This document shows positions 1-64,000 of a DNA stretch of 64,000 nt, in pieces. How positions within the stretch are numbered: position 1 is the first letter of the stretch; every line of letters begins with the position of its first letter. Below the pieces are notes generated by a model, which worked only from the letters and a program-made list of their open reading frames with translations, was not told the origin of the DNA and did not search any database. The position numbers were made by a program, and so were the translations under genes. The stretch is from a virus: positions 1 to 64,000 of IMG/VR virus record IMGVR_UViG_3300033145_001721, one strand, 5' to 3'.

Positions 1-2
1 TT

Positions 3-167
3 CGCGCCCACATTGTACCCATAGTATTTGATGATATAGTTCCACAATTCACCAAACGAGAAGCTGAAGATTGGGGTTGGAAGATTATTCAATTCAATCC
101 TGAAAATGGATTCATTCGTGCCCAATTTAATAACGAGGAAATCCAATGCCTCCGCGTAAAGGAATGA
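3..167 (+). CDS. C-terminal end of an unidentified protein (5' end outside window)
   Basis: An open frame enters from the left edge and ends at a TGA at 165-167, giving the last 54 residues of a protein. It overlaps the next gene by 22 bases, as is usual for co-translated phage genes. I do not recognise the family. It contains a short acidic/aromatic stretch (KREAEDWGWKIIQF) and no cysteine pair or membrane segment. Its plus orientation matches the right arm, so it is probably the distal end of the early operon if the genome is circular or permuted. Confidence 0.55.
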   Translation, partial: RAHIVPIVFDDIVPQFTKREAEDWGWKIIQFNPENGFIRAQFNNEEIQCLRVKE

Positions 168-394
168 AGTATCTGAAAACCAACTGCCGGGGATGCATGG
201 GACTCGTAAATGGTTTGTGCATTTTTCATATTCCCATCGAACATTTGATCGATGTCACGACAGGAAATACCACAATCAAACCATTGAGACCCTGCCTTAA
301 ACCCCGAACTAGAAAAAAGCTGGAGAAAGCCCTAGCAGCCCACGTAAGCGATAAAACCGAAAACCTACCCTATCGTACCCCCGTAGGTAGATAG
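146..394 (+). CDS. small cysteine-containing hypothetical protein
   Basis: The gene encodes 82 residues, starts inside the end of the preceding gene, and is the last plus-strand gene before the converging left arm. A cluster CRGC followed by a third cysteine eight residues later and a fourth far downstream could bind zinc, but the spacing matches no family I know. The C-terminal third is very basic (PRTRKKLEKALAAH), suggesting nucleic-acid contact. Function unknown. The start is supported by overlap and frame rather than by a strong ribosome site. Confidence 0.5.
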   Translation: MPPRKGMKYLKTNCRGCMGLVNGLCIFHIPIEHLIDVTTGNTTIKPLRPCLKPRTRKKLEKALAAHVSDKTENLPYRTPVGR

Positions 395-419
395 GCCACT
401 ACACAGGCTGTCTGTGGCC
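394..419. other. intergenic hairpin, copy A of a dispersed 26-nt element
   Basis: A perfect 6-bp stem (GGCCAC / GTGGCC) closes a 14-nt loop directly at the stop codon of the last plus-strand gene. A 26-nt sequence matching it at 21 positions lies at 53457-53482, and a more distant relative at 29927-29954. No T-run follows, so it is not a classical terminator. It could protect or process the 3' end of the transcript. Confidence 0.4.
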
Positions 420-472
420 AGAATATTGTTGGAAACGAGGAGAATCGGCCGCAACAAGGAATAAAGGGAAAA

Positions 473-528
473 AAGCGCCCGTGGCTCTTAGTTGGCACAC
501 ACTTTTGGAAAGGCGGCCACGGGCGCTT
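473..528 (-). terminator. intrinsic terminator of the left arm
   Basis: A perfect 13-bp stem (AAGCGCCCGTGGC / GCCACGGGCGCTT) with a 30-nt loop lies 7 nt beyond the last minus-strand gene. On the minus strand the second arm runs into TTTTTT. The plus strand has no T-run after the stem, so it mainly stops leftward transcription of the 8260-535 operon. It also separates the two converging arms. Confidence 0.85.
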
Positions 529-534
529 GAAAAA

Positions 535-1170
535 CTATCCATATGTGTACAGCTTACATCGTTTAGGCATTGACTTCTCGTTTGAAAAAGACCAAGACCA
601 CGCCTTATGTCGTTTGTAAATTTCCTTCATACTTCCATACCACATTCTGTCCATATGGCACTGTCGAAATTTAGCACCGCTATACAATCCATTTGTATAA
701 ACCGGCGGAATGCAATCTGAACTGAGATGACTCCCATTCGCAAAGCATATGTCTGTCAACATGAGCCTAATCGATAATCTCAGTGTAACAAGATCAAATG
801 TAAACCTATGATCCCCGTGACCATACTCTCCCATTGGATTATGTGTGAAAACACATTCAGGTTTCCATGTATGAATAAACTTGTCAATCTGAATTTGAAA
901 TTGGTTTATCACCATCGGCAATGTAAAATCCTTCGGGTTTGGACTGCGAGGCGACACCCTAGAGAAGTTTGTATCTAACCGATGAAAGGGAACAATTTCA
1001 ATCTTGTTTTGTTTGCTTACTTCTTTCAACGCATCTATGGGTCCAGATCCATATTTTTCGTGATTGTCAGCAAGCGTGATCAACGCTACTTCATGCTCAT
1101 CCCCTTGTAAGATGGGCCACCCAAAAAGGACTTCATCATCCGGGTGTGCCATAATCATTAAGATTCGCAT
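535..1170 (-). CDS. PIG-L/LmbE-family deacetylase
   Basis: This 211-residue protein has the zinc-binding signature of PIG-L/LmbE hydrolases: AHPDDE at residues 8-13 and HGDH at 118-121. The family removes N-acetyl groups from GlcNAc-linked substrates such as GlcNAc-PI, GlcNAc-inositol or bacillithiol precursors. The length is normal for the family. It is the last gene of a ten-gene operon with three glycosyltransferases, an aminotransferase and an ATP-grasp ligase, so an amino-sugar substrate made by the operon is the natural guess. The family is secure; the substrate is inference. Confidence 0.88.
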   Translation of the reverse strand: MRILMIMAHPDDEVLFGWPILQGDEHEVALITLADNHEKYGSGPIDALKEVSKQNKIEIVPFHRLDTNFSRVSPRSPNPKDFTLPMVINQFQIQIDKFIHTWKPECVFTHNPMGEYGHGDHRFTFDLVTLRLSIRLMLTDICFANGSHLSSDCIPPVYTNGLYSGAKFRQCHMDRMWYGSMKEIYKRHKAWSWSFSNEKSMPKRCKLYTYG

Positions 1171-1199
1171 CAGTCAACGCCCCCTATTATGTGTGTGGA

Positions 1200-1727
1200 C
1201 TATTCCAATCCGTCATTTCTTAGGTAGTACTTAATTTGTGATATGACATCGGCCCAACTGTTACGAAAGACTACAACGTGAATGCCCAGAGCTTCAATCT
1301 TCTTAGCAATTTCACGCCGGAAAGTACCTATCGCATTTTCCTGACCCGTCATAAAATCATCCACATAAACATAGGGTTTCATTGCAGTCAAAATCGCAAT
1401 CTTTGCAGCCATGTTTGGAACGACGGTCACACTCTCAGGATTAGGCACTTTCAAATTCTTCAACTGACGAATAGTCAACACACCATCCAAGTCATATCCC
1501 CGTGCTGTCAAATATCGTATTTCATTCACAGCAGACAAACCCCAGAGAGTTTCGAGACATTCTATAGGATTCCCAGTAAAATTATCCATTTCCAACTCAG
1601 GCCAAGTCCAAGCCTTTCTGTGTATCTTACCTCCAGGCCATCGGGGAACCGTATTGCATCTAATCCTACGCCAATGATCAACGATTGTACTATCAACATC
1701 AAAGACAAATAGCTTCTTAGTCTCCAT
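1200..1727 (-). CDS. HAD-superfamily phosphatase
   Basis: The 175-residue product shows the HAD motifs in order: FDVDSTIVD near the N-terminus (nucleophile and acid/base aspartates), YLTARG (motif II), a lysine in the NMAAKIAIL region, and YVYVDDF (motif IV metal-binding aspartates). The size resembles polynucleotide or sugar phosphate phosphatases of phages. I chose the internal ATG at 1727 because GGAGAAG stands 5 nt before it, while the upstream codon at 1751 has no ribosome site. It slightly overlaps the ATP-grasp gene upstream and probably dephosphorylates an intermediate of the operon's pathway. Confidence 0.8.
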   Translation of the reverse strand: METKKLFVFDVDSTIVDHWRRIRCNTVPRWPGGKIHRKAWTWPELEMDNFTGNPIECLETLWGLSAVNEIRYLTARGYDLDGVLTIRQLKNLKVPNPESVTVVPNMAAKIAILTAMKPYVYVDDFMTGQENAIGTFRREIAKKIEALGIHVVVFRNSWADVISQIKYYLRNDGLE

Positions 1728-2787
1728 GCAAACTTCTCCGCAATGATGCATATGCCCGGTCGAACATGGCGTTTTTGTTTAGCCAGTAATTCGTGTAAAA
1801 CGGAATCTCCTTTTGCAATCTGAACTTTTCACGTTTCAAAAATTCAACAAGGGCTGGGGGGCGACTTGGATTATAAAACGGAGGATTCCAATTCGCACGA
1901 TTGAAATATCCCGTAGAAAATCCAGGTTGGACTTCAAGGAAATATGGATTGTTATTCTGGTCGAGAATTACATCAACTCCCTGAAAATTCAATCCTAATA
2001 CACGCACAGACTTAACCAGCATATCCTCATGCTGATGACAAAAATCAGAACAGACTTTTTGACATGTTATAAAAGTCTCTTCCATTTGTGATTCAAAACG
2101 ATTGGTGATAGCAATCCAATCAGAAGGCGATCCCAATCGAGCATACCCTGTAACGACCTTGTCTGCAGCTACAATGATCCGAAAGGACATAATCACATTT
2201 TCGGGTCGCACTGTAGATATGAATTTCACAGCTAGAAGCCTTCGTAACGCCCCACCCTTTTTCAAATCGCCACGAGTCTTTGACATATAAGAATCAAGGT
2301 CTTTCAACGCTTGTTTCGCTTCACCCTCGTCATTCACCAGATATGAATGATAGCCGGTATTAGCGTTGTTAACTCGCACCAACATAGGGAAGTCAAAACT
2401 TTCCTTTTTCTTCTCCCAAAAGTCTTTTGAATTTGAAAATTCAAACCAATCTGGAACTGGAATGGAATTATCCCTCCAGACTTTGAATGCCTCCTCCTTT
2501 GCGTGTGACGCCATCCATCCGCGCGGATCGTTGATATGCTTAATACCTGATGGAAGACGCCTAATTATATCCACACAACGTTTCCATAGATTTTCATCTG
2601 TATATTCTGTATGGAGCTTCCAAACTATCGTATCCGCTTTTGAATGCAAAATCTCGTCCACTGTAATGAAATCTGGCATGTCCTCCAAAACTATTGGCCC
2701 CATATATGTTTCACACATTTCCTTTTCATATGCACGCCAACTAACTCCATGGCCTTTTATGGAGACCACTGAATGTGATTCACTCAT
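1717..2787 (-). CDS. ATP-grasp carboxylate-amine ligase-like enzyme
   Basis: A 356-residue protein with the layout of RimK-type ATP-grasp ligases: an N-terminal pre-ATP domain, the segment from NDPRGWMASHAKE (about 86-98) into the ATP-binding core, FPMLVRVNN with a conserved-type strand, and NNPYFLEVQPGFSTGY (about 288-303) at the metal/ATP site. Such enzymes join a carboxylate to an amine or thiol through an acyl-phosphate. Start ATG has AAAGG 8 nt upstream and overlaps the aminotransferase stop as ATGA, so the two are translationally coupled. An amine made by that aminotransferase could be its acceptor; this is inference. Confidence 0.78.
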   Translation of the reverse strand: MSESHSVVSIKGHGVSWRAYEKEMCETYMGPIVLEDMPDFITVDEILHSKADTIVWKLHTEYTDENLWKRCVDIIRRLPSGIKHINDPRGWMASHAKEEAFKVWRDNSIPVPDWFEFSNSKDFWEKKKESFDFPMLVRVNNANTGYHSYLVNDEGEAKQALKDLDSYMSKTRGDLKKGGALRRLLAVKFISTVRPENVIMSFRIIVAADKVVTGYARLGSPSDWIAITNRFESQMEETFITCQKVCSDFCHQHEDMLVKSVRVLGLNFQGVDVILDQNNNPYFLEVQPGFSTGYFNRANWNPPFYNPSRPPALVEFLKREKFRLQKEIPFYTNYWLNKNAMFDRAYASLRRSLHGD

Positions 2788-3674
2788 TTGTTCAACCTTT
2801 CCGTTTCTAACATTTCTCGAATAGCCACAACAACAGCTTCAAAACTTTGGTCATCACCCGCATACAAAAATAGCTGATATCCTTTCAATGATCGATACAG
2901 ACTAAAACGTTGAGCCAGTGCATTTGTAAAATCGTTTACAACTAACGTAAGCACTGGACCTTCTCCGATTATATAATCGGATGGAATTAAGCTTTCCAAC
3001 AAAGCGCGCCGCTCATCCATCTTAATCCTAAATTTGCCAATATCAAACTTATCTACCGTTTCAAGCAAATCCCAATACAACGGAATAGCAGGTGTGGCTG
3101 GTGTCTCAGATTTCTCCCTGAATCTGAGATATCGACGAAGACTCAAAACACTATCAGTTTCAAGTTTGAAAAACTTATCTACAGACAACCGTTTGCGTAT
3201 ACCTATAATGCTGATGACAGGGTAAGCCCCCAATTGCTTACTGCCGACAGTGGTAAAAATATCAACATCCTCTGGTACAGGATAGTATGGAAAAGCACTT
3301 ACCATATCGGCAAAAAGAATTGATTGGAATGGTTTTAGGTGTGTTGGATTAACTTGTGAACAACTTGTCTCATACAAACAAAAAGCCATGCACAATATTG
3401 GTGGGTCTACTGCGTGAAGCTTTTCAAGTCTATCTAACCTGCCCCCAAATTCGTCTTTGGCGTAGAGACATGTTGTGCCTACATTCAAACTGGAAAGGAC
3501 GATCTCATTAGCCATCGTACCGCTACCAGTAACGAATATGAGATTGAAATCATCCAATCGAGGAAACGTAGTTTTCATTTGGGCTTCTAACAACTGAAGC
3601 AGTTCATGAAACGTATCGTCCCTATGATGATGCACAGGTTTTGCAATCATCGATTTCGCGTTCGGGCCGAACAT
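2784..3674 (-). CDS. class V (fold type I) PLP-dependent aminotransferase
   Basis: The 296-residue sequence resembles the alanine-glyoxylate / 2-aminoethylphosphonate transaminase group: GPNAKSMIAKPVHHHRDD at the start, FVTGSGTMANEIVL for the cofactor phosphate, FADMVSAF with the aspartate that contacts the PLP ring, and TVGSKQLGAYP with the candidate Schiff-base lysine. It is shorter than the usual 350-390 residues, mostly in the C-terminal domain. It is coupled to the ATP-grasp gene by ATGA. Phage-encoded enzymes of this class are rare. It probably makes or converts an amine for the operon's product. Confidence 0.75.
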   Translation of the reverse strand: MFGPNAKSMIAKPVHHHRDDTFHELLQLLEAQMKTTFPRLDDFNLIFVTGSGTMANEIVLSSLNVGTTCLYAKDEFGGRLDRLEKLHAVDPPILCMAFCLYETSCSQVNPTHLKPFQSILFADMVSAFPYYPVPEDVDIFTTVGSKQLGAYPVISIIGIRKRLSVDKFFKLETDSVLSLRRYLRFREKSETPATPAIPLYWDLLETVDKFDIGKFRIKMDERRALLESLIPSDYIIGEGPVLTLVVNDFTNALAQRFSLYRSLKGYQLFLYAGDDQSFEAVVVAIREMLETERLNK

Positions 3675-4786
3675 CTTCCAATCCTTCCATAAACAAATTT
3701 CTTTCCCAGATATTTAAGTACTGCAATACGGTGCATTCCATCCCATGGGTCTTCCGCATTTCTAGGCATCAACCTAATAGGAGTTTCCTGTCCATGTTCG
3801 TTTGCAGTCTTAACCAAATTGATGTAAGACAGAACACGTTCTCTTGCTATTTTTGGGCCCCAAGCTGTAGACCCACAATGTCCATCTCGTTGCCATCTAT
3901 AACATGCAGAATCCGCCAAATTTGATTCATCTGTTCGATTGGATAGCACATCCTTTATGAACTCAGGAAAAATCTTCTGGTAAAATACAGCATTGTAAGG
4001 ATTTAGGGCTATCTGCTTTTCCCAACAATCCTGTATAGGAAGCCGTTTTAATGAACGACTGCGAAACAATAAAACGGTTAAATCTTTCACACGACCTTTC
4101 GCATTCTGCCCCAACAACTTTGCAGGTGTAGAAATACGATGTGTGAAAATCCAATCAGACAAAGGTTTCATTAAATGCTGTAGATATGCAGACTTCGGAT
4201 CGATTACACCTCCTGCATTTTCATCCAGCAGCACAACCAAATACAAACTCTTAGAAGATAATACCCGCAAATATTCAACTAACGCATTTACGCGCATATG
4301 GTAATGAACACAAGACAGCATCGTGATATCTACAATAGGGAACGTATGCATATCAAGTGGCTTCGCATCTGGATGGGCTATGTTAGGTTCCAACGGACCT
4401 ATGCCTCGATTGTATACCTCCAAAGGCATCTTATCATAATAATCACGTGTAACAAGTAATTGATCGAAAGCTCCCAGCCCCGCATCCACCCCAATCAGTC
4501 TATCAAATTTATACTTTTGCCACGCGCGTAAAAGAAACAAACCGGCACTACAACCTACTTCACACAAGGAACTTTGTTCAGATTGTATCCCCAACTTATT
4601 TATATGTTCTAACATCGGTTTTATGTAATGGGTCCACCGGCCATCCCCATATGATCTGTCATTCGTTTTGCCATCCCCAAAATGTGTATTGGGGGACGAA
4701 ATATTGCCATAAGGAACAGACTGATACCAACGTCGCTTTTTCCCAGCTTGATCAATACGCGTTTTCAATTCAGTATCACTCAGCAT
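3647..4786 (-). CDS. SAM methyltransferase-like protein with C-terminal ParB-like motif
   Basis: The 379-residue protein has a Rossmann methyltransferase motif I (SLCEVGCSAGLFLLRAW) followed by RLIGVDAG, so a class I SAM-dependent domain fills the first half. The C-terminal part carries DPWDGMHRIAVLKYLG, the DGxHR signature of ParB/sulfiredoxin-like domains. I start it at the ATG at 4786, preceded by GGAG at 7 nt, rather than 33 bases further upstream inside the previous gene. It overlaps both neighbours. Whether the second domain binds nucleotide or protein is unknown. Confidence 0.68.
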   Translation of the reverse strand: MLSDTELKTRIDQAGKKRRWYQSVPYGNISSPNTHFGDGKTNDRSYGDGRWTHYIKPMLEHINKLGIQSEQSSLCEVGCSAGLFLLRAWQKYKFDRLIGVDAGLGAFDQLLVTRDYYDKMPLEVYNRGIGPLEPNIAHPDAKPLDMHTFPIVDITMLSCVHYHMRVNALVEYLRVLSSKSLYLVVLLDENAGGVIDPKSAYLQHLMKPLSDWIFTHRISTPAKLLGQNAKGRVKDLTVLLFRSRSLKRLPIQDCWEKQIALNPYNAVFYQKIFPEFIKDVLSNRTDESNLADSACYRWQRDGHCGSTAWGPKIARERVLSYINLVKTANEHGQETPIRLMPRNAEDPWDGMHRIAVLKYLGKKFVYGRIGRCSARTRNR

Positions 4787-5480
4787 AATCAATCTCCACA
4801 TTTTTGATGACGACAGCAACAGGAAAAGACCTTATGCCAAGATCCACAAGCTGTATATCATTGATGTCGTCTCGTTTTTTTAGAAACGCATCTATGTCCG
4901 CATATCGAATCATTTGAGGATGATCTATGTTCCCCTGCGTTTTGCGTCTTTCGATTTCATTCTCATCGTCCCCACGACAATCAAACGCCAGGAAGCACAA
5001 TTTGCTCACACGCATACATTCGGAAAGAGTATCAAAGATGTTCCATCCATGATCCAAACAATTATAGCTGACAAGAACATCAATTGAATTATCATCCAAT
5101 GGAATCTTTTCAGCTGCCGATTCTACGTATGTTGCATCTTCGGGCCATTCGCAAAAATCCAAATCAACTAATTCACGTTGAATATAATCGATGAACACCT
5201 TTTTCTTAGCGGGCAAATTGCAAACTTGTAGCACACCCCCAAACGGCCCGGCCCCTACCTCACCCACAATCTTCGTTTCATCTATGTAAAATGGAATGTC
5301 AAATTGGTTCAGAAATTGTTCATAATAAGGCTTCCTGCACACATCCTCCTTGTCCCTATTCTTTATCCACCACGCTATGTTTCTTGCTATGAATTCTCCC
5401 CTAGACTCCAAACCGCCCCTGTGATTTTCCACATCACTCACATGAGTAATCCAATGTAAATTTCGGCTATCTGTACTCAT
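4776..5480 (-). CDS. class I SAM-dependent methyltransferase
   Basis: A 234-residue protein with the methyltransferase-11 type pattern: KIVGEVGAGPFGG (SAM-binding loop), ESAAEKIPLDDNSIDVLVSY (motifs III-IV) and a following LDHGWN. A strong AAAGGAG site lies 7 nt before the ATG. It is the second methyltransferase in a row in this operon and overlaps the next gene. These enzymes usually act on small molecules or sugars rather than DNA, and no target-recognition domain is present. Family secure, substrate unknown. Confidence 0.75.
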   Translation of the reverse strand: MSTDSRNLHWITHVSDVENHRGGLESRGEFIARNIAWWIKNRDKEDVCRKPYYEQFLNQFDIPFYIDETKIVGEVGAGPFGGVLQVCNLPAKKKVFIDYIQRELVDLDFCEWPEDATYVESAAEKIPLDDNSIDVLVSYNCLDHGWNIFDTLSECMRVSKLCFLAFDCRGDDENEIERRKTQGNIDHPQMIRYADIDAFLKKRDDINDIQLVDLGIRSFPVAVVIKNVEIDYAE

Positions 5481-6239
5481 TCAAATACTCCTTTCTGAAA
5501 ATGCATTCCGAACTCCACACTGGCCCCAATGCAACATCATGCATTCGATGGGGGTTTTTTTGCCTTGTATTTGTTTCGTATAATCCCGCATATACTTGGC
5601 ACCGCTTGCCCCCACACACCATTGCTCAGGAAGATAAACAGGAGTGATACCAGTCTTCCATGAAGCACGCCAAAAGGCAAGCGTGCCCCTCATGCAATTC
5701 TGTAGTTCTGCTAAATAAGCAGATAGAAGAATGTGTGCCCTTTCATCCTTCCTATATACAAATAAGGGACTGACGTTACATGCAGGGGCATGTGGTGGGC
5801 CACTGTACTCGTTGTAAGGAATAAAATCCTCTGGCTTTGTATCTGCACCCCTGGCATTGTACTTCACGTATATTCTCGGATTTGTAGGCACACAAACCCC
5901 GAAACGTTCAGCCAATAAAAAGCCATCGGTAAATTCGGAATGTACAATACGCATATCGTCATTGATAACACAATAGGAATCTGCATAAGGTTCTAATGCA
6001 AAACGCGCTGATAGAACATTACAGTTGCGCACACCCCAACGTGGGCTTTCCAACCATTGAAGTTCATTATGAGGAACGATCAATTGTGTGATTTCTTTGG
6101 GTAAATTTCTCTGGTGATCTGTTACCACATAAACGGGAATATTGGGGCTGACTTGTTTCAGATTCTCTAACAACCCATGAACGTTTTTCTCCCTTCCAGG
6201 TCCCAAACTGACGATTAGAATTGCGCGTTTTATTTCCAT
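5481..6239 (-). CDS. putative glycosyltransferase (GT-A-like)
   Basis: The 252-residue protein starts with a hydrophobic strand and a PVYVVTDHQRNL segment typical of nucleotide-sugar folds and has an acidic metal-binding type motif CVINDDMRIV about 90 residues in. It resembles short phage glycosyltransferases but lacks a textbook DxD. Its start overlaps the end of the upstream glycosyltransferase. With its two neighbours it forms a run of three sugar-transfer genes. Assignment to a CAZy family is not possible by eye. Confidence 0.55.
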   Translation of the reverse strand: MEIKRAILIVSLGPGREKNVHGLLENLKQVSPNIPVYVVTDHQRNLPKEITQLIVPHNELQWLESPRWGVRNCNVLSARFALEPYADSYCVINDDMRIVHSEFTDGFLLAERFGVCVPTNPRIYVKYNARGADTKPEDFIPYNEYSGPPHAPACNVSPLFVYRKDERAHILLSAYLAELQNCMRGTLAFWRASWKTGITPVYLPEQWCVGASGAKYMRDYTKQIQGKKTPIECMMLHWGQCGVRNAFSERSI

Positions 6240-7039
6240 CCTAGTCTTTCTTTCTTATCATGCCGAATCATCACATTCGGAAACAAATTCGTTTCGTAAA
6301 TCATCTTTTTCAACTTAGATTTCAAATGAATAACTGCCGCTGTATCTGTATCCCCAATTGCAGCACGAACAAGATTGAAAGCCTCATCCCCCATTGTATC
6401 TGTAGCAGGGCAGTAGTTATATCGTGGGCCAGCGTCAACAATTGACAACCCACGTAATTTCTTCAAAGCGTCTCTTTCCAACCAAGTCGCAACCAAGAAA
6501 TCCTGGCCGACACTCCAGTCCAATCCAAATCGAAAATGATTGTATTTCTTCCTAACTGCTATATATGCATCCCAAGTATTTTCAAATATTTCATCCACGT
6601 GCCAAGCCACCCATTTTCTAACACATGAATTCACACGCAAGTAGAAGATCCCACCATTGATTGGAAACAGATGTTTGTATCCCCTTGTTGTAATCCCTAT
6701 ATCCATACCCCTGTTATCTTCAAATGGTTTGAAAGGATCTGCCTGAAAATACACATCTACATCAGACACAAGAATTTTGTCGTTGTACGAAAAATATTGC
6801 TGAAAACAGTGGAGCAACATTTCAATCTTGCATGTTGCGCGACGTTTAAGCATTTGCTTTGGATCGACCATCTGCCACCAGACATTGTAATTATCAGATA
6901 GAAACGATTTCACAATGTCTGGAACTCCATCGGTAACAATAATGATCTGGACATCAGATGTAACTTCACGCAAACTGTGAATACACGTTTCCAGCATGTT
7001 GTTGTCTCTTTGATGGTACGTGAAGTACGCAAATTTCAT
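6230..7039 (-). CDS. GT-A fold glycosyltransferase
   Basis: This 269-residue protein shows a nucleotide-diphospho-sugar transferase pattern: an N-terminal strand-helix VQIIIVTDGVPD, the metal-binding KILVSDVDVYFQADPF (DxD) near residue 95, and PINGGIFYLRVNS downstream, as in GT8/GT77-like enzymes. The ATG has AAGGAG at 6 nt. It is translationally linked on both sides. The donor sugar and acceptor are unknown; tail or capsid glycosylation, or a cell-surface glycan, are the main options. Confidence 0.72.
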   Translation of the reverse strand: MKFAYFTYHQRDNNMLETCIHSLREVTSDVQIIIVTDGVPDIVKSFLSDNYNVWWQMVDPKQMLKRRATCKIEMLLHCFQQYFSYNDKILVSDVDVYFQADPFKPFEDNRGMDIGITTRGYKHLFPINGGIFYLRVNSCVRKWVAWHVDEIFENTWDAYIAVRKKYNHFRFGLDWSVGQDFLVATWLERDALKKLRGLSIVDAGPRYNYCPATDTMGDEAFNLVRAAIGDTDTAAVIHLKSKLKKMIYETNLFPNVMIRHDKKERLGWK

Positions 7040-7647
7040 TACAATCTCCTTGCTTTGCTACCTTGAACATTTACGATACGCCGAAATCGACGGGATGCTT
7101 GATAGTGTACGATAACTCCATTGTGGACGTTTCGCATTAGATCAAATATCTTACAGTACTGGGCTGGAAGGCATCCAAATTTGAGATCATACTTTTTGGA
7201 GTTTATCAGTTCTTGTAGCAAATCTGGATTGCGTTTTCTCCACTTTTTCTCCATGCACAATTCTGCCCAATCGACAACAAACTTTTGCACAATAGGAGTA
7301 TTGCGAAAAAAGATAGTTCCACCTAAAAGTTCATTACGGTGCCAGGGAAAATCATGTACATGAGCTGCAATGTCTGCAATGAATTTCGGGTCTTCAAAGA
7401 GAATCGGATATCGTTCAAAAACCGCGTCGGCATCAACCCGCAAAATATCCCTATCAGGAAAACGATACAAAGCATCTTGAATAACTCTGCTACAAAAGTT
7501 GCTATTCTTTCTCCAAGTTCCTAGAGATTTGATGGGAGTTAGATCCAACTCCAATTTCCATTTCCGACACGATTCAACAAGGTTCTTCACCTCCTCTTCA
7601 TACGGTGTATCTACCGTATAATGTGACACAATCAAAGGCATTGTCAT
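7039..7647 (-). CDS. GT-A fold glycosyltransferase
   Basis: The 202-residue product contains ILRVDADAVFERYP (DxD-type metal site) near residue 72 and LLGGTIFFRNTP about 35 residues later, the same two-motif layout as its downstream neighbour but with little other similarity. I start at the ATG at 7647, just behind the previous stop, with GGAG 10 nt upstream. It is short for a glycosyltransferase, so it may be a minimal catalytic domain. It belongs to the accessory operon that follows the tail genes. Confidence 0.68.
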   Translation of the reverse strand: MTMPLIVSHYTVDTPYEEEVKNLVESCRKWKLELDLTPIKSLGTWRKNSNFCSRVIQDALYRFPDRDILRVDADAVFERYPILFEDPKFIADIAAHVHDFPWHRNELLGGTIFFRNTPIVQKFVVDWAELCMEKKWRKRNPDLLQELINSKKYDLKFGCLPAQYCKIFDLMRNVHNGVIVHYQASRRFRRIVNVQGSKARRL

Positions 7648-7648
7648 T

Positions 7649-8260
7649 CTAGTCAATCTCCTTTCTATATTCGATATATTCGTTTAGCTTACTTGTAGGA
7701 GAATGACTGATCACTTCCAATCCTGCTTCTTTTATCTTTTCCAATGCCGTCACAAAATGCCCAAAATATTCTGTAAGATGTGTAACACCACTACGATATT
7801 GAGCATGAAAATTACTTCCACCGTTATGATGTAAATCCATTCCCAATAGATGAATCCTTTTCGCCCCTAATATTATTGCTAACTGCATTCCACAAAATCC
7901 GCTATTTTGACCTGTGCAAAATCCATTCCCATTAACATAAATCTGTCCGTCAAATCGAGTGGGTTTGATATGCCAATCATATTGTTTCAAAAAAGGTTCT
8001 ACTCTATGAAAGAATTTGTGATCTTCCCGCATCACAAGAACCTTGCAACATGCACATCCCCAAAAATTGTTAACTGCCGCGCATCGAGCATATACACTAT
8101 CGGCAGTTAAAAAATATGAAGGTTTTGGAACAAACTTAATGGCTCCATTGATTGCAATCGTTGATTTTGAACGTATTTGCTCCCAATCAAAATCTTTCAG
8201 AGAAGGCCCACATCCTATGACATACACATCGTCAGAAATGTTATAATTTCGATCATCCAT
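7649..8260 (-). CDS. DUF115 / GT42-like Rossmann protein
   Basis: A 203-residue protein beginning VYVIGCGPSLKDFDW, then AINGAIKFVPKPSYFLTADS, and later GAKRIHLLGMDLHHNGGSNFH. This pattern is shared by DUF115 and CMP-sialic-acid-transferase-like proteins, which bind a nucleotide or nucleotide-sugar. A paralogue with the same motif order lies at 25458-26111 inside the connector genes. It is the first gene of the accessory operon, 15 nt behind the tail tip gene, so it is probably co-transcribed with the tail. Biochemical activity is unproven for phage members. Confidence 0.68.
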   Translation of the reverse strand: MDDRNYNISDDVYVIGCGPSLKDFDWEQIRSKSTIAINGAIKFVPKPSYFLTADSVYARCAAVNNFWGCACCKVLVMREDHKFFHRVEPFLKQYDWHIKPTRFDGQIYVNGNGFCTGQNSGFCGMQLAIILGAKRIHLLGMDLHHNGGSNFHAQYRSGVTHLTEYFGHFVTALEKIKEAGLEVISHSPTSKLNEYIEYRKEID

Positions 8261-8274
8261 ATCAGTATTCCGTC

Positions 8275-11200
8275 TTATGCTGTCACGTCAACCTTAACTT
8301 CCAAAAGAGCTACAATTCTACATCGAGCATCCGTATCGAATCTGATAGCCTTCCAAGCGGCCCCAACGGTCAAGTAGCTTGAAATATCAATATCTAATTG
8401 ATCTCCACTATACGAACCGATTTGTGCCCCAAATCCAGAACCATCGTCAATATGAAAATCAACGTTTACAGAATTGCTCTCTTCAAAGATATTATAATTC
8501 AAATCGTGATTATGCATAGGTGTTGTATGAGAATGGGTTGGAACCGTAACGCTGTGTGTATGTGTTGCTGTGATATTGTGGGTGTGGCCATTAACGCTAT
8601 GTATATGATTATTAAGTCCATGCATATGAGTAGTAATAGCATGCTGATGACTTCCAGTTCCATCTGCATATTGTGTATATGGTGTTCCGCCCGATGCAGT
8701 ACTACCCGAAGCTCCACCTGTTTGTGTTCCGCTATCTGTTGATGTATTTAGAGAATTCCCAGAACCTGTTGTACCACTACCTCCTGCAACTATACTGGTA
8801 GTCATTCCAGCATCATTAGCGGCTCCTGTAGCGTATGCTCGATAATCCTTTATCTTGAACGAAAGCTTAGCCGAAATAAGAGCAGTAGTTTCACTAGGTA
8901 ACTTAAAATCGAATGTATATGGGTGATTAGCATCTAAAGAATCCTCACCAGTCCAAGCCATTGTTTGTCGCAGCTCAGCATAAGACTCTGCTCTTATAGT
9001 TCCAGCCAAGACTAAGCCAGCATGTAGCAATTGCATTGGAGTTGAACATACATGGACTTCGTTGTCCTTCAAGATAGCTACAACCCAATTGCCAGAAGCA
9101 ATTGCAGTATTAAGATCATCTGTTGACAAAAATCGATCTGTAAAATCTGGGTCCCAATAGATGTATTCTTTTGTAGATAAATCAGCAGTTATCTCATACG
9201 TTACGCCTCGATATCGGAAAGTAATAGGCTCCCCCACAGTTCGAGCATCCCAAGATACGGTTGTTCCCCCTGAATCTGACGTCCATTCACAATTGCTTAT
9301 CCAAGGAATATCAATATTTGGTTGTGGTGGCAACTGTTTGTTAATCAAATCAGAAATGTTACGCCACGTAACAGGAACATCTTCCAAACCAGAACGTTTC
9401 GACGGTGCAGGCCAAATATAATCAGGATTTGGATTGTCTGGATCAAAAGAGTCTTCATCTGTAAACAAAGCAGATGTGTAGGTTTCCACTGTAATTTCAT
9501 AATAGTTATCTACCGACTGTGCGATTTTGATTATTCGCCTCGTTTTTACGGCACTATCTGTTTTCGATGCAGCAGCTACATCGTCTTTCTGGGGGATAGG
9601 ATCTAAGGGTTCTTCAAAAGTTACAGAACACCCGACCTTGCTTGCTACTGTATACGACTTAACCTGAACATCGTTGACACCTGATGAACTATCAAATGCA
9701 CGGATGTAAAATAAATCACCCACAGCCACATCAACTACCCTATCAAATGTAGCTGTGTACACATTTGATTCTACAGACACGACACGATAGTTTTCGCCCC
9801 AATTAGGAGTCTTTGCTTGCAAACAAATAACATCACCCAAATGATGACGAATAGCGTCCTTATGCATTTTGAATTTGTTGATATTTCTGATCAATCGATT
9901 TCGATCTAGTGCAAATTTGGCTATTCGTACAGTGCCACTCCATCGAGTTTCACCGGAGCCTTCGATTTCGATAGAACGCGTGTACACACCACTGTCTTCA
10001 TCGCTGTATGGATATGACGTGCGTTCATATCCAATATCCTCATCACGATAAAACACGTTGATTGTACCCGCCATTTCGCTTTGACCTATCCATACATTCT
10101 CCCAACTGCGAGATATGATGTTGTCCCACGTAACTAAATCTGAATCAGCATCTGCGACTTCAGCATCTAGCCATCCACTTAATTTAGTCCCCTCCCAAAA
10201 CAACTTAGCTCTGCCTACTTGAGCCAATTTGTATGCTAATGAAAACAGATTCTGTTTTGTGTCTACATTAAAATTGCAAACAGATCTTTCTTCTGTGCCA
10301 CCCTTCCCGTCAGGCACAAGAGTAGCGCACCAAACAGCCCATTCGTAAAAGAAAGCAGTATCAATATTCGCAATAGGAATTCCTTCGTATCGCTCTATAA
10401 CGTATGGATCGCCACTTTCCCCTGTACCACTAATGACAGGTTGTGTTACTATATCCAAAACAACCCATGCTCGATTGTTACTGTATTTAAGAGACCAAGA
10501 CATACCATCATAGACATTAACGATTCTGCCCTGCCGGACACCTTTTACATCCAACGACGTATTCAAAGATCCTGTAGCTAATGCCGTTACGCCCATTAAG
10601 ATTCTACCAGGTCGCGTAAAAGCTACGTCTATCACCTCACGTATAGATTTGAGGTATGATTTTGTAGTGCGACGTTCATCGTCAGCAGATGTTGAGCGTG
10701 TAAACTTCACATCATATTGAGTACCCCTTTCTATAATAAAAGAATACTCCGAATCCAGTTCAGATACTTTGATGCTAACGAACTTGGCTGTTAACTGCTC
10801 CCCCGTTATGTTTTCATCATAAATCGTAGACCAAGAATTCAAACCCCTTTTGCTCATCTCGATTTTGATATGTACAGTAGCATGCGTTTCGCTTCCGTCG
10901 TGATGATATTTGATAAGTCCATAAGGAAAAGATATTGTAAACTCAAGATCATCAAAAAAGTTATTTGGAGTAGTAAAAGTTTGGGCTCCTCCGTCCTTAG
11001 TCAATTCCCAATTAAGAGAATACTCAATTTTCTCTTTTTCAAAACCCTCCATCACAGTTTGATTCATTGTGCCCAAGCGTTCTTGAGTAACAACATCTGC
11101 AAAATTGCCAGCCGGTTGGTCGTTTAAGTATTGAATGTTAGCTCCGGCTCCAGCTACCGGACCTTCACCATAATCGATAATTAAATTTAGGATTTCATTA

Positions 11201-11697
11201 TCGTCGTCATTTACAGACGTCCACTCAGAAACAACATTGCCATGCATCATTAAGTTGCCATAAGGTCTAGGTCTTGCAAGACCCTCACGCTTTCTTGTTC
11301 GGGGATTCCAACTATAATTTTCTGACGGATCGTCTCCACCTTGTGTTTCATCATAATCTTGATTGAACAGCATCCCGCCCAAATAAGAAAAAGCAAAAGC
11401 AATTGCCACTTGCACAGCTATAGGCCAAACATAAACTATAGCAGCCCATATGAATGCAAAAAATTCAACATCAGGTAAAAACTCAACTTTACAACCTGGA
11501 CGAACTCTGGTAGTTTTCCAATCGCATTTAGAAATTATTTGCCCATCTAAGCGTATAACCCAATGACCTTCTGGCACGCAACGCTTTTTCAATGTAGATA
11601 ACCGCTCGCGCCTACAAATGTATTCGCCTATATCAGCTTGGGGTGCCTGATCTTTAACTGGGTGTCTCCAGATGTGGATGTAAAAAGTACTACACAT
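8275..11697 (-). CDS. tail tip / central hub protein (lambda gpJ-like) with histidine-rich C-terminal fibre
   Basis: At 1140 residues and just behind L- and K-like genes, this is the host-specificity protein of a lambda-type tail. The N-terminal region has a hydrophobic stretch (FIWAAIVYVWPIAVQVAIAF) and the typical PRPYGNLMMHGNVVSEW segment. Hub and fibronectin-like repeats probably follow. The last 250 residues switch to a Gly/Ser/Thr-rich segment and then a run of His-x-His pairs (THMHG, NHIHS, GHTHN, THTHS, THSHT, HNHD), as in metal-stabilised needle fibres. I start at the ATG at 11697 (AAGGA at 10 nt), not the earlier TTG. It should contact the host receptor. Confidence 0.88.
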   Translation of the reverse strand: MCSTFYIHIWRHPVKDQAPQADIGEYICRRERLSTLKKRCVPEGHWVIRLDGQIISKCDWKTTRVRPGCKVEFLPDVEFFAFIWAAIVYVWPIAVQVAIAFAFSYLGGMLFNQDYDETQGGDDPSENYSWNPRTRKREGLARPRPYGNLMMHGNVVSEWTSVNDDDNEILNLIIDYGEGPVAGAGANIQYLNDQPAGNFADVVTQERLGTMNQTVMEGFEKEKIEYSLNWELTKDGGAQTFTTPNNFFDDLEFTISFPYGLIKYHHDGSETHATVHIKIEMSKRGLNSWSTIYDENITGEQLTAKFVSIKVSELDSEYSFIIERGTQYDVKFTRSTSADDERRTTKSYLKSIREVIDVAFTRPGRILMGVTALATGSLNTSLDVKGVRQGRIVNVYDGMSWSLKYSNNRAWVVLDIVTQPVISGTGESGDPYVIERYEGIPIANIDTAFFYEWAVWCATLVPDGKGGTEERSVCNFNVDTKQNLFSLAYKLAQVGRAKLFWEGTKLSGWLDAEVADADSDLVTWDNIISRSWENVWIGQSEMAGTINVFYRDEDIGYERTSYPYSDEDSGVYTRSIEIEGSGETRWSGTVRIAKFALDRNRLIRNINKFKMHKDAIRHHLGDVICLQAKTPNWGENYRVVSVESNVYTATFDRVVDVAVGDLFYIRAFDSSSGVNDVQVKSYTVASKVGCSVTFEEPLDPIPQKDDVAAASKTDSAVKTRRIIKIAQSVDNYYEITVETYTSALFTDEDSFDPDNPNPDYIWPAPSKRSGLEDVPVTWRNISDLINKQLPPQPNIDIPWISNCEWTSDSGGTTVSWDARTVGEPITFRYRGVTYEITADLSTKEYIYWDPDFTDRFLSTDDLNTAIASGNWVVAILKDNEVHVCSTPMQLLHAGLVLAGTIRAESYAELRQTMAWTGEDSLDANHPYTFDFKLPSETTALISAKLSFKIKDYRAYATGAANDAGMTTSIVAGGSGTTGSGNSLNTSTDSGTQTGGASGSTASGGTPYTQYADGTGSHQHAITTHMHGLNNHIHSVNGHTHNITATHTHSVTVPTHSHTTPMHNHDLNYNIFEESNSVNVDFHIDDGSGFGAQIGSYSGDQLDIDISSYLTVGAAWKAIRFDTDARCRIVALLEVKVDVTA
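8498..8660 (-). repeat. His-x-His repeat region in the tail tip gene
   Basis: Codons for about ten HxH pairs spaced six to eight residues apart (cat/atg/gtg/tgt-rich DNA) lie in the 3' part of the tail tip gene. In the T4 long tail fibre tip, comparable HxH pairs hold a row of iron ions inside a trimeric needle. Here the spacing is regular enough for the same arrangement. The DNA repeat also creates spurious open frames on both strands. Confidence 0.7.
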
Positions 11698-12010
11698 GTG
11701 AATAGTATCCTTCAATAATTAGAGACCACGGCCATTGTGTCAATCGTCCTTTACGCACAACATAAGTCCCGTTCTTTTCCACCTCTGCATGCACAAAATG
11801 CAAACCATCAGGCCACACAACACCTGCGTGCCAATCGCTACTGACTCTCAATAATACAACAGCACCAACCCTCGGAGAATCAATCTTAACCATATCCGTA
11901 GGTTCAAATGGTTTATGAATACCTTGCAATACTCCCACACACCAAACAGCAAAGTTCCAGCAATTGCCATCCCATACTTTGCCAATTTGATTTTGAATCG
12001 TATTATTCAT
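11690..12010 (-). CDS. NlpC/P60-like tail assembly peptidase (gpK-like)
   Basis: The 106-residue protein has DGNCWNFAVW near the N-terminus (candidate catalytic cysteine) and DWHAGVVWPDGLHFVHA (candidate histidine), the core of NlpC/P60 cysteine peptidases. It sits between the L-like and J-like genes exactly where lambda K lies, but lacks the N-terminal Mov34/JAB domain of lambda gpK. Its ATG overlaps the upstream stop (TGATG). It may trim a tail protein or cut peptidoglycan during entry. Confidence 0.75.
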   Translation of the reverse strand: MNNTIQNQIGKVWDGNCWNFAVWCVGVLQGIHKPFEPTDMVKIDSPRVGAVVLLRVSSDWHAGVVWPDGLHFVHAEVEKNGTYVVRKGRLTQWPWSLIIEGYYSHV

Positions 12011-12636
12011 CACAATGTCATTCCATTTGGATCTAATCCTAAATCAGCACCAAAACGTGCTTGATTTCCTTTGGCATAACAATCATCATACGTTCCTGTA
12101 CATTCTGTATCGGCTCCAGCATAACCACATTCAGGCCCCTTGAACAAAGATGGTGTGGCCCAAGGGCAAGACTTGCTAGTGTAGATCCTTTTCGGTACTG
12201 CAACAGTAAGTGGATTTGGAATGCCCAACGTGAACGTCACCCAATCATCGTCCGAAGCTGCCGCCAAAATATCATAATCTGCTTGCAATGCCGGAATGGG
12301 TGTATCCAAAAAGTTTTCACCCACTTTGATAACAGATATAGTACCGTCAATCCCTCCTTGTGTATCATTAATGATATTTTCTATTGCCCGTGACCGATCC
12401 TGTGCAACCCGCAATGTTATTCTGGGAACGCTTCCATCACAAGACCAAATTTGTTCACTGACATCAAAGCTGTGAGCATCATAATCTTGTCCAGCAAATG
12501 TAACATCCTCTGTGTTACGAGCTAGGTACTGGGTATTTTGTGTAGGGATAGCTATTTCGCACAGTACGAGCCAAGCTCCACCACTATATGGGCGAATAGA
12601 GTCTTCGGCTACGTTTGCTGGTAATGTTTTAGGCAT
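12010..12636 (-). CDS. minor tail protein L-like, cysteine-rich (Fe-S type)
   Basis: A 208-residue protein whose C-terminal part holds four cysteines in the order CPW...ECGY...ECTGT...CYAKGNQARFG. This is the pattern by which lambda gpL-type proteins hold an iron-sulfur cluster. The N-terminal half is beta-rich, with WLVLCEIAIP and a LARNTEDVTFAGQDY segment typical of the family. Its position before K- and J-like genes fits. It joins the tail tube end to the tip complex. Confidence 0.82.
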   Translation of the reverse strand: MPKTLPANVAEDSIRPYSGGAWLVLCEIAIPTQNTQYLARNTEDVTFAGQDYDAHSFDVSEQIWSCDGSVPRITLRVAQDRSRAIENIINDTQGGIDGTISVIKVGENFLDTPIPALQADYDILAAASDDDWVTFTLGIPNPLTVAVPKRIYTSKSCPWATPSLFKGPECGYAGADTECTGTYDDCYAKGNQARFGADLGLDPNGMTL

Positions 12637-12645
12637 CGTCCAATC

Positions 12646-15021
12646 CTACCAATCCATCAATAACGTATATAACATGCTGAAATGAAATATTACAGGATCT
12701 GCAGTTGGGCTTGCCCCATCATCGGGAGCGACACGCTTTAGCTGCAAACCAATACCATCCCCAGCATCTATGTTTGTCGCAGCAATTGTTCCCAACGTAT
12801 ATTCCATCATTGCATTTGCTTCGGTTGGAATGTTCAAATCGCCGGAATCTATAGTTCCTGTTTGTCCCTCAGATGTGATTATTTCAGTGCCATCTTTCTT
12901 TACTGTACGCCAAGGAATCTCCCATTGTATTTCACCACTTGCAGTGGCATAAGCTTCATCAGTCGCAACACAAATTTTAATTGTCAAATCTTCAGATGTA
13001 TCACAATCATCTGGCACGTCTATTGTGAATATAGAATCGTCACCAATATCATAACTAACACCTTCAAAATACCCCACAATAACTGAATCAGGTCCTTGCG
13101 AACCTAATGACAAATCTTGCGGGACACGACGAATATTTCGAGTATCGCGTGCTGCTGTAGTAATAAGACCATCAGCGTCAATATGCAAAAATCCTGTTTC
13201 GTCTATCTCAACGTCTGTTGGCAAAGTGATCGGATGATCGGCTGTTGAAGCTGGACCAATTAGTTTAATATAGTTGCTACCGTTGTCGCTATCCTCATAA
13301 AGATCGATGTAACCGGCGGATGTGACTCCGTTGCAAACAGCCAAGCCAGCCTGGGCCATCAGGGGCATGGTGGATTCCGGAACAAATTTGGCTTCATTGA
13401 TGAACTTCTCGGCTAACTCGGCACTGGCGAACTCCACCAGTTGCATGTTGGCTATCAGGAAGGTTGGATTCGCCGTGGCGTGTTCATTCCAGAGGCGGCA
13501 ATTGGCCGACGATGTCGTTCCCTCTGTGTGACGGGCAACGCCCCAATATCGTGTCCATCGATCCGTATATGCCCGCATATTCCGGGATCGCAAGACGGTT
13601 GAAGTCGATCTGAACGCAACTGAGAGATATCCTTCGCTCGTGACACTCTTTAAGTCCAAGCTCCAGACGTACCACTTAGCTGTCGTAATCGTATAATTCG
13701 GCCACAATATTACGCCATCATCCACTTCCTGTCCCGCTTGGTCGAACGTTACTGTCATGCAGTTGCCATGAATCGGAGCGGAGTAAGCCGATGAAAATTC
13801 CACCGTGTTATCGTTCGCATCTGTAGGCGTAAATGACGAAATCATTGAACCATTCGTCAATTTATTCGTCTTGGTTCGGTCCAGTGTGGTGGCCATGGGT
13901 CCGGGAGCAATCTGCGAAAACGCAAAGGAACTGGTCAGCCAACGACTGGTATGATACACGTCGTTCAGGGCATAACCTGACGTGTGTGCACTGTAGGGAG
14001 TACCGTGGTTGGCCGTCACGGTATAAGTCGTTCCGCTGTCAGTCTCTAGTGTCCAGTTGTCCACATCAATTGTGCATCCGTCCAGTACCACGCGACAGGC
14101 TCCAGACAGTTTGATACTATGTAAATCCAGGTTCCTCAGAGTCACATTGCGAACTCCAGAAAAGTAAAACTCAAAGGGGGCTGTAGGAGTGCCATCAATC
14201 AAAACGGTTTCCCCGATGCAATTGCCCTCCAGGTGAGTCGAGTCGAAGATCACTGGAAACGACTGGTCGTGCCCTTCCATATAGGTGACGAATCCTACTG
14301 TGTTTTCAATGATTCCTCCCCGCACAAGAATTTCGCCGAGAGCGTTATCGGATCGCAGAGCGGCTATTTTGGCACCTGAGGAATAACAATTGTCTATCAG
14401 GGCACTGGCCGACTGCATCGCCGGAAGTCCCTCGGTATACCAATCGTAGTTATTGTTTATAAGATAACAGTCTCGAAAGCACCATCCAAAGCAACCCAAA
14501 GATGTAAACGCATGTCCACATTCGGAAAAGATGCATTTTTCCACGGTCAGATTTGCGATTCCTCCCGTAGTGGAATTGACCTTGTAGATTCCATGTTTTG
14601 TGTTTGATGCCCCTTGAAATTTAATCCCTGAAACCTTTTGATTGCCGCCCGAACCACTAAGCGTCAAGGCATACTCGCTGGCATTGACCGCTTCCATTAT
14701 CGTTGCACTCGGACCCGCCCCTTCAATACGCACGTACTTGTTTGCCGTGACCGTAGCCAAGTATATTCCCGCAGGCAGTTTGACCGTCCCATAAGGACTG
14801 GTGCCTGCCTTGTCAAAGGCCGCCTGAATTGCATCGGAATCGTCCGTCACACCGTCACCCTTGGCGCCGAAAGCCCACACATTAAAAACAGGCGATTTCT
14901 TACTAACCACATCGGTAGCAAAAAGTATTTCCCGTTCGGGCGGTAATGTGGGAGCATCCGCAGAAACCAAACCACAACACGCAAACATCAAAACAAATGT
15001 ATACACCAAAAACGTTTTCAT
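12646..15021 (-). CDS. tailspike with pectate-lyase-type beta-helix and N-terminal signal peptide
   Basis: The 791-residue protein carries VFNVWAFGAKGDGVTDDSD (residues about 45-63), the hallmark of pectate-lyase-3 beta-helices found in phage depolymerase tailspikes, followed by several hundred residues of helix-like repeats. It begins with a clear signal peptide (MKTFLVYTFVLMFACCGLVS, likely cleaved near ADA), which is unusual for a virion protein. The first two thirds are GC-richer than the AT-rich last third (from about 13300 down). The end (EIQWEIPWRT...) looks like a phage attachment or trimerisation domain. It probably degrades a surface polysaccharide. Confidence 0.78.
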   Translation of the reverse strand: MKTFLVYTFVLMFACCGLVSADAPTLPPEREILFATDVVSKKSPVFNVWAFGAKGDGVTDDSDAIQAAFDKAGTSPYGTVKLPAGIYLATVTANKYVRIEGAGPSATIMEAVNASEYALTLSGSGGNQKVSGIKFQGASNTKHGIYKVNSTTGGIANLTVEKCIFSECGHAFTSLGCFGWCFRDCYLINNNYDWYTEGLPAMQSASALIDNCYSSGAKIAALRSDNALGEILVRGGIIENTVGFVTYMEGHDQSFPVIFDSTHLEGNCIGETVLIDGTPTAPFEFYFSGVRNVTLRNLDLHSIKLSGACRVVLDGCTIDVDNWTLETDSGTTYTVTANHGTPYSAHTSGYALNDVYHTSRWLTSSFAFSQIAPGPMATTLDRTKTNKLTNGSMISSFTPTDANDNTVEFSSAYSAPIHGNCMTVTFDQAGQEVDDGVILWPNYTITTAKWYVWSLDLKSVTSEGYLSVAFRSTSTVLRSRNMRAYTDRWTRYWGVARHTEGTTSSANCRLWNEHATANPTFLIANMQLVEFASAELAEKFINEAKFVPESTMPLMAQAGLAVCNGVTSAGYIDLYEDSDNGSNYIKLIGPASTADHPITLPTDVEIDETGFLHIDADGLITTAARDTRNIRRVPQDLSLGSQGPDSVIVGYFEGVSYDIGDDSIFTIDVPDDCDTSEDLTIKICVATDEAYATASGEIQWEIPWRTVKKDGTEIITSEGQTGTIDSGDLNIPTEANAMMEYTLGTIAATNIDAGDGIGLQLKRVAPDDGASPTADPVIFHFSMLYTLLMDW

Positions 15022-15032
15022 CTTGTCAACTC

Positions 15033-15797
15033 CTACAAAAATTGTCCACCGAAAATCAAACCAAAACCAGGCATGTTAGCCGCCGTACCACACATTACGT
15101 TCAATAGCAAAATATCACCCGTACTCAATGTTGTGTAATCAGTATCAAGTAAACTAGACAAATCAACTGAATCCGAAGTAGGTGGTTGATTTGCAGTGTT
15201 GAAAGTTTTGGTCAGTAATGTCTGCCCCCCTTCATTTTTCAAAGACAAAACAACCGTATTAGAATCGTCAATTCCGGCAGGTGTTCCTTGCGTAAATAAA
15301 ATCACGCTATCGATTACAAGACCTGTACTTGCTGCGTAGACGATGCGGTCAGTTATATCTGCTCCTGCCGCAAGATTTTCTACCATTATCATTGCATCGC
15401 CTCCGTAGAATTGATGGGTTAAATATGTAACATCTAATGTGGTGGAGCTAGATTGTCTCAGAGTTTGAGAAATTGTCCAAAGCTCTTTGTTGTCGTTATT
15501 TTGTATGAAAGGGATTGGACGTTCAACAAACACCACTTCGTAAACAGTATTATCCTGTTCATTCAGCCAGTAAAAAGGCAGAGCTTTATTCGCTTGATAA
15601 AACGCCATCCATGTTTCTTTGTCCGTTTCAGAAACATTTCGTCGTCTTTCTTGGAATATGCGAGGATCAAAAGTAAACAACTCATTTATGCAAGGATACC
15701 CACTTGCGAAAGAAGATCGCTGCACGGCATCGTCACTATACTGATCCCCAAACCCTTCTATCTCAGGTTTAGCCGTTAGCGTTGGAAATGTATTCAT
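15033..15797 (-). CDS. minor tail protein M-like
   Basis: The 254-residue product starts FPTLTAKPEIEGFGDQY and continues into a compact beta domain (INELFTFDPRIFQERR, ALPFYWLNEQ) similar to lambda gpM-type tip proteins. A second beta-rich Thr/Ser domain (about 130-254) is an extra decoration. It lies directly after the tape measure gene, as M does in lambda-like tails. It should cap the tape measure or bridge it to the L-like protein. The family call rests on position plus the N-terminal pattern. Confidence 0.6.
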   Translation of the reverse strand: MNTFPTLTAKPEIEGFGDQYSDDAVQRSSFASGYPCINELFTFDPRIFQERRRNVSETDKETWMAFYQANKALPFYWLNEQDNTVYEVVFVERPIPFIQNNDNKELWTISQTLRQSSSTTLDVTYLTHQFYGGDAMIMVENLAAGADITDRIVYAASTGLVIDSVILFTQGTPAGIDDSNTVVLSLKNEGGQTLLTKTFNTANQPPTSDSVDLSSLLDTDYTTLSTGDILLLNVMCGTAANMPGFGLIFGGQFL

Positions 15798-15809
15798 AAT
15801 TTAACCCAA

Positions 15810-18668
15810 TCAAGTGCTGATCTTATGTGCTCTGCGATATGCACCGTTTGTTCCAGCAGCTGCAATTGTAACATCCAAAATTCTTTGATCCCCCAACATG
15901 TATTTTTCTTCTTTTGTTACCTGCACAGGCTGCCCCGTCTCGTTGATTATATTTACAGTTGTGTTGCCACCTAATGAACCCAACTTTGAGAAGGGTGTAA
16001 TCAATTCAGGTTCATTCTCAGCAAGACTGGCCATTTGTGGACGCCAAGCAACTCCACCTTCAGCATATTGATGATAGCCCCCACTGCCTGCTTGCCCCAT
16101 TCCACCACCTTCACCACCACCCGACATTCCATCTATAATAGCAGATCCAATTTGGGCAAACGCACTCGCTGCCGCTGAAGCCGCCGGTTGAATGAAGGCT
16201 ATGCGAATAGCCTCATAATATACCTCCTCCAATACCTTCTTTACATGCTCGCCCCAATTATCTAAATCGCGAGACATAGATTGCAAGCCGTTGGATATTG
16301 ATTGTTCCATTGACTGGGCAAACTCGTATGCTTTCTCTCCCGCTGTTTTGAAAGACCTTTCGGTTTCCAGTGCGAATGCTTTTAATCCCCCAGCCCACGT
16401 ACCACCTTGTTTCAATTCTTCAATTTCAAGTAAAACCTTTTGCTCTTTTTCGTATGCCCTAATCAGACTCAACACCGCAGCTTCTTCCGTACCAAATTGT
16501 TGGGCGATGGCAGCTGTGTTGGCCTTCCACAATTTCACTTCCTCTTTCAAACGACCATATTGGAAATTGAAATATTCAGCTGACTTATGATTCAATCCGT
16601 TGTACATACGATCCCACGCAGATCGTATAGCTTCCTCTGACATTTCAGTTAATTCGACTATATCGTCAAAAGCTTTTTGCATTTGAGGATAAGCCCCAGC
16701 CCACTTCCAATCACTTTCACTGGGCTGTGTAACAGGACCGATAGGCATACCTCCCATTGACTGCATAGCTTCATCAATAGCTGAAGTTAAATTTGGCATC
16801 GCTTGCTTTACAATATCAACAATGCCCTCAAAATCTTGTGCAAACTGAGCCTTAACAGCCCCCAGCAAATCCCCAAGATGCTCTACTGAAGCTTCCCCAA
16901 AAGCTTTTATGGCTAATGGAATGCTTGCAAACTTTTCATGCACATACAAAGCCGCATCGTCTGCTGCAGGTTTAAGTGAATCGAATGTATGCTCAAATGC
17001 CGATGCCCACTCTGTTTGAGCTTTTGTCAATCCTTCCTTGAATCGTGTTATCATAGTAGCAATATCAGGTGCCGTCCATGCATCTGAAATAGCATCTTTC
17101 ATCTCACGCAAAAACGATCCAGCGCCCATAGCCATAGCAGCAATATCTACTAGAGCATCAACCCAACCTTTTCTGATTGTATCATAGGCATCCATAAAGC
17201 CTTCAACAAAATACCCAAGAAACTTACCGATTGGCGAATCCCATAACCATGCTAATCCAGTCTTGAAAGCTTCTAACCACTCTTCCATACGGTCCTTAAT
17301 GGTGCTCAAATTCTGCTCCCAAGCTGCACGTAATGTATATGCAATACTTGCTAACAATACAGCTGCACCCAACCACCCCATAGCTGCTACATTTAACGAT
17401 GCAAAAACACCCACCAACACTGACCCCGCCTTTACAACTAACGCCATAGCCAATGCTAACGGGCCCAAAGATGCTGCAAGTACAGCAACGATTCCTACAG
17501 TCCGTTGAGTCTCTTCATTCAGATTCAACCAAAAAGTAGTAAATATCTTCACACTCTTTCCCACTTTTAGAATCATTGGCTCCAACGTACTCCCAAAAGA
17601 AGAAGCCACAGCCTTAACATGATTCCAAATAATCCGCAACTGACTACCAAAAGATTCTAACTGCTTGTTGGCTACCTCTTCTGTTGTTCCAGCTGCATTC
17701 CTAAGCTCTTTTTCATATTTTTCAATCGCATCCGCCATACCAAGAAGGGGAAAAATCGTTTGCTGACTTCTAGCTTGGAATCCGAGCATCGTTAATGTTG
17801 CAACTTTTTGTTTGATAGACATCTCACCCAAAACACCAGTAAGATCCCGCACAATAGCTGAAATAGGTTTAAGATTTCCCTGGGCATTATACAACTCGAT
17901 ATTGAAATGAGCCCATGCATCCTGATGGTCTTGAAAACCTTTTGTCATCAAACGTAACATCCGACTAAAAAGTGTACCAGCCTCTTCAGCTTTTCTACCT
18001 TGATCAGCATATGCAGCCAAAACAGCAACGCCCTCTTCAACCTGAACTCCAAATGTCTTCATCGCCGAACCAGCTTCAGAAGTCAACGCTGTTGCAAATT
18101 GACTTGTACTGGCATTAGCCAAAGTGTTTGCCTTCACTAATACATCAGACACCCTAACCATATTGGTCATATTTTGGATAGAATCCTTGACGGTGAGTCC
18201 CAAAGCACTTTGAGCATCTGTAACCAAATCCGTAGCTGTAGAAAGGCTGAACGCACCAGCAGTTGCAAATTTCTGCACAACAGGAAGTGCCGCCAGAGAT
18301 TGTTGTACATCTAAACCAGCACTAGCCAAGAAGAAATACGATTCAGCCAATTGCGTAGCTGACTGCACACCATTCAAAGATAATGACCGAGCCAACGATC
18401 TCAACTTTACATCCATCTCATCAGTCATACCAGCCATAATAGCTGTAGATCGTACCATCGCATCATCAAAAGAGGCAAACGTTTTCGTAGCAGCAGCACC
18501 CAAAGCCAAAAGTGGAACTGTAACTTTCATAGTCATGTTACGACCGAAAGAATTTAACCTTCTCTCAGCCTGAGTCAAACGAGTTTCCACATTTCGCATG
18601 ACCCCGGTCCACTGACCACTTTCAAGCTTTAGATGCACGAGCAAATTGCCCAAGTCCAAACTAAACAT
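15810..18668 (-). CDS. tape measure protein
   Basis: This 952-residue protein has the composition and order of a tail length ruler: an N-terminal helix-rich part with AERRLNSFGRNMTMKVTVPL, a TP901-type core (SFDDAMVRSTAIMAGM, VQSATQLAESYFFLASAGLD), hydrophobic segments around residues 395-445, coiled helices, and a C-terminal YAEGGVAWRPQMASLAENEPEL motif common to lambda-tail tape measures. Its length would correspond to a tail of roughly 140 nm by the usual 0.15 nm per residue rule. It overlaps the T-like frame by 8 bases. Confidence 0.92.
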   Translation of the reverse strand: MFSLDLGNLLVHLKLESGQWTGVMRNVETRLTQAERRLNSFGRNMTMKVTVPLLALGAAATKTFASFDDAMVRSTAIMAGMTDEMDVKLRSLARSLSLNGVQSATQLAESYFFLASAGLDVQQSLAALPVVQKFATAGAFSLSTATDLVTDAQSALGLTVKDSIQNMTNMVRVSDVLVKANTLANASTSQFATALTSEAGSAMKTFGVQVEEGVAVLAAYADQGRKAEEAGTLFSRMLRLMTKGFQDHQDAWAHFNIELYNAQGNLKPISAIVRDLTGVLGEMSIKQKVATLTMLGFQARSQQTIFPLLGMADAIEKYEKELRNAAGTTEEVANKQLESFGSQLRIIWNHVKAVASSFGSTLEPMILKVGKSVKIFTTFWLNLNEETQRTVGIVAVLAASLGPLALAMALVVKAGSVLVGVFASLNVAAMGWLGAAVLLASIAYTLRAAWEQNLSTIKDRMEEWLEAFKTGLAWLWDSPIGKFLGYFVEGFMDAYDTIRKGWVDALVDIAAMAMGAGSFLREMKDAISDAWTAPDIATMITRFKEGLTKAQTEWASAFEHTFDSLKPAADDAALYVHEKFASIPLAIKAFGEASVEHLGDLLGAVKAQFAQDFEGIVDIVKQAMPNLTSAIDEAMQSMGGMPIGPVTQPSESDWKWAGAYPQMQKAFDDIVELTEMSEEAIRSAWDRMYNGLNHKSAEYFNFQYGRLKEEVKLWKANTAAIAQQFGTEEAAVLSLIRAYEKEQKVLLEIEELKQGGTWAGGLKAFALETERSFKTAGEKAYEFAQSMEQSISNGLQSMSRDLDNWGEHVKKVLEEVYYEAIRIAFIQPAASAAASAFAQIGSAIIDGMSGGGEGGGMGQAGSGGYHQYAEGGVAWRPQMASLAENEPELITPFSKLGSLGGNTTVNIINETGQPVQVTKEEKYMLGDQRILDVTIAAAGTNGAYRRAHKIST

Positions 18669-19005
18669 GCTTGTTCCTCGTTTTAGATGTTTGTTTCATG
18701 CTGCTGGAAGACAAAAGGAAATAACGCCAGTACGCTTTCATACGATTAATGCTTTGCTCCTTTTCTGCAGGTGTAAGATGCTTAGGTTTCTTTTTTCCAT
18801 GTATCAAAAAAGATTCCAGCTTGATTTGTTTTGGATCCTTTGCATGTGTCTTTACGATATACATAGCAATCTGAGCCAAATACGTCTCTTGCACTTGTTC
18901 CCTACAGGTTTTTGCTTCTACCCTTTCATCCTCTTCTTTGAAAATGATTCTCCATTTGTAAAACTCTGTAGCTGTTGTCTCTTGTTGGCACCTTTGTTTT
19001 GACAT
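18661..19005 (-). CDS. T-part of tail assembly chaperone (frameshift product, ATG-bounded part)
   Basis: This frame of 114 codons from its first ATG is open further upstream and joins the preceding gene by a -1 frameshift (see 18661-19418). The protein part is helical and charged (KWRIIFKEEDERVEAK, PKQIKLESFLIHGKKK) and matches the role of lambda gpT, which bridges the tail tube protein and tape measure during assembly. No convincing ribosome site precedes the ATG at 19005, which supports expression only as a fusion. Confidence 0.8.
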   Translation of the reverse strand: MSKQRCQQETTATEFYKWRIIFKEEDERVEAKTCREQVQETYLAQIAMYIVKTHAKDPKQIKLESFLIHGKKKPKHLTPAEKEQSINRMKAYWRYFLLSSSSMKQTSKTRNKHV

Positions 19006-19418
19006 ATGTAATCGGGTAGCGAGTCGGTACCAACTACGCTCCCGAACCGTCAGTTTCCCTCAGTCTCATCTTCCTCGTCAAGCTTGTTGAGCTTTTGTGC
19101 AATTTCAAACAATTCCTTTTGAACCTTATGCGGAAACTTACCGATCTCCGGTACACTTACTTTCACCCCATCTGCTTTGAACAAACAGACAGATAGCAAC
19201 GAACTGTACATACCCTTATAACTCTTGATAGACTTCACCCGCACTTTGCCATTCTCATCCACCTCAACATCCAATCTGTCTCGATTGGATTCGAGATAGC
19301 CTTCCAAATCATCCCCAGACATTTCCCGCAAGATGAATGTTTCTTCTTGTCCCGCCACATTGATGAGAACGACGCGTTGCTCTTTCAGTTTCAAACTTAG
19401 CTTGATCGGATCATTCAT
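18661..19418 (-). CDS. G-T tail assembly chaperone fusion made by -1 ribosomal frameshift
   Basis: The upstream frame ends GAG GGA AAC TGA. The heptamer G GGA AAC is in phase for tandem -1 slippage immediately before the stop. After slipping, the new frame reads CTG ACG GTT CGG and stays open into the downstream ATG frame, giving a 252-residue fusion. A bulged 8-bp hairpin starts 8 nt after the heptamer, a suitable stimulator. Lambda G/GT uses GGGAAAG in the same place. Fusion and short form should be made at a fixed ratio as chaperones for the tape measure. Confidence 0.85.
19014..19059 (-). promoter_or_regulatory. programmed -1 frameshift site with stimulatory hairpin
   Basis: Slippery heptamer GGGAAAC occupies 19059-19053 on the minus strand. 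After an 8-nt spacer the stem CGGGAGCG pairs with CGCTACCCG (one bulged A), and the loop can extend it with AGT/ACT. The hairpin spans roughly 19044-19014. Spacer length and phase match known phage frameshift cassettes. Confidence 0.85.
19050..19418 (-). CDS. tail assembly chaperone, G-like short form
   Basis: The 122-residue product (NDPIKLSLKLKEQRVVLIN at the start, acidic EEDETEGN tail) sits two genes before the tape measure and ends in a frameshift site, which together identify it as the gpG-type chaperone. It keeps the tape measure soluble while tail tube protein assembles and is not in the virion. A predicted core of strands is followed by a helix (PHKVQKELFEIAQKLNKL). Confidence 0.82.
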   Translation of the reverse strand: MNDPIKLSLKLKEQRVVLINVAGQEETFILREMSGDDLEGYLESNRDRLDVEVDENGKVRVKSIKSYKGMYSSLLSVCLFKADGVKVSVPEIGKFPHKVQKELFEIAQKLNKLDEEDETEGN

Positions 19419-19449
19419 TTTGCTAACCTTTCCATTTTTGTGTATGCCG

Positions 19450-19896
19450 CTATTTCAATGAAGCCAACAACTTCACCGATAGAATATCTCTTTGCTTTGA
19501 ATCTACACTTTCGTGCTCAATACCATTCATCGTACTAACATTCAAAATCGTGTAGACCCTTCCATTAACCGTAGCGTATTGATTAGTGATTTGAGCGAAC
19601 GTATAAATCACAGCAGACAATTTAGCCCAAGCAGCTAAATACGATGCTCCTCTAACATGCAACAAAACACCGTAGCGTTGATACTCCTCACCGTTCATAT
19701 CTTTACATTGGTAATCCCCTTCAACATCAAAAACAGCGGCAGCAGAATCCTCAACACTATTATGATCAGGCAAATTGCCAGTGAACAGGGGCCAATCGCC
19801 AGCCACTTCAGGCTTTGTAAAAAGCTCCAACGTAGTTGTCAGATACTCAGCCAAAACATCTGCTGCTGATCCTACTGTATCAATCAAGGCTGACAT
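19450..19896 (-). CDS. tail completion / terminator-like protein
   Basis: A 148-residue protein (MSALIDTVGSAADVLAEYL start). I prefer the ATG at 19896 to an upstream codon because the preceding gene still covers that stretch. It is clearly similar to the last 140 residues of the large LamG protein at 20774-23098: WPLFTGNLPD versus WPIFTGRFPD, LLHVRGASYLAAWAKL versus FRVRGVNYRDTSSKL, and GRVYTILNV versus SRVFKIHNV. Proteins of this type close the tail tube or join it to the head. Two copies in one tail module are unusual. Confidence 0.62.
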   Translation of the reverse strand: MSALIDTVGSAADVLAEYLTTTLELFTKPEVAGDWPLFTGNLPDHNSVEDSAAAVFDVEGDYQCKDMNGEEYQRYGVLLHVRGASYLAAWAKLSAVIYTFAQITNQYATVNGRVYTILNVSTMNGIEHESVDSKQRDILSVKLLASLK

Positions 19897-20275
19897 CGAG
19901 ATCACCAATAGCAAAACTTGCTGTATCCCCGTCACCAATAGTTTTGGATGCTGTCAAAGTGCCATATGCCAACATTTGCCCGTCAGTTTCAGCATTGAAA
20001 AGCGCAAAGTGCGTCACCTCACCCCAATCCCCCGACGCTTCCGCAAAATCAATAGCCGCAGCATTGGCTAAAGCACCAACAGCTGCAGCATCCCAATCTG
20101 ATCCTGACGTTTCTACACGCACATACCCATTGCCACTGGGCTCAGCCAACCCACCACCACTTTCTGCTGGATCGGCAGTAGACAAACCTACCCAAATCGT
20201 AGGTGGATTGTAAACACCTTTCCCAAACAAATGATCCAGAATCTCGTTTTCCCAGTAGTTTGAAAAACTTCCCAT
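19880..20275 (-). CDS. conserved phage tail-region beta protein
   Basis: The 131-residue sequence (GSFSNYWENEILDHLFGKG, YNPPTIWVGLSTADPAESGGG, WGEVTHFALFNAETDG, LTASKTIGDGDTASFAIGDL) matches a pattern I recognise from many phage tail or decoration proteins of unassigned function. It is a compact beta-sandwich candidate with no cysteines or membrane segments. Its 3' end overlaps the tail completion gene. It probably decorates the tail or tail-tube end. Confidence 0.65.
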   Translation of the reverse strand: MGSFSNYWENEILDHLFGKGVYNPPTIWVGLSTADPAESGGGLAEPSGNGYVRVETSGSDWDAAAVGALANAAAIDFAEASGDWGEVTHFALFNAETDGQMLAYGTLTASKTIGDGDTASFAIGDLDVSLD

Positions 20276-20332
20276 TTGACTATCCTTTCATTTCTGTTCA
20301 ATGCCTATTGCAGCAAACAGATCATTCAATCA

Positions 20333-20761
20333 TTATCCCAATACAGGTGCAATCTCATCGCCACTGTCATCTTGATTGCTAACCTCAATCGTAACCGTAG
20401 CCGAAGGCGGACTTCCTTCAACAATTTCATTCGGCATGAACTTGTCGATCCATCCCCAAAAAGTCCAGGTTTGCTCATCCGGGAAGGTAAGCAAAATAGA
20501 CTGGTTGGTGTTGATCATGTCCAAAATACCTTCGATAAAAGCCGGATCGTAATGGCATGTCAATTGCGATCCTGACAAACTCTTGAGCGTCTTTGGCTGT
20601 TGTGTCCTCCATGCTGTATTTCGCATGTTTGTTGTATCGTTCGGGCCACCCCCATCTACACCAGGAGGAGTGACAGCTTGCTCTTCAAAATACAAGGCCA
20701 CACCCGAATCAGCTTCTGAAAACGTCATCGTTGTTGGAAATCCTTCTGTCATAATACTCAT
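20333..20761 (-). CDS. major tail tube protein
   Basis: A 142-residue beta-rich protein with a strong AAGGAG site 10 nt before its ATG. The sequence (TFSEADSGVALYFEEQAV, NMRNTAWRTQQPKTLKSLSG, ATVTIEVSNQDDSGD) resembles small siphophage tube proteins, in which a loop-rich start precedes two beta sheets and an Ig-less end. Its position just before the chaperone and tape measure genes fits. The call is based on size, composition and position. Confidence 0.68.
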   Translation of the reverse strand: MSIMTEGFPTTMTFSEADSGVALYFEEQAVTPPGVDGGGPNDTTNMRNTAWRTQQPKTLKSLSGSQLTCHYDPAFIEGILDMINTNQSILLTFPDEQTWTFWGWIDKFMPNEIVEGSPPSATVTIEVSNQDDSGDEIAPVLG

Positions 20762-20773
20762 AATTCATACTCC

Positions 20774-23098
20774 TTAAAGTTCCGTGTACGCCAATAACAA
20801 ATTAGTAACAAAATGGTCTCTGCGTTTTCCATCCCGTTCCAAATGATAAACGGTCGATGTGCGCTGAACGTTGTGTATCTTAAACACCCTACTTTCTACC
20901 GTTACAGTTTCCCCCGCTACAGTTTTCAGAGCATTCAACGTTAACGCCAATTTGGAACTGGTATCTCTGTAATTAACACCCCTCACTCTGAATTGTATTC
21001 CATGCCGTTCGTTTACAGTATTTTGCATACCCTTTCCGTCTACAATACCTGGTGTATCGTAGAGACATCCAAGATTGTTCGGCACATCACTTGCATCAGG
21101 AAATCTTCCGGTAAAAATAGGCCACTCATCATCATCAGAAGGTTCAGAAAATAAATCTTGAGCCTTCAAGTAGGCCGCAAGAATAATCGATTGTGGAAGC
21201 GTGCCCACAGATATAACGGGGGCACTTGTAACGCTCAATGCGCCTGATACAGAAGATTGCGATGCTATTGACCCTATCAATTCCGTAAGTATTGTTGACA
21301 AATCAGCAGAAAGCGATGAAGTAGCAGCCAAGCTTCCTGCTAAGCTCACAACACGACTAACGGAACCCGTAACAACTGATTGTGCTACTATCGTACCTTG
21401 TATTTTCCGTGCTACTGAAACGGTACAAGTAACAATTGACTGTGCTGCAATAGAACCCTGCAAAACAACAAACACTTCTTCAACTGTAAGCGTACCACTT
21501 ACAACGGATTGGGATGTTGCTGATCCAACCAATTTTTTACTGACCGAAAGCGCGCCCGTAACAACTGATTGTGTGGCTATAGATCCTTTCAATTCCACTT
21601 GACCGACAACAGAAAGCGAACCACTAACAGCCGATTGTGCTGTTATTAATCCCTGTACTTTCTTATCAGCAGAAAGGGAACCACTTACAATTGATTGACT
21701 TGTTATAACTCCTTGTATTTCTTTCGACGTTGAAAGTGCACCGCTTACATCCGATTGGGATGTAACAGAGCCTATCAACTTCTTATCAGCAGAAAGCGCA
21801 CCCGCAACAACTGATTGTGATGATGTAAATCCAACTAACTTCTTATCAGCAGAAAGGAAACCGCTTACATCCGATTGGGATGTTACCGATCCTTTCAACT
21901 CCACTTGACCAGTAGCAGAAAGTGAACCACTTACATCCGATTGGGATGTAACAGAGCCTATCAACTTCTTATCAGCAGAAAGCGCACCACTTACATCCGA
22001 TTGACTTGTTATAACTCCTTGTATTTCTTTTGATATTGAAAGCGAACCACTAACATCCGATTGGGATGTTACAACTCCCTCTATAGTTCGGGTGGGTGTT
22101 AAACCACCCGAAAGAGCAATAACCGCCGCAACCGTACCACTAACACCCCGTACAACCGCCACACTGCCCGTTAGATCCGATATACCAGCGATAGGGCCGG
22201 ATATACCCCTATTAACCGAAAGCCCAGCAGAAACAGCCGTAGTGGCTGCCGTAGACCCTGCTAATGATGCAGCAAAAGACATAGAACCAAAAACAATTGA
22301 TTGTGCGGCGATAGTACCAGCCAAAACCTGAACTACCCCGCCACCACCACCCAGCACAGCGCCCCACAACTCGATGGGATCGCGACGGTAAATGGCGTAA
22401 GGGTCGGCGTAGAGTTGGCGGATTTCGGAGGGGGCCAGGGCACGATTATAAAAACACGTCTTCGATAACCGGCCATCAAACGCATAGTCCGTGTCTATTG
22501 TGCCAATCCATGCCGAGTCCGTGCCAGTGCCCAGCGCGGCAGCCACGCCATTATCGCCATAGTCATACCCCGGCTGCTTGCCATTAATATAAAAAGCAAC
22601 TTTCTCGCTCGCGCTGCCGTCAAATACAGTTGCTATCTGATACCACTTCCTCGCTACCAATGTTCCGCTATCTAGCCAATACTGAATATATTTCATGTTT
22701 TGGTCGTACAGCCGTATAGCCCTATCGCCAATCTCTAATCGCACGACAAAGTCATTGTCCTCCCAGGGCGTCCCTTTGCCAAACAAACCCATTGTACTCT
22801 CTGTATTATCCCGCCAGACCTGTACAATTAACGTGAATTGTGTAAGACCACTGAAATCGGCAGCGTGCGGAATGACGACTTTGGGAGCGTCCCCAGAGAA
22901 ATCCAAGCATGACCCGTTAGAGCGGATGTCCCATACCACTGCCCCAGAGAACGTCCCATCATTCCCATGCCCACTCAGATCAATCAGCTTATCACCACCC
23001 ATTCCCTGGACACGAGGGTCCCAGAGGCCGACGAGACCCTTGGCGAGAGGATGGCTCAGAATTGGTCGCGATCCAGGTCGTGGCAACCAAATGCTCAT
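20774..23098 (-). CDS. LamG-domain tail protein with about 18 repeats and C-terminal tail-completion domain
   Basis: This 774-residue protein has three parts. Residues about 20-235 form a concanavalin A/LamG-type carbohydrate-binding domain (LSGHGNDGTFSGAVVWD, WIGTIDTDYAFDGRLSKTCFYNRAL). Residues about 252-620 are about 18 copies of a 20-22-residue repeat (GSVTSQSDVSGSLSADKKLI type). Residues about 630-774 are homologous to the separate tail completion protein at 19450-19896. The first part is GC-richer than the rest. It is probably a tail-attached adhesin, with the last domain anchoring it. The three-part fusion is unusual. Confidence 0.65.
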   Translation of the reverse strand: MSIWLPRPGSRPILSHPLAKGLVGLWDPRVQGMGGDKLIDLSGHGNDGTFSGAVVWDIRSNGSCLDFSGDAPKVVIPHAADFSGLTQFTLIVQVWRDNTESTMGLFGKGTPWEDNDFVVRLEIGDRAIRLYDQNMKYIQYWLDSGTLVARKWYQIATVFDGSASEKVAFYINGKQPGYDYGDNGVAAALGTGTDSAWIGTIDTDYAFDGRLSKTCFYNRALAPSEIRQLYADPYAIYRRDPIELWGAVLGGGGGVVQVLAGTIAAQSIVFGSMSFAASLAGSTAATTAVSAGLSVNRGISGPIAGISDLTGSVAVVRGVSGTVAAVIALSGGLTPTRTIEGVVTSQSDVSGSLSISKEIQGVITSQSDVSGALSADKKLIGSVTSQSDVSGSLSATGQVELKGSVTSQSDVSGFLSADKKLVGFTSSQSVVAGALSADKKLIGSVTSQSDVSGALSTSKEIQGVITSQSIVSGSLSADKKVQGLITAQSAVSGSLSVVGQVELKGSIATQSVVTGALSVSKKLVGSATSQSVVSGTLTVEEVFVVLQGSIAAQSIVTCTVSVARKIQGTIVAQSVVTGSVSRVVSLAGSLAATSSLSADLSTILTELIGSIASQSSVSGALSVTSAPVISVGTLPQSIILAAYLKAQDLFSEPSDDDEWPIFTGRFPDASDVPNNLGCLYDTPGIVDGKGMQNTVNERHGIQFRVRGVNYRDTSSKLALTLNALKTVAGETVTVESRVFKIHNVQRTSTVYHLERDGKRRDHFVTNLLLAYTEL
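21210..22345 (-). repeat. tandem 60-66-bp repeats encoding Ser/Val-rich protein repeats
   Basis: About 18 diverged coding repeats of 60 bp (a few of 66 or 69) follow one another without a gap. The most similar copies, around 21650-22080, share whole segments such as acatccgattgggatgt. All lengths are multiples of three, so copy number can change without breaking the frame. The encoded unit probably forms a beta-roll stalk. Confidence 0.85.
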
Positions 23099-23101
23099 AG
23101 G

Positions 23102-23530
23102 TTAGCTCGCAAGAGGAATAGTGGTCTGTTGGATGTTAATCGTCACGGCAACTTCCTGCCCCGCTTGATTGTAAATATGGACCTTGAATTTTGGCATATC
23201 CACGCCGTGAATTGTGAAACACAGCCGCTCGGTCGCATTTTGAGCCTGATCGATAGCAAAGCCCTGTACGCTCGCATCGTCCTTGTCTTGCCAACCCTCA
23301 GAGTCGGGGTCCATATCCGGGGCCAAGATGTAGACGTTCACATTGCCGTCACAAGCCCCTGTATTATCCTCAAGAGTCATCACACAGACTGCTGTTGAGC
23401 CTTTGATGTCCTGGGAAATCTCATCGGTTGTTTGCACTCCTTCATCGGCTATTGCTACATCATCAAAAGGTGTACCCGTACCATAGGTTGCATGTGCCGC
23501 AGCACTCCAATTGTATCCTGACTCAGCCAC
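23102..23530 (-). CDS. hypothetical beta-rich structural protein
   Basis: A 142-residue protein of low charge contrast with alternating strands (AVCVMTLEDNTGAC, VNVYILAPDMDPDS, KVHIYNQAGQEVAVTINIQ). It lies between the LamG protein and connector genes and overlaps the next gene by 8 bases, so it is probably co-translated. I do not recognise the family. Its composition and place suggest a virion component such as a tail or neck decoration. Confidence 0.6.
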   Translation of the reverse strand: MAESGYNWSAAAHATYGTGTPFDDVAIADEGVQTTDEISQDIKGSTAVCVMTLEDNTGACDGNVNVYILAPDMDPDSEGWQDKDDASVQGFAIDQAQNATERLCFTIHGVDMPKFKVHIYNQAGQEVAVTINIQQTTIPLAS

Positions 23531-23822
23531 GGGCCACCTCCAATTTCTCTAGCTCAATGACAATGCTTGCGTCTGCTATGTTACCAACAATTGTCTCCCT
23601 GGCAGCCGCCTTCGCGGCGCTTCGCTCATATGCTGCCTGTAAAGCTGCTGCAATAGCCACCTCTGGCTTTTCCGCAGGCAAAACAGTTTTGATTCGGTGC
23701 TGCGTTACGCTCTCGCCATCAGTCCGTGTTGCACAAATCACCACGCCACGTGGGTACGCTTTGTCCACAGGCTCGTGGATTGCATACTCCTTTTTACTAT
23801 CAATAGTCCATGTAACCGCCAT
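23523..23822 (-). CDS. hypothetical small protein of the neck/tail region
   Basis: A 99-residue protein: an N-terminal strand pair (AVTWTIDSKKEYAIHE, GVVICATRTDGESVTQHRI) followed by an Ala-rich helix (PEVAIAAALQAAYERSAAKAAARE). It overlaps the downstream gene. No family recognised. Small proteins with this build occur beside tail tube genes in many phages, but that is only context. Confidence 0.58.
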   Translation of the reverse strand: MAVTWTIDSKKEYAIHEPVDKAYPRGVVICATRTDGESVTQHRIKTVLPAEKPEVAIAAALQAAYERSAAKAAARETIVGNIADASIVIELEKLEVARG

Positions 23823-23832
23823 AATCTATCGC

Positions 23833-23949
23833 CTACTTTCTGCCTTGGCCGGTTGAACGTGTAGTACTACAACCACCCCTGCCACGATTTCCTCGTTTTC
23901 CACCTCCACTACCATCTCGCTTCGGCACGCCTTTAATTGATTTTGCCAT
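23833..23949 (-). CDS. 38-residue Gly/Arg-rich basic peptide
   Basis: This short gene encodes MAKSIKGVPKRDGSGGGKRG and a further 18 residues rich in Gly, Arg and Ser. An AAAGGAG site stands 7 nt before its ATG, one of the best ribosome sites in the left arm, so it is real despite its length. Similar Gly/Arg-rich mini-proteins occur near head-tail genes of other phages, with unknown function. It may bind DNA or RNA through its basic residues. Confidence 0.72.
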   Translation of the reverse strand: MAKSIKGVPKRDGSGGGKRGNRGRGGCSTTRSTGQGRK

Positions 23950-23964
23950 GAGTTATCTCCTTTG

Positions 23965-24327
23965 CTATATTTTGCCCGCTACTATAGCGAGTATCTTCCT
24001 GCGATTCAGCCTTATCGGATTTTCAAGATACTTTGCCGTCTTTCCTGGTTTATGTCTAGCCTGCAAATTCTCATGCACATATACAGCATAATGAGCTGTG
24101 TAACCAACAATGATATCTGCCGTAAATCCAATCCCTTTCAACTTGCGTGTAAAAGCCGAATTTTTCAACACACCAAATTCCACAGGCACCACTTTTTGAC
24201 TCTCTCGCTGAACAAACAAACCCGCCTTTTTAAGGTGGCCTTCCATAATCATTCCCTGTTGCACACCACCAGCACGGAGTTTTGCCATGATACTTGAAAC
24301 ACCAGTAACATGAGTTATCCTTGCCAT
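23965..24327 (-). CDS. HK97 gp10-like head-tail connector
   Basis: A 120-residue protein with GHLKKAGLFVQRESQKVVPV followed by LKNSAFTRKL and VGYTAHYAVYVHENLQARHKPG, the typical pattern of gp10-like neck proteins (helix, strand, AxYAxYVE-type motif). I start at the ATG overlapping the upstream stop (TAATG). It probably joins the head completion ring to the tail. Confidence 0.78.
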   Translation of the reverse strand: MARITHVTGVSSIMAKLRAGGVQQGMIMEGHLKKAGLFVQRESQKVVPVEFGVLKNSAFTRKLKGIGFTADIIVGYTAHYAVYVHENLQARHKPGKTAKYLENPIRLNRRKILAIVAGKI

Positions 24328-24689
24328 TATAAGTAAGCCCACCTAAACATCACAGTTGCTTTTCGATTGGGTATCGTATCATACCTTTTGATTTGGTAAG
24401 CCCCTTGATTCAACAAAGGGTTGTCCTCATCTGTAATATCATCCAAAGTTCCTAGCATCAAAACTCCACCCGCCGCAACACCATCTACCATCACCACAGC
24501 TTTGCTTACAACTTCCTCCCCCTTATCATCCATAAACTTTTCTATTCTACCCTCCCATCGACACTTCAACTCTTGAGGGTCGGCAAACTGGGGCTCCCCG
24601 TAGCTATTATAACTCTGAGCACCTGACTCAGTAAGATTCAGGGGCCAGTACACACAATCCTGATTTTGGATACGTGTTTTGTTAGGCAT
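24327..24689 (-). CDS. head closure / stopper-like protein
   Basis: A 120-residue protein with CVYWPLNLTESGAQSYNSYG at the N-terminus and LKCRWEGRIEKFMDDKGEEV, VMVDGVAAGGVLML, as in minor capsid or head-closure proteins that precede gp10-like genes. The ATG at 24689 is preferred because it lies inside the end of the upstream gene as elsewhere in this operon. It should seal DNA in the head before tail joining. The call rests on pattern and gene order. Confidence 0.62.
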   Translation of the reverse strand: MPNKTRIQNQDCVYWPLNLTESGAQSYNSYGEPQFADPQELKCRWEGRIEKFMDDKGEEVVSKAVVMVDGVAAGGVLMLGTLDDITDEDNPLLNQGAYQIKRYDTIPNRKATVMFRWAYL

Positions 24690-25038
24690 CTTTTTTCTCA
24701 ACCAAAACCTGGACCCTATTCAATACAACAATCATTTTTTCAAACTGAGTATCTTGTGCTTTACGATTTTCTCTCTGTGTATCCAAATCTTCCTTCCGCT
24801 GCGAAACTATCGTTTCAAACATCGTGTCGAAACGTTTGACTATCTGTTGACAGTTGTCAGCATATTGAACCGTACTCAATTTACGATCTAACTCATCCCT
24901 CGTCACAGCTTGTTTCAAACTTCCGTTATTCTTGGTTCCATTATTCTTGGTTCGACTTATAAATCCAAAAACCTCCCTCAAAACAACGATACAAAAAATA
25001 CCACCAATACCAAGCTGCGTTAATGGTAAACCCTCCAT
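24682..25038 (-). CDS. single-pass membrane protein with coiled coil
   Basis: A 118-residue protein: one N-terminal membrane helix (LGIGGIFCIVVLREVFGFI) and then a long charged helix (about 40-118, DTQRENRKAQDTQFEKMIVVL) likely to form a coiled coil. It lies between connector genes and overlaps the next gene. A holin-like or scaffold-like role is possible, but no family is recognised. A membrane protein in the middle of connector genes is a little unexpected. Confidence 0.6.
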   Translation of the reverse strand: MEGLPLTQLGIGGIFCIVVLREVFGFISRTKNNGTKNNGSLKQAVTRDELDRKLSTVQYADNCQQIVKRFDTMFETIVSQRKEDLDTQRENRKAQDTQFEKMIVVLNRVQVLVEKKDA

Positions 25039-25047
25039 TGTAACCCC

Positions 25048-25458
25048 TCAAGAACTTGTTTCTATCGAATTTGGATTTTCCGTACCTGCCCAATCTAAAT
25101 CCACGGTCCTTCCTAAACCATCCTTCATCGATTTGTCCAGTGCCGCAAGGGCACCACTCCAATCCAATCTCATTGCGGTTTGACCAAACTCCGTTGAATT
25201 GAAACCAAGATCCTCCGCGTGTTGGTAAGTCTCCGCGATTGTACTCACTTTTTCTGAGGTTGTTCGTCGGTATTTCAACGAATACAAATGAGCAGTTAGA
25301 TACCGTTCAATCAATTCCAATTCAGTTGCCGTGAATCCTGTATCTGTGCAATGTTTCGTTACAATTACATTTGCAACTGTGATAATAGAATCAATGGTTG
25401 TATCCGAATCCAACTCAACTATTGTGCCAACCAATATTGATGTTGTCCTGACAGCCAT
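25048..25458 (-). CDS. head-tail connector (gp6-like)
   Basis: A 136-residue mostly helical protein with ITVANVIVTKHCTDTGF, ELELIERYLTAHLYSLKYRR and VSTIAETYQHAEDLGF, the helix layout of adaptor proteins that bind the portal (gp6/YqbG type). It follows the capsid genes in the usual order. Its start overlaps the stop of the DUF115-like gene by one base, so the two are coupled. Confidence 0.72.
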   Translation of the reverse strand: MAVRTTSILVGTIVELDSDTTIDSIITVANVIVTKHCTDTGFTATELELIERYLTAHLYSLKYRRTTSEKVSTIAETYQHAEDLGFNSTEFGQTAMRLDWSGALAALDKSMKDGLGRTVDLDWAGTENPNSIETSS

Positions 25459-26111
25459 CAGTCCATCCCTTTCCCGCGCTTACGATCAGCCCAAAAATCA
25501 GTTGGATTCAACCAAGGAATAAGATCAGACGACAAAGCACTACAATCTGTCACGTTATAGATTTCGACATCAGAAAACTTCGCTTTCCAATCATGCACAA
25601 GCCTCTTGAAACCCGATATGAACATTTTGTAAATCTTTGGTGTAGTTGCAGCCGGTCTGATGTTATCTGCATGCCAATTAGCTTTGTCATCTATTCGCTG
25701 CATATCAAAACCCAGTAAATAGATTCGCTTAGCACCCAACAATATAGCTAAGTTGATAGCTGCTGCACCTGTGTTGCCATTCCAACCTATTCCATTTGCA
25801 TGTAATCCCGTGCCATACCGTTTCACAGACCACAACCAGGGAACTGTAGATTTCCGCAAGCCTGTAACGTTGGTAAAAACTGGATTGGAAAATTGAGACA
25901 AATTATCTTTGTGGTGTTTGTACCATGTCATGTCACCAAAGAAACATATCTTGCAAACCTTCTCACCCCACTTGTAGGCATCATTACATCCAATCGTATG
26001 CTCATCATATAGCAGTGACCTATCAAACTGCATCTTTTGCAAGCTATGGCCACCACCTATGATAAACACATCATCACCATACCAAACGGGATCTATCTGC
26101 CAAACAGGCAT
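25458..26111 (-). CDS. DUF115 / GT42-like Rossmann protein, second copy
   Basis: A 217-residue paralogue of the protein at 7649-8260: VFIIGGGHSLQKMQFD, TIGCNDAYKWGEKVCKICFF, GAAAINLAILLGAKRIYLLGFD and NWHADN follow in the same order. It sits between the capsid and connector genes, a place normally reserved for structural proteins. It may bind a nucleotide-sugar and modify the capsid, or have been captured with its neighbour. Identity to the first copy is low, so the two are probably old duplicates or separate gains. Confidence 0.66.
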   Translation of the reverse strand: MPVWQIDPVWYGDDVFIIGGGHSLQKMQFDRSLLYDEHTIGCNDAYKWGEKVCKICFFGDMTWYKHHKDNLSQFSNPVFTNVTGLRKSTVPWLWSVKRYGTGLHANGIGWNGNTGAAAINLAILLGAKRIYLLGFDMQRIDDKANWHADNIRPAATTPKIYKMFISGFKRLVHDWKAKFSDVEIYNVTDCSALSSDLIPWLNPTDFWADRKRGKGMD

Positions 26112-26114
26112 AGT

Positions 26115-26528
26115 TTACTCTGCAAGTCCGTCCAGATAGTTTTCCAGAGATACGATTTGTTTCATCCTCACAAGAATCTTGTTGTCTTTCTTCACAGCAA
26201 ATCGCTTTGTCTTAGTATTATACAAAACCACAACACCGACCGCTTGCGCTTGCGGATAGTCCTCTGTCAGATCGAGTAGCGTAGAACGAGCGGGGCTCCG
26301 CATGGGTCTCGCCCCGCCGTTCCGCTCGATGGGTGTCGGTTTACTTCCTGCAATCACAGGACGCACTACATCAGCATCCGAAGATAGCAACTCAAACTTG
26401 TTGCGCAGAAGCTTAGACAGATCAACATCACTTTCGACTGTATCACCAGGGTGATAAATCTTATCTCCCTCAATGTGAATACCTGTCTTGTTGCCCTGCT
26501 CATCCTGTGTCTTCAATCTAAACAACAT
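26115..26528 (-). CDS. hypothetical protein downstream of the capsid gene
   Basis: A 137-residue protein with an N-terminal beta part (MLFRLKTQDEQGNKTGIHIE, HPGDTVESDVDL) similar in style to small head proteins, a basic linker (ERNGGARPMRSPARS), and a C-terminal VVVLYNTKTKRFAVKKDNKI hairpin. Family not recognised. Its place between capsid and connector genes suggests a head component. Confidence 0.55.
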   Translation of the reverse strand: MLFRLKTQDEQGNKTGIHIEGDKIYHPGDTVESDVDLSKLLRNKFELLSSDADVVRPVIAGSKPTPIERNGGARPMRSPARSTLLDLTEDYPQAQAVGVVVLYNTKTKRFAVKKDNKILVRMKQIVSLENYLDGLAE

Positions 26529-26593
26529 ACTAATCGCCTTTCCAAACGAGGTTATCAGATTTCAGTGAAACGCAATTCTATCAATCACCAGAA

Positions 26594-27688
26594 TTACGTT
26601 GCTACTGTCAAATGGCACACACCACAATTCCCGTCATAGTCGCTGCGAATTTGTGGTACACGAATACCGAGAATACGCCAGTTGAGCAAATTGCCGCCCT
26701 GCTCTTCCCACTGAACCGTAGTCCAATCCATACCGATGATTTCACGAACGGTTTCCGTTTCCATCTGCACGATCAGAATATCCCAACCTGTCAAATAATC
26801 AAGCGAGCGAATATCTTGAATTTGTCCGTGCTTGAGAATACGCTCACGAGTGGTAATAGTGGTTGTCTGACCTGCTGTCGTAGATACGTAGTCATTCTCC
26901 AGGTATCTATCCCACGCAGGCGCAAGATACACCATATACGGACCATACTTCTTGACTGCGATCAACGCCTGAATGGCCGTCAACACTTCACCAAGCAGAG
27001 TCGATCCAACCCAGCCATCTGTCGTCGGTGCCGTGATAGTTCCGGTAACACGAGAACCAAAATCAGTATACCCGTAAATCTTAGCGTTGGCGATGTACTG
27101 ATACTCATCATAATCGCTGTTGCCGATAAGCATTTTCTCAGCCAGTTCAGCACAAGCAAACGCCTGATCCTCAGCCGAAGCCAAATCCAACGGCAATCCA
27201 CCACGACGGCTCACAGCCAGTTCACGTGCTCCAAAACCCCAATCAGCCCAAATACAAGGCAATGGAATCAAAACCGTATCATTTACGTGCCGATCTTTGG
27301 GACCTGTCTGGATCGGGTCCATTCCAAGGTTTGCGGTCCCAACACGGCTGGCTCGTTGAGTCATGAGTGCCTGCACAGCAAATCCGTTAGGAATGTTACG
27401 GACCAAACCTGCCTGCTCCACGTCAGCCACGGCTTTCAAACGCTTCTGCATGGAACGTGTGACTGTCTGATCGATTTCCAACCACACCTCGTGGGGCAAC
27501 GTCGCCGTATTGTAAGGGACGCGATGCACTTGCCGTTTGCCAGCGTTCTTGTTGTACAGTTCCACGTAACATTTACCGTCGTGCTGGAACGGACGCAGGA
27601 TACCTGGATCACCTTCAGCATCCATAAGCTTCAGGAGGCTGGGGCCGTCCAATCCACCAATTTGTGCATTCAAAGTTCTACGATTCAT
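26594..27688 (-). CDS. major capsid protein (HK97 fold, encapsulin-like)
   Basis: A 364-residue protein behind the protease/scaffold and decoration genes. The N-terminal arm, the segment HEVWLEIDQTVTRSMQKRLK, and LASAEDQAFACAELAEKMLI followed by an A-domain-like end (NLLNWRILGIRVPQIR) resemble the encapsulin/linocin branch of HK97-fold shells. GC content and codon use are higher than in neighbours, as expected for a highly expressed gene. The ATG at 27688 has AAGG at 8 nt. It forms the icosahedral shell. Confidence 0.85.
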   Translation of the reverse strand: MNRRTLNAQIGGLDGPSLLKLMDAEGDPGILRPFQHDGKCYVELYNKNAGKRQVHRVPYNTATLPHEVWLEIDQTVTRSMQKRLKAVADVEQAGLVRNIPNGFAVQALMTQRASRVGTANLGMDPIQTGPKDRHVNDTVLIPLPCIWADWGFGARELAVSRRGGLPLDLASAEDQAFACAELAEKMLIGNSDYDEYQYIANAKIYGYTDFGSRVTGTITAPTTDGWVGSTLLGEVLTAIQALIAVKKYGPYMVYLAPAWDRYLENDYVSTTAGQTTTITTRERILKHGQIQDIRSLDYLTGWDILIVQMETETVREIIGMDWTTVQWEEQGGNLLNWRILGIRVPQIRSDYDGNCGVCHLTVAT

Positions 27689-27756
27689 TGTATTGCCTTT
27701 CATTCAATGTTATCTGTCATTGTTTTGTTTTGATGTGGTCAATCCCTGACTAATCG

Positions 27757-28203
27757 TTACACAGCTACCATACGCACAAGCACATTGTCAGACCCACTGC
27801 CGATTTCCTCATCCTCCAGTGCTTGGGCTACCGTATCCCCCTTGTCACCACTGTCGGAATTGCTGATGAACAACCCAGAACTATTTCGCGTGAGCATTTC
27901 ACCGATTGTGATATCCTGCCCGGCAGGAACGAGCCCATGAAACTCTTCGCCCGCTCGGAATTGAATCGCACGCACTGGATAATCGATAGTATACGCATCG
28001 TCCACCGTATGACCTTGCAGTGCATCCTCAATCGCAACAATCAGAGGACCATCCCCACCCTCACTGTCGAAGAGAGCATAGTCGTCCGAACTATCAATCT
28101 TCAATGCCATGCCAGGATAAATCCCAGCCTCAGCGGCATTGCGCTCGTGGTAAACCATACCACCAAAGTTTTTGACTGCAATCATCTGCTTACTAAGACT
28201 CAT
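27757..28203 (-). CDS. head decoration / stabilisation protein
   Basis: A 148-residue beta-rich protein directly upstream of the capsid gene (VYHERNAAEAGIYPGMALKI, VAIEDALQGHTVDDAYT, FHGLVPAGQDITIGEMLTRN). This is the pattern of DUF2190-type capsid cement proteins, which trimerise on the outer shell. Gene order (protease, decoration, capsid) and size fit. GC content is raised like that of the capsid gene. Confidence 0.75.
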   Translation of the reverse strand: MSLSKQMIAVKNFGGMVYHERNAAEAGIYPGMALKIDSSDDYALFDSEGGDGPLIVAIEDALQGHTVDDAYTIDYPVRAIQFRAGEEFHGLVPAGQDITIGEMLTRNSSGLFISNSDSGDKGDTVAQALEDEEIGSGSDNVLVRMVAV

Positions 28204-28268
28204 TATCTTATCTCCTATTTACTTGTGTTGTTCTTCTTGTTATCAACGCAACCTTACATACGCTAATG

Positions 28269-28847
28269 TTAGGCTGTCTTTTCTTCTTTCTTCTGATTAA
28301 AAGTCATAGGCAATGGCAACGAGGGAACACCTGCTGTATCATCGTTGGTCACCGGATCACCCTGTCCTTCATAGTTGAAACGCAGTACATTCGGCACACT
28401 GTCTTGCTTGTCCTGAGTTTCGTCTTTGGCCAAATCGGCAAGATTTTGCAGCATCTCAACATCCTGCGTTTTGAGCCATTCCGGAGTAAACTTACTCTTT
28501 TCGTTTTTGGTGATAATACCAATAAGCCGGTCCTTCTCAACCTCCTCGTTATGAACGAGTGTTTCCCAGCGTTTGCGAAAGGCCGGAGGCATGGAGTTCA
28601 GATACTCCTCATCCGTTTGCGTTTCGACTTTCGGTGTCTCCTTGTTTTTCACCTTCTCGTCAATCACATCCTTCTTGACTTCAGGTTTGGCCTCGGACTT
28701 AGTTTTGGGTTCCTCTTCCTTGTTTTCCACAGGCTGCAACTTCTCCAGCTGCTCGTCTTTCAAACCGTCAAGGAATTCGCGGTCGTCTTCCTCCCACTTA
28801 GTCGATTCGTTAGCGATGAGACCGTCAATAGTTTTCTTGTGGTTCAT
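28269..28847 (-). CDS. nested scaffold protein from an internal in-frame start
   Basis: Inside the protease-scaffold gene an ATG at 28847 begins MNHKKTIDGLIANESTKWEE and is preceded by AAAGG at 8 nt (AAGAAAGGTAAAATC). Translation from it would give a free 192-residue scaffold with the acidic/lysine-rich coil and the conserved-looking C-terminus. Lambda C/Nu3 uses the same arrangement. The internal site looks stronger than chance, but use is not proven. Confidence 0.6.
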   Translation of the reverse strand: MNHKKTIDGLIANESTKWEEDDREFLDGLKDEQLEKLQPVENKEEEPKTKSEAKPEVKKDVIDEKVKNKETPKVETQTDEEYLNSMPPAFRKRWETLVHNEEVEKDRLIGIITKNEKSKFTPEWLKTQDVEMLQNLADLAKDETQDKQDSVPNVLRFNYEGQGDPVTNDDTAGVPSLPLPMTFNQKKEEKTA

Positions 28848-29744
28848 GATTTTACCTTTCTTAACTTTAGCACCATTATTTGTATTCTTACTTAAAGCCA
28901 CGTAGGTTATCTTTCGCTCTACTGCCTCTGGCAATCCTTCCATCGCAACAACATCACCATCAACCTTGTAATCACGCTTGAACAATTTGCTACTATTACC
29001 CAAGGAATAAACAAAGTATGTGTCGAAAACATCTTCAACATAATTGTACTCACCATCCTTATAGATGGCTTCATCCAAAAGCTTCCGCAAATCATTAGCA
29101 GATTGCTCATTTTCAAATTTCTTCAACCAATTCGGGGGAATGTGAATTTTCTCATTGGCTTGATTACGGTACAAACCCGCACCATCTTCAATAGAACAAG
29201 CGCCAACTTGATCCGGTAGAACAGCTAAATGATCTGGACCGAAATTGGATAGTGTACCCTGATACTCTTCATCATTCCACACTCCTGGAGTCTCGTCACT
29301 ATCAGCAAACAATCCAGTAGACACTTCCAACATTTCTTCATTTGTAACAGCATCCGAAATGCGATCATCAATCAACTCCACTCGATCCTTATCCAACCAC
29401 GCTTCGGCTGACAGTTTGTCCTTGCTCCATTTGGTGTTCATGATAACACCGATACCACGAGTATTGAGCACCAAGGGCGAACAAGCACTGGGCTCATTGG
29501 GGTGGTAAACTACGATGGGTTTGGAATTCCACATCACGGGGCGCTTCTTGATTTCGCTGGCAGGATAGTAATAAGGCCCCTCACTTCCATTGTGCACACC
29601 TTCCAACATCATAACCATCGGCACAACCAGATATTCTTTACCCTGTAAGTTATCTAATCGCATATCCTTTGGTTTGAGATTGCAGACAACACGATGGAAT
29701 GTTTTGCCTTTCTTATCAATCGCTGTCGAATTTTTGGGCTTCAT
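28269..29744 (-). CDS. head maturation protease (DUF2213-like) fused to scaffold
   Basis: The 491-residue protein has a protease half (about 1-280) with YLVVPMVMMLEGVHNG, MLEVSTGLFA and FGPDHLAVLPDQVGACS; the last is the signature of DUF2213-type prohead proteases. A linker leads into a charged helical scaffold half (EEEPKTKSEAKPEVKK). The ATG at 29744 follows AGGAG closely, while the upstream TTG has no such site. It cleaves scaffold and perhaps capsid arms during maturation. See 28269-28847 for the nested start. Confidence 0.82.
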   Translation of the reverse strand: MKPKNSTAIDKKGKTFHRVVCNLKPKDMRLDNLQGKEYLVVPMVMMLEGVHNGSEGPYYYPASEIKKRPVMWNSKPIVVYHPNEPSACSPLVLNTRGIGVIMNTKWSKDKLSAEAWLDKDRVELIDDRISDAVTNEEMLEVSTGLFADSDETPGVWNDEEYQGTLSNFGPDHLAVLPDQVGACSIEDGAGLYRNQANEKIHIPPNWLKKFENEQSANDLRKLLDEAIYKDGEYNYVEDVFDTYFVYSLGNSSKLFKRDYKVDGDVVAMEGLPEAVERKITYVALSKNTNNGAKVKKGKIMNHKKTIDGLIANESTKWEEDDREFLDGLKDEQLEKLQPVENKEEEPKTKSEAKPEVKKDVIDEKVKNKETPKVETQTDEEYLNSMPPAFRKRWETLVHNEEVEKDRLIGIITKNEKSKFTPEWLKTQDVEMLQNLADLAKDETQDKQDSVPNVLRFNYEGQGDPVTNDDTAGVPSLPLPMTFNQKKEEKTA

Positions 29745-29812
29745 ACTATCTCCTATGTCTATCAATCTTACTTACACTCCCAAATCTACTAGCTGTAATA
29801 TCACAAAGCTAT

Positions 29813-29862
29813 AAATTTCGCATGGGTCTTACGCGCGTACCTATTAAGTCCATGCGAAATTT
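29813..29862. repeat. 13-bp inverted repeat with a nested palindrome
   Basis: AAATTTCGCATGG at 29813-29825 is exactly complementary to CCATGCGAAATTT at 29850-29862. The 24-nt interval contains the 8-bp palindrome ACGCGCGT. Without T-runs on either side it is not a terminator. A two-site operator or other protein-binding site between divergent units fits best. Confidence 0.65.
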
Positions 29863-29926
29863 CTAAATCTTGCGTATAAGGGTGCAAAATCGTCAGGGGG
29901 TACCATAGGGTATAGAAAACAGAGTT

Positions 29927-29954
29927 AAGCCACTACGTGGGCTGCTAGGGGCTT
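29927..29954 (+). other. dispersed hairpin element, copy C
   Basis: AAGCC...GGCTT closes a short loop containing CACTACGTGGGCTGCTAGG. The sequence is related to the elements at 394-419 and 53457-53482. A TATACT box follows within 10 nt, so it may be linked to transcription start. Confidence 0.35.
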
Positions 29955-30107
29955 ATATACTATGGATAGTAGGGCTGATAGGGTAAAAAATCTTAGTTAT
30001 TTAGCTTTTGTCTGGATCAAAGCTAAAGTCACCACACAAAATAGCCGATACTAAAAGTGTCTTGTGATTCTTGAATATGTCCGAAATCTAATAAGGGGAC
30101 TTGAACG

Positions 30108-30503
30108 ATGCTTATGTTAACCTTTTGTATTTTGGCAATACATCCTACAATCTCCGAATCTCAACAAAGAGATTTATTCCGAACAATCACTGCAATTTGT
30201 ATGGTGGAATCATCTGGGGGTCGTGACTGTCGTGATGGGGATAACGGAATGGCCGTTGGCCCGCTACAAATTCACATGGTTGTCTTATCCGATGTCAACC
30301 ACCACTACGGAACCACATACAAATCGGCAGACCGGCGCAACTTCGAATCATCGATAGGAATTTGCCTGCGGTATCTACTGCTGTGGGCCCCAAATGGCAC
30401 GCCAGAGCGTTGGGCTAGAATATGGAATGGAGGACCGAAAGGGGATAAGAAAACTTCAACGATAGCCTATTGGAACAAAGTTCGCCGACACTTATTGCCG
30501 TAG
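30108..30503 (+). CDS. secreted lytic transglycosylase-type endolysin
   Basis: The 131-residue protein begins with a hydrophobic signal-like stretch (MLMLTFCILAIHPTIS) and then shows the SLT/goose lysozyme pattern: ICMVESSGGRDC (catalytic glutamate), GMAVGPLQIH, and ARIWNGGPKGD. It would cut peptidoglycan glycan strands after export. It is the only plus-strand gene in the 43-kb left arm, so it can be timed apart from the structural genes. AAGGGG stands 10 nt before the ATG. Small membrane proteins that could assist lysis lie just to the right. Confidence 0.8.
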   Translation: MLMLTFCILAIHPTISESQQRDLFRTITAICMVESSGGRDCRDGDNGMAVGPLQIHMVVLSDVNHHYGTTYKSADRRNFESSIGICLRYLLLWAPNGTPERWARIWNGGPKGDKKTSTIAYWNKVRRHLLP

Positions 30504-30522
30504 TGTTGGCACATCCATCGTG

Positions 30523-31056
30523 TCATATCTTATCTTGTTCTAATGCCTCCAGCAGGATACAGCAGCGTGTACGTGACATATTCAACATAAAAGTAAGAAG
30601 CCCATTAGCCAGTGATTCAATATGTGTATCCCCTGGATGCGAATATGCACGGGCTATAATCCATAATGTCTCTTTATTAACCCGTCTCAATAGTTTATCT
30701 GCCAAATCGGCCCAGCTTCCATTCGCAGGGTTGGGGATAGAACATGGTGCATACATATCAACATTATCTTTATGGCATTTCTTACATTTCGTACATGTAG
30801 AAATGTCTGCGCCTTCACAAACAATTGTCACGTCAATATCATGCATCCAAACACTGTAAACCTCAGAACTGATTTTATCGTGAATAGATTCCAACACTTT
30901 GGATATTTCTATCCTAAGATCAATATCATTTAGGTCCGTGTACTGCTTAGGTATCATGGCCTGCTTCCGTTTCCGGTTCTCAACACAAACACGGTTGGCG
31001 TAATCAATCGTGTGTTGAGGTATGTCACCCCAAAAAGCTTTTTCTTGCTCATTCAT
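30523..31056 (-). CDS. hypothetical protein with CxxCxxC motif
   Basis: A 177-residue protein starting MNEQEKAFWGDIPQHTIDYA; GAGG precedes the ATG at 31056, and the longer frame upstream overlaps a zinc-ribbon gene and is not needed. The centre has STCTKCKKCHKDN plus a further cysteine (APCSIP), a possible zinc site, and the rest is helical. It converges with the endolysin gene. The small N-terminal part resembles phage proteins of unknown function that start with FWG-type motifs. Confidence 0.55.
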   Translation of the reverse strand: MNEQEKAFWGDIPQHTIDYANRVCVENRKRKQAMIPKQYTDLNDIDLRIEISKVLESIHDKISSEVYSVWMHDIDVTIVCEGADISTCTKCKKCHKDNVDMYAPCSIPNPANGSWADLADKLLRRVNKETLWIIARAYSHPGDTHIESLANGLLTFMLNMSRTRCCILLEALEQDKI

Positions 31057-31057
31057 T

Positions 31058-31219
31058 TCAACCTCGTAGATCCTGGCCACACAAAATACAATAATCCTTC
31101 TTGGATTGCACAAACTTACACTTGGGGCATGTAACTGTTTTCGTTTCTCCCTGGGGTTCAACATTAACTATCTCAATGCGCTTACGCTCCTTAGCTTTCT
31201 GTTTTGATATTTTACTCAT
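31058..31219 (-). CDS. 53-residue zinc-ribbon protein
   Basis: This short gene encodes a basic N-terminal tail (MSKISKQKAKERKRIEIV) and a four-cysteine zinc ribbon (CPKC, then CILC 13 residues after the second cysteine). It overlaps the Nudix gene by 8 bases, and its stop lies one base before the next ATG, an arrangement typical of coupled phage genes. The role is unknown; binding to RNA polymerase or nucleic acid is possible. Confidence 0.7.
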   Translation of the reverse strand: MSKISKQKAKERKRIEIVNVEPQGETKTVTCPKCKFVQSKKDYCILCGQDLRG

Positions 31220-31883
31220 CGCGTAGTATTCCTATTTTGCTAAACCGTGCGAATTCATTTTCTACAACCAGCTTCACCCTATCTGCCCAACACAATTGGC
31301 TCCAAGACTCCATTCGCTCAACTATATCTACATTGCCGGTGTCAATGATCTTTAGATTAGAAATCTCAGCATCATTATTGACCTTTACAGAATCCAAATC
31401 AGAAACGCGCACCCAATACACCACACCCAGATGACGCTCACTCACTTCATTTGAATCGTCATTGATAATGCCCACAATATTCTGCATATAATTATAAGGC
31501 AATAAAAGTTCCTCATGCAATTCACGAATCACACAGGCATTCAATAAACCCAACAACGATTGTAGTTGATCTGTCGGATTTACATGCCCCCCAAAGCCAA
31601 TACTAATCTTTGCTTTCAACCTATCATCACACTGCTTACCCCGTGTATAAATCAAAAACCGAACACCATCGGTAACAATAACATACGGAATAATTTGTTT
31701 GACTGTGTCATCTTTCTCAGCTTCATCCCGCACCATGAATCGCATGTTACAAAGATGATATGTGTCAAGCTTCAATAAATTATGAACACACTTGCAACCT
31801 ACTACCAACCCAAGGGGTTGTACAACATGCTGACTCAAAGCTACACGATTTGCTACCAGTACTTGTTCTCCGTCAAAATTCAT
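31212..31883 (-). CDS. Nudix-like hydrolase
   Basis: A 223-residue protein with GFGGHVNPTDQ and ACVIRELHEELLLP. Together they form the Nudix box (GX5EX7REUXEEXGU) except that the glycine after EE is replaced and the first glutamate is shifted, so activity may differ from standard. The preceding YVIVTDGVRFLIYTRGKQ is the usual substrate-binding strand pair. It probably hydrolyses a nucleoside diphosphate derivative. It is the first gene of a three-gene group with the zinc ribbon. Confidence 0.75.
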   Translation of the reverse strand: MNFDGEQVLVANRVALSQHVVQPLGLVVGCKCVHNLLKLDTYHLCNMRFMVRDEAEKDDTVKQIIPYVIVTDGVRFLIYTRGKQCDDRLKAKISIGFGGHVNPTDQLQSLLGLLNACVIRELHEELLLPYNYMQNIVGIINDDSNEVSERHLGVVYWVRVSDLDSVKVNNDAEISNLKIIDTGNVDIVERMESWSQLCWADRVKLVVENEFARFSKIGILRDE

Positions 31884-31926
31884 ATTTCTAACCCCATTCC
31901 TACATCACCTACATATTGTATTTTAC

Positions 31927-32175
31927 TCATTCCGAAGGTACAAGTTGAAAATGTTTATCAAAACTTTCTTTGGGACTCCACCACTCGTGTTTATCACCTA
32001 CAAAGTTGATCTTGTATCCAACGTCAGGATTATCACTAACAGATAAGCCTGATGTTGTCCAACCACGATACTCGATCCATTCACCCAATGTCATGGGCTC
32101 TGCTTCTACATAATTAAGTGATGCATATATCACTGCCATGAATCCCACTTTCTCTATTTCTTTGTAGTATACCAT
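31927..32175 (-). CDS. small hypothetical phage protein (Trp-rich)
   Basis: An 82-residue protein, or 70 if the in-frame ATG at 32139 is used. The sequence MTLGEWIEYRGWTTSG...GYKINFVGDKHEWWSPKESF is a pattern I have seen in many phage accessory proteins of unknown role. It follows a terminator, so its transcript must come from read-through or a local promoter. No membrane segment or cofactor motif. Confidence 0.6.
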   Translation of the reverse strand: MVYYKEIEKVGFMAVIYASLNYVEAEPMTLGEWIEYRGWTTSGLSVSDNPDVGYKINFVGDKHEWWSPKESFDKHFQLVPSE

Positions 32176-32194
32176 AATCCCGCCTACATAAAAA

Positions 32195-32236
32195 TAAAAG
32201 GGTTGGAGTGGTAAGCCATGTCCCCCAACCCTTTAT
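32195..32236 (-). terminator. intrinsic terminator
   Basis: AAAGGGTTGG (32197-32206) pairs perfectly with CCAACCCTTT (32225-32234) over an 18-nt loop. On the minus strand the stem is followed by TATTTTTATG, a T-rich tail. It ends the transcript that includes the small membrane protein genes to its right. Confidence 0.8.
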
Positions 32237-32290
32237 TCACTTGCGTTACAAACTCGTCGTAAGATTGTTTATCTATATACTAGCATGGGG

Positions 32291-32482
32291 CTAGCCATAC
32301 GTGCTGGGTTTCTGGCACGTTCGCCACACAGTAGCTCTTATTATGTAGCACGCAGAGTCCATTGCAGTTTGAACTATGATTGCTATTGGGAATGTGAAAG
32401 TGCAAAGAAGTGATATAATGAAAATGCATCGGAACCAACATCGGTTCCCAACAACAAACATTTTGTGAAACCACATAAACAT
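32291..32482 (-). CDS. small membrane protein (63 residues)
   Basis: The sequence is dominated by a hydrophobic span (CIFIISLLCTFTFPIAIIV) flanked by basic residues. TAGGAGAG lies 10 nt before the ATG, and an extended -10 box sits about 45 nt upstream at 32526-32538, with a terminator 55 nt downstream. It therefore looks like a one-gene transcript. A competing reading is a short structured RNA, because two 6-bp hairpins fall in the same stretch. Lysis or membrane role possible. Confidence 0.45.
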   Translation of the reverse strand: MFMWFHKMFVVGNRCWFRCIFIISLLCTFTFPIAIIVQTAMDSACYIIRATVWRTCQKPSTYG

Positions 32483-32525
32483 CTACTTTGTACTCTCCTA
32501 CTCATTACGGCAAAAACTCTGGACA

Positions 32526-32538
32526 CCTATATTATCAC
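32526..32538 (-). promoter_or_regulatory. extended -10 promoter box
   Basis: GTGATAATATAGG on the minus strand overlaps the stop codon of the upstream membrane protein gene and faces the gene at 32291-32482. It matches the recurring box of this genome (TGCGATAATATA) except for the first bases. No clear -35. Confidence 0.45.
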
Positions 32539-32789
32539 TTCATCTCTTTTAGTTGATCTATGAGACGCCTATCATTTTCACTTAAAGGCCTGTTCCTACT
32601 AAGCCAATCAATCATTATCCATTTCAATTGATTGATTTTAAGATTTGACATGTTGGGCTTGATTGCAATGAATCGTCGGATCCGCCTTCGATACAGAATA
32701 CAAATAACCCCTTGAATCACATACATCGAAAGTAGCGAAAAAGCTACCATAATCCAAATAATGGCGAAAAGGCTCGATATTTCGTACAT
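32535..32789 (-). CDS. small membrane protein with basic tail
   Basis: An 84-residue protein: a long N-terminal hydrophobic stretch (LFAIIWIMVAFSLLSMYVIQ) and then a strongly basic segment (YRRRIRRFIAI) and a charged helix (SENDRRLIDQLKEMK). One membrane pass with the tail in the cytoplasm is likely by the positive-inside rule. It may belong to the lysis set, but no holin family is recognised. Confidence 0.58.
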   Translation of the reverse strand: MYEISSLFAIIWIMVAFSLLSMYVIQGVICILYRRRIRRFIAIKPNMSNLKINQLKWIMIDWLSRNRPLSENDRRLIDQLKEMK

Positions 32790-32793
32790 TATA

Positions 32794-32979
32794 TTACCCC
32801 CTCATGTCCCGCGTCACTTGATGCAAAGTGTACCAAATCATCTTAAGCACATAACGTAAGACCTTAAACGCAACAATCCCAGCAAAAACCATACAAACCG
32901 GGATAAATACTAACATAGCCTTACCAAATACTTCAGTATAAAGTGGACTTTCAAGTATTAACTTGAACATATTCAACAT
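32794..32979 (-). CDS. small membrane protein, possible holin
   Basis: A 61-residue protein with one clear membrane span (AMLVFIPVCMVFAGIVAFKVL) followed by a partly hydrophobic basic end. It lies 4 nt upstream of another membrane protein gene and 15 nt downstream of the spanin-like pair. The position and size are holin-like, but many such small proteins in phages have other roles. Confidence 0.55.
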   Translation of the reverse strand: MLNMFKLILESPLYTEVFGKAMLVFIPVCMVFAGIVAFKVLRYVLKMIWYTLHQVTRDMRG

Positions 32980-32994
32980 CGCACTATCTCCTAT

Positions 32995-33234
32995 TCACTC
33001 ACACACATATCCCTGTGATACAGCCCACATTTCTGCCTCCACCAAATTCTGATACCTACCACGGCGCATTACCACGGCAGAATATGGAGCGACAAATGGT
33101 GTGTTTGGATCAATCAATATAACCTCTTTGCTTGCCTGTAGCACAATGGGCATCAATGGATCTGCCGACTCGCATCCACTGCTGATAATACTTATGAGCA
33201 GAAACAGCATTGCCATCACGCAAAGCTTTCGCAT
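32995..33234 (-). CDS. putative outer spanin-like lipoprotein
   Basis: From the ATG at 33234 the 79-residue product starts MRKLCVMAMLFLLISIISSGC, a signal sequence ending in a lipobox-like SSGC with a non-standard residue at -3. The mature part is short and strand-rich (VLQASKEVILIDPNTPFVAP, MRRGRYQNLVEAEMWAVSQG). Its first 125 bases lie in a different frame inside the gene at 33110-33382, the arrangement of Rz/Rz1 pairs. It would link to the outer membrane. Ribosome site is weak. Confidence 0.55.
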   Translation of the reverse strand: MRKLCVMAMLFLLISIISSGCESADPLMPIVLQASKEVILIDPNTPFVAPYSAVVMRRGRYQNLVEAEMWAVSQGYVCE

Positions 33235-33382
33235 GCAAATCTCGCAAACCGCTAAATTGTTTATGCAACAAATCATATTTCTTCCTCCACTGTGCTTTAG
33301 CACCCCAACGATCCTGGTACAACGTCTGAAAGAATTTGATTGCATTACTAAACAAAGACACTATGGCCATTAAAGATTTCAT
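33110..33382 (-). CDS. putative inner spanin-like protein
   Basis: A 90-residue protein with an N-terminal hydrophobic helix (MKSLMAIVSLFSNAIKFFQT) and a charged helical remainder (WRKKYDLLHKQFSGLRDLHAKAL). A GGAGA site precedes its ATG by about 8 nt. The overlap in another frame with a lipoprotein gene suggests an inner/outer spanin pair. The membrane helix is marginal, so this is a context-based call. Confidence 0.5.
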   Translation of the reverse strand: MKSLMAIVSLFSNAIKFFQTLYQDRWGAKAQWRKKYDLLHKQFSGLRDLHAKALRDGNAVSAHKYYQQWMRVGRSIDAHCATGKQRGYID

Positions 33383-33633
33383 GTCATTCTCTCCACTCTC
33401 AAATCGCTAAGTAATCTACCCACCCATCCCCTCCATGTCTCCACATGCATCCAACCTATCATCTGAGACTCTGGTCCCAACTTCGATGTACACAAATCAA
33501 CAGGTAGGTACAAAGGTTCACATCCACATAAACGCATATACCCAATCAATTTGCCCTCATTAGTTCCACGCGTCCCATAAATTTTGTATATATCACTTAC
33601 CCATTTAATTTGTTTAGCATCTGAATCTCGCAT
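33379..33633 (-). CDS. hypothetical protein of the lysis region
   Basis: An 84-residue protein (MRDSDAKQIKWVSDIYKIYG start) with AAGGGA just before the ATG at 33633, which lies 2 nt behind the stop of the previous gene. The centre (GKLIGYMRLCGCEPLYLP) and end (IGWMHVETWRGWVGRLL) are Trp/Gly-rich. No family recognised. Confidence 0.5.
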   Translation of the reverse strand: MRDSDAKQIKWVSDIYKIYGTRGTNEGKLIGYMRLCGCEPLYLPVDLCTSKLGPESQMIGWMHVETWRGWVGRLLSDLRVERMT

Positions 33634-33634
33634 C

Positions 33635-33847
33635 TCATCCCTTTCGTTCCTGCTCAGCTTTACGCTTCCATGCATCCCACAAAAACGGATCAATTACAAC
33701 TACTCGAATTTTGAATACAATTCCGAACATCCACAACAAATCCGACAAATCAAACAAAGACATTTCGGGGAATCTTCTCGCCAATTCAGCATAACCAATA
33801 GTCTGACTCGGAAATCCCGAAACTTCTAACCGCATATCCCAATCCAT
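33635..33847 (-). CDS. small protein with hydrophobic C-terminal half
   Basis: A 70-residue protein (MDWDMRLEVSGFPSQTIGYA) with AGGGA 5 nt before the ATG at 33847. The longer frame upstream runs antisense to nothing but overlaps the holin-like gene and lacks a ribosome site, so I rejected it. The stretch LSDLLWMFGIVFKIRVVVI may enter the membrane, followed by a basic tail. Unknown function. Confidence 0.5.
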   Translation of the reverse strand: MDWDMRLEVSGFPSQTIGYAELARRFPEMSLFDLSDLLWMFGIVFKIRVVVIDPFLWDAWKRKAEQERKG

Positions 33848-33855
33848 TTCAATCC

Positions 33856-34092
33856 CTAAATAACTGGTGTTTCTGGCTTCGGAGACGGCACAGGATGGCC
33901 TAAACGCTGGGCAGCCACATCTTGTATCAGCTGAGCTACAATGACTGCTATAGATAGCCCAAAGATCATCCATGATGGGGCATCCCCTTTGCTCAACATC
34001 CACATACCAAACAACGCTGCGGCAAATTTCTTTTTCATGATGTTTTGAACCGATGCAGAAATCGCACCATCGATCTTCGTTGCTGTTTCCAT
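33856..34092 (-). CDS. candidate holin (two membrane segments)
   Basis: A 78-residue protein beginning METATKIDGAISASVQNIMK with a very strong AAGGAG site at 7 nt. Two hydrophobic segments (KKFAAALFGMWMLSKG and SWMIFGLSIAVIVAQLIQDV) are joined by a short turn, and the end is Pro-rich (VPSPKPETPVI). Size and layout fit a class II-type holin. It lies in the lysis region behind its own upstream terminator. Confidence 0.58.
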   Translation of the reverse strand: METATKIDGAISASVQNIMKKKFAAALFGMWMLSKGDAPSWMIFGLSIAVIVAQLIQDVAAQRLGHPVPSPKPETPVI

Positions 34093-34120
34093 TTTGTTCT
34101 CCTTGATCAAAATTAAACCA

Positions 34121-34178
34121 AAAGGGGAGTGGCTTTATATCTTCAATAGATGTAAATCAAAGATACTCTACCACTCCC
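34121..34178 (-). terminator. intrinsic terminator
   Basis: GGGAGTGG (34125-34132) pairs with CCACTCCC (34171-34178) over a 38-nt loop. On the minus strand the stem runs into CTTTTGGTTTAATTTTG. It ends transcription of the secreted protein gene at 34195-34779 before the holin-like gene. Confidence 0.65.
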
Positions 34179-34194
34179 AGAACAGGAGGGTGTT

Positions 34195-34779
34195 TTATTG
34201 GGAAACAAGAACATATCCACTACGCCCCAACACATATGTGCCTTCACGCTTCGCTAATTCCATCAAAGCCTTTTGCTTCATACGCATCCGCGCTGTAAAT
34301 GTCTGCAACGTAAGTACTGGGGGTTTGTTTGCTGTATGTACATGCACAATCCAAGTACCCACACGTGATTTCTGATCTGGATGGTCATCTGTGGCTATCA
34401 ACGTTATTGGAACTACTCCGGTTTCCTCACAATGATATACGATTGTATAGTCACCGTGCTCGTTCAACGGAATTGATTCACCACTGTCATAATAATACAA
34501 CGTAACTGTTTGTTGTGTATTCGGATCGCAAGCGCGTCCACAAATCACCAAATCCTGTCCAACATAAGCATCCCACACACCCAAATACAAATGTTGTCCC
34601 GACTCGGGATCAATGGGCACTAGATTTAGATCTACGTTCGCGGGTATATCCAAAAACACTTGTACACACATCGTATCATCATCTGCTTCATCCGCTATGC
34701 TTGGTGTTGTTACTGCCTGAATCCAAGGCAATACACCAAGCACAAGAACAAACACAAATCCAATTAGTCGATATTTCAT
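34195..34779 (-). CDS. secreted protein of unknown function
   Basis: From the ATG at 34779 (AAAGGATGG about 7 nt upstream) the 194-residue product starts with a signal peptide (MKYRLIGFVFVLVLGVLPWI, likely cut near QAVT/PSIADE). The mature part is beta-rich (YLGVWDAYVGQDLVICGRAC, YTIVYHCEETGVVPITLIAT, GTWIVHVHTANKPPVL), resembling an Ig-like or cadherin-like domain. The frame extends 231 bases further but that part lies in the structured RNA region and has no start site. It may act in the envelope of the infected cell. Confidence 0.62.
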   Translation of the reverse strand: MKYRLIGFVFVLVLGVLPWIQAVTTPSIADEADDDTMCVQVFLDIPANVDLNLVPIDPESGQHLYLGVWDAYVGQDLVICGRACDPNTQQTVTLYYYDSGESIPLNEHGDYTIVYHCEETGVVPITLIATDDHPDQKSRVGTWIVHVHTANKPPVLTLQTFTARMRMKQKALMELAKREGTYVLGRSGYVLVSQ

Positions 34780-34802
34780 ACATACCATCCTTTCATAAAA
34801 GG

Positions 34803-34856
34803 ACTGGGGGAACTTATCCGGAGACAAATGTACGAATTTGACAAGTCCCCCAATCC
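34803..34856 (-). terminator. terminator-like hairpin
   Basis: On the minus strand GATTGGGGGACTT (34854-34842) pairs with AAGTTCCCCCAGTC (34816-34803) with one bulged base and one G-U pair, followed by CTTTTATG. It lies just upstream of the secreted protein's ribosome site, so it could act as terminator or attenuator. Confidence 0.6.
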
Positions 34857-35120
34857 CAGAGCAGGAAGAAAAGATAAGTAAACTAAAATGAAACTGGTTG
34901 CCTAGAAGTAAATCACCAAAGCACAAAACCAAAATCACAAAAGGGTTCCCGTCCACCTCGGCAATATATGGGTGTGCTATGTTTCCCGCATCATCGACAA
35001 CCAGTTTCAAAGACTGAAATATTCATTTGTCAAATAAGGATGCTGAATTGCTAAACGAAAAGGCAACCATTCACAATCCATTCACAATAAACCATCCATG
35101 TGCAATTCAGCATCCCTTAT
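34803..35120 (-). ncRNA. candidate structured non-coding RNA (about 310 nt)
   Basis: On the minus strand an extended -10 box (ATGCGATAATATAGG) at 35138-35124 is followed in order by a 14-bp perfect inverted repeat (35115-35102 with 35051-35038), a 12-bp perfect inverted repeat (35009-34998 with 34900-34889), and a G/C-rich hairpin ending in CCTTTTATG at 34856-34803. Promoter, two long helices and terminator bracket a unit with no convincing gene. It could alternatively be the leader of the downstream secreted protein. I know no RNA family with this layout. Confidence 0.45.
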
Positions 35121-35123
35121 CTA

Positions 35124-35138
35124 CCTATATTATCGCAT
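35124..35138 (-). promoter_or_regulatory. extended -10 promoter box
   Basis: ATGCGATAATATAGG on the minus strand, a full match to the recurring TGCGATAATATA box, placed directly behind the methyltransferase gene and facing the structured region. No recognisable -35. Confidence 0.6.
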
Positions 35139-35149
35139 GCCCATTATTG

Positions 35150-36253
35150 CTAAATCAATAACCCCTTGGAACCTACGCAATGAGGACTTAGAAACAAACA
35201 TTCCTTATGCCGATTTGTTTTACCACGTGTTTGCTTTGCGCCCGAAGTATTCCCATAACCACCCCCCGATTTCCAATGATGCGCACGCCAACCATACTGT
35301 AACAACTCCTTGTGTTCATCATAGTAACCAGCCAAAACAATACGATATTTCTTACGATTGCCCCGCTTCAAACACCATTGTTGTACATCATGTGCCACCT
35401 GTAAACTATCCTCAGCATAAATTCCCGCAGTACGATCAGCCACGTCACTATAAGGTGGATCAAAGAAAATACCTACAGGTATTCCAGACTTATGCTGCCA
35501 ATCACCACCACAAACACGTGACCAATCACCACAAACTACTCGAACGTTTCGCAGCCTTTCACTGAGTTCCCTAAACCAATCATAAATTGGCGTCTTGTAA
35601 GGTTCTTGCACACCCTCACCCCTAGCCAAATTTGGTATCGAACCTTTAGCATGTACACCCTCACCCCTAGCCAAATTTGGTATCGAACCTTTAGCATGTA
35701 CACCCTTACCAGCATTAGCCAAATTTGGTCTCTGACCTTTTGCATGTACACCCTTACCAGCATTAGCCAAATTTGGTCTCTGACCTTTTGCATGTACACC
35801 CTTACCAGCATTAGCCAAATTTGGTCTCTGACCGGGACATATCAAACCAGCCCCAATCCAACAAGAGGCTGCCCATATATAATATCCAGCCAGTTTAGGA
35901 TCGTAGTATTCGTCATCAGCACATAATCGCTCTAGCAACGTTTCAGTGTTAAGATTGAGCTTGCGTTTACGAGCAATCAAATCAGCATGATTAACAGGCC
36001 AATCACACCACTTAGCTACCTCATCGGGATTAGCTTGCAAGCTGCGCCATACGTTAGCAATATGACCATCCTTATCTACTACAGTTTCCACATGCTGTTG
36101 TGGATTCCAATGAGGCCTTGCCAATAATACAGCACACGATCCGCAAAAAGGTTCCAAGTAATGATTGACATTACCCAGAGCCTTCCAAACCCTAGAGGCC
36201 ACTGTGGCTTTACCACCAAAATACGAAAATGGGGCTTTCAAACATTTCGACAT
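35150..36253 (-). CDS. Dam-like DNA adenine methyltransferase (D12 class) with internal tandem repeats
   Basis: A 367-residue protein with FSYFGGK at the N-terminus (SAM pocket), YLEPFCGSCAVLLARP, and FFDPPYSD (DPPY catalytic motif) about 255 residues in. These are diagnostic of D12-class N6-adenine methyltransferases. Between these motifs lie three copies of GQRPNLANAGKGVHAK and two of the 15-residue variant GSIPNLARGEGVHAK, an insertion unknown in ordinary Dam. It probably protects phage DNA from restriction or adjusts packaging. The repeats may alter recognition or be a spacer loop. Confidence 0.85.
   Translation of the reverse strand: MSKCLKAPFSYFGGKATVASRVWKALGNVNHYLEPFCGSCAVLLARPHWNPQQHVETVVDKDGHIANVWRSLQANPDEVAKWCDWPVNHADLIARKRKLNLNTETLLERLCADDEYYDPKLAGYYIWAASCWIGAGLICPGQRPNLANAGKGVHAKGQRPNLANAGKGVHAKGQRPNLANAGKGVHAKGSIPNLARGEGVHAKGSIPNLARGEGVQEPYKTPIYDWFRELSERLRNVRVVCGDWSRVCGGDWQHKSGIPVGIFFDPPYSDVADRTAGIYAEDSLQVAHDVQQWCLKRGNRKKYRIVLAGYYDEHKELLQYGWRAHHWKSGGGYGNTSGAKQTRGKTNRHKECLFLSPHCVGSKGLLI
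35606..35833. repeat. in-frame minisatellite: about two 45-bp and three 48-bp units
   Basis: Within the adenine methyltransferase gene, units of 45 bp and 48 bp stand head to tail, each almost identical to its neighbours of the same length and sharing the core TAGCCAAATTTGGT. Since all units are multiples of three, copy number can change by slippage or recombination without a frameshift. Confidence 0.9.
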
Positions 36254-36267
36254 TTTACATCCCAAAT

Positions 36268-36789
36268 CTACGGTTGTGATTGTTTACCTATTGGCTTCGT
36301 AACACCGAACAGCAATTTGATCTCGTCATCTATATTATCGCTGTTACTTTCCGGCAGATAATAATCCAACCATACTGTAGGCTGTGCAAACCAATCGGGG
36401 AAGAATCGCAGTTCCGTACTCGGCTTGAAAATCCAATTATGCTGATCGGTATCATAGAGCATAGACACACCACCGTAAAGCTTTGCTGGATATTGGGACA
36501 ATCCCCAATTGCCTGGAATGACTCTATCTACTACATCCCCAGCAACATCACCCATATTGAATTTGGTGTACAATCCTACTGCTACATCCTCATCCTCAAA
36601 ATCCGATCCTCCCACCACCTCAATACCAATGCTGCTGTTATTCGCATCCGCAATAACACCCAGAGCACCACGTGTTGCATTATCCCCGCCACCCAACTGC
36701 ATTTCATATCCATATTCTGTACATCCAGTAAACACAAACACAGATACAATCAGCAATACTACCAACAGAATGTTTCTATTGCGATTCAT
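36268..36789 (-). CDS. phage-encoded lipoprotein, outer-membrane type
   Basis: A 173-residue protein starting MNRNRNILLVVLLIVSVFVF and then TGC, a lipoprotein signal with a lipobox-like end. AGGGG lies 8 nt before the ATG at 36789. The mature part alternates polar and apolar residues (AVGLYTKFNMG, AKLYGGVSMLYDTD, STELRFFPDWFAQPTVWLDY, IKLLFGVTKPIG), as in small outer-membrane beta structures. It may block superinfection or modify the envelope. It is 15 nt from the methyltransferase gene. Confidence 0.65.
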   Translation of the reverse strand: MNRNRNILLVVLLIVSVFVFTGCTEYGYEMQLGGGDNATRGALGVIADANNSSIGIEVVGGSDFEDEDVAVGLYTKFNMGDVAGDVVDRVIPGNWGLSQYPAKLYGGVSMLYDTDQHNWIFKPSTELRFFPDWFAQPTVWLDYYLPESNSDNIDDEIKLLFGVTKPIGKQSQP

Positions 36790-36876
36790 CGTTCTTACCC
36801 CTTTGTACATCACTAATGATTTTTGCTTTTTGTATGGCACTTATATTCAACCGATAATGTCATCGGATTATTTACA

Positions 36877-37116
36877 TCATTGTATTCTTGTCATCGTAAC
36901 AAAATCACCTTTTTGTTCTATCAGCTTCTTACCACAATGACGACATACAGTCATACGTCCTCTTGGATGTCCCATCCCTGGATTTTTATTCTCTGTCGCA
37001 ATCCAATAAGCCTTATTTTTACAACGCCAACGCTTAACCGGTCCAAAAGACATAAACGTTCCATTCGCCCGCAAACACTGACAACGTTTCAAATCGATTG
37101 GTGTTAACTTTTTCAT
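36877..37116 (-). CDS. small zinc-finger-like protein
   Basis: A 79-residue basic protein with cysteines in the order CQC, RCKNKA and CRHCGKKL, suggesting one zinc site with a treble-clef or ribbon shape. Trp/Arg-rich centre (VKRWRCKNKAYWIATENK). Gene spacing to neighbours is 3 nt on the upstream side. Unknown function, probably binds nucleic acid. Confidence 0.58.
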   Translation of the reverse strand: MKKLTPIDLKRCQCLRANGTFMSFGPVKRWRCKNKAYWIATENKNPGMGHPRGRMTVCRHCGKKLIEQKGDFVTMTRIQ

Positions 37117-37119
37117 CGT

Positions 37120-37416
37120 TCATTCTCCCACACATTTCATCTTTTGTACACTTTCACTTGGTTTCTTAGGTACAAACGTCTTGATGATATCAAGCACATC
37201 ATCACACAATAAAACATCAGCCGGACTGTAATATACTACAGTTATTGTTGGAGGCTCATCTGGTATAATTTCCAACGTTAGAGACTTCACATGCCCTGGA
37301 AAATGTTCTCGCAAAGCCCTACCTAATGCCGTATCACTATTCCACAAATCGCATCCTGATCCAAAATAACAAAGTGATTTGGATTTATCATCCTGATTGT
37401 TTGCTTGTGTTCCCAT
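37120..37416 (-). CDS. hypothetical protein
   Basis: A 98-residue protein with an amphipathic helix (DTALGRALREHFPGHVKSL) followed by strands (TLEIIPDEPPTITVVYYSPA) and another helix (DDVLDIIKTFVPK). It looks like a small mixed alpha/beta domain. No family recognised. It lies in a series of closely spaced small genes. Confidence 0.55.
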   Translation of the reverse strand: MGTQANNQDDKSKSLCYFGSGCDLWNSDTALGRALREHFPGHVKSLTLEIIPDEPPTITVVYYSPADVLLCDDVLDIIKTFVPKKPSESVQKMKCVGE

Positions 37417-37422
37417 TGTTAT

Positions 37423-37659
37423 TTACTCCTTTTCTTCTTTGTTATCTTTAGACCCCTTCTGTTTCTTCTGGTTTAGGTCAAACCAAAAAAACAAATCTTT
37501 CAATTGTTTCGTTTGGCCTGTTAATTCATCAGCCTCTGCTTTGATAGTTGCTAACGCAGCTTCCTCTCCTTCCATTTCTACATTATCGGCATAATAATAC
37601 AGAAAATCAAGCACCCTCTCAATCCTATCACAATAGCCGCCCACATCGAAGTCACTCAT
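37423..37659 (-). CDS. hypothetical helical protein
   Basis: From the ATG at 37659 (AGGTT and GGG upstream) the product is 78 residues, MSDFDVGGYCDRIERVLDFL start, then helices (EEAALATIKAEADELTGQTK, LKDLFFWFDLNQKKQKG) and a Lys/Glu-rich end. The longer frame begins in sequence without a ribosome site. Probably a small coiled-coil protein. Confidence 0.5.
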   Translation of the reverse strand: MSDFDVGGYCDRIERVLDFLYYYADNVEMEGEEAALATIKAEADELTGQTKQLKDLFFWFDLNQKKQKGSKDNKEEKE

Positions 37660-37743
37660 ACCCGTTTCTAACCTCCTAACAGCCCATGTAACTGGCGATC
37701 TAGTACGAAGCCACGTTAGTGTACTCCCCCTAAACAAAATCCC

Positions 37744-37920
37744 TTAAACCACTTCCTCCAATGGGCAATTTTTCTCTTGGCTATTACCCTCACAGCAATC
37801 CCGATTATCCGGATAATTACAAAACGTCAACAACACATCACTTTCACTGGAATCCTCTTCTCCCTTCCAAACAAAAAACGGACAAATCGCCACACCCAAT
37901 TTCGTTTTACAAAACTCCAT
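37744..37920 (-). CDS. 58-residue cysteine-rich protein
   Basis: The frame encodes MEFCKTKLGVAICPFFVWKG and continues with a second set of cysteines (LTFCNYPDNRDCCEG, NCPLEEVV), six cysteines in all, like a small metal-binding or disulfide protein. It lies directly after a recurring -10 box (37958-37973), giving a leader of about 35 nt. The ribosome site is weak, which lowers confidence. Confidence 0.5.
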   Translation of the reverse strand: MEFCKTKLGVAICPFFVWKGEEDSSESDVLLTFCNYPDNRDCCEGNSQEKNCPLEEVV

Positions 37921-37957
37921 TTATGAATCATAATAAGGTTAAGATTTCTATGCTCTA

Positions 37958-37973
37958 TTAATATTATCGCACA
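37958..37973 (-). promoter_or_regulatory. extended -10 promoter box
   Basis: TGTGCGATAATATTAA on the minus strand matches the recurring box. It overlaps the 3' end of the sigma-like gene and faces the small-gene cluster 37920-36268. TCAGTC lies 17 nt upstream of GATAAT, a poor -35. Confidence 0.55.
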
Positions 37974-38509
37974 CCCGCAAACACTGACTGAAAACTAGAC
38001 ACAGCTTTATTTCGACGTAGATTGATTGTGCTTTCCGGCCGATCCAAATCCTCACCAATCTCACGATCACATTTGTATTCCATGTACCGCTTATGCAATA
38101 ACAACCAATCAGAAGGGTTGAAAAACCGCTTCCAAAATTCTAATTCATCCTGTAGTTCAAACATGTTTGGTTCTTCTGGCCCCGATATCATACTAACCAA
38201 TGTATTGTATTTACCATCCACTGCCATTTGACTAAATGGTATTTGGTACTTACGTGTTCCAATCTTTCTGGTTTTAGTAAGTGTCCGCACTTTTTCCAAC
38301 ATTGCATAATACATAACACTTTTAACATAAGTATCAAATGGACCTCGATCTTCATTCCATCGTTTGTGACACTTAACAGTAGCCATCAACGCTGCCCCCA
38401 CCAAATCTTCACGATCTATCCACAATCTGCTCGTGTTAAAACAATATGACAATTGCCGTGCTGCGTTCATCGCTTCTGTTGCTTGATGCTCCGTCATCTG
38501 TCCATCCAT
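37964..38509 (-). CDS. sigma-70-family-like RNA polymerase sigma factor (left arm)
   Basis: A 181-residue protein with the two-domain plan of small sigma factors: region 2 type sequence (RLWIDREDLVGAALMATVKC, HKRWNEDRGPFDTYVKSVMY) and a C-terminal helix-turn-helix like region 4 (DREIGEDLDRPESTINLRRN). A strong AAGGAG precedes the ATG. It could direct host RNA polymerase to phage promoters such as the recurrent extended -10 boxes. It lies among late genes just downstream of the terminase/portal group. Confidence 0.7.
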   Translation of the reverse strand: MDGQMTEHQATEAMNAARQLSYCFNTSRLWIDREDLVGAALMATVKCHKRWNEDRGPFDTYVKSVMYYAMLEKVRTLTKTRKIGTRKYQIPFSQMAVDGKYNTLVSMISGPEEPNMFELQDELEFWKRFFNPSDWLLLHKRYMEYKCDREIGEDLDRPESTINLRRNKAVSSFQSVFAGVR

Positions 38510-38519
38510 GATTATCTCC

Positions 38520-38933
38520 TTATTCGTAAATGTGTGCTGCTTTTTCCTTGCGTATTAATTCCACCATCAACACGTACGACCAACCGTAACGATTGCATAT
38601 GCTTTTCAAATACTTACAAGACGGATACGAATCTCCCGACTTCCAATGACTCACACGCATATCATCGACACCCAACAATTTTGCTAGTCGTTTGCCTTCC
38701 CCATATCCCCCAGACGCTTTCATTGCTTCCCGCAATACTTCTACGAAAGTCTTTGGATTACTCGATTCTTGGCCTGTTGTAATCCATTGAATCAGTGACT
38801 CCATAGTATGCATCGGAATAGCATGCATAGTCAAATCTTGAATAGAAGTCGAATCGGGTACTAATATTTCAAACACGCGACCACATCGTCGCAAAGATAA
38901 TTTTGAAGATAGCTGAAACTCTTGATAAGCCAT
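38520..38933 (-). CDS. helix-turn-helix DNA-binding protein
   Basis: A 137-residue protein. The C-terminal half (GEGKRLAKLLGVDDMRVSHW, KSGDSYPSCKYLKSICNRYG) reads as an XRE/Cro-type helix-turn-helix with recognition helix at VDDMRVSHWKSG. The N-terminal part (MAYQEFQLSSKLSLRRCGRV) is a strand-rich extension. It is encoded 11 nt upstream of the sigma-like gene, so the two may regulate the late operon together. Confidence 0.68.
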   Translation of the reverse strand: MAYQEFQLSSKLSLRRCGRVFEILVPDSTSIQDLTMHAIPMHTMESLIQWITTGQESSNPKTFVEVLREAMKASGGYGEGKRLAKLLGVDDMRVSHWKSGDSYPSCKYLKSICNRYGWSYVLMVELIRKEKAAHIYE

Positions 38934-38935
38934 AT

Positions 38936-39799
38936 TTATTCCGCAGGAATCCAAGCACAACGTCCATTTGGATGGTGTGGTATCAATCCATGGGCGTCTT
39001 CAATTTTGTAAACTTCCCCCTCCTGATCCGCACAATATGGACACACACGATCATCACCTGCCGTTGACCATTCTACTTTTGCAGATACCTCTTTCACGCC
39101 CAACAAAGTAAAACTATCAAGCTGTCCCTCAGCATGAGCGTAAACAATCTCTGTCCGTGCAATGGTTGATGCGCGCCCACGCGAAAGCGTCTTAATGGAC
39201 TTTCGCATTTCCCTTGCCACTTTTCTTGCACCTTGTCCATGTGCTACACCATCAGCCAGAATCCGACCCAACTGATTTTTCATTGTGTCAGTCAAACCCT
39301 TCATATTCTCAAATGCTCGCTCGTACAGCATTTCGATTTTGCTAATCATTTCCGGCTGTAAAAAAGCACTCTTCAAAAACTGCTCCTGCGATCCACCATA
39401 CCAAGCAGGAGACACTACCAAGTCAGCTTTGTGTACATCCGTATACGAACGCATCATTCCTTTGTGATATGCTGAATCAACATATGTTGCTGTCCATGCC
39501 TTTTTACCCAACACAGCATCGGTTTCCAAAACACCAGCGTTCACCTGCTGAGTAAGCCACGTTCTGAATTGCTTAACCTTCTGCGGATTAGTCAGAAACT
39601 TGTATTGATGGCGTATAGCGTTTTGCTGCATTGATAATTGAAAAGGTTTTGTCTCTTCCAAACCGAACGCATCCATCGTCACAATTAAATTCCACAACTC
39701 CTTATCCAACCATCGCAACCGCCTACGTATATCTCGCACATAACGCATCCGCAATGAATAAGTGCGGGAAGGATCTATATTCAACCAATGTGCTGGCAT
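38936..39799 (-). CDS. Mu gpF-like minor head protein
   Basis: A 287-residue protein with the C-terminal head morphogenesis signature: AHGQGARKVAREMRKSIKTL, RASTIARTEIVYAHAEGQLD, VEWSTAGDDRVCPYCADQEG, and a final HPNGRCAWIP with paired Cys/His. It follows the portal gene as SPP1 gp7/Mu F genes do and is probably packaged in a few copies near the portal vertex. The N-terminal half is helical and binds portal in related phages. Confidence 0.85.
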   Translation of the reverse strand: MPAHWLNIDPSRTYSLRMRYVRDIRRRLRWLDKELWNLIVTMDAFGLEETKPFQLSMQQNAIRHQYKFLTNPQKVKQFRTWLTQQVNAGVLETDAVLGKKAWTATYVDSAYHKGMMRSYTDVHKADLVVSPAWYGGSQEQFLKSAFLQPEMISKIEMLYERAFENMKGLTDTMKNQLGRILADGVAHGQGARKVAREMRKSIKTLSRGRASTIARTEIVYAHAEGQLDSFTLLGVKEVSAKVEWSTAGDDRVCPYCADQEGEVYKIEDAHGLIPHHPNGRCAWIPAE

Positions 39800-40035
39800 C
39801 GTCTTCCTTCCTTACGGGGTTTCTCCAAAACCATCCATGGTGTTTTGTATGTATGGGCTTGGGGTGTTTGAAGGTATGATTCAATAGGTTGCTGCAAACA
39901 TCGCTCCAAATATTTACAACGCTTCCAATAATGCCCCATGCAATTGCCACCCCAACACCGCATCAATCCCAATCGTGCCGTACCTGAATCCAAAAACAAA
40001 AACTTCCAGCATCGCGTCAAATGTTTACGTTTCAT
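39781..40035 (-). CDS. small Cys-rich basic protein
   Basis: An 84-residue protein starting MKRKHLTRCWKFLFLDSGTA with GGAG 6 nt before the ATG at 40035. It has six cysteines, five of them between residues 9 and 46 (RCW, RCWGGNCMG, RCKYLERC), and basic ends. It lies between portal and F-like genes behind a recurring -10 box. Function unknown. Confidence 0.55.
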   Translation of the reverse strand: MKRKHLTRCWKFLFLDSGTARLGLMRCWGGNCMGHYWKRCKYLERCLQQPIESYLQTPQAHTYKTPWMVLEKPRKEGRRCQHIG

Positions 40036-40058
40036 ACTTATCTCCAGCAAAAGCGATT

Positions 40059-40080
40059 CATATCCCTTATATTATCGCTT
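40059..40080 (-). promoter_or_regulatory. extended -10 promoter box
   Basis: AAGCGATAATATAAGGG on the minus strand overlaps the portal stop codon and lies about 35 nt before the ATG of the Cys-rich gene. It matches the recurring box except that the TG is AG. No clear -35. Confidence 0.5.
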
Positions 40081-41553
40081 CTCACCAGATTGTAGTTGGG
40101 GCTCAGGCAATTCCAGATCTTCCAAATCATCTTCTCTGTCTACAACATTATCCCCAATAGCTTCTGCTTGATCTTCATCAAGACCCAAAATCGTAACCAA
40201 GAAATCCTTTTCCGATATCAATGCATCGACTTGGCCTTGCACATACTTAGACATAGCCTCTGTTTGGTCTTTTGCTGTTTCGGCTTTTTCCTTTGGAGTA
40301 GGTGTATCACGTTCCGGCCATTTAACGATGCATGGCTCCTCCGTCACAGGCAAAATACCTAACAACTGTAATCGCTCAACAAACGGTCGAATAAGTAAAG
40401 GCGTAACATAGTTTTTCTGCCGACCACACACACGCTCCAGCCACGTCTTTCGATCCTGACCACCTGCCAACTTACCTTCCTCAGTACCCATAAAAACGCG
40501 ATACGGAACATCAATACCAATACAAATGAGCAGAATTTGGGATTTGATATACGGTTCCGGATCGGTTAATTTTGGTGAGATGTCTTGTGCTTTCATACCG
40601 GATGAAAATAAATAACGTTGCATACCATCATAGTAATCACTCAAAGCTTCCTTCATCTCAGTTTTTTGATCAGCAGTCAACACAGTGCCCGCTGGCACAA
40701 TTTCCGGATCGACGCCCCAAGCAGTACCACTAATACCAGCACGCCAAAACATCTCACCACTACTGGAACTGATCTTACGCAAATCGAGAATATTATTGTA
40801 GACAGCTTGCAATCGAGACTCCCCAAACAACTCACTCGTCAAACGATTGTCCGCATAATGCAGTACTCTTGTCCAATGAATACGAATGTCCTTAGAAATA
40901 CCCCCAGTACCCCCAGTAGTCACATTCTCCATCGTCACTTTGTAAAACAATGGCAATCCATAACGCGGACTATTGGTGCTAGTTTCTCGCTTTTCAATAG
41001 TTACAGCCGATTCGTCAAAACATTTCACAAACAATAAACGGTGTCCTTTTGTAGCACCTGCAAAATCATCAGGCATCACACCGTCTACAATTTCAACCGA
41101 CTCCACTGGAGTATCCAATTTACCACCATCATCAATACCCAAAAGCATCAGACCATAACGACCAATCCCCGACAGCACATCCATGCGCTTCAAAAAATGC
41201 AAGACGTGTTTCTTTCGGCACAGCAAATCCCACGTCTTTTCAAACTCAGTCTCATCCTTTGTGTCCTCTGTTTCATACACATCCGGCAAACCCACCCAGC
41301 ACTCATCAGGCCAAAGATTTACAACACGCCGCGCCACCCCATTACGATCAAACAACTTACGACATTGTGACGATTCAATATCTGCTGGATAGCGACATTC
41401 ATAATCGATATCCAAACCAGGGCTCAAAAACTGCAACAACGAATTCACACGCGATTGAGATCGCAATACATTTTGGTACAGCCCCTGCAATTGTTGATTC
41501 TCGACTGATGTATCTGACGATTTTGCCTTGTGTATTACTTTTTTCTTGGCCAT
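40072..41553 (-). CDS. portal protein (DUF1073-like)
   Basis: A 493-residue protein in the portal position, one gene after the large terminase. Segments CRKLFDRNGVARRVVNLWPD, LKRMDVLSGIGRYGLMLLGI, RLTSELFGESRLQAVYNNIL and GTEEGKLAGGQDRKTWLERV are typical of DUF1073-type portals (clip/stem and wing helices). It forms the dodecameric DNA gate at one vertex. The acidic C-terminal end (REDDLEDLELPEPQ) is common for the family. Confidence 0.88.
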   Translation of the reverse strand: MAKKKVIHKAKSSDTSVENQQLQGLYQNVLRSQSRVNSLLQFLSPGLDIDYECRYPADIESSQCRKLFDRNGVARRVVNLWPDECWVGLPDVYETEDTKDETEFEKTWDLLCRKKHVLHFLKRMDVLSGIGRYGLMLLGIDDGGKLDTPVESVEIVDGVMPDDFAGATKGHRLLFVKCFDESAVTIEKRETSTNSPRYGLPLFYKVTMENVTTGGTGGISKDIRIHWTRVLHYADNRLTSELFGESRLQAVYNNILDLRKISSSSGEMFWRAGISGTAWGVDPEIVPAGTVLTADQKTEMKEALSDYYDGMQRYLFSSGMKAQDISPKLTDPEPYIKSQILLICIGIDVPYRVFMGTEEGKLAGGQDRKTWLERVCGRQKNYVTPLLIRPFVERLQLLGILPVTEEPCIVKWPERDTPTPKEKAETAKDQTEAMSKYVQGQVDALISEKDFLVTILGLDEDQAEAIGDNVVDREDDLEDLELPEPQLQSGEKR

Positions 41554-41568
41554 GATTTATCCTCACAA

Positions 41569-43044
41569 TTACAAATTGTTGAATCCTATTTGGAATGTTC
41601 CCTGGCACGTCTGTCCAAATGCCCCGGATAACGCATCAACTTGATCCTTGAATTTGCTGAACGGAAAATATTGTATCTCACCAATAAACGGTGCGTGCCA
41701 TGCCTCTGGCAATCCGTCAATGTACCCCTCCGGGGCCAAATACATGTTTCCACCATTCACTTGGGATGCTACCGGATCAGCACGCAACTCTTTACTGCCA
41801 GTAGGTCGATCAGCTACAATACGCCACCCAGCTAGATTGCGCATAGTGGCTTGTGCATCCCCCTTACCCGAACCCCCTGGTTCCTGTTCAATCCCAACAA
41901 CCACATGTTTACCATCTAACTCTGCTCGCTGCCTAATTCGATTTTCCCGTGCGCGGCTTTCTAACCGAAATCGATCCACATGAAGAATGCACCAATTCCC
42001 ATCCAAATCTTTGCCCAACCGCAATCCTACCGTCCAACAACCATCATCATAGGTGGCAGCTTTATCCCAATACCGAATCTGTTTAACCCATTTTCTAGGA
42101 TTGGTAGGATCGGGAGGAGATTTGACAATCAATTTATTAGCCTGAAACATACCACCCCCGACGGGAACAGGTGATTGGTCATATTGACCCGCATACATAA
42201 AATCGCCACTTGCTTTGAGTTCCCGAAGTGCTGCCCGACCTAAACGTTTGGGGTTGAGCATTTTGTCTTGATCATAATAATATTTCTTTAGGCTCGCAGG
42301 CTTTACCAATGGCGATAATGTAGCAGGCAAACAAACATGTTTCACACGAATCTCCCCGCGTTCCGCCATATCCAAAAGAAATCCTGTAGGATCTTCTTGA
42401 GACAACCGCTGCATTATGAGTATAGTAGGCACTAAATCTATTGAGCGCTTTCTGGATGGCAATGCTTCCAGAATAAACTCTTTGACTGCTTTCGTTTCTG
42501 CAATAGACCTAGCTGCCCTAGGATTTAATGGATCATCTATAACCACCAAATCTCCATGCTTCCCAGTTATGCTGCCTTGTGTGCCCGCACTATATCTCAC
42601 GCCACCAGCTTTCGTGCCATACGTGCCGACAGCATTCATGTCACCTCGAATTACAACTTCTGGAAAGCAATCTTTGTACTTTTCACTCCGTATCAAATCT
42701 CTAGCTTTACGCGCATGCCCCACCATCAAATTTTGCTCGTAAGAACAACCGATGAAATTCATAGATGGGTTTCTAGCCCATATCCATCCATGCAAAAACA
42801 TCGCAAATATCGTAGACTTGAGACTGACCGGGGGGATATTGTATATGATATAATCATAACGTTTCTTTTTGCGTGCTAGTATTCGCTCCACTTCGCGTTG
42901 TGCATCCCAACACAAATACTTAATGTGCCAATTGGATTGGAGCGGTTCATTCTGTACGACTATAGGCCAAAACTCTTTCACGAATTCGTAGAAAGATTTC
43001 CGCGTAATACTCCGGATGATATCGTATTCACGAAACGAAATCAT
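41569..43044 (-). CDS. terminase large subunit
   Basis: A 491-residue packaging motor: ATPase half with a variant Walker A NIPPVSLKST (residues about 69-78; the usual Gly before Lys is Leu) and Walker B DLVVIDDP; nuclease half with IRYWDKAATYDDG, VVVGIEQEPGGSGKGDA and KFKDQVDALSGA supplying the acidic metal ligands of the RNase H fold. The order TerS-TerL-portal is standard. The start overlaps the TerS stop (ATGA). Confidence 0.92.
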   Translation of the reverse strand: MISFREYDIIRSITRKSFYEFVKEFWPIVVQNEPLQSNWHIKYLCWDAQREVERILARKKKRYDYIIYNIPPVSLKSTIFAMFLHGWIWARNPSMNFIGCSYEQNLMVGHARKARDLIRSEKYKDCFPEVVIRGDMNAVGTYGTKAGGVRYSAGTQGSITGKHGDLVVIDDPLNPRAARSIAETKAVKEFILEALPSRKRSIDLVPTILIMQRLSQEDPTGFLLDMAERGEIRVKHVCLPATLSPLVKPASLKKYYYDQDKMLNPKRLGRAALRELKASGDFMYAGQYDQSPVPVGGGMFQANKLIVKSPPDPTNPRKWVKQIRYWDKAATYDDGCWTVGLRLGKDLDGNWCILHVDRFRLESRARENRIRQRAELDGKHVVVGIEQEPGGSGKGDAQATMRNLAGWRIVADRPTGSKELRADPVASQVNGGNMYLAPEGYIDGLPEAWHAPFIGEIQYFPFSKFKDQVDALSGAFGQTCQGTFQIGFNNL

Positions 43045-43808
43045 GCGACAACCTCAGCCTCTATCGCTTTCGCCTTACGTACATGTGCAAGTATTTGCTT
43101 CTGTATGGGCAATGGCAAATCCAAACTCTCCATAGGAAACACTTTATGATTGTGATCGATTTGGCCTTGTATATTAACATCCACAGACGCTTTATCCCCA
43201 TACCCCCGTTTTTTCAATCGTGATCGCGCTACTGCCAATGTAGCCGACTCACTGCCAGCTTGCACTAAACGAATCAAACTGCTCTCAAACATATCGTCCT
43301 TTATGTCCTCAATTTCATGAACAAGCTTTTGAAAATCAGGATCTAAATACCATGTTTGAAATGTAGCTCGCTTAATGCCCACTTTACGACAAGCGGCCGC
43401 TATGGAAAAGGAAGATTTGACGAGAGCACACAAAAACAAATGTTGACGAAAATCTTTTCCGTAGTGGGCAAACATGGCTTCCACTTTTTCAATACCAACG
43501 TTCGCCCGATGCATACGGTCAAGCTTATGCCAAAGCTGCTTCATTGGCTCACTCAGCCTGTCATAAACATAATCCCCCATATCGTAAGTACACTTACGCG
43601 ATTCCTTGCGCCAACGTCGCCCTCTGTGAATTGCATAACGAAACGTCGGACGTGTTTGAATCCAATTGTCAATCGTAGGTTTACTGATATTCAAAACTTT
43701 GGCTATCTGTGATAGCTTCAATCCATCACGTGCTAATTCATAGCCCACAATAGCCAATTCGGGTTTCCACTTCCTCATCCACTTTTTCTTGCCCCCAACC
43801 ATTTGCAT
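43041..43808 (-). CDS. terminase small subunit
   Basis: A 255-residue protein with two helix-turn-helix units (LSQIAKVLNISKPTIDNWIQ and SIAAACRKVGIKRATFQTWY) and a helical remainder suited to ring formation. It is the first gene of the left arm, with AAGGAG 4 nt before the ATG at 43808. The 39-base upstream extension lacks a site. It should recognise the packaging start and load TerL. It is larger than many small subunits because the DNA-binding part is doubled. Confidence 0.8.
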   Translation of the reverse strand: MQMVGGKKKWMRKWKPELAIVGYELARDGLKLSQIAKVLNISKPTIDNWIQTRPTFRYAIHRGRRWRKESRKCTYDMGDYVYDRLSEPMKQLWHKLDRMHRANVGIEKVEAMFAHYGKDFRQHLFLCALVKSSFSIAAACRKVGIKRATFQTWYLDPDFQKLVHEIEDIKDDMFESSLIRLVQAGSESATLAVARSRLKKRGYGDKASVDVNIQGQIDHNHKVFPMESLDLPLPIQKQILAHVRKAKAIEAEVVA

Positions 43809-44056
43809 TGTACTCCTTCTAAAAACAAAAACCGAATATACACACATTAGATATACACCATATATACAAAATTACTATAATTTTCGCATAAAAAAGTATC
43901 GATTCTAAACTAATAACCCATATTTTAGATAAAAACTTACATTTCGACTTCTAAAAATCTAAGATTTCTAAGCTTTTCGCTTTACCCAATAAGCTACTGT
44001 AGATATACTAACGGTACCACAAACAAGGACTGAAATATTAACACAGGAGGTATCAA
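43809..44056. promoter_or_regulatory. divergent control region between the two genome arms
   Basis: A 248-nt strongly AT-rich stretch without genes separates TerS (leftward) from the sigma-like gene (rightward). The rightward promoter is described separately. Leftward, TATATT motifs near 43836 and TTGTAT near 43865 are possible elements, but the spacing is poor. The AT content also suits an origin or melting region. Confidence 0.7.
43981..44009 (+). promoter_or_regulatory. sigma-70-type early promoter
   Basis: TTTACC (43981-43986) and TATACT (44004-44009) are separated by exactly 17 nt, matching the housekeeping consensus at 4/6 and 5/6. It lies about 48 nt before the ATG of the first right-arm gene, so host polymerase can start the early operon at once after infection. 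Confidence 0.75.
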
Positions 44057-44614
44057 ATGTCTAGTATGTCTTTACATAAAGACGTAACTGCTGACAAAGC
44101 TTTACACGAAGACATTTCAACCGAAACGTTTGAACAGTGCAAAAATCTAATGTACCAATACGTCTGGAAATTCTACAACCGCTATGGAGGCGATTTCAAC
44201 GACTGGGTCAGTGAAGGTCATCTGATATTCATGAAATGTATAGTCTCATACAACAATAAATATGCTTTCACAACCTGGTTTACATTCAAGCTCCAAAAGG
44301 GTTTCATCTCTGTCATACGGAAAAAATTAGCACAATCGGTACCCAACATCACGTATAACACTAAGCTCACAAAGGCTCTAAACCCCGCATACCACACAAC
44401 ATTCTTCACCAGGCGAGAACAAGTATCTGATCGTACATGGACCCTCCACCAAGTAATCCAATATCCACCACGTGAACTAGATGGTGAAATTGACGCTGAT
44501 GATCCAATCAATACACTAGATGCCATCATGTGGTACTGTGCTACAAAATTCCAATGGACAAAATTACAAGTCCTTGAAAGCCTAATCGAACTATGGGAAT
44601 GCAGTCAACTATGA
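44057..44614 (+). CDS. sigma-like protein (right arm, early)
   Basis: A 185-residue protein with a sigma region 2-like helix pair (YGGDFNDWVSEGHLIFMKCI, KYAFTTWFTFKLQKGFISVI), close in plan to the left-arm protein at 37964-38509 but without an evident region 4. AGGAGG stands at the ideal distance before the ATG. As the first gene after an early host promoter it may redirect RNA polymerase to the phage's own boxes. A degenerate anti-sigma or unrelated helical protein is the alternative. Confidence 0.6.
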   Translation: MSSMSLHKDVTADKALHEDISTETFEQCKNLMYQYVWKFYNRYGGDFNDWVSEGHLIFMKCIVSYNNKYAFTTWFTFKLQKGFISVIRKKLAQSVPNITYNTKLTKALNPAYHTTFFTRREQVSDRTWTLHQVIQYPPRELDGEIDADDPINTLDAIMWYCATKFQWTKLQVLESLIELWECSQL

Positions 44615-44645
44615 CATCGCTATATAAATATCAAAAGGAAATAAA

Positions 44646-45182
44646 ATGCCTACAGGAATATACCATAGAACAAAAACCCAATTGAAAGCGGTTAAAAAGA
44701 ACCTCGCAAAAGGACGAACCAAAAAAGCCAGAAAGAAAGCAGCCAAAACACTTACAAAAATTGCTAAAGACCCGAAATGGAGATCCATGGTATCTGAAAA
44801 TACAAAAAAAGCAATGCATGACCCAATAATTAGAAAAAAACATTTAGATGGGATGGCGAAGGCACACAAAAAATACGGTGTGAATTTCAAAGGTGGAAAT
44901 GGACTGTCCCCTACTCCCATCATACGATTAGCTGATAGATTACTAAAACTTTGTGGATACGAAAGAGAACTTGCAGTAAAAACAAAACCCGTAAGATCCA
45001 AATTCAGAAACAAAAAACTGCCAGATTGTTACAAAATTGATTTTGGAAATCGTGAAGAAATGATAGCCATAGAATTTGATGGGCAGTGCCACCAATCCCT
45101 TCGACAACAAAAAATAGACAAGAAGAAAACAAAGGTTCTACAAGAACTCGGATGGACGGTTGTTAGGTTGAAACACAAATGA
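44646..45182 (+). CDS. Vsr/DUF559-like endonuclease, possible free-standing homing enzyme
   Basis: A 178-residue protein. The last 60 residues (YKIDFGNREEMIAIEFDGQC, HQSLRQQKIDKKKTKVLQEL, GWTVVRLKHK) have the strand-helix pattern and E-x-D/H residues of Vsr or PD-(D/E)xK nucleases. The first 90 are very basic helices with repeated KDP.W..M-type units like the DNA-binding modules of phage homing endonucleases. The stop overlaps the helicase start. It may spread itself or cut host DNA. Confidence 0.65.
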   Translation: MPTGIYHRTKTQLKAVKKNLAKGRTKKARKKAAKTLTKIAKDPKWRSMVSENTKKAMHDPIIRKKHLDGMAKAHKKYGVNFKGGNGLSPTPIIRLADRLLKLCGYERELAVKTKPVRSKFRNKKLPDCYKIDFGNREEMIAIEFDGQCHQSLRQQKIDKKKTKVLQELGWTVVRLKHK

Positions 45183-46531
45183 CTAAACTATTCCCATATC
45201 AAAAGCAAGGTATATTAGCAATAGAACGGCTCAATGGCCGTGCGTTGTTGGCTGATTCCATGGGTCTGGGCAAAACCATCCAAGCTCTATACTACATTCG
45301 CCGAAATCGAGCAGCCACAACCCCTACGCTCATCATATCCCCAGCTATAGCCAAATGGGAATGGCAAGAGCAAGCACGCAAGCACGCACAACTCAACATC
45401 ACCGTAGGCGAATCCTTTACCGCCCCCAAACATTTCGATCCGAAACGACACAAACGCATAGTCATCAATTATGAAATTGCACTGTACTGGTCACGATTCA
45501 TTATCCGCCACATGCATCCACAATGTCTAATCCTTGATGAATCCCATTACATCAAATCTATAGATGCCGAACGCACCGAAATCATTCGTAAAATCGGTGC
45601 AAACATTCCCCACATCATAGCCATATCCGGTACACCACTACTCAGTCGCCCCATCGAACTGTTCCCTACCATCAATCTACTTTGGCCTAAATCCTTTCCC
45701 AATTTCCTATCATACGCCACACGCTACTGCAAACCCAAAATTACATTCGGACGATGGGACTTTACAGGTGCCTGTAAATTGCCATTGCTGCAAGCCAAAC
45801 TAAAACGACTGGGAATGATTCGACGACTGACGAAAGATGTACAAAAAGAACTGCCCAACATACACCGAATCATCAAACTTGTACACATTGACAATGGGAC
45901 TGAATACTCCAAAGCACGCGACGATTTCAAAGCGTGGATATCTAAAACCAAAGGCCAAAAAAAGAACCGTGAATGGAGCGCTGAACGATTAGTCCGCAAT
46001 GGCTATCTACGTCGATTGGCAGCGCAAGGAAAAATAACCGCAATCATCGAATGGATCGAATCATTCCTGGAAGAGAATAACGGCAAACTTGTATTGTTTG
46101 CACACCACCACTTTGTAATCGATGCTATACTGAAACGATTTTCCAGCTGCGCCGTTTCCGTTTATGGAAAAACCGATGGCAAAGCAAAACACCGCATCGT
46201 AAAACAATTTCAAACATCCAAACGCATCCGCATATTTATCGGATCGTTGGCTGCAAAAGAAGCCATTACACTCACAGCAGCTAACACATTAGCCTTTGCT
46301 GAATTGTGGGATGTGCCCGGTTGGCACAAACAAGCTGAACAGCGCATCCGTCGAATCGGACAAAAAAGCAAACACGTGCTAGTCTACTATTTTATCGCCG
46401 AAGGAACTGTTGATATCGAAGTAGCCGAACGCATAGAAAGAAAACAAAATATTGTTACCCAAACGCTTGATGGTAAACGAAAAGATCAACAGCTAAACAT
46501 TCACACATTATACCTCAGGAGCCAAAAATGA
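45179..46531 (+). CDS. SNF2-family DNA helicase / translocase
   Basis: A 450-residue protein with the helicase superfamily 2 motifs: Q-motif-like YQKQGI, Walker A MGLGKTIQ (28-35), DESH (120-123), ISGTPLLSRPIELFP (motif III), and QAEQRIRRIGQ (motif VI). It resembles the compact SMARCAL1-like helicases found in many phages, which remodel forks or anneal strands. It overlaps both neighbouring genes by 4 bases, so expression is coupled. No extra domains. Confidence 0.9.
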   Translation: MTKLFPYQKQGILAIERLNGRALLADSMGLGKTIQALYYIRRNRAATTPTLIISPAIAKWEWQEQARKHAQLNITVGESFTAPKHFDPKRHKRIVINYEIALYWSRFIIRHMHPQCLILDESHYIKSIDAERTEIIRKIGANIPHIIAISGTPLLSRPIELFPTINLLWPKSFPNFLSYATRYCKPKITFGRWDFTGACKLPLLQAKLKRLGMIRRLTKDVQKELPNIHRIIKLVHIDNGTEYSKARDDFKAWISKTKGQKKNREWSAERLVRNGYLRRLAAQGKITAIIEWIESFLEENNGKLVLFAHHHFVIDAILKRFSSCAVSVYGKTDGKAKHRIVKQFQTSKRIRIFIGSLAAKEAITLTAANTLAFAELWDVPGWHKQAEQRIRRIGQKSKHVLVYYFIAEGTVDIEVAERIERKQNIVTQTLDGKRKDQQLNIHTLYLRSQK

Positions 46532-46692
46532 AACACCAAAAACATGTATCCATCCTATTCATTAAAACAGGAGAAACATTCCCGGAAGAACTGAAAAATG
46601 CTTTCTCCGCAGAATGCCGACGTCGTGGCACCACTATGACCAAAGCGCTGGCACGACTTATCCGTAAATGGCTACAAAACCCCACAGCATAA
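46528..46692 (+). CDS. 54-residue ribbon-helix-helix-like protein
   Basis: The short gene starts 4 bases inside the helicase gene (ATGA coupling). The protein has a strand (HVSILFIKTG), helix A (PEELKNAFSAECRRRG) and helix B (MTKALARLIRKWLQN), the plan of Arc/CopG repressors. It could autoregulate the early operon. Confidence 0.65.
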   Translation: MKHQKHVSILFIKTGETFPEELKNAFSAECRRRGTTMTKALARLIRKWLQNPTA

Positions 46693-46706
46693 GATAAGGT
46701 TGACCC

Positions 46707-47579
46707 ATGGATTTTGAAACACTATTACAATCAAATGGGATACGTATAGCACCAGAAGGGCACCACCATGCTAGATATGGGTGGTTGCAATTTGACTGCC
46801 CATTCTGTGGTACAAACAGTGGCAAATATCATATGGGCTATGACCTCACCAACAAATACGTCAACTGTTGGAACTGTGGTCACCATTCCATTATCGAAAC
46901 CATGGCAGTCCTATTTGGCATATCTTATACTGAAGCCAAAACGATTGCCAAAAGTATTCGGCCGGAACGACAGAAACTAAAATCACACACAGGTCAATTC
47001 GTCAAACCGGCTGAAGTAGGCTCATTGCACGCCGCACACAAACGGTACATAAAATCCCGTGGATTCGACTGGCATCACATCGCTGAATTATGGTCTGTGC
47101 AAGGCATTGCCTTAGCTAATCCCGCTATGCAATGGCGATTGTTCCTACCCATATTTTATCAAGGCGAACGTGTCAGTTGGACAACCAGGGCTATCGATGC
47201 CAACATACGTCCCCGATATCTTTCTGCCAAACCAAAATACGAAACCATTCCACACAAAACGTTATTGTATGGGGAAGACTTCGCACGGCATGCAATCGTC
47301 ATCGTAGAGGGACCAATAGACGCATGGGCTATTGGCCCTGGAGCAGTTGCAACCTTTGGTTTGTCCATCACCTCCGCACAAGTTCTCAAAATGTCAAAAT
47401 ACCCCATACGCGCCGTCTGCCTCGATAATACAAAAGAGGCACAAGCCACTGCCAGAAAGCTTGTAGACTCGTTGTCCGGATATGAAGGCGAAACGTACAA
47501 TATACAATTGAGTGGAAAAGACGCAGCTGAATCGCCTTCCACTGAATTGGAACGAATCAGAAAGGAGATTTTAACATGA
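46707..47579 (+). CDS. DNA primase (zinc finger plus Toprim)
   Basis: A 290-residue primase-like protein: zinc ribbon with CPFC (31-34) and CWNC (54-57), a linker, and a Toprim core with IVIVEGPIDAWAIG (metal glutamate) near residue 200. The second Toprim motif reads CLDNTKE instead of the usual DxD, so either the family deviates or it is a loading factor. The last 27 codons are repeated at 49068-49151. It should make primers for the replication fork. Confidence 0.82.
   Translation: MDFETLLQSNGIRIAPEGHHHARYGWLQFDCPFCGTNSGKYHMGYDLTNKYVNCWNCGHHSIIETMAVLFGISYTEAKTIAKSIRPERQKLKSHTGQFVKPAEVGSLHAAHKRYIKSRGFDWHHIAELWSVQGIALANPAMQWRLFLPIFYQGERVSWTTRAIDANIRPRYLSAKPKYETIPHKTLLYGEDFARHAIVIVEGPIDAWAIGPGAVATFGLSITSAQVLKMSKYPIRAVCLDNTKEAQATARKLVDSLSGYEGETYNIQLSGKDAAESPSTELERIRKEILT
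47496..47578 (+). repeat. direct repeat A, copy 1 (end of primase gene)
   Basis: This 83-nt segment, ending at the ATG of the ParB-like gene, is 75/83 identical to 49068-49150, which ends at the ATG of the heptad-repeat gene. Five of the eight differences are silent in the primase frame. Confidence 0.95.
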
Positions 47580-48538
47580 AAATCAAAGTTTCCAGAATCA
47601 AACCAAATCCATACCGGCGGATCAAAACCTATCCGATAGACGAAGATAAAGTCAAGCGGCTTGAAACCTCAATCCAAGAAACAACTTTTTGGGATAACCT
47701 CGTTGCACGTCCCCATCCTAAAAGAGAGGGATATTTCCAATTAGCATATGGACACCATCGACTTATGGCTCTCGAAAATCTGGGTATCAATACAATAGAC
47801 ATCCCAGTCCGTAACATCGACAATGCCACGATGCTCCGAATCATGGCTAATGAAAACCTGGAATGGAATCAATGCCCCGCCGTCATCAACGAAACCGTCC
47901 ATGCCGCCCGTGATTTCTTGGACAGGGAACTGAAAAAGTATGCTACATGGGAAGAAGCTAAATGCCCTAATAAATTTATTAGGGCATTATTCACCGGAAC
48001 AAAAGGAGACTTCAAACATTGCAAAAATCATGGTGTAGGCCAAACAACCATCCTCAAGTTCCTCGGCAAGAACTGGGAAGGTAAACGGTGGATGATTCAG
48101 GAGGCTTTAAGTCTCTTAGACAACAAAGATGATGTCGATATTGAAGCCGTAGAAAGTCTTGAGACTATGGGAAAGGCTCGGGAGTTTCACAAGGCTATAA
48201 AAGAGCACAAAATCCCAAAAGAACGACATAAGAAACTAGCGAAGAAGTGCAAAAATAAAGGCGATAAGAAAATAGGCCAACGCAGAATACGAGAGATAGT
48301 GCGGGAGGAATCAGACGATCCATCAATTGACTTGGAAAAGAAGTTCAATGAGATGAAAACAGCATCGAAGCATTTGCGTGAAGCAGTCGTAGCCTTTCAA
48401 ACTTTCTGCAATGACCTGAATGTCACAACACTCAAAGGGATGGAAGTCGAAGCGGGCTGGATGGAACTTGCACTGTGCATGCGGACTATCAAAGATTTTG
48501 TGGCCTCTATGAAAGAATCAGAAGATGAAAACGAGTGA
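47576..48538 (+). CDS. ParB-like protein
   Basis: A 320-residue protein with the ParB N-terminal pattern: RIKPNPYR, LVARPHPKREGYFQLAYGHH (the GHHR nucleotide/CTP-type motif) and MRIMANENLEWN. Helices follow, then a charged coil (about 200-320). Phage members of this group act as nucleases, transcription factors or CTP switches. The gene starts inside the primase stop (ATGA). It lies in a block flanked by direct copies of the primase end. Confidence 0.78.
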   Translation: MKIKVSRIKPNPYRRIKTYPIDEDKVKRLETSIQETTFWDNLVARPHPKREGYFQLAYGHHRLMALENLGINTIDIPVRNIDNATMLRIMANENLEWNQCPAVINETVHAARDFLDRELKKYATWEEAKCPNKFIRALFTGTKGDFKHCKNHGVGQTTILKFLGKNWEGKRWMIQEALSLLDNKDDVDIEAVESLETMGKAREFHKAIKEHKIPKERHKKLAKKCKNKGDKKIGQRRIREIVREESDDPSIDLEKKFNEMKTASKHLREAVVAFQTFCNDLNVTTLKGMEVEAGWMELALCMRTIKDFVASMKESEDENE

Positions 48539-49064
48539 ACTATACAACCGTCTATATGAAGCATTCCGCAACTTCAAAACAAAAAAACATGGAAAAGATT
48601 ATTCAAACGACCAATGGGTGCAGCTATCCTATCTACAGGTTGACCGTGCTTTGGGTTTACCAAAAATGCCGAGTCGAAAGTTTCCAGGCCCCCGAAGACT
48701 TCACGGCCTACGTCGATCCCAACTGATCGGCAAAATTGACAAATACACCAGAAGACACGAGAAGCCATTCCGATTTGAAATTCTGCCGAAACAAGGCTGT
48801 CAGATTTGGCACACGTCAACTGATATTGCCCAATATGAAATCAGACGTGCAAACAAGTATTCTTTACACAGGGCTAAACTCAACAGAAAACGTCTGGACG
48901 ATACTCTCATACTACCCGACATCGATCCAAAACACCGACAAATGATAAAAGCCAAACGAGCACGAGAATTAGCTGATGTCAAATCATACAATGAGATGGA
49001 AAAATTACTCGTCATGTACGAACAACCTCCATCAAAACAAAAAGCATTGCCCAAACCAAAATAG
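48525..49064 (+). CDS. hypothetical basic protein
   Basis: A 179-residue protein that overlaps the ParB-like gene by 14 bases. Very basic in the first half (RKFPGPRRLHGLRRSQLIGK, KYTRRHEKP), with a helix at the end (RQMIKAKRARELADVKSYNE). No family recognised. It travels with the ParB-like gene between the direct repeats, so it probably works with it. Confidence 0.6.
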   Translation: MKTSELYNRLYEAFRNFKTKKHGKDYSNDQWVQLSYLQVDRALGLPKMPSRKFPGPRRLHGLRRSQLIGKIDKYTRRHEKPFRFEILPKQGCQIWHTSTDIAQYEIRRANKYSLHRAKLNRKRLDDTLILPDIDPKHRQMIKAKRARELADVKSYNEMEKLLVMYEQPPSKQKALPKPK

Positions 49065-49067
49065 ACA

Positions 49068-49151
49068 TACAATATACAATTGAGCGGGAAAGACGCAGCC
49101 GAATCGCCTTCCGATGAATTGAAACGAATTAGAAAGGAAATTTTAACATGA
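49068..49151 (+). pseudogene. detached copy of the primase C-terminus (direct repeat A, copy 2)
   Basis: This segment still encodes YNIQLSGKDAAESPSDELKR and seven more residues to a TGA, matching the primase end with two amino-acid changes plus silent ones. It is attached to no primase. It looks like the tail of a related phage's primase gene left by recombination, and its last bases supply the ribosome site and ATG of the next gene. Confidence 0.85.
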
Positions 49152-49573
49152 GCGAAAAACAAAATCCAGAAATCCTGAAAGCTTGGAACGAAAGACAAAA
49201 GCTCTGGGCTGAAGGTGACAAGCTTTGGACGGAAGACTACAAGCTCAAAGCAGAAGGTGACAAGCTTTGGGCAAAAGGCAACAAGCTCAAAGCAGAAGGT
49301 GACAAGCTCTATGCAGAAGGCGACAAGCTCTGGGCAGAAGGCGACAAGCTCAGAGCAGAAGGCGACAAGCTCAGAGCAGAAGGCGACAAGCTCAGAGCAG
49401 AAAGCGACAAGCTCAGTGCTGAAGGCGACAAACTTTGGGCAAAAGGCAGCAAGATCCAAACAGAAGGAGACCTAATCTTCATCAACAAAGTCATCGAGAT
49501 ACATGGAAACATTGAAGTTGAATGGAAAGGGGGCGCCTGCTATCTCAACAATGGAGAAGTGTACGGCGCATAA
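49148..49573 (+). CDS. heptad-repeat protein (AEGDKLx repeats)
   Basis: A 141-residue protein with about 13 copies of a seven-residue unit (AEGDKLW, AEGDKLR and variants, residues about 20-108) after a short head (MSEKQNPEILKAWNERQ) and before a beta tail (IEIHGNIEVEWKGGACYLNN). A leucine every seven residues suits a coiled coil or a rigid rod. Similar repeats occur in proteins of unknown function in bacteria and phages. The ribosome site AAAGGAAA belongs to direct repeat A. Confidence 0.72.
   Translation: MSEKQNPEILKAWNERQKLWAEGDKLWTEDYKLKAEGDKLWAKGNKLKAEGDKLYAEGDKLWAEGDKLRAEGDKLRAEGDKLRAESDKLSAEGDKLWAKGSKIQTEGDLIFINKVIEIHGNIEVEWKGGACYLNNGEVYGA
49205..49445 (+). repeat. 21-bp tandem repeats (about 11-12 copies)
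   Basis: The unit gaaggcgacaagctcagagc and close variants repeats head to tail in frame. The central copies (49318-49400) are nearly identical. Because 21 is a multiple of three, the reading frame stays open in three frames and on the other strand, making antisense frames here artefacts. Confidence 0.9.
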
Positions 49574-49605
49574 ACCGAAACACCAAAAAGCATTGAGATT
49601 TAACC

Positions 49606-50439
49606 ATGAAACCTACCAAATCCAATAGCTTACGGCTCGATGGTAACACGATTGCTGAACTCCAACAATTCAACACCATCAACGAGCTTGCTGTGTATAT
49701 TTTCATCCGCTATGCACAAGCTTACACACCCCAAACAAAATACAGCAGCAAAACGTTGGTGAAACTATTGAGCATTGAACGGGAAGCCATACAAAATGCC
49801 ATACAAAATCTGATCAGTTTGGATTTGGTAGGTTGGAAGAAGAAAAAACCTGGTGTTGCTTTGGTATTTGCTATTGAAACTAAAACACCATCCCCCCTAT
49901 ATACCCCCCGACGGGAATATATCCCCCCCCCTAAAGGGGGGGTAATATATATTCCCTTTTCTGTGGTACGAAGTAAACACATACACCAAGGATTGCTAAT
50001 ACCTACATCACCAAATGATTACAAACATACACGTCAATACAAATTAGCCAGAAGGTTTTTCAATGCTATTCCACTCAAAATAAAAAGACGAATGAATAGA
50101 TTGCCCAAGAAAATCGATGGACATCGAGACTTTCGTTCTTGGGCTAAGGAATTCGCGCATGTACTCAATCGCAATTTATACACTACCAAAGAAATTCAAG
50201 GCGCTATTGACTGGTATGCAGATCATGTACTAGAACCTTACACACCCAAACTATATTCCGCCCGACGATTTTGCGATGAGTTATGGCGTGTGTTTGAATC
50301 GATGGAAAGAAGTCACAACAATATGCAACGCCAAGTAGTTGTGCCAAAAAGTCGAACGATTCGTAGGAAGGGACGCAAAGAAATAGTCGAATTGCCATGG
50401 CTAGACCCAGAAACGCCTAGCAGCCCATATGAGCTGTGA
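49606..50439 (+). CDS. candidate replication initiator / helicase loader (winged-helix)
   Basis: A 277-residue protein. The N-terminal 90 residues read as a winged helix (ELAVYIFIRYAQAYTPQTKY, SSKTLVKLLSIEREAIQNAI, DLVGWKKKKPGVALVFA), and the C-terminal half is helical and basic. It is the last gene before the DnaB-like helicase, as O or DnaD-type replisome organisers are. A long C/G hairpin inside the gene (49913-49956) could be part of the origin. Family assignment is tentative. Confidence 0.58.
   Translation: MKPTKSNSLRLDGNTIAELQQFNTINELAVYIFIRYAQAYTPQTKYSSKTLVKLLSIEREAIQNAIQNLISLDLVGWKKKKPGVALVFAIETKTPSPLYTPRREYIPPPKGGVIYIPFSVVRSKHIHQGLLIPTSPNDYKHTRQYKLARRFFNAIPLKIKRRMNRLPKKIDGHRDFRSWAKEFAHVLNRNLYTTKEIQGAIDWYADHVLEPYTPKLYSARRFCDELWRVFESMERSHNNMQRQVVVPKSRTIRRKGRKEIVELPWLDPETPSSPYEL
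49913..49956. other. strong hairpin inside the replication gene, possible origin element
   Basis: GGGAATATAT (49913-49922), nine C, TAAA, seven G, one T, two A's and then ATATATTCCC (to 49956) form a stem of about 17 pairs with a tiny loop. The upstream CCCCCC-TATATA-CCCCCC pattern adds to the odd composition. The homopolymers are a risk for sequencing errors. The frame remains open through it. Confidence 0.55.
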
Positions 50440-50510
50440 TATTTTTAAGGGTGTATAATGTTACCCCTGAGCCATAGAAAATCGATTGTACTGGCTGCTA
50501 GGCCCCTTAT

Positions 50511-50523
50511 TAAGATAATATAC
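50511..50523 (+). promoter_or_regulatory. extended -10-like promoter box
   Basis: TAAGATAATATAC lies about 35 nt before the helicase start. It shares GATAATATA with the recurring box but lacks the TG. The preceding GGCTGCTAGG (50493-50502) also occurs in the 29.93-kb element. Confidence 0.45.
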
Positions 50524-50556
50524 GCTGCGATTTAATAGCCATAAAAGGATTCTACT

Positions 50557-51960
50557 GTGAAGATCCGGAAATCACGCAACTCTGCTGATGAGCATACAGT
50601 ACTTGCAGCCATGGTAATGGATGATGTAGTATGCGGTCGTGTGGCAAGTAAATGGAAGTCTGATGCATTCAAATCGAAGTGGTCCAATCTGGTAGCAAGT
50701 TGGTGTGTCCGATATTACAACAAATATGAACATGCACCCAAACGTCGTATTCGCAATTTGTTTGAACGCTGGGCTGCAAAAACACAAGATGACTCACTGA
50801 TTGAAAGTGTGGAAACGTTTTTGGAGGAAGTATCAGACGAATTTGTACATGATAAAATAAACACCAACACGGAATATGTACTTGATGCAGCAGGCCGATT
50901 GTTTAACAGCGTTCATCTGGAACGCTTGCGAAACGAAATCGAAGACAGTTTGGAAAATAGCGATCCTGAAACTGCCATCGAAACAATCACCAATTGGAAT
51001 CGTATCAATCTTGGTGTGGGTGAATGGATCGATCCGTTTACAGATCAAGCCGTGTTGAAACAAGCGTTTGCACATTCTCATGATCCACTGATTCGTTATC
51101 CAGGTGACTTGGGTAAGTTTTTTGGTACACAATTAGAACGAGATGGATTGATTTCATTTGAAGGTCCAGAGAAGAGAGGAAAAACCTTCTGGCTTATGGA
51201 TATGGTATTTCGCGCTGTATTACAACGCAGGCGTGTAGCATACTACCAAGCGGGGGATATGTCACAAGATCAAATTGTCCGTCGCATGGCCTCTCGCATT
51301 TCCCGTAGACCTATATACCCTGGTGTATTTCGATATCCCGAAAAACTGAAAGTGCAACATCGTGGGAAACTTACTAAAGCCAGAGCTATACGCACACGTC
51401 GAACATTCAAACAAGGACTCAGTTGGCGACAAGTATACAAAGATGGTACGTCTTTCATGGCTAACAAAGCAAAAAGTGATCACAACCTGTTGCGTCTTTC
51501 CATTCATCCAAACGATAGTTTGCACGTACGTGATATTGATACCATGCTCAAAGAGTGGCAGCGCGACGGATGGCCGGTGGATGTTGTGGTGATTGACTAC
51601 GCAGATATTTTGGACATGACGTATAATGGCATTGAGGGGCGTGATCGAATCAACCAAACGTGGAAAGATTTGCGGCGAATATCACAAGTATACCATTGTC
51701 TTGTCATCACCGCTACGCAAACTAACAGCAGTTCATATCAAGCTACCGTTATCGACCGCCAGCATTTTAGCGAAGACAAACGAAAACGAGCACACGTTAC
51801 CGGATCAATAGGTCTCAACCAAACGGAGGAAGAAAAGAAGTCTGGCATCATGCGTTTGAATTGGGTAGTCAAGCGCGAAGGTGCTTATTTTCCGAGCAAA
51901 TGTGTGTATGTAGCAGGGTGTCCCGAAATTGGAAACTTGGCAATCCAATCGAGCTTCTGA
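50557..51960 (+). CDS. DnaB-like replicative helicase
   Basis: A 467-residue protein with a helical N-terminal domain and a RecA-type motor: Walker A FEGPEKRGKT (201-210), VAYYQAGDMSQDQIVRRMAS (H1a region), and Walker B VVVIDYADILDM, followed by LVITATQTN and an arginine-finger region. It starts with GTG, preceded by AAGGA at 7 nt. It should be the hexameric fork helicase working with the primase at 46707. Its own promoter box stands upstream. Confidence 0.85.
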   Translation: MKIRKSRNSADEHTVLAAMVMDDVVCGRVASKWKSDAFKSKWSNLVASWCVRYYNKYEHAPKRRIRNLFERWAAKTQDDSLIESVETFLEEVSDEFVHDKINTNTEYVLDAAGRLFNSVHLERLRNEIEDSLENSDPETAIETITNWNRINLGVGEWIDPFTDQAVLKQAFAHSHDPLIRYPGDLGKFFGTQLERDGLISFEGPEKRGKTFWLMDMVFRAVLQRRRVAYYQAGDMSQDQIVRRMASRISRRPIYPGVFRYPEKLKVQHRGKLTKARAIRTRRTFKQGLSWRQVYKDGTSFMANKAKSDHNLLRLSIHPNDSLHVRDIDTMLKEWQRDGWPVDVVVIDYADILDMTYNGIEGRDRINQTWKDLRRISQVYHCLVITATQTNSSSYQATVIDRQHFSEDKRKRAHVTGSIGLNQTEEEKKSGIMRLNWVVKREGAYFPSKCVYVAGCPEIGNLAIQSSF

Positions 51961-52061
51961 AATTATCAGGTTTAGATTATTGAATTTTTTTCTGCTTTCC
52001 TGGGCCAATATAGGTGGTTTTGAACAATTTTTGCAACTTTTCAGATTTTACACTAGTCAAC

Positions 52062-52072
52062 TTGCGATAATC
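52062..52072 (+). promoter_or_regulatory. extended -10 promoter box
   Basis: TTGCGATAATC precedes two small genes that share an identical translation leader. It is the TGCGATAAT core without the following ATA. Confidence 0.45.
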
Positions 52073-52128
52073 ATCGTAAACTATAGACAGTAAGAGACAA
52101 GTGAATACAGAACAGAAAGGGCAGAAAG

Positions 52129-52308
52129 ATGGTAGTACATACAAATCCAATCACGTTGGAAGCTGAGCAGTACTTTGTTCACACAGACGAACGAACCGAG
52201 TACTTCGCCAGCTTGGATGCTGCTCAAGCCTTTATCGATATGCATTGTCTCAGCCGCATACACGGTAACAACGTTGAGCGTCTGCTGCGAACCAACGCTA
52301 TCAAATAA
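52129..52308 (+). CDS. 59-residue hypothetical protein
   Basis: The gene encodes MVVHTNPITLEAEQYFVHTD and 39 more residues: a strand pair and a helix (LDAAQAFIDMHCLSRIHG). The leader cagaaagggcagaaagATGG is identical to that of the next gene. AAGGG lies 8 nt before the ATG. Small alpha/beta domain, function unknown. Confidence 0.65.
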   Translation: MVVHTNPITLEAEQYFVHTDERTEYFASLDAAQAFIDMHCLSRIHGNNVERLLRTNAIK

Positions 52309-52337
52309 AGTCAAACCCGAGCAGAAAGGGCAGAAAG

Positions 52338-52646
52338 ATGGAAAACATGATCAGTAAAATTGCCAGTGACAACGCCATGCATCTTTTGGACTGTGCATCT
52401 GCACTAGAGGAAACCAAACGTGCGTACAAGATCGAATGTGACATCGATTTTGCAGCAAGTGATTTAGCGACCTCGCTCAAATCACTTCAGACCGAGATCA
52501 ACGACTTGCAGGAATTCTTGAAGGGAGAACGCAGCCTCACCAACACCGGTATCAATCACTACGCAGACAATGTGAAAACTGCCGTGACCAAGTTGATGAT
52601 CCTGATGCCACAGCGTAAACATCACAATCATCTACTCCAGGACTAA
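52338..52646 (+). CDS. hypothetical helical protein
   Basis: A 102-residue protein made of helices (MHLLDCASALEETKRAYKIE, DLATSLKSLQTEINDLQEFL, NVKTAVTKLMILMPQ), probably a small coiled-coil bundle. It shares its 20-nt leader with the gene before it. No family recognised. Confidence 0.62.
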   Translation: MENMISKIASDNAMHLLDCASALEETKRAYKIECDIDFAASDLATSLKSLQTEINDLQEFLKGERSLTNTGINHYADNVKTAVTKLMILMPQRKHHNHLLQD

Positions 52647-52751
52647 GTTAGAATGCCAGAATGGAAGAAAAGACTAATCTTGTGTATAGCAGCGTATGTA
52701 GCGTTGCTGTTTTGAAACAATGCATTAACCTCCTTTGGAAAGGCAACAATC

Positions 52752-53324
52752 ATGGCAGCGAAAAAGACAAACAAAACCGCACCGAAGGGAACCCACAAAA
52801 GCGCCCCGAAGGCACCCAAGACTCTGGTCGTGACTCGCAAGAACGGTGTGAGCCTGATGAAGACATTCGGATTCACGGCACCCCACAAGCTCACCAACGA
52901 AAAACTGCTCATGCGGCTGCGTAAAATCGGTCAGTACATGGAAGCGTTTGAGGGCAAGCTGTCTGGTGATGATCAAAAGCTGGTGGACACCATTATCGCT
53001 GCTGGCGATAATATCAGCGTTGACGTCAGCGATCCGGCATTCGCTGAGCCGAAGAACCCGGACGGAAAGAAAACGGATACAAAAAAGAAGTCAGCCAAAA
53101 AGACGGCCAAGAGGATTGATTGCGTATGTGCCATGCTCAAGAAACTACCAGACAAGGGCGCTTCTATCGAGCAAGTGGCGAAGCTCGCCAACCAGATGTA
53201 TGTGAAAGGTGGTGGGGATGACAATGTCAAACAGACCATCCATCACTTGCGTGTGGTGATGCCCACGCTCCAGAATTTCGACATTATCAAAGTTGAGGAT
53301 GGCAAACTCTTTCCGGTCAAGTAA
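52752..53324 (+). CDS. Lys-rich protein with C-terminal winged-helix-like domain
   Basis: A 190-residue protein: basic disordered start (MAAKKTNKTAPKGTHKSAPK), a middle helical domain, a second Lys-rich linker (KKTDTKKKSAKKTAKRID), and an end resembling a winged helix (VCAMLKKLPDKGASIEQVAK, NVKQTIHHLRVVMPTLQNF). The DNA is GC-richer than its surroundings, which suggests recent gain. A histone-like or other DNA-coating role is plausible from the charge. A strong terminator follows. Confidence 0.62.
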   Translation: MAAKKTNKTAPKGTHKSAPKAPKTLVVTRKNGVSLMKTFGFTAPHKLTNEKLLMRLRKIGQYMEAFEGKLSGDDQKLVDTIIAAGDNISVDVSDPAFAEPKNPDGKKTDTKKKSAKKTAKRIDCVCAMLKKLPDKGASIEQVAKLANQMYVKGGGDDNVKQTIHHLRVVMPTLQNFDIIKVEDGKLFPVK

Positions 53325-53340
53325 GATTCTTTCTGTTCGA

Positions 53341-53381
53341 AGCCCCGGTCGGTTTTATCACTCGCTGACCGGGGCTTTTTC
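53341..53381 (+). terminator. intrinsic terminator
   Basis: AAGCCCCGGTC (53341-53351) pairs perfectly with GACCGGGGCTT (53368-53378) over a 16-nt loop, followed by TTTTT. It ends the replication operon before the radical SAM operon. Confidence 0.92.
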
Positions 53382-53456
53382 ATTGGCCTTCCAAATAGCC
53401 CCTTCTAAGCTGTAGTCCCTCCGCATCCACACCGATATACCCTCAAACGACATATA

Positions 53457-53482
53457 GCCCACTACGCGGGTCGTCTGTGGCC
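53457..53482 (+). other. dispersed 26-nt element, copy B
   Basis: GCCCACTACGCGGGTCGTCT followed by GTGGCC matches 21 of 26 positions of the element at 394-419, including the closing stem apart from one base. Both copies are followed within about 45 nt or less by CCAGAATATT. Confidence 0.45.
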
Positions 53483-53558
53483 TAAAATCAAAAGGTATGG
53501 GCTGTGCCGGACGCCCTTTAGCCAGAATATTCTTTGTATTAGTCTGAATTCTCTTCTT

Positions 53559-53571
53559 TGCGATAATATCT
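53559..53571 (+). promoter_or_regulatory. extended -10 promoter box
   Basis: TTGCGATAATATC with TTAGTC 17 nt upstream of GATAAT. It lies about 40 nt before the first radical SAM gene and would drive the four-gene operon on its own after the terminator. Confidence 0.6.
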
Positions 53572-53608
53572 GTAGAGTCCAGTTGATATTTGTTAGGAGC
53601 CAAATTCA

Positions 53609-54658
53609 ATGAAAGAATACAAAAACCCGTTTTGCATACGCCACGCCCACATGAGTTGCCCACTACCAATAACCCTAGAATCCTATTGGGCTTGTGAAGC
53701 TGACTGCCATCACTGCCCAGGTCATAAGCTGAATGAAATATGGGGGAAAGAGCAACGAGTCACTGATCCAGTCAAAGCCATACACAAATTACACAACGCT
53801 CTGCGAAACCCCCACCCACGCAGTCCCCTAGCGGTTGCACTGGCCATGAAGAAGACACTCTGGCTGGGAAGAAAGACTGATCCCTACCAACCGTTGGAGG
53901 CTAGAACTAAAACCACTAGAACCATCGTCCGTGGCTTGAACAAATTGAAGTGGTCGTATGTAGTTTGCTCTCGGTATACTGATCTGATGAGGCGCGATGA
54001 AGATCTATTTCGTCAAGGGCAATCAACATTACTGGTGGAAATCACTCCAGGTGGAGAAAGTGATTGGTCTTTATTTGAACGTAAGCGAACTACCCCAATA
54101 GAATTTCGATTGTCAGCAGCTGCTCGTTGGAATGCTCTTGGTATAAATGTTGGTGTTCGGGGAGAACCTTTTATTCCCGGTTATCATACACCTAAACAAT
54201 TTGAAGATATGCTGCGAAGGCTGAAAAGCTATGGATTGTATAGCTACAATACATACAATCTCCATCTGAACGAATACAATGCACGCAGGTTGAGCAGTAT
54301 TGGATTGGACATAGAAAAGATTTGGCATCATAATCAAGATCGGTTGTGGCGACCGATACAACGCCAGCTTTGTGAAATAGCTGACAAACAAGGTATCATT
54401 CTAGGCTGTCCCGATTTCGTCAACGTGCCAAAAGGATGGTGCAGTCGTACCAATACGTGTTGTGGTGTATCTGTACCTAACCCATTCAAATTCAATACAC
54501 ACTGGTGGCGCAGGCTTTTGCAAAATGGTAAAACCCCTGAACAAACCATCAAGAAAACATGGGAAGGTATAGGTACAGAGGATGATCAGCAGGAAGGTCG
54601 AGCGATAATATTAGGAACGAGTAAAAACAAATATACAATAAAGGATGCTGAGTTATGA
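53609..54658 (+). CDS. radical SAM protein 1 (spore-photoproduct-lyase-like)
   Basis: A 349-residue protein with the cluster motif CEADCHHC (C29, C33, C36; CX3CX2C) for the 4Fe-4S/SAM centre. Further segments match the SPL-type group: KTDPYQPLE, LLVEITPGG and INVGVRGEPFIPG. Extra cysteines near the end (WCSRTNTCC) may hold another cluster or substrate. It starts an operon of four coupled genes. It should generate a 5'-deoxyadenosyl radical; a nucleic-acid substrate is a guess from the SPL likeness. Confidence 0.78.
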   Translation: MKEYKNPFCIRHAHMSCPLPITLESYWACEADCHHCPGHKLNEIWGKEQRVTDPVKAIHKLHNALRNPHPRSPLAVALAMKKTLWLGRKTDPYQPLEARTKTTRTIVRGLNKLKWSYVVCSRYTDLMRRDEDLFRQGQSTLLVEITPGGESDWSLFERKRTTPIEFRLSAAARWNALGINVGVRGEPFIPGYHTPKQFEDMLRRLKSYGLYSYNTYNLHLNEYNARRLSSIGLDIEKIWHHNQDRLWRPIQRQLCEIADKQGIILGCPDFVNVPKGWCSRTNTCCGVSVPNPFKFNTHWWRRLLQNGKTPEQTIKKTWEGIGTEDDQQEGRAIILGTSKNKYTIKDAEL

Positions 54659-55380
54659 TCTATACTATTGGAAACCAAAAGTTGGATATACCTGAAACCG
54701 GATCAAAGCGGAAGATACGAACACCACGTCAGGTTGTACCATGGCGGGACATGGCTGAAACTTGTCGCAATGTAGATGCAATTTGCAGCATTATTCAAAA
54801 ACCTCCGTGTACAATTGTGGACGGTATAGCGCGTGCTGGATTTTGGGGTGCTGTGTTTCGTAACAGGTGGCCCAAATGTAAACTGCTGATGAATGGAGAG
54901 AAAGAAGATTGCATACGTGTTCTCAAACAAAATTTCCCTCAAGATAGACACGTTCAAAAAAATATCAAACATTGGTGTCCTCCCGTATCTGATTTAGCCA
55001 TATTAGATTTTGATAAGTTCACACTGAAAAAGATGGACCAATGGGAAAGGGTTTTGTCTACATGGGCGGCAAGAACGCAGCACTTTATATTTGTGGATGG
55101 TGCTTGTTTTGGATTTAAGTTTGGTACATTAAAATCCTACAATATAAGCAATCCCAATGAGTATTACTATTTGTTGAACGAGCGTTTGAAAAAAATTATA
55201 AGCAAAAGAATTGTAGCTGTATCTGCATTTGGTAACGCTGCTACAATTCTTATGCAAGACCGACACCCCCGCAAAATCAAATTTGTACCCCCAACAAATT
55301 TATCTTTATCACGGGGAAATAAAGTCTACAAATTCAACCCCAATCCTAAAAGGTCTAGGCTTGGATTAGTTAACAAATGA
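54655..55380 (+). CDS. SAM-methyltransferase-fold protein
   Basis: A 241-residue protein overlapping the genes on both sides by 4 bases. CTIVDGIARAGFWGAVFRNR is a plausible motif I, KCKLLMNGEKEDCIRVLKQN the second strand, and LAILDFDKFTLKKM the motif IV region, giving a Rossmann methyltransferase fold with an unusual catalytic loop (no NPPY or PC). It may be a methyltransferase or a SAM-fold partner lacking activity. The rest is basic, with a Lys/Arg-rich tail. Confidence 0.52.
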   Translation: MIYTIGNQKLDIPETGSKRKIRTPRQVVPWRDMAETCRNVDAICSIIQKPPCTIVDGIARAGFWGAVFRNRWPKCKLLMNGEKEDCIRVLKQNFPQDRHVQKNIKHWCPPVSDLAILDFDKFTLKKMDQWERVLSTWAARTQHFIFVDGACFGFKFGTLKSYNISNPNEYYYLLNERLKKIISKRIVAVSAFGNAATILMQDRHPRKIKFVPPTNLSLSRGNKVYKFNPNPKRSRLGLVNK

Positions 55381-56372
55381 TAAATTGGACTGATGTATTG
55401 TCGGATGTTCAAGAGTTCAAATGCAAGAAAAAGACTCTTGGACAGCTAAATTGCTTAGCTGTTGATTCTCTATACGGATCAATGTGGGGACTCAATCATC
55501 GATACATGACTTTGCAGCAAGCTCTGACCAAAGATTTTTCAAGTATAACTGCTTACGCAATTCGTCGCATTCATCGCTTACTGGAAATTGGTCCTGTTTC
55601 ATTTCGTCCTCGCAAACTTCCAAAAGTTCGTCGTATAGGATTCGGCACATATGGATGGAAGTACGACTCTGAACTCATAGCTTTAGCGGTCAAGCATAAC
55701 CTTCTGATTGATACTGCCGAAGGTTATGGCTATGGCAAAGTGGAAACTGAATTAGGCAAAGCTTTGGTACATCACAACGCTGAAGTCACTACCAAGGTAT
55801 CACGATCTCACATGTCCCCAAAAGCTTTGCCATCAGCTGCACTCCGCAGCCGTAACAAACTTGGACTTATTCCTCACTACCAACTCCACTTTCCTCATAG
55901 CCTATATTCCGATGAGCAAATTGGGCAGTCGTTAGTACAAGTCCGTGAATCCAAAACGATCCAATCTATTGGGCTTGGCAATTGCAGCGTAGATATGATT
56001 GAATCTATGCAAGCTTTTCTGTCAGATTATTCTGGTGATGTTATTCGTAGTGTTCAAATGCGATACAATTTGGCCGACCGAAGAATTGAAAATGCATTGA
56101 TGCCTTATTGTCGAAAAAGAGGCATTGCGATAATAGCTTACAGTCCGTTGGGTCAAAAGTTTTCTACTTTGCAAACACCCACATTGAGTCATATAGCGCG
56201 GCGCTATCATTGTACGACGGCACAGATTGCTTTGGCTTGGGTGTTGCGAATGCCTGGGATTATACCTATCCCCCGTACTAATAATGTAGATCATTTGAAA
56301 GACAATATAAAGGCACTTAGTATTCATTTGACCAAAAACGAAATACACAAACTCAACAACGCTTATTTATGA
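55377..56372 (+). CDS. aldo-keto reductase with extra N-terminal domain
   Basis: A 331-residue protein. From residue 83 it is an aldo-keto reductase barrel: IDTAEGYGYGKVE (catalytic D112, Y117), TTKVS (K140), QLHFPH (H171), GLGNCS, and IPIPRTNNVDHLKDNI for the NADPH 2'-phosphate region. All four catalytic residues are present. Residues 1-82 form an added helical domain (LYGSMWGLNHRYMTLQQALT) of unknown type. Aldo-keto reductases are very rare in phages. Coupling to radical SAM genes suggests it reduces their product or a carbonyl intermediate. Confidence 0.82.
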   Translation: MINWTDVLSDVQEFKCKKKTLGQLNCLAVDSLYGSMWGLNHRYMTLQQALTKDFSSITAYAIRRIHRLLEIGPVSFRPRKLPKVRRIGFGTYGWKYDSELIALAVKHNLLIDTAEGYGYGKVETELGKALVHHNAEVTTKVSRSHMSPKALPSAALRSRNKLGLIPHYQLHFPHSLYSDEQIGQSLVQVRESKTIQSIGLGNCSVDMIESMQAFLSDYSGDVIRSVQMRYNLADRRIENALMPYCRKRGIAIIAYSPLGQKFSTLQTPTLSHIARRYHCTTAQIALAWVLRMPGIIPIPRTNNVDHLKDNIKALSIHLTKNEIHKLNNAYL

Positions 56373-56379
56373 GGATGTT

Positions 56380-57780
56380 ATGGACTACTATGAATTGCGA
56401 TCCGTTTTAAGTCGCATTATCCCACGTGAAACTTCATTGGTACCAACACACCATATGGTTAACGCCATAAAAGAAAAAGGGCGCAAACAAAACTACTCTG
56501 AATATAAATTGAACCAAGATAAATGGGTGAAACAAGAACGACTATTGAATGATCAAGAGATTTCTTCATTTATTGAAATCAGCTGCCGTGCAGCTGCGTG
56601 TCCAATGCCACTGAATTTGGATATCTGGGATGGTATTCTTTGTCCTTATGGATGTAAATACTGTTTCGCCAATCTATTTCGCGCATCTCTTTACACCGCC
56701 TTTTTTGATAATAGCAAAACACTAGGGCTGCGACATTGTAACCCTACAAAATACAAAAAGGAAATGGACAAACTTTTCAAGCATCGGGGAGAAAATCCAC
56801 ATGACGTTTCCAATTCTTTAGCCAAAGCCATCGCCATGGGATTGCCTATTCGCTTCGGAATTCGCTTTGAGGATTTTATAAAAGCAGAAGAACGACATGG
56901 CGTCAGCTTAGAGTTAATGAATTATTTAGCTGATCACAAATATCCCCTAATGATCAACACTAAATCAGATTTGGTATGTCATGATGAATATGTAGATGCC
57001 ATGATTCGAACAAAATCAGCTGTTCACGTAACACTCATATCCAGTAACAATAAAATCTTGAAAGCGTTAGAGCCCAATGCACCTTCCTATGAACGCCGAT
57101 TGGAAGCTATGCGAATTCTTTCTGCTGCAGGTATCAGAGTTGTTGCCCGCATTGAACCCTATCTGGTATATGTTACAGATCAAAAGGAGGATGTTGAAAA
57201 ATACATCAAAGACGTTTGGGATGCAGGTGTACGAAACATCACCTTTGATAACTATTCGTACAGTGCGAAAAACCCAGGTATCCGTCAAGCGTTTCGGAAT
57301 GAAGGTATTGATTTTGATCGGTTGTTTTTGTTGGGGTGTGATTCACAACCACTCAGCAGCTTATTGTTGGGTTCGTTTATGCAGATGTTTCGTGATGCAG
57401 GTTTCAGCTGTTCGACTTTTGACATGGGTAATGTTCCGGATAACGATCAGAATATATGTTGCGAAGTCGGTGATTGGTTTGGTTCCGGATTCAATTATGG
57501 TTGTGCTGTTATGGCTGCCAGATTCATTCAAAGTCGTAAAGGGCGTGAAACAACATGGAAGAATTTTGAAAGTTGGGTGGATGATCACGGAGGTTTTCTC
57601 CGTGATACATTGAAGCATGAAGTTCATCAACTGTGGAATTGCGAAGGGCTAGATGCATACAGTCATAGTTGGGCTAGAGGATTGGAAGCTGTGGGCAGCG
57701 ATAGTTCAGGTTTAGTGTGGGTTTGGCATGATACGGACTTCCGATTGGATCTCTACGATAATATAGCTAGAGGTTTGTAG
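56380..57780 (+). CDS. radical SAM protein 2 (spore-photoproduct-lyase-like)
   Basis: A 466-residue protein with CPYGCKYC (C88, C92, C95) and, downstream, LMINTKSDLV and LEPNAPSYERRLEAMRILSA followed by GIRVVARIEPYLV, which is the SPL/Rv2578c-type pattern. It starts 7 nt after the aldo-keto reductase gene. It is larger than the first radical SAM protein, with a C-terminal Trp/Asp-rich extension. Two members of one radical SAM branch in a single operon suggest two steps on one substrate. Confidence 0.8.
   Translation: MDYYELRSVLSRIIPRETSLVPTHHMVNAIKEKGRKQNYSEYKLNQDKWVKQERLLNDQEISSFIEISCRAAACPMPLNLDIWDGILCPYGCKYCFANLFRASLYTAFFDNSKTLGLRHCNPTKYKKEMDKLFKHRGENPHDVSNSLAKAIAMGLPIRFGIRFEDFIKAEERHGVSLELMNYLADHKYPLMINTKSDLVCHDEYVDAMIRTKSAVHVTLISSNNKILKALEPNAPSYERRLEAMRILSAAGIRVVARIEPYLVYVTDQKEDVEKYIKDVWDAGVRNITFDNYSYSAKNPGIRQAFRNEGIDFDRLFLLGCDSQPLSSLLLGSFMQMFRDAGFSCSTFDMGNVPDNDQNICCEVGDWFGSGFNYGCAVMAARFIQSRKGRETTWKNFESWVDDHGGFLRDTLKHEVHQLWNCEGLDAYSHSWARGLEAVGSDSSGLVWVWHDTDFRLDLYDNIARGL
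57754..57768 (+). promoter_or_regulatory. possible -10 box inside a gene end
   Basis: TACGATAATATAGCT at the end of radical SAM gene 2 matches CGATAATATA of the recurring box and lies about 50 nt before the next gene. It also codes for part of the protein, so it may be chance. Confidence 0.3.
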
Positions 57781-57815
57781 ATTTCAAAGGTTGAACAAAA
57801 ACGAAAGGTCTGATC

Positions 57816-58241
57816 ATGGGTAAGGGACATACAGCACAAAACAGCAATTTAAGATTTACAAAGGCTGAAATGTGTTTACTTCTCAGTATATTTATACGGG
57901 GATGCCCGCCTCGTGTAATAAGATATATAGCAGAGATATTAGGTCGTTCGATTGAATCTATAGAGAGAGTAAAGCGTCGGTTATTATACGATGGTAGTGT
58001 TGAAGACTATGGGCACCCCCGTAGTTATTTGCAACCACCCAATTCCAACCCATGGACGACTTTAACAGGTTTCGCAAAGGAATACATTGAGGTACAATAT
58101 TTTAATCCTCATATCAAATGTTCCGTTTCAAAAATCAGCCAAAAAACAGGAATTCCAGAAGCTATTATTCAAGCAGAAGTTGACAAAGAGATCATTTCAA
58201 GAAACCGAAAAATCAAGAGGCACAAAAAGTTACTATCATAA
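57816..58241 (+). CDS. hypothetical helical, DNA-binding-like protein
   Basis: A 141-residue protein. LGRSIESIERVKRRLLYDGS resembles a helix-turn-helix with recognition helix, and a second possible one is at SVSKISQKTGIPEAIIQAEV. The C-terminus is strongly basic (SRNRKIKRHKKLL). Separated from the radical SAM operon by 35 nt. It may be a regulator; no family recognised. Confidence 0.58.
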   Translation: MGKGHTAQNSNLRFTKAEMCLLLSIFIRGCPPRVIRYIAEILGRSIESIERVKRRLLYDGSVEDYGHPRSYLQPPNSNPWTTLTGFAKEYIEVQYFNPHIKCSVSKISQKTGIPEAIIQAEVDKEIISRNRKIKRHKKLLS

Positions 58242-58268
58242 CCATCATCTACTAAAAGGGACAACCAT

Positions 58269-59006
58269 ATGAGCAAAATAAATGATCGCATCGAAACTAT
58301 ATTTTCACATGCTGTTGCACTCCAGCAGAGTGGACGCTTACGCAATACAATTTATTGTCGAGGATCATTTGTCTACATCTTCAACCAAGATCATACAGTG
58401 TTGATGCGATTCACTATTCCCTCTGCAAGTGTCAAATTCAAACACCCTATAAGCTTCTTTGCCAACGACTATGACAGTCGTCGTTTCACGGAGAAAGATG
58501 GGTGCATTTGTTTTATCCAAACAAGTAGTGACAACACCCACGAATATGTGCGTGTAAAATCTTGCCGCGTCCCGAATTTCAAAACCACAGACATCAAAAA
58601 GCTATTCGATAAGTATGAATCAAGATTTAAGAAGGTCAATGGCGTTGAAATATCTGAAGCTTTTTGTCAGTTTCTCGACAGTGCTTTGAGCCATGTCGAA
58701 TTCAGTAGTAAAGACGGAAAACTTATTGGCGTCCAGCGTAACATTTACACGGGTGCGGCAACAACAATCACACAAAATAAGAAGCAACAAAAACTTTTGA
58801 CATCGGAATCAAAATTACGAAACTTCGAGCCTATCGGATTGCGAACCAATGACTTCACAGCAATATTTACATTTGCAAAGTCTGTACAATTTTGGTTCGG
58901 CCGCAAGGGCACCGTTCGTTTTTGCAGCAAAGATCCTCGTATGCCCTTTGTGGGTTTCATTAGCCAATGTATGTATGATGAATTAGGAGTAGACTATGGG
59001 AGGTAA
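58269..59006 (+). CDS. hypothetical protein, possibly sliding-clamp-like
   Basis: A 245-residue protein with strand patterns like the DnaN fold (RNTIYCRGSFVYIFNQDHTV, LMRFTIPSASVKFKHPISFF) and a later helix-strand (ISEAFCQFLDSALSHVEFSS). It resembles in style the clamp at 60980 but is a third shorter. It lies two genes upstream of it. The likeness is weak and could be coincidence. Function otherwise unknown. Confidence 0.45.
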   Translation: MSKINDRIETIFSHAVALQQSGRLRNTIYCRGSFVYIFNQDHTVLMRFTIPSASVKFKHPISFFANDYDSRRFTEKDGCICFIQTSSDNTHEYVRVKSCRVPNFKTTDIKKLFDKYESRFKKVNGVEISEAFCQFLDSALSHVEFSSKDGKLIGVQRNIYTGAATTITQNKKQQKLLTSESKLRNFEPIGLRTNDFTAIFTFAKSVQFWFGRKGTVRFCSKDPRMPFVGFISQCMYDELGVDYGR

Positions 59007-59157
59007 ATCACGAAAGACCGGGGGCATCAGTCTCAAACTGATCCAGAAAATAGCAAACCGAACCAATACAGGTAAAAGCTGTGGAACCAAAAAAAATCAA
59101 TCAAAACAGCGTCTTGGTTTATCTGAAAATTCTACAGATGACAAAGGTTCATCCTAA
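58996..59157 (+). CDS. 53-residue basic protein
   Basis: The gene overlaps the preceding one by 11 bases and has AGGAG 6 nt before its ATG. The product starts MGGKSRKTGGISLKLIQKIA and continues Lys/Asn/Ser-rich (GTKKNQSKQRLGLSENS). It overlaps the start of the GNAT-like gene by 77 bases in another frame, an unusually long overlap. Probably a small nucleic-acid-binding peptide. Confidence 0.58.
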   Translation: MGGKSRKTGGISLKLIQKIANRTNTGKSCGTKKNQSKQRLGLSENSTDDKGSS

Positions 59158-59857
59158 TTTTTGGACAAGCAAAGACTATTTACATTACAGCGAAACTCCT
59201 TGGATTGAAAAGGATGGATTGTCTGGGTGGTGGGATGAAACAGAATGGCTGATTCCACCCTTAGATAATTTTGGATGTTTTGTAACGGCAGGTGTAAATG
59301 TATACGCTGGATGGCCTCAAATGCATAACGAGGATACTGATAAGTTTGTAGACCACCAATTCGTTTACAATCCTCAGGATTTCCTAAAAATGGAAGGTCA
59401 TTCATGGCAAACCTTCCGTAAAAACGTACGGAAGTTTCCTAGGCGAAACTCAGGTGATTTACAATACAGACGGTTCGACAACGAAGAGGGTTTGGAAAAA
59501 TTGCTTGTGCTTTGGGCTCAAGGCCGAACAATCTTTGATCCCGATACTATGGTAAGAACTATAATGCGTAGTCCCAACCGAAAAGGATTGTTCTTGAATG
59601 ACTGTTTGATTGGTGTCAACGTATGGGATGAAAACTGGATGTATGTGAACTACCGTTACTGCATTGATGATAGTTCAGGATTTCTCAATGAGTATTTGCG
59701 ATGGAGGTTTTATACAGATGAAGAAATTTTGAACAAAACCAAATTAGTCAACGATGGAGGTTCACTAGATTCTGATACACTCTATCGTTTCAAAATGAAA
59801 CTCAACCCTGTAACCGTATGGAAAGTCTATAGTATTAGGAGTATTAACAATGGCTAA
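59081..59857 (+). CDS. GNAT/FemAB-like acyltransferase (DUF2156-type)
   Basis: A 258-residue protein. NPQDFLKMEGHSWQTFRKNV, a middle stretch EGLEKLLVLWAQGRT, and the end VNDGGSLDSDTLYRFKMKLN form the pattern of DUF2156/FemAB-like acyltransferases, which use acyl-CoA or aminoacyl-tRNA donors. The GTG start has AGG 8 nt upstream; an ATG 57 bases later is an alternative. Its stop lies in direct repeat B. Together with the radical SAM operon it could take part in a modification pathway. Confidence 0.68.
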   Translation: MEPKKINQNSVLVYLKILQMTKVHPNFWTSKDYLHYSETPWIEKDGLSGWWDETEWLIPPLDNFGCFVTAGVNVYAGWPQMHNEDTDKFVDHQFVYNPQDFLKMEGHSWQTFRKNVRKFPRRNSGDLQYRRFDNEEGLEKLLVLWAQGRTIFDPDTMVRTIMRSPNRKGLFLNDCLIGVNVWDENWMYVNYRYCIDDSSGFLNEYLRWRFYTDEEILNKTKLVNDGGSLDSDTLYRFKMKLNPVTVWKVYSIRSINNG

Positions 59858-59903
59858 AATCAAACGTGAACTATTATTGAAAGAACTGAATTCAGTCGTT
59901 CCC
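59836..59903 (+). repeat. direct repeat B, copy 1
   Basis: This 68-nt segment is 66/68 identical to 60966-61033, the ribosome site and first 18 codons of the sliding clamp gene. After CCC the sequence diverges completely into the methyltransferase block. Confidence 0.97.
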
Positions 59904-59948
59904 ATAAAATTCCATGCGATAATATATTATAATTGCACACGTGTTTAG
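59850..59948 (+). pseudogene. truncated copy of the sliding clamp gene start
   Basis: The frame begins MAKIKRELLLKELNSVVP, almost as in the intact clamp (MVKIKREQLLKELNSVVP), then changes to unrelated codons and stops after 32 residues. It overlaps the end of the GNAT-like gene. It is the remnant left on the near side of the inserted methyltransferase block. Confidence 0.85.
59914..59926 (+). promoter_or_regulatory. extended -10 promoter box
   Basis: ATGCGATAATATA is a full match to the recurring box. It lies in the unique sequence just behind the clamp remnant and about 50 nt before the methyltransferase gene, so the inserted block brings its own promoter. Confidence 0.6.
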
Positions 59949-59973
59949 ACTACGAATTATAGAAAGAGCTAAT

Positions 59974-60957
59974 ATGGGCAAGCCCAAAGTGCTTAAGTAT
60001 AACCTCGAAAACATACCAACTCGCAAAGACGTCTTCGGCAATGAACGAAAAGACTTATCGGTCAAAGGCCGAATAGGATTTGTACCAATATCTATTTGGC
60101 GGTGTGATTGGGGATTGGTTAAAAAACTGAAATGCATAATTGGCGATTTTGGTCAGGTCCGATCATTAGATCAAACACAGTCTTCGGGAATTTGCGGGCA
60201 TAGACATAAATCTCAAAATGCACGCACGTACGAAAATACATACTGTCACAGTATGCAAAACAAATCTACGGGTGGTTGGCACCGAATCGGTTCCCGATAT
60301 GGAGATCGCAGCACAGACGCTGATGATAACGTTTCCATATTCAATCCGCATTTAGCATTGATGATTCTTTCGGCGTACTGTCCAAAAGGGGCATACATTT
60401 ACGACCCATTTGCTGGGGGTGGCACGCGCGGATTCATCGCAACCGCAATGGGATTCAAATATTATGGGCGGGAGATACGTCAAATCGAAGTAAATCGGAT
60501 AAAACGAGTCCAAAAAAAATTGAAACTCAAATTTCATATCTTCTGTGCAGATGCGAAAAGCGATCCACCAAAAAATGAACGGTTTGACTTTAGTTACACA
60601 TGCCCCCCATATTGGAATATGGAAGTCTATTCCAATTTACCGGATGACATTTCTAATGCCAATACATACCAAGAGTTTCTCTCTGGTATGAAAAAAGCGT
60701 TGATCAGTACATACAAAGCCCTTAAACCCGGCACGTTATCAATTTGGGTTGTTGGAAATTTTAGGCAAGGACACAGATTAATTCATTTTAATGGTGATTT
60801 GATACACAAAGCAGAAGAAGTCGGTTTCCAACTTCATGATGAAATTATTTTCTGGGGAGGATCTGGACGAGCAGGCCTCCGCTCGGGGAACTTCGTAAAA
60901 AACAGAAAGTCAGTTAGAATTCACGAATATGTAATAATACTGAAAAAGCCGAATTAA
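59974..60957 (+). CDS. DNA methyltransferase (amino-methyltransferase type)
   Basis: A 327-residue protein with motif I YDPFAGGGTRGFIATAMG, motif IV FSYTCPPYWNMEVY (CPPY core), and a final HEYVIILKKP strand, the order of beta-class N4/N6 enzymes. The N-terminal part has a basic target-type region with several His/Cys. The ATG at 59974 fits better than 33 bases upstream. It lies between direct copies of the clamp gene start, so it is a recent insertion. It likely protects DNA against restriction. Confidence 0.8.
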   Translation: MGKPKVLKYNLENIPTRKDVFGNERKDLSVKGRIGFVPISIWRCDWGLVKKLKCIIGDFGQVRSLDQTQSSGICGHRHKSQNARTYENTYCHSMQNKSTGGWHRIGSRYGDRSTDADDNVSIFNPHLALMILSAYCPKGAYIYDPFAGGGTRGFIATAMGFKYYGREIRQIEVNRIKRVQKKLKLKFHIFCADAKSDPPKNERFDFSYTCPPYWNMEVYSNLPDDISNANTYQEFLSGMKKALISTYKALKPGTLSIWVVGNFRQGHRLIHFNGDLIHKAEEVGFQLHDEIIFWGGSGRAGLRSGNFVKNRKSVRIHEYVIILKKPN

Positions 60958-60965
60958 CCAACATG

Positions 60966-61033
60966 TAGGAGTATTAACAATGGTTAAAATCAAACGTGAA
61001 CAATTATTGAAAGAACTGAATTCAGTCGTTCCC
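60966..61033 (+). repeat. direct repeat B, copy 2
   Basis: This copy contains the functional ribosome site (TAGGAG) and start of the clamp gene. Only two of 68 positions differ from copy 1, both causing amino-acid changes there (Val/Ala and Gln/Leu). Confidence 0.97.
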
Positions 61034-62005
61034 GGGCTATCAGAGCGCGAGATTATTGAACAATCATCATGCTTTGTATTCAAGGACGGAAACGTTTACA
61101 CATTCAATGACGAAATAGCTTGTTGGGCTAAATCCTCTTTGGACATCACTGGAGCGGTATCCGCTAAAAAGCTGATAAGTCTACTGCAAAGTATGTCTGA
61201 AGAAAGGCTGGACGTCAACGCATCCAAAAACGGCAAGCTGGTTATCAAGGGGATACACAAGCGAGCTACATATGCTCTTGAATCTCGTATCGCTCTGCCC
61301 ATTGATTCTATCAAGAAACCCAAAACGTGGAAATCACTACCATCTGATTTTCTCGAAGGGCTGTCCCTAGTAGCTGATTGTGCAGGCCGAGATGAATCAA
61401 ACTTTGTTTTGACTTGTATCCATATCGCACCAGACAAACTTGAAGCAAGCGACAACGATCGTGTAGCTAAGTTCATCACAAAAACCCGCGTGCGTAAATC
61501 CATGCTTATCCGCAAAGACACCATCAAACATCTGGTCGCTGCCGGAGTGACTTATTTTGGAGAAACATCTGATTGGGTTCACTTTCGTACCGGCAAAGGC
61601 CCAATCATTTGTTGCCGACGATACACCGAAAGCTTCCCTAACACAGATAAGGCTTTTCAAATCAGCGGGAAGAAAATGAGCCTGCCGGAAGGGTTGGAAA
61701 AAGCTTCTCGTCGTGCTGCTATTTTCAGTGCTGACAATCCAGAAGACAGTGACATATTTGTCACACTCACTACCAATAGGGCCCTGATTAGAGGCACAGG
61801 CACAGGTGGGGAGTTTCAGGAAATCAAAAAGATAGCGTATACAGGAAAACCCTTAACCTTTTTGATTTCTCCCACACAACTGATTGCATTAACCCGCAAG
61901 CATAACAGCTGTATTGTAGCACAAGAAAAGCTAAAATGCAAAAGCGGACAATTTGAATTCGTAGCTGCGTTGGGTGTGACTCCGCAAGAAGATGAGAATG
62001 TGTAA
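60980..62005 (+). CDS. DNA polymerase sliding clamp (DnaN-like)
   Basis: A 341-residue protein with the three-domain clamp plan: CFVFKDGNVYTFNDEIACWA and ITGAVSAKKLISLLQSM (domain 1), LVADCAGRDESNFVLTCIHI and KLEASDNDRVAKF (domain 2), and the end LTFLISPTQLIALTRKHNS (domain 3). Domains are a little shorter than in bacterial DnaN. It should tether the polymerase encoded downstream. Its 5' end is duplicated at 59836. Confidence 0.82.
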   Translation: MVKIKREQLLKELNSVVPGLSEREIIEQSSCFVFKDGNVYTFNDEIACWAKSSLDITGAVSAKKLISLLQSMSEERLDVNASKNGKLVIKGIHKRATYALESRIALPIDSIKKPKTWKSLPSDFLEGLSLVADCAGRDESNFVLTCIHIAPDKLEASDNDRVAKFITKTRVRKSMLIRKDTIKHLVAAGVTYFGETSDWVHFRTGKGPIICCRRYTESFPNTDKAFQISGKKMSLPEGLEKASRRAAIFSADNPEDSDIFVTLTTNRALIRGTGTGGEFQEIKKIAYTGKPLTFLISPTQLIALTRKHNSCIVAQEKLKCKSGQFEFVAALGVTPQEDENV

Positions 62006-62094
62006 TGCAATAAAACCCATACGAATCATTCATCAGTGCTTATCTCAAAAGATTGAGGACCAAATCAAGCTATGAAAAAGTTGGAAGAAATGTG

Positions 62095-63330
62095 ATGAGA
62101 AAAGGATTCTTTGTCCCAAGCGACATATCCACATCCAAATCTATGAGCACAACCCCTCGTTGTGGTTTGTGCAATTTACATCGTACATGCATACATCCCA
62201 AGATGCCGCCTACGGGTAAAGGCCACAAACGATTATTGTTTGTGGCTGAAGCTCCAGGTGGTTTGGAAGATGAAAAGAACACACAACTCATCGGAAAATC
62301 TGGGCAGTACTTGCGATCAATGTTGAAACGTTATGGAATAGACTTAGACAAAGATGCCCGAAAAACGAATGCTGTAATTTGTTGTCCACCAAAAAACGAA
62401 AAGCCAACAAGCGTTCAAATTGCGGCCTGCCGTCCAAACGTGCTGAAAGAAATTGTACGTTTCCAACCTACCTGTATCGTATTGTTAGGTGCCACAGCAG
62501 TTGAATCTGTCATACCTATTTTCTGGAAAGACAAAGTCGATGCATTCTCACGATGGACCGGATGGCAGATACCAATACAAAGCAAAAACGTTTGGGTGTG
62601 CCCTACTTATCATCCAGCGTACATACTACGCAAACCGGGAAAACAATACACACTGCTTTTCAAACAACACATCAAGGCTGCTGTCAAATTGCAAAAACCA
62701 CCATGGGTAAAGGTGCCAGATTTCAGTACTGGAATTGAAATTATCACATCCCCATCACAAGCGGGTCGATACCTACATCAACTATATCGATCTAAGCCCA
62801 CACACACCACCTGGGACTTGGAAACGTCCAGCCTGAAGCCTGATACCCCTGGATCGGAGATCGTTTGTTGTAGCGTGTGTACGGGGCCAGAAACAGTAGT
62901 GTTTCCCTGGGCTGGCGACGCAGTAGACGAAATGTTAGAGATTCTCCAAAATCCACACATCCGAAAGATAGCAGCCAACAATAAGTTTGAGCACCGTTGG
63001 ATTCTACACAAACACAAAGTGCACGTAAATGGTTGGTATTATGATGTAGTGCTTGGGGCACACGCTTTGGATAATAGACCAAAAGTCACAGGTGTAAAAT
63101 TCCAATCATTTGTGCGACTAGGGCAACAAAGTTACAATGATCATATCGAACCATACTTACGTGCAGCCTCGTACAAACTCAACAGAATCCTTCAACTGCC
63201 TATTACTGAAGTAATGTTGTACTGTGGAATAGATTCAAAAGTAGAAAACGAATTGGCACTAATACAAATACCCGAACTGATAAAACAAGGAAAGGTTCAC
63301 CGACGTGCAATGCAAACCTATAACGCATGA
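62095..63330 (+). CDS. family 4 uracil-DNA glycosylase fused to a 3'-5' exonuclease-like domain
   Basis: A 411-residue protein. Residues about 20-200 show family 4 UDG features: CGLC, VAEAPGG, GKSGQYLRSML, NAVICCPP with another Cys further on (4Fe-4S ligands), and PTYHPAYIL. Residues about 235-400 look like a DnaQ-type exonuclease (TTWDLETSS with DxE, and FEHRWILHKH). SPO1-type polymerases carry such a UDG domain at the front; here UDG and exonuclease are separate from the polymerase frame. ATG 62095 preferred over an earlier TTG. Confidence 0.78.
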   Translation: MRKGFFVPSDISTSKSMSTTPRCGLCNLHRTCIHPKMPPTGKGHKRLLFVAEAPGGLEDEKNTQLIGKSGQYLRSMLKRYGIDLDKDARKTNAVICCPPKNEKPTSVQIAACRPNVLKEIVRFQPTCIVLLGATAVESVIPIFWKDKVDAFSRWTGWQIPIQSKNVWVCPTYHPAYILRKPGKQYTLLFKQHIKAAVKLQKPPWVKVPDFSTGIEIITSPSQAGRYLHQLYRSKPTHTTWDLETSSLKPDTPGSEIVCCSVCTGPETVVFPWAGDAVDEMLEILQNPHIRKIAANNKFEHRWILHKHKVHVNGWYYDVVLGAHALDNRPKVTGVKFQSFVRLGQQSYNDHIEPYLRAASYKLNRILQLPITEVMLYCGIDSKVENELALIQIPELIKQGKVHRRAMQTYNA

Positions 63331-64000
63331 CGGATACCATTTGTTTCAACAAGGATCGATCACACTGGCTGAAATGGAGTGTAACGGATTTTGTATTGAT
63401 ACCGCATATATAGCACGTGCCCAAAAACATTTAAGCGTGAAAATTCAAACGCTTACAGAACGCATGAAAAAGGATAAGGTCTATCGTGTTTGGAAACGAA
63501 AGTATGGCCTTAAAATGAACTTTGGTAGTAGGGAACAATTAGGAGATATTGTTTTCAACGAACTTAAATTGGCGGAAGGCACGAAGACTAAAACAGGGAG
63601 GTACAAAGCCGACAAAGCAGCACTTGAAAATATCGACGTGCCCTTTTTAGAATGGTATACTAAACTCGAACAGTTTAAGAAAGCTAAAGGTACATACCTT
63701 AACGGAATTCAACGACATACAGATTCAGAAGGTTTCATACATCCATTTTTTGGTTTGGATACAGTCCGAACATTTCGGGGCTCGTGTGCTGATCCGAATC
63801 TACAAAATATACCAGTCCGCGATCCCATTATCAAAAAACTCATACGTCGTGGATTCATCCCACGCGAACCGAATAGACATATTGTGGAACATGATTTCAG
63901 CGGTGTAGAAGTAAAAACGGCTGCATGCTATAATCACGACCCAACACTTATCCAATACATTAAAGACAAAAAGTCTGACATGCACCGAGATATGTGCATG
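63305..64000 (+). CDS. family A DNA polymerase (cut by window end)
   Basis: The frame opens at a GTG (63305) inside the end of the UDG-exonuclease gene and runs off the right edge, 232 residues so far. It shows the polymerase I thumb and palm start: LAEMECNGFCIDTAYI, TVRTFRGSCADPNLQNIPVR, motif A VEHDFSGVEVKTAACYNHD and DMHRDM. The usual DYSQIELR reads DFSGVEVK. It lies in the +1 frame relative to its partner with a 26-nt overlap, so it is a separate chain or a frameshift fusion. Confidence 0.85.
   Translation, partial: MQCKPITHDGYHLFQQGSITLAEMECNGFCIDTAYIARAQKHLSVKIQTLTERMKKDKVYRVWKRKYGLKMNFGSREQLGDIVFNELKLAEGTKTKTGRYKADKAALENIDVPFLEWYTKLEQFKKAKGTYLNGIQRHTDSEGFIHPFFGLDTVRTFRGSCADPNLQNIPVRDPIIKKLIRRGFIPREPNRHIVEHDFSGVEVKTAACYNHDPTLIQYIKDKKSDMHRDMCM

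Follow-up and report, generated by a model that had tools for sequence, protein, structure and literature searches.

The window, that is, the whole 64,000-nt stretch of viral DNA analysed here, carries a minus-strand cassette of ten co-directional ORFs (8260→535) in the ORF list, lying directly after the gene for tail protein J at a spacing of 14 nt. The features considered below were as follows.

8275..11715, minus strand: tail protein J, context and outside the pathway (PHROG 31 'central tail fiber J', 1.2e-89)
7649..8260, minus strand: DUF115/MptE-like putative glycosyltransferase (PHROG 4603, 8.6e-20)
7039..7656, minus strand: GT1, Nucleotid_trans-like glycosyltransferase (PF03407, E 0.0012, below cut-off; motif RVDADAVF)
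6230..7039, minus strand: GT2, Nucleotid_trans-like glycosyltransferase (PF03407, E 5.4e-4, below cut-off; motif SDVDVYF)
5481..6239, minus strand: GT3, GT-A-like glycosyltransferase without a described family (NDDM motif)
4776..5480, minus strand: SAM methyltransferase 1 (PF08241, 1.7e-6)
3647..4786, minus strand: SAM methyltransferase 2 with a ParB-like C-terminal DGxHR segment (weak PRMT-type profile match)
2784..3674, minus strand: trio part 1, divergent class V aminotransferase (family profile; K146, D123)
1717..2787, minus strand: trio part 2, RimK-type ATP-grasp ligase (PF08443, 34.7 bits)
1200..1727, minus strand: trio part 3, HAD phosphatase-like protein (conserved HAD motifs)
535..1170, minus strand: PIG-L/LmbE-type N-deacetylase (PF02585, 42.5 bits)
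473..528, no strand: inverted repeat, probable terminator between converging units (13-bp perfect arms)
25458..26111, minus strand: second DUF115-like gene, in the head/tail region (PHROG 4603, 4.8e-26)

A preliminary description of the locus had claimed ten co-directional genes with mostly overlapping ends, and this layout, which is that of a single transcription unit, was borne out. Gene ends overlapped or abutted at eight of the nine internal junctions (−8, −1, −10, 0, −11, −28, −4, −11 and +29 nt, in gene order), the hairpin at the cassette end (folding z-score −3.95) closed the unit, and dN/dS against a sister phage was 0.06–0.20 for every cassette gene. The longest frames called for methyltransferase 2 and the HAD protein were 3647–4819 and 1200–1751, respectively; ATG 4786 and ATG 1727 are probably the better starts. 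The second DUF115-like gene was 29% identical to that of the cassette and may share its glycan target.

Glycosyltransferases, methyltransferases, deacetylase and trio

The DUF115/GT42-like label previously given to the first cassette protein agreed with the annotation of its PHROG ('alpha-2,3-sialyltransferase', 8.6e-20), while its Pfam match to MptE-like PF01973, which we take to be the former DUF115, lay below the cut-off. The protein also weakly matched the LPS core transferase WaaZ (3.1e-5). The proposal of three GT-A-like transferases held in part: D-rich, DxD-like motifs were present in GT1, GT2 and GT3, and the first two had weak Nucleotid_trans matches, but GT3 fell into no glycosyltransferase family, with no sensible match in Pfam, PHROG or NCBIfam and none in the PDB. 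GT3 was found again in many virus contigs, one Asp of its NDDM motif was invariant, and the protein may be of the GT-A type. Both proposed SAM methyltransferases were retained, the first through a clear Pfam assignment (PF08241, 1.7e-6) and the second through a weak match to a PRMT-type profile together with a Gly-rich SAM motif. The C-terminal DGxHR segment of methyltransferase 2, whose architecture was common to L017 and L018, appears ParB-like on our reading of the motif. The PIG-L assignment was likewise secure (PF02585, 42.5 bits against a cut-off of 28.2), and the metal/catalytic motifs AHPDDE and GxxDH were invariant in 11 phage relatives; the nearest solved structure was MshB, the match being confined to the metal motifs. 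Thus, the glycan-decorating gene set suggested earlier was recovered as four putative transferases, two methyltransferases and a PIG-L protein in one conserved run.

The assignments of the remaining three proteins also stood. None of the ten aminotransferase family members matched Pfam as single sequences, although the family profile matched class V structures in the PDB (3f0h, 1.7e-14; 3zrp, 3.1e-12), and the PLP lysine K146 and pyridine-binding aspartate D123, which align with their counterparts in 3f0h, did not vary among 10 relatives. In class V enzymes, a carboxylate is usually bound near the C-terminus by an arginine; the family alignment contained no invariant arginine there, which counts against the pathway proposed below. 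The nearest NCBIfam model was PhnW-AepZ (4.6e-6), and identification as a 2-aminoethylphosphonate transaminase (PhnW) was rejected at 26.3 bits against the curated cut-off of 360.8. No gene for phosphonate synthesis was noticed in the vicinity of the trio. The ATP-grasp protein exceeded the Pfam cut-off for RimK (PF08443, 34.7 bits versus 21), and seven of the 10 family members matched this domain at E 0.01. Its NCBIfam rimK_fam match (2.7e-10) was below the cut-off, membership in the RimK alpha-L-glutamate ligase subfamily was rejected (40.1 bits versus 143.4 required), and the family profile matched the L-amino acid ligase 3vot (1.1e-5). In the HAD protein, the motifs D10xD12xT14 (DxDST), Ser/Thr, K109 and D123-D124 were conserved, and its relatives matched NT5C. 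Characteristic signatures of the trio were the aminotransferase start MFGPN, WRxxE in the ATP-grasp protein and DxDSTxxxHW in the HAD protein. AlphaFold models from two-sequence alignments had mean pLDDT values of 42 (aminotransferase) and 32 (ATP-grasp) and were left unused for fold searches.

Conservation in related viruses

All ten genes occurred in unchanged order in the sister phage at about 80% identity (DUF115-like, 82%; GT1, 82%; methyltransferase 1, 66%). A distant GC-rich phage (L037) retained nine of the ten in the same order directly after J, lacking methyltransferase 1, and the identity of its cassette genes (41%–52%; DUF115-like, 51%; GT1, 48%; GT2, 52%; methyltransferase 2, 49%) can be set against 46% for the terminase. 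This similar divergence, across a gap of about 23 points in GC content between phages with the same cassette order, suggests that the cassette may have diverged at the pace of the terminase in an old phage lineage.

The genes of the trio (aminotransferase, ATP-grasp and HAD) occurred together in 12 of 12 records, representing at least 10 distinct viruses, with most members 26%–58% identical. In every virus found, they lay within a series of genes for glycosyltransferases or sugar-nucleotide enzymes; neighbours elsewhere included UDP-glucose dehydrogenase (adjoining the trio in L042), GDP-mannose dehydratase, NeuB and a cytidylyltransferase fused to an HMGL-like aldolase, and in marine relatives the trio was inside O-antigen-like sugar-nucleotide clusters. 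Four trio-bearing records lacked both the cassette type of PIG-L and GT3; the ligase and the deacetylase are thus not obligate partners. The glycosyltransferase, methyltransferase and PIG-L genes behaved in a modular manner, occurring in many different combinations in many uncultured phages, and PIG-L/glycosyltransferase cassettes of other phages lay among terminase, head and tail genes. Piecemeal gene loss in relatives had been named as evidence against a single pathway. The trio was unbroken in 12 records, but methyltransferase 1 was absent from L037 and the glycosyltransferase and PIG-L genes were reshuffled; these patterns indicate that the cassette comprises two modules and is not a single indivisible pathway. 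Judged from gene content, the cassette is a modular glycosyltransferase/methyltransferase/PIG-L part (module A) joined to a putatively inseparable trio (module B). The earlier remark that the mixture of ATP-grasp and aminotransferase genes was the unusual part was apt, as the two form this sub-pathway with the HAD gene.

Among 50,697 phage records, none matched the ATP-grasp or the aminotransferase protein. The cultured-phage searches, which covered the eight cassette proteins other than methyltransferase 1 and the HAD protein, also gave no match for methyltransferase 2, GT2, GT3, PIG-L or divergent representatives. The DUF115-like gene matched large-genome phages only (25%–29%), and GT1 in the same search matched one uncultured phage. 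When a genome collection was scanned for a bacterial source of the trio, the aminotransferase yielded nothing and the ATP-grasp protein yielded one Flavobacteriales MAG contig, itself matching a virus contig. Among 295 Bacteroidia genomes, the sole further match was a distant tandem ATP-grasp pair on a 253-kb contig, not a trio.

The claimed link to the tail genes was upheld only as to position. The cassette directly followed J in three phages, with J itself 40% identical over 523 aa in L037; in the sister phage, however, J (26% identity) and the neighbouring tail genes were replaced, whereas the cassette was kept. The cassette is thus tied to the tail by position, and only weakly to J itself, given this replacement. 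Together with the occurrence of the trio in sugar-nucleotide clusters elsewhere, this exchange leaves glycosylation of J in particular unsupported, while a virion glycan in general is possible.

Proposed pathway and its target

Our leading interpretation, to which we assign a probability of roughly 0.4, is a late-expressed, two-module cassette that builds and decorates a glycan, with module B adding an amide-linked group and a virion protein as the likeliest acceptor. Module A (the DUF115-like, three GT-A-like, two SAM methyltransferase and PIG-L proteins) would assemble a short glycan, methylate it and de-N-acetylate one amino sugar. In module B, transamination of a phosphorylated keto compound by the aminotransferase would give a phosphorylated amine or amino acid, which the ATP-grasp ligase would couple to a carboxylate, and the HAD protein would remove the phosphate. 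The trio product is best read as an amide-linked group; that the amide is formed on the glycan, in this order and on virions, is what we infer from the enzyme families and their setting. The narrower proposal that a phage-specific trio pathway both makes this group and attaches it to a glycan that the virus encodes and that probably sits on virions is similarly tentative. Virion proteins are the likeliest target given the late operon, the soluble nature of all ten cassette proteins by hydropathy and the lack of any flippase or polymerase seen; hydropathy alone indicated no strongly polytopic protein in the phage record. UDP-glucose dehydrogenase (PF03721) was absent from the record, whereas positive controls matched; hence, if the acceptor is a uronic acid, the host would need to supply it. 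Serine synthesis, suggested by weak matches to a SerC-like class V enzyme and a SerB-like HAD protein, was not preferred because serine is already cellular, and a reaction of this kind is possible as a substrate variant of the trio.

Alternatively, the amine exposed by PIG-L might be the site at which the ligase attaches a carboxylate. In mycothiol and bacillithiol synthesis (MshB/MshC, BshB/BshC), a GlcNAc moiety is de-N-acetylated and a bond is then formed on the freed amine, a logic that the PIG-L and ATP-grasp pair resembles. The parallel is limited in that the similarity of the phage PIG-L to MshB covers the metal motifs only and the deacetylase is not obligate. For module B, a parallel is the amide branch of the Campylobacter jejuni capsule, in which Cj1437 transaminates dihydroxyacetone phosphate, the C-terminal domain of Cj1438 performs ATP-dependent glucuronate amidation and Cj1435 is the HAD phosphatase, a three-enzyme logic shown biochemically (PMC11800397). 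Both systems combine a PLP transaminase, an ATP-dependent amide ligase and a HAD phosphatase in a glycan cluster. The likeness to Cj1437/Cj1438C/Cj1435 is by reaction class of the families, an analogy rather than homology, and the phage differs in its class V-like aminotransferase and in having no UDP-glucose dehydrogenase in its record. Among cultured phages, Stenotrophomonas phages DLP3 and DLP5 carry PIG-L, WcaG, WecE, methyltransferase, glycosyltransferase and ParB-like genes (PMC7326821; MT110073), comparable in that PIG-L, aminotransferase, methyltransferase, glycosyltransferase and ParB-domain genes form one run before the terminase. In contrast to our cassette, their aminotransferase is annotated as WecE, the methyltransferase is reported as the Erm type and there is no ATP-grasp or HAD gene; homology was rejected, as the proteins matched none of six cassette family profiles, PIG-L included. 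Mycobacteriophage glycosyltransferases decorate capsid and tail-tube subunits (Freeman et al. 2023, cited in PMC12619734); the account given there, however, mentions no module like the aminotransferase, ATP-grasp, HAD and PIG-L genes of our cassette.

Alternatively, virions may be left undecorated and the same chemistry used during infection to alter a glycan of the host surface (LPS, capsule or glycolipid), one conceivable purpose being to block superinfection. The O-antigen-like settings of the trio in marine relatives, the WaaZ match of the first cassette gene and known serotype-changing phage glycosyltransferases (cited in PMC7326821) point in this direction, but hydropathy revealed no membrane protein in the record resembling a flippase, polymerase or initiating transferase, and the end of a tail operon is late, when a lytic phage would gain little from superinfection exclusion. 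We regard a host target as rather unlikely. Less probable still is that the ATP-grasp enzyme acts directly on a protein or peptide, attaching an amino acid or amine in the manner of RimK or RiPP maturases, with the aminotransferase and HAD protein making the amine and the glycosyltransferases acting separately. The nearest curated families (RimK and, weakly, peptide maturases) and the L-amino acid ligase match favour it; nevertheless, the trio always lay in a glycosyltransferase or sugar-nucleotide gene run, and no precursor-peptide gene was noticed within the cassette.

The many PIG-L, glycosyltransferase and methyltransferase combinations in other phages would also suit a loose assortment of accessory genes that are unrelated and share no pathway. 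This is improbable considering that gene order was kept across the GC gap and between phages with 46%-identical terminases, that every gene was under purifying selection and that the trio was never split; for the trio, such a reading is largely refuted. Glycosylation or hypermodification of phage DNA, conceivable because DNA is among the possible substrates of such phage enzymes (Pyle et al. 2024, cited in PMC12619734), appears highly improbable. The thymidylate-synthase family (PF00303), a hydroxymethylase-type gene, was absent from the record while control genomes matched, relative G002 carried ThyX instead, and the cassette lies at the end of the late operon, away from replication genes.

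Phage glycosyltransferase genes are usually annotated singly and left unexplained. An inseparable trio in unrelated viruses, together with a biochemically solved bacterial analogue, provides a testable prediction of transamination, amidation and dephosphorylation. If the proposed pathway is correct, the trio, whose ATP-grasp and aminotransferase proteins were unmatched in the cultured phages searched, would be a viral counterpart of bacterial capsule decoration. The MFGPN, WRxxE and DxDSTxxxHW signatures would then allow such decorations to be spotted in metagenomes, and phage glycan chemistry would be more elaborate than simple glycosylation.

Cassette layout and protein identities

The virus record, of which the window is bases 1–64,000, comprises 74,972 bases and its two ends share a 114-base overlap; it is therefore probably a circularly complete genome of ca. 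74.9 kb. Judging from its terminase, portal, tape measure and tail protein J, it is a tailed phage, and the closest terminases of cultured phages were only ca. 33% identical to its own. The final few hundred bases of the record (from 74068, joined to 1–167) look like repeated fragments of ThyX and probably arose as an artefact of assembly. The ThyX of the sister phage (L003:13757–15412, minus strand) contains an intein (Thy1 and Intein_splicing), and none was seen in the ThyX frame of the window phage. The features considered here are as follows.

8260–535, minus strand: cassette of ten ORFs, starting 14 nt past the J gene
473–528: perfect 13-bp inverted repeat beyond the last stop of the cassette
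3647–4786, minus strand: recurrent phage protein, SAM methyltransferase with a C-terminal ParB-like DGxHR segment (also L017:135–1154 and L018:8400–9425 on other virus contigs)
12646–15797, minus strand: tail-spike-like protein (791 aa) and a neighbour beside the highly diverged J; host-range exchange region
20774–23098, minus strand: 774-aa protein with a concanavalin-A-like lectin domain (Laminin_G_3) among structural genes
53609–57780, plus strand: two genes without a family match, then an aldo/keto reductase (55377–56372) and a radical SAM protein (56380–57780)

As the preliminary description had stated, the ten genes run in one direction with mostly overlapping ends: eight of nine neighbouring pairs overlap or touch, and the sole gap (29 nt) separates the HAD and PIG-L genes. 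Folding of the 473–528 repeat was stronger than in 200 of 200 shuffles (z −3.95), as expected of a terminator where two converging units meet. Since the GC content of the cassette is near that of the remaining window, nothing points to recent import.

PIG-L and the RimK-type ATP-grasp ligase exceeded the Pfam cut-offs, methyltransferase 1 matched Methyltransf_11, the first gene is a member of PHROG 4603, and two glycosyltransferases (GT1 and GT2) matched Nucleotid_trans slightly under the cut-off; the third (GT3) matched none of the described glycosyltransferase families searched. The ATP-grasp family profile hit an L-amino acid ligase structure (1.1e-5). No member of the aminotransferase family matched Pfam; a seven-sequence profile, nevertheless, hit class V structures (1.7e-14 and 3.1e-12), including SerC, AGXT, PhnW and a PntC-type fusion, and the family shows no variation at the PLP lysine or the aspartate. 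The HAD protein retains all four HAD motifs, with weak family matches.

Conservation of the cassette in related phages

The sister phage (G002; 37,969 bases), which appears to be the same virus as the second record, G001, carries all ten cassette genes in the same order at 66%–86% identity, with dN/dS of 0.06–0.20 for every gene. Identity is 72%–94% for most shared early genes and about 70% for the tape measure, whereas J reaches only 26% and the gene pair at 12646–15797 lacks an equivalent in the matching region; the cassette thus tracks the phage backbone rather than the tail tip. In a distant GC-rich phage (G011, locus L037; 58,747 bases, ca. 65% GC), nine of the ten genes retain their order at 41%–52% identity. 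This divergence is about equal to that of the terminase (46%) and clearly below that of the tape measure (25%). The cassette again lies immediately behind a J protein, and only methyltransferase 1 is missing.

Linkage of the aminotransferase, ATP-grasp and HAD genes

Virus-contig scans with the aminotransferase, PIG-L, GT3 and ATP-grasp as baits, plus one genome scan, yielded 64 contigs in addition to the window and G001. PIG-L occurred with glycosyltransferases, DUF115-like proteins and methyltransferases in many combinations, several among terminase, head and tail genes; further decorators were APS kinase, FkbM methyltransferase and polysaccharide deacetylase. The PIG-L/GT cassettes of L012 and L015 (6976–7818, 9313–10032) pair APS kinase with a protein judged sulfotransferase-like by eye, which suggests sulfated glycans.

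The class V aminotransferase, ATP-grasp ligase and HAD protein behaved as a unit. All 10 ATP-grasp contigs in this set carried both partners, no contig had the aminotransferase without an ATP-grasp, and one had a HAD of this family alone. Counting the window and G001, the trio was complete in 12 of 12 records, representing at least ten distinct viruses (G001 merged with G002, L094 with L095). Shared ancestry exaggerates the significance of the Fisher p values for co-occurrence (7e-12 and 7e-11), but members from different contigs are mostly only 26%–58% identical. The genes are adjacent except in L044 and L047, where one or two other genes set the HAD apart; the aminotransferase occurs with a pair of ATP-grasp paralogues in L042, L043 and L044. 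The ATP-grasp bait also recovered four records in which the aminotransferase and HAD adjoin it but no PIG-L of the cassette type is present, making PIG-L a frequent but not obligate partner. L095 (NZWA01000088.1), assigned to a Flavobacteriales MAG by binning, resembles a phage contig, its gene set and order matching virus contig L094.

Predicted chemistry, target and novelty

In other viruses, the trio neighbours UDP-glucose dehydrogenase, GDP-mannose 4,6-dehydratase, NeuB, a cytidylyltransferase fused to an HMGL-like aldolase and glycosyltransferase-like genes, indicating glycan chemistry as its common setting. For the Campylobacter jejuni capsule, Cj1437 makes serinol phosphate by transamination of dihydroxyacetone phosphate; in an ATP-dependent reaction, the Cj1438 C-terminal domain amidates glucuronate with this product, and the HAD protein Cj1435 removes the phosphate after amidation (PMC11800397). 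The phage trio comprises the same three reaction classes, an analogy of logic at the level of enzyme class, and would accordingly be predicted to perform transamination, ATP-driven amidation and phosphate removal. UDP-glucose dehydrogenase is absent from the phage record; the carboxylate would thus come from a host uronic acid, or from an amino acid joined to the amine freed by PIG-L.

The preliminary description tied the cassette to the tail genes and proposed glycosylation of virion proteins or an adsorption glycan. Its position directly behind J stands in three phages, the window and the distant phage among them; a special link to J lacks support, because J changed in the sister phage and the cassette did not. 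In a simple hydropathy scan, all ten proteins were soluble and no flippase- or polymerase-like membrane proteins were seen in the record. Together with the late position, this suggests that the acceptor is cytoplasmic, for example a virion protein, rather than a polysaccharide exported to the surface. A role in modifying phage DNA is unlikely, as the record encodes no hydroxymethylase-type gene and the cassette lies in the late operon.

For six of the ten proteins, among them the ATP-grasp and the aminotransferase, 50,697 phage records gave no relative at tblastn sensitivity, at which distant relatives may escape, and divergent representatives were likewise negative. Two scans of ca. 85,000 prokaryote genomes by short conserved peptides, which distant relatives may also escape, returned one contig, matching a virus contig. 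The literature searched does not describe the trio for phages, and the nearest cultured case, DLP3/DLP5, has genes of other families. Phage glycan clusters are already known; what is new is the putative amide-type trio.

Follow-up and report, generated by a model that had tools for sequence, protein, structure and literature searches.

A radical SAM gene module of uncultured viruses with a constant and an exchangeable half, a candidate for DNA base hypermodification

The four-gene operon analyzed here was found to form one end of a larger conserved module, in which a constant half (rSAM2, P6 and P7) is combined with a half that is exchanged between viruses. With about even confidence, the module is proposed to be a phage-encoded system for the post-replicative hypermodification of DNA bases, for which we infer both the substrate and the chemistry. 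Most likely, the module decorates the DNA of the virus itself in a manner of a kind not described before. The window, i.e., the whole stretch of DNA that was analyzed, comprises 64,000 nucleotides of a virus record with a total length of 74,972 bases.

The operon and its radical SAM proteins

The four open reading frames of the operon (P1 to P4, Table 1) are intact and tightly packed on the + strand. As described in the earlier note on this DNA, the first three genes are joined by ATGA overlaps and the third is separated from the fourth by 7 nt. The terminator and the −10 box reported to precede the operon could not be recovered by a consensus scan of the + strand between positions 53250 and 53609. 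The gene order rSAM1-P2-AKR-rSAM2 was found again in L058, L105, L107 and L133, so that chance is not an issue for the operon. P5 possibly is a helix-turn-helix protein, and its membership in the module is uncertain.

Table 1. Position and description of the operon genes and their neighbors in the window.
Gene	Position	Strand	Description
P0	52752..53324	+	Basic protein with conserved C-terminal domain; upstream neighbor of rSAM1 in many relatives
P1 (rSAM1)	53609..54658	+	Predicted radical SAM protein, exchangeable half; paralogue of P4
P2	54655..55380	+	Methyltransferase-like protein of the AKR cassette; conserved together with the AKR
P3	55377..56372	+	Predicted aldo-keto reductase (AKR); extra N-terminal region of ~80 aa; PF00248 4.8e-36
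P4 (rSAM2)	56380..57780	+	Predicted radical SAM protein, constant half; PF04055 4.8e-7
P5	57816..58241	+	Small protein; weak PHROG regulator match 9.4e-4
P6	58269..59006	+	Predicted PCNA-type sliding clamp fold
P7	59081..59857	+	Predicted tandem-GNAT protein, DUF2156/MprF/FemX fold
P8	59941..60957	+	N6/N4 DNA methyltransferase, optional neighbor; PF01555 7.6e-14
P9	60980..62005	+	DnaN-like polymerase clamp, conserved module flank; phrog_947 4.1e-27; present in most relatives

The CX3CX2C cluster motif is intact in both radical SAM proteins, as stated before, and consists of C29, C33 and C36 in P1 and of C88, C92 and C95 in P4. It is kept in the relatives with the exception of one rSAM1 family, in which the spacing is CX2CX2C. 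The invariant cysteines are C17, C29, C33, C36, C267, C284 and C285 in P1 (14 aligned sequences) and C74, C88, C92, C95, C360 and C361 in P4 (17 aligned sequences; P4 is 33–61% identical to its 16 relatives). A conserved CP ahead of the cluster and a CC pair toward the C-terminus are common to both proteins, which may point to a further metal site.

P4 clears the cut-off of the Pfam model Radical_SAM (PF04055; 30.5 vs. 29.5), and P1 gave no match in Pfam. The paralogy of P1 and P4 was recovered by profile comparison with a probability of 99.6 over 284 columns, and both were assigned to the radical SAM superfamily on the basis of their sequences. The designation SPL-like (spore photoproduct lyase) holds for them at the superfamily level and not at the family level. 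Against the spore photoproduct lyase model TIGR04070, P4 reached 12.7 bits (cut-off 400) and P1 was not among the matches listed; the best NCBIfam matches of the two proteins are Rv2578c and PA0069, both far under the family cut-offs. The label “SPL-type” used in the earlier note is too specific.

Distribution and the two halves of the module

Single-sequence scans of IMG/VR with P4 and P1 yielded no relatives, and a strict motif scan for the P1/P4 family gave no match. Using the looser motif YGCxYCFA, two viruses with a radical SAM pair could be identified, and alignments derived from these retrieved many more. IMG/VR was searched with two baits, namely rSAM2 and, with rSAM2 not required, P6. 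The P6 seed alignment was drawn from module loci, and more distant P6 relatives elsewhere could escape; the scan profile was built from a narrower alignment, the broader first one being too diverse. The constant half is shared by 66 IMG/VR contigs, 51 of which remained after the removal of near-copies. The searches returned a single bacterial contig, which belongs to a Bacillota MAG, is 3.5 kb long and is probably viral; when 398 genomes from the phylum of this MAG were scanned, that same MAG was the only match. P1, P2 and P4 have no clear relatives in INPHARED, none of whose cultured phages has the module, and tblastn against INPHARED and PLSDB returned only distant generic radical SAM proteins. 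Within the searches made, the module is known from uncultured viruses only. No description of it was found in the published literature searched, and the gene set is novel as far as the present searches extend.

The genes do not stand together by accident of a single genome, since co-occurrence, the absence of which had been named as an argument against a common pathway, was found in many phages. A single joint pathway is well supported, with rSAM1, P2 and the AKR being inherited together. The proposed four-gene unit is real but too small. After dereplication, 40 P6 loci extended at least 2.5 kb upstream, and in every one of them P6 was located behind rSAM2; rSAM1 or its variant was present in 35 of the 38 P6 loci with 5.5 kb upstream. 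P7 comes after P6 in nearly all loci. On this sequence evidence, rSAM2, P6 and P7 travel together as the constant half; rSAM2 has its fixed partners downstream, in P6 and P7, and the AKR and P2 are replaceable.

No match of P6 to solved structures was found by sequence. Its AlphaFold2 model (pLDDT 88.4) is similar to PCNA (Foldseek 8.7e-10; Z 15.9, rmsd 4.0, 217 residues aligned), and a PCNA-type sliding clamp fold is predicted over the whole chain. The possibility that P6 and the DnaN-like clamp P9 are paralogues was dropped, as the profile comparison gave no relation.

The structure closest to the AlphaFold2 model of P7 (pLDDT 92.7) is the DUF2156 protein 2hqy (Z 21.5), which is without known function. 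It is followed by L-PGS and MprF, matched over their catalytic domains (Z 15–16), the aminoacyl-tRNA-dependent peptide synthase Sba18 (Z 13.1) and FemX (Z of about 12). Acyl-CoA GNATs reached Z values of up to 11.8, behind the MprF/FemX-type matches. A match to LPG_synthase_C could be found in 10 of 16 P7 family members (best 1.5e-11). According to its model, P7 has the tandem-GNAT fold of the DUF2156/MprF/FemX group and is a probable aminoacyl or acyl transferase.

In the exchangeable half, the slot contains an AKR in 11, a PALP-type PLP enzyme in 20 and a DUF362 protein in 4 of the 51 dereplicated loci; the remaining 16, some of which are truncated, have none of the three. The PLP and DUF362 labels have Pfam support. 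The three types are mutually exclusive, as no locus has two of them, and those records that were searched over their full length lacked the other types throughout. All 4 DUF362 loci have a different type of rSAM1, and in two AKR loci a DAO-family FAD oxidoreductase occupies the place of P2.

The AKR tetrad D112, Y117, K140 and H171, reported before as complete, is present in P3 and was kept in 8 of 8 aligned AKRs. P3 scored 124.8 bits against the Pfam model Aldo_ket_red (cut-off 24) and is classified by this match as an aldo-keto reductase. The methyltransferase fold ascribed to P2 could be followed only via a distant relative in L135, which matched Methyltransf_25 with 9.4e-5, below the cut-off of that model; P2 itself has no direct Pfam match. 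A short C-terminal tail of the form G/P-[FL]-[FL] was detected in 8 of 14 P2 proteins, compared with 16 of the remaining 370 ORFs (Fisher 1.6e-7, for a motif picked post hoc). These hydrophobic tails resemble the GFF start of polymerase-associated glycosylase/exonuclease proteins, and the tail of P2, whose motif was picked after the tails had been seen, could be a peptide that binds the clamp.

On the rSAM2 tree, the slot type requires 22 changes compared to 23.5 with shuffled labels. With the slot types scattered in this way, swapping is so frequent that a backbone signal is undetectable. The rSAM1 tree is a quick one and, like the rSAM2 tree, carries long-branch warnings; in it, the eight rSAM1 genes that are linked to P2 and AKR group together in a single clade (SH-aLRT 100), and 3 changes suffice for the AKR label, compared to 9.1 after shuffling (0 of 500). 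This single clade indicates that the cassette rSAM1-P2-AKR is exchanged as a whole. The residue after the third cluster cysteine is M, V, L or P in AKR-linked rSAM1 proteins and Y in PLP-linked ones.

The exclusive partners bear on a possible role in repair, in which the radical SAM pair would act, guided by the clamp, on photoproducts or adducts in damaged phage DNA like spore photoproduct lyase. The distant kinship to this lyase (0.046) and the clamp-fold partner P6 are in line with such a role. Mutually exclusive and often swapped partners are not needed for repair, nor is a protein with an aminoacyl-transferase fold, and both radical SAM proteins fall outside the lyase family; repair is considered quite unlikely.

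A profile of the C-terminal domain of P0 matched one ORF per locus in 38 loci, directly before rSAM1 or rSAM1'. Radical SAM maturases frequently have their substrate protein encoded beside them, and the position of P0 directly before rSAM1 in many loci would fit enzymes that modify a protein such as P0. With 180–290 aa and a conserved C-terminal domain, P0 is unlike a short precursor peptide, and a core peptide pattern was not seen, so protein modification is regarded as very unlikely.

Genome context and proposed function

In most relatives, the module is located between a DnaB-like helicase and the clamp/polymerase block. It was also found in a virus whose replisome is of archaeal type (PolB, RFC and an ERCC4 nuclease). 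Using models that exclude this virus, the matches of rSAM2 (3e-106) and P7 (1.4e-25) were clear and that of P6 (6e-4) was marginal. Since it is present beside an archaeal-type replisome, the module is more than a part of one inherited replication block. A replication backbone may be common to the bacterial-type phages, so that the linkage to replication genes is partly due to common descent.

Other DNA-modifying genes in or beside the module are Mom in L133 and a D12 methylase in L104. N6/N4 methylases lie near it in several viruses; relatives of P8 were identified close to the module in L114 and L090 and, more weakly, in L059 and L063. ThyX was rejected as a linked gene, as it was present in only 3 of 21 records.

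The replication context weighs against an action on RNA, according to which the module would modify host or phage tRNA or rRNA during infection and P6 would merely be a replication or transcription clamp. Many radical SAM enzymes use tRNA or rRNA as substrate, and folds like that of P7 bind aminoacyl-tRNA. The DAO-family FAD oxidoreductase and the methyltransferase-like protein of the slot recall MnmC, a tRNA uridine tailoring enzyme. Every testable locus has the clamp-fold gene linked to rSAM2, the module is placed in the replication block and no tRNA gene was found within the window. RNA modification is judged possible, at a low probability.

Synthesis of small molecules or of modified precursors for nucleotides, in place of a polymer edited in situ, would be consistent with the AKR, PALP-type and DAO-type enzymes, which typically act on small molecules. 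A dedicated sliding clamp has no role in the synthesis of free nucleotides. Moreover, the usual first enzyme for modified pyrimidine precursors, a TS-type hydroxymethylase (PF00303), was not found in 21 records, which may be incomplete; the control genomes were positive. The Tet_JBP profile (PF12851) gave no match in the records, and its control gave none either. We consider such a biosynthetic function unlikely.

The clamp link and the exclusive swapping are not both explained as well by any of these alternatives as by DNA hypermodification, and an action of the operon enzymes on a base is plausible. In the proposed DNA hypermodification, P6 would encircle the DNA and hold the enzymes on phage DNA that has just been replicated. 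rSAM2 and rSAM1 would each split SAM, giving a 5'-deoxyadenosyl radical that activates a base at a C-H position; the simplest guess for the target, in analogy to spore photoproduct lyase, would be the methyl group of thymine. rSAM2 would perform a common radical step, and rSAM1 together with the cassette would determine the side chain. The latter would be completed by the cassette enzyme, here by the AKR through reduction of a carbonyl with NADPH, and in other phages by a PLP enzyme performing amino-acid chemistry instead. P7 would attach an acyl group, with aminoacyl-tRNA as the probable donor of an aminoacyl residue. That cassettes are swapped so often is in keeping with an arms race against host enzymes recognizing modified DNA.

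The full scheme, in which a dedicated clamp carries the radical SAM pair along the DNA and radical C-H rewriting starting from a normal base is combined with aminoacyl transfer from tRNA and swapped cassettes, is put forward only tentatively. If true, the clamp and the radical SAM pair would represent a new class of DNA modification machine.

Comparison with known systems

Two adjacent radical SAM genes are likewise found on mobile elements of Bacteroides. This “radical SAM mobile pair” (NCBIfam) belongs, with Rv2578c and PA0069, to the same radical SAM subgroup as P1 and P4. The Bacteroides pair differs in having an MBL-fold neighbor and in lacking a clamp or MprF-fold partner. Spore photoproduct lyase shares the radical SAM fold and its family acts on thymine in DNA, whereas P1 and P4 have other partners and extra conserved cysteines. 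P7 has the predicted tandem-GNAT fold of the aminoacyl-tRNA-dependent transferases MprF, L-PGS, FemX and Sba18, and differs from them in being soluble, about 10% identical and part of a phage module. The Campylobacter phages CP220 and CPt10 contain many radical SAM genes, some of them as an interchangeable module, which were described as metabolic and non-essential (PMC2853527). These genes are not close relatives of P1 and P4, for which no clear relative was found in INPHARED.

The phage DNA hypermodifications known so far depend on a few starting reactions, and thymidine hypermodification also employs radical SAM and PLP enzymes. For phages such as M6 and ViI, thymidine hypermodification was described by Lee et al. 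(2018, 2021; cited in PMC11946847 and PMC11955845). The known route starts with a deoxyuridylate hydroxymethyltransferase or a TET-like enzyme and includes a 5-hmU DNA kinase (PMC11946847; PMC11955845). The module resembles the M6/ViI system as a phage pathway of several genes whose tailoring enzymes differ from phage to phage. It differs in the lack of a TS-family protein in the 21 records, which may be incomplete, and is thereby set apart from the known 5-hydroxymethyluracil route. Furthermore, we know of no counterpart of the radical SAM pair, the clamp-fold protein or the MprF-fold protein in the M6/ViI thymidine route. If true, a radical-based, clamp-linked route with swappable tailoring would add a new nucleic-acid chemistry, help to explain the variation of the DNA of uncultured phages against host defenses and provide a source of enzymes for the C-H functionalization of DNA. 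Pending the product, the function is best classed as a variant of phage nucleic-acid hypermodification.

Genes accompanying the radical SAM pair

In the viral contig L133, a Mom-family DNA-modification gene was found directly downstream of the full set consisting of the paralogous radical SAM genes rSAM1 and rSAM2, the methyltransferase-like P2, the aldo-keto reductase (AKR), P6 (predicted PCNA-type clamp fold) and the tandem-GNAT P7, in the order rSAM1-P2-AKR-rSAM2-P6-P7. A third radical SAM gene (G001) is located close to the rSAM1-rSAM2 pair in L053. The small Cys-rich proteins of L025 and L052, two distant viruses, had no match in Pfam. An additional N-terminal region of ~80 aa, with the motif GSM[WF]GLNxR, is common to the AKRs encoded in the P2+AKR cassette.

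Location of the features described
Feature	Location	Strand	Remark
Mom-family gene	L133:7865-8776	+	PF25680, 6.3e-33
Third radical SAM gene	L053:3-1058	-	Same family as rSAM1/rSAM2; shares their CC motif (C-terminal cysteine pair)
Small Cys-rich protein	L025:2390-2605	-	CxCGH...CxxCxC; between rSAM1 and rSAM2
Small Cys-rich protein	L052:8582-8953	+	CxCGH...CxxCxC; between rSAM1 and rSAM2
Extra N-terminal AKR region	window 55377-55620		Start of AKR gene, beyond the Pfam AKR match
Small-molecule/glycan enzyme run	window 535-8260	-	Behind tail genes
Dam-like ORF	window 35150-36265	-	Internal tandem repeat

Other enzyme genes of the window

The enzyme run comprises a PIG-L deacetylase, a RimK-type ATP-grasp protein, a methyltransferase, an MptE-like protein and two nucleotide-sugar transferase-like proteins. 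Decoration of the virion or of the host surface is a possible role for this run. The repeat inside the Dam-like ORF, GQRPNLANAGKGVHAK, is present in three copies and additional degenerate copies.

Interruptions of rSAM2

The rSAM2 gene is split into two pieces in L074, L075, L106, L107, L117 and L123, and its ORF is enlarged to ~600 aa in L069 and L076. These repeated changes look like introns with homing endonucleases or like inteins, elements which prefer conserved, important genes.
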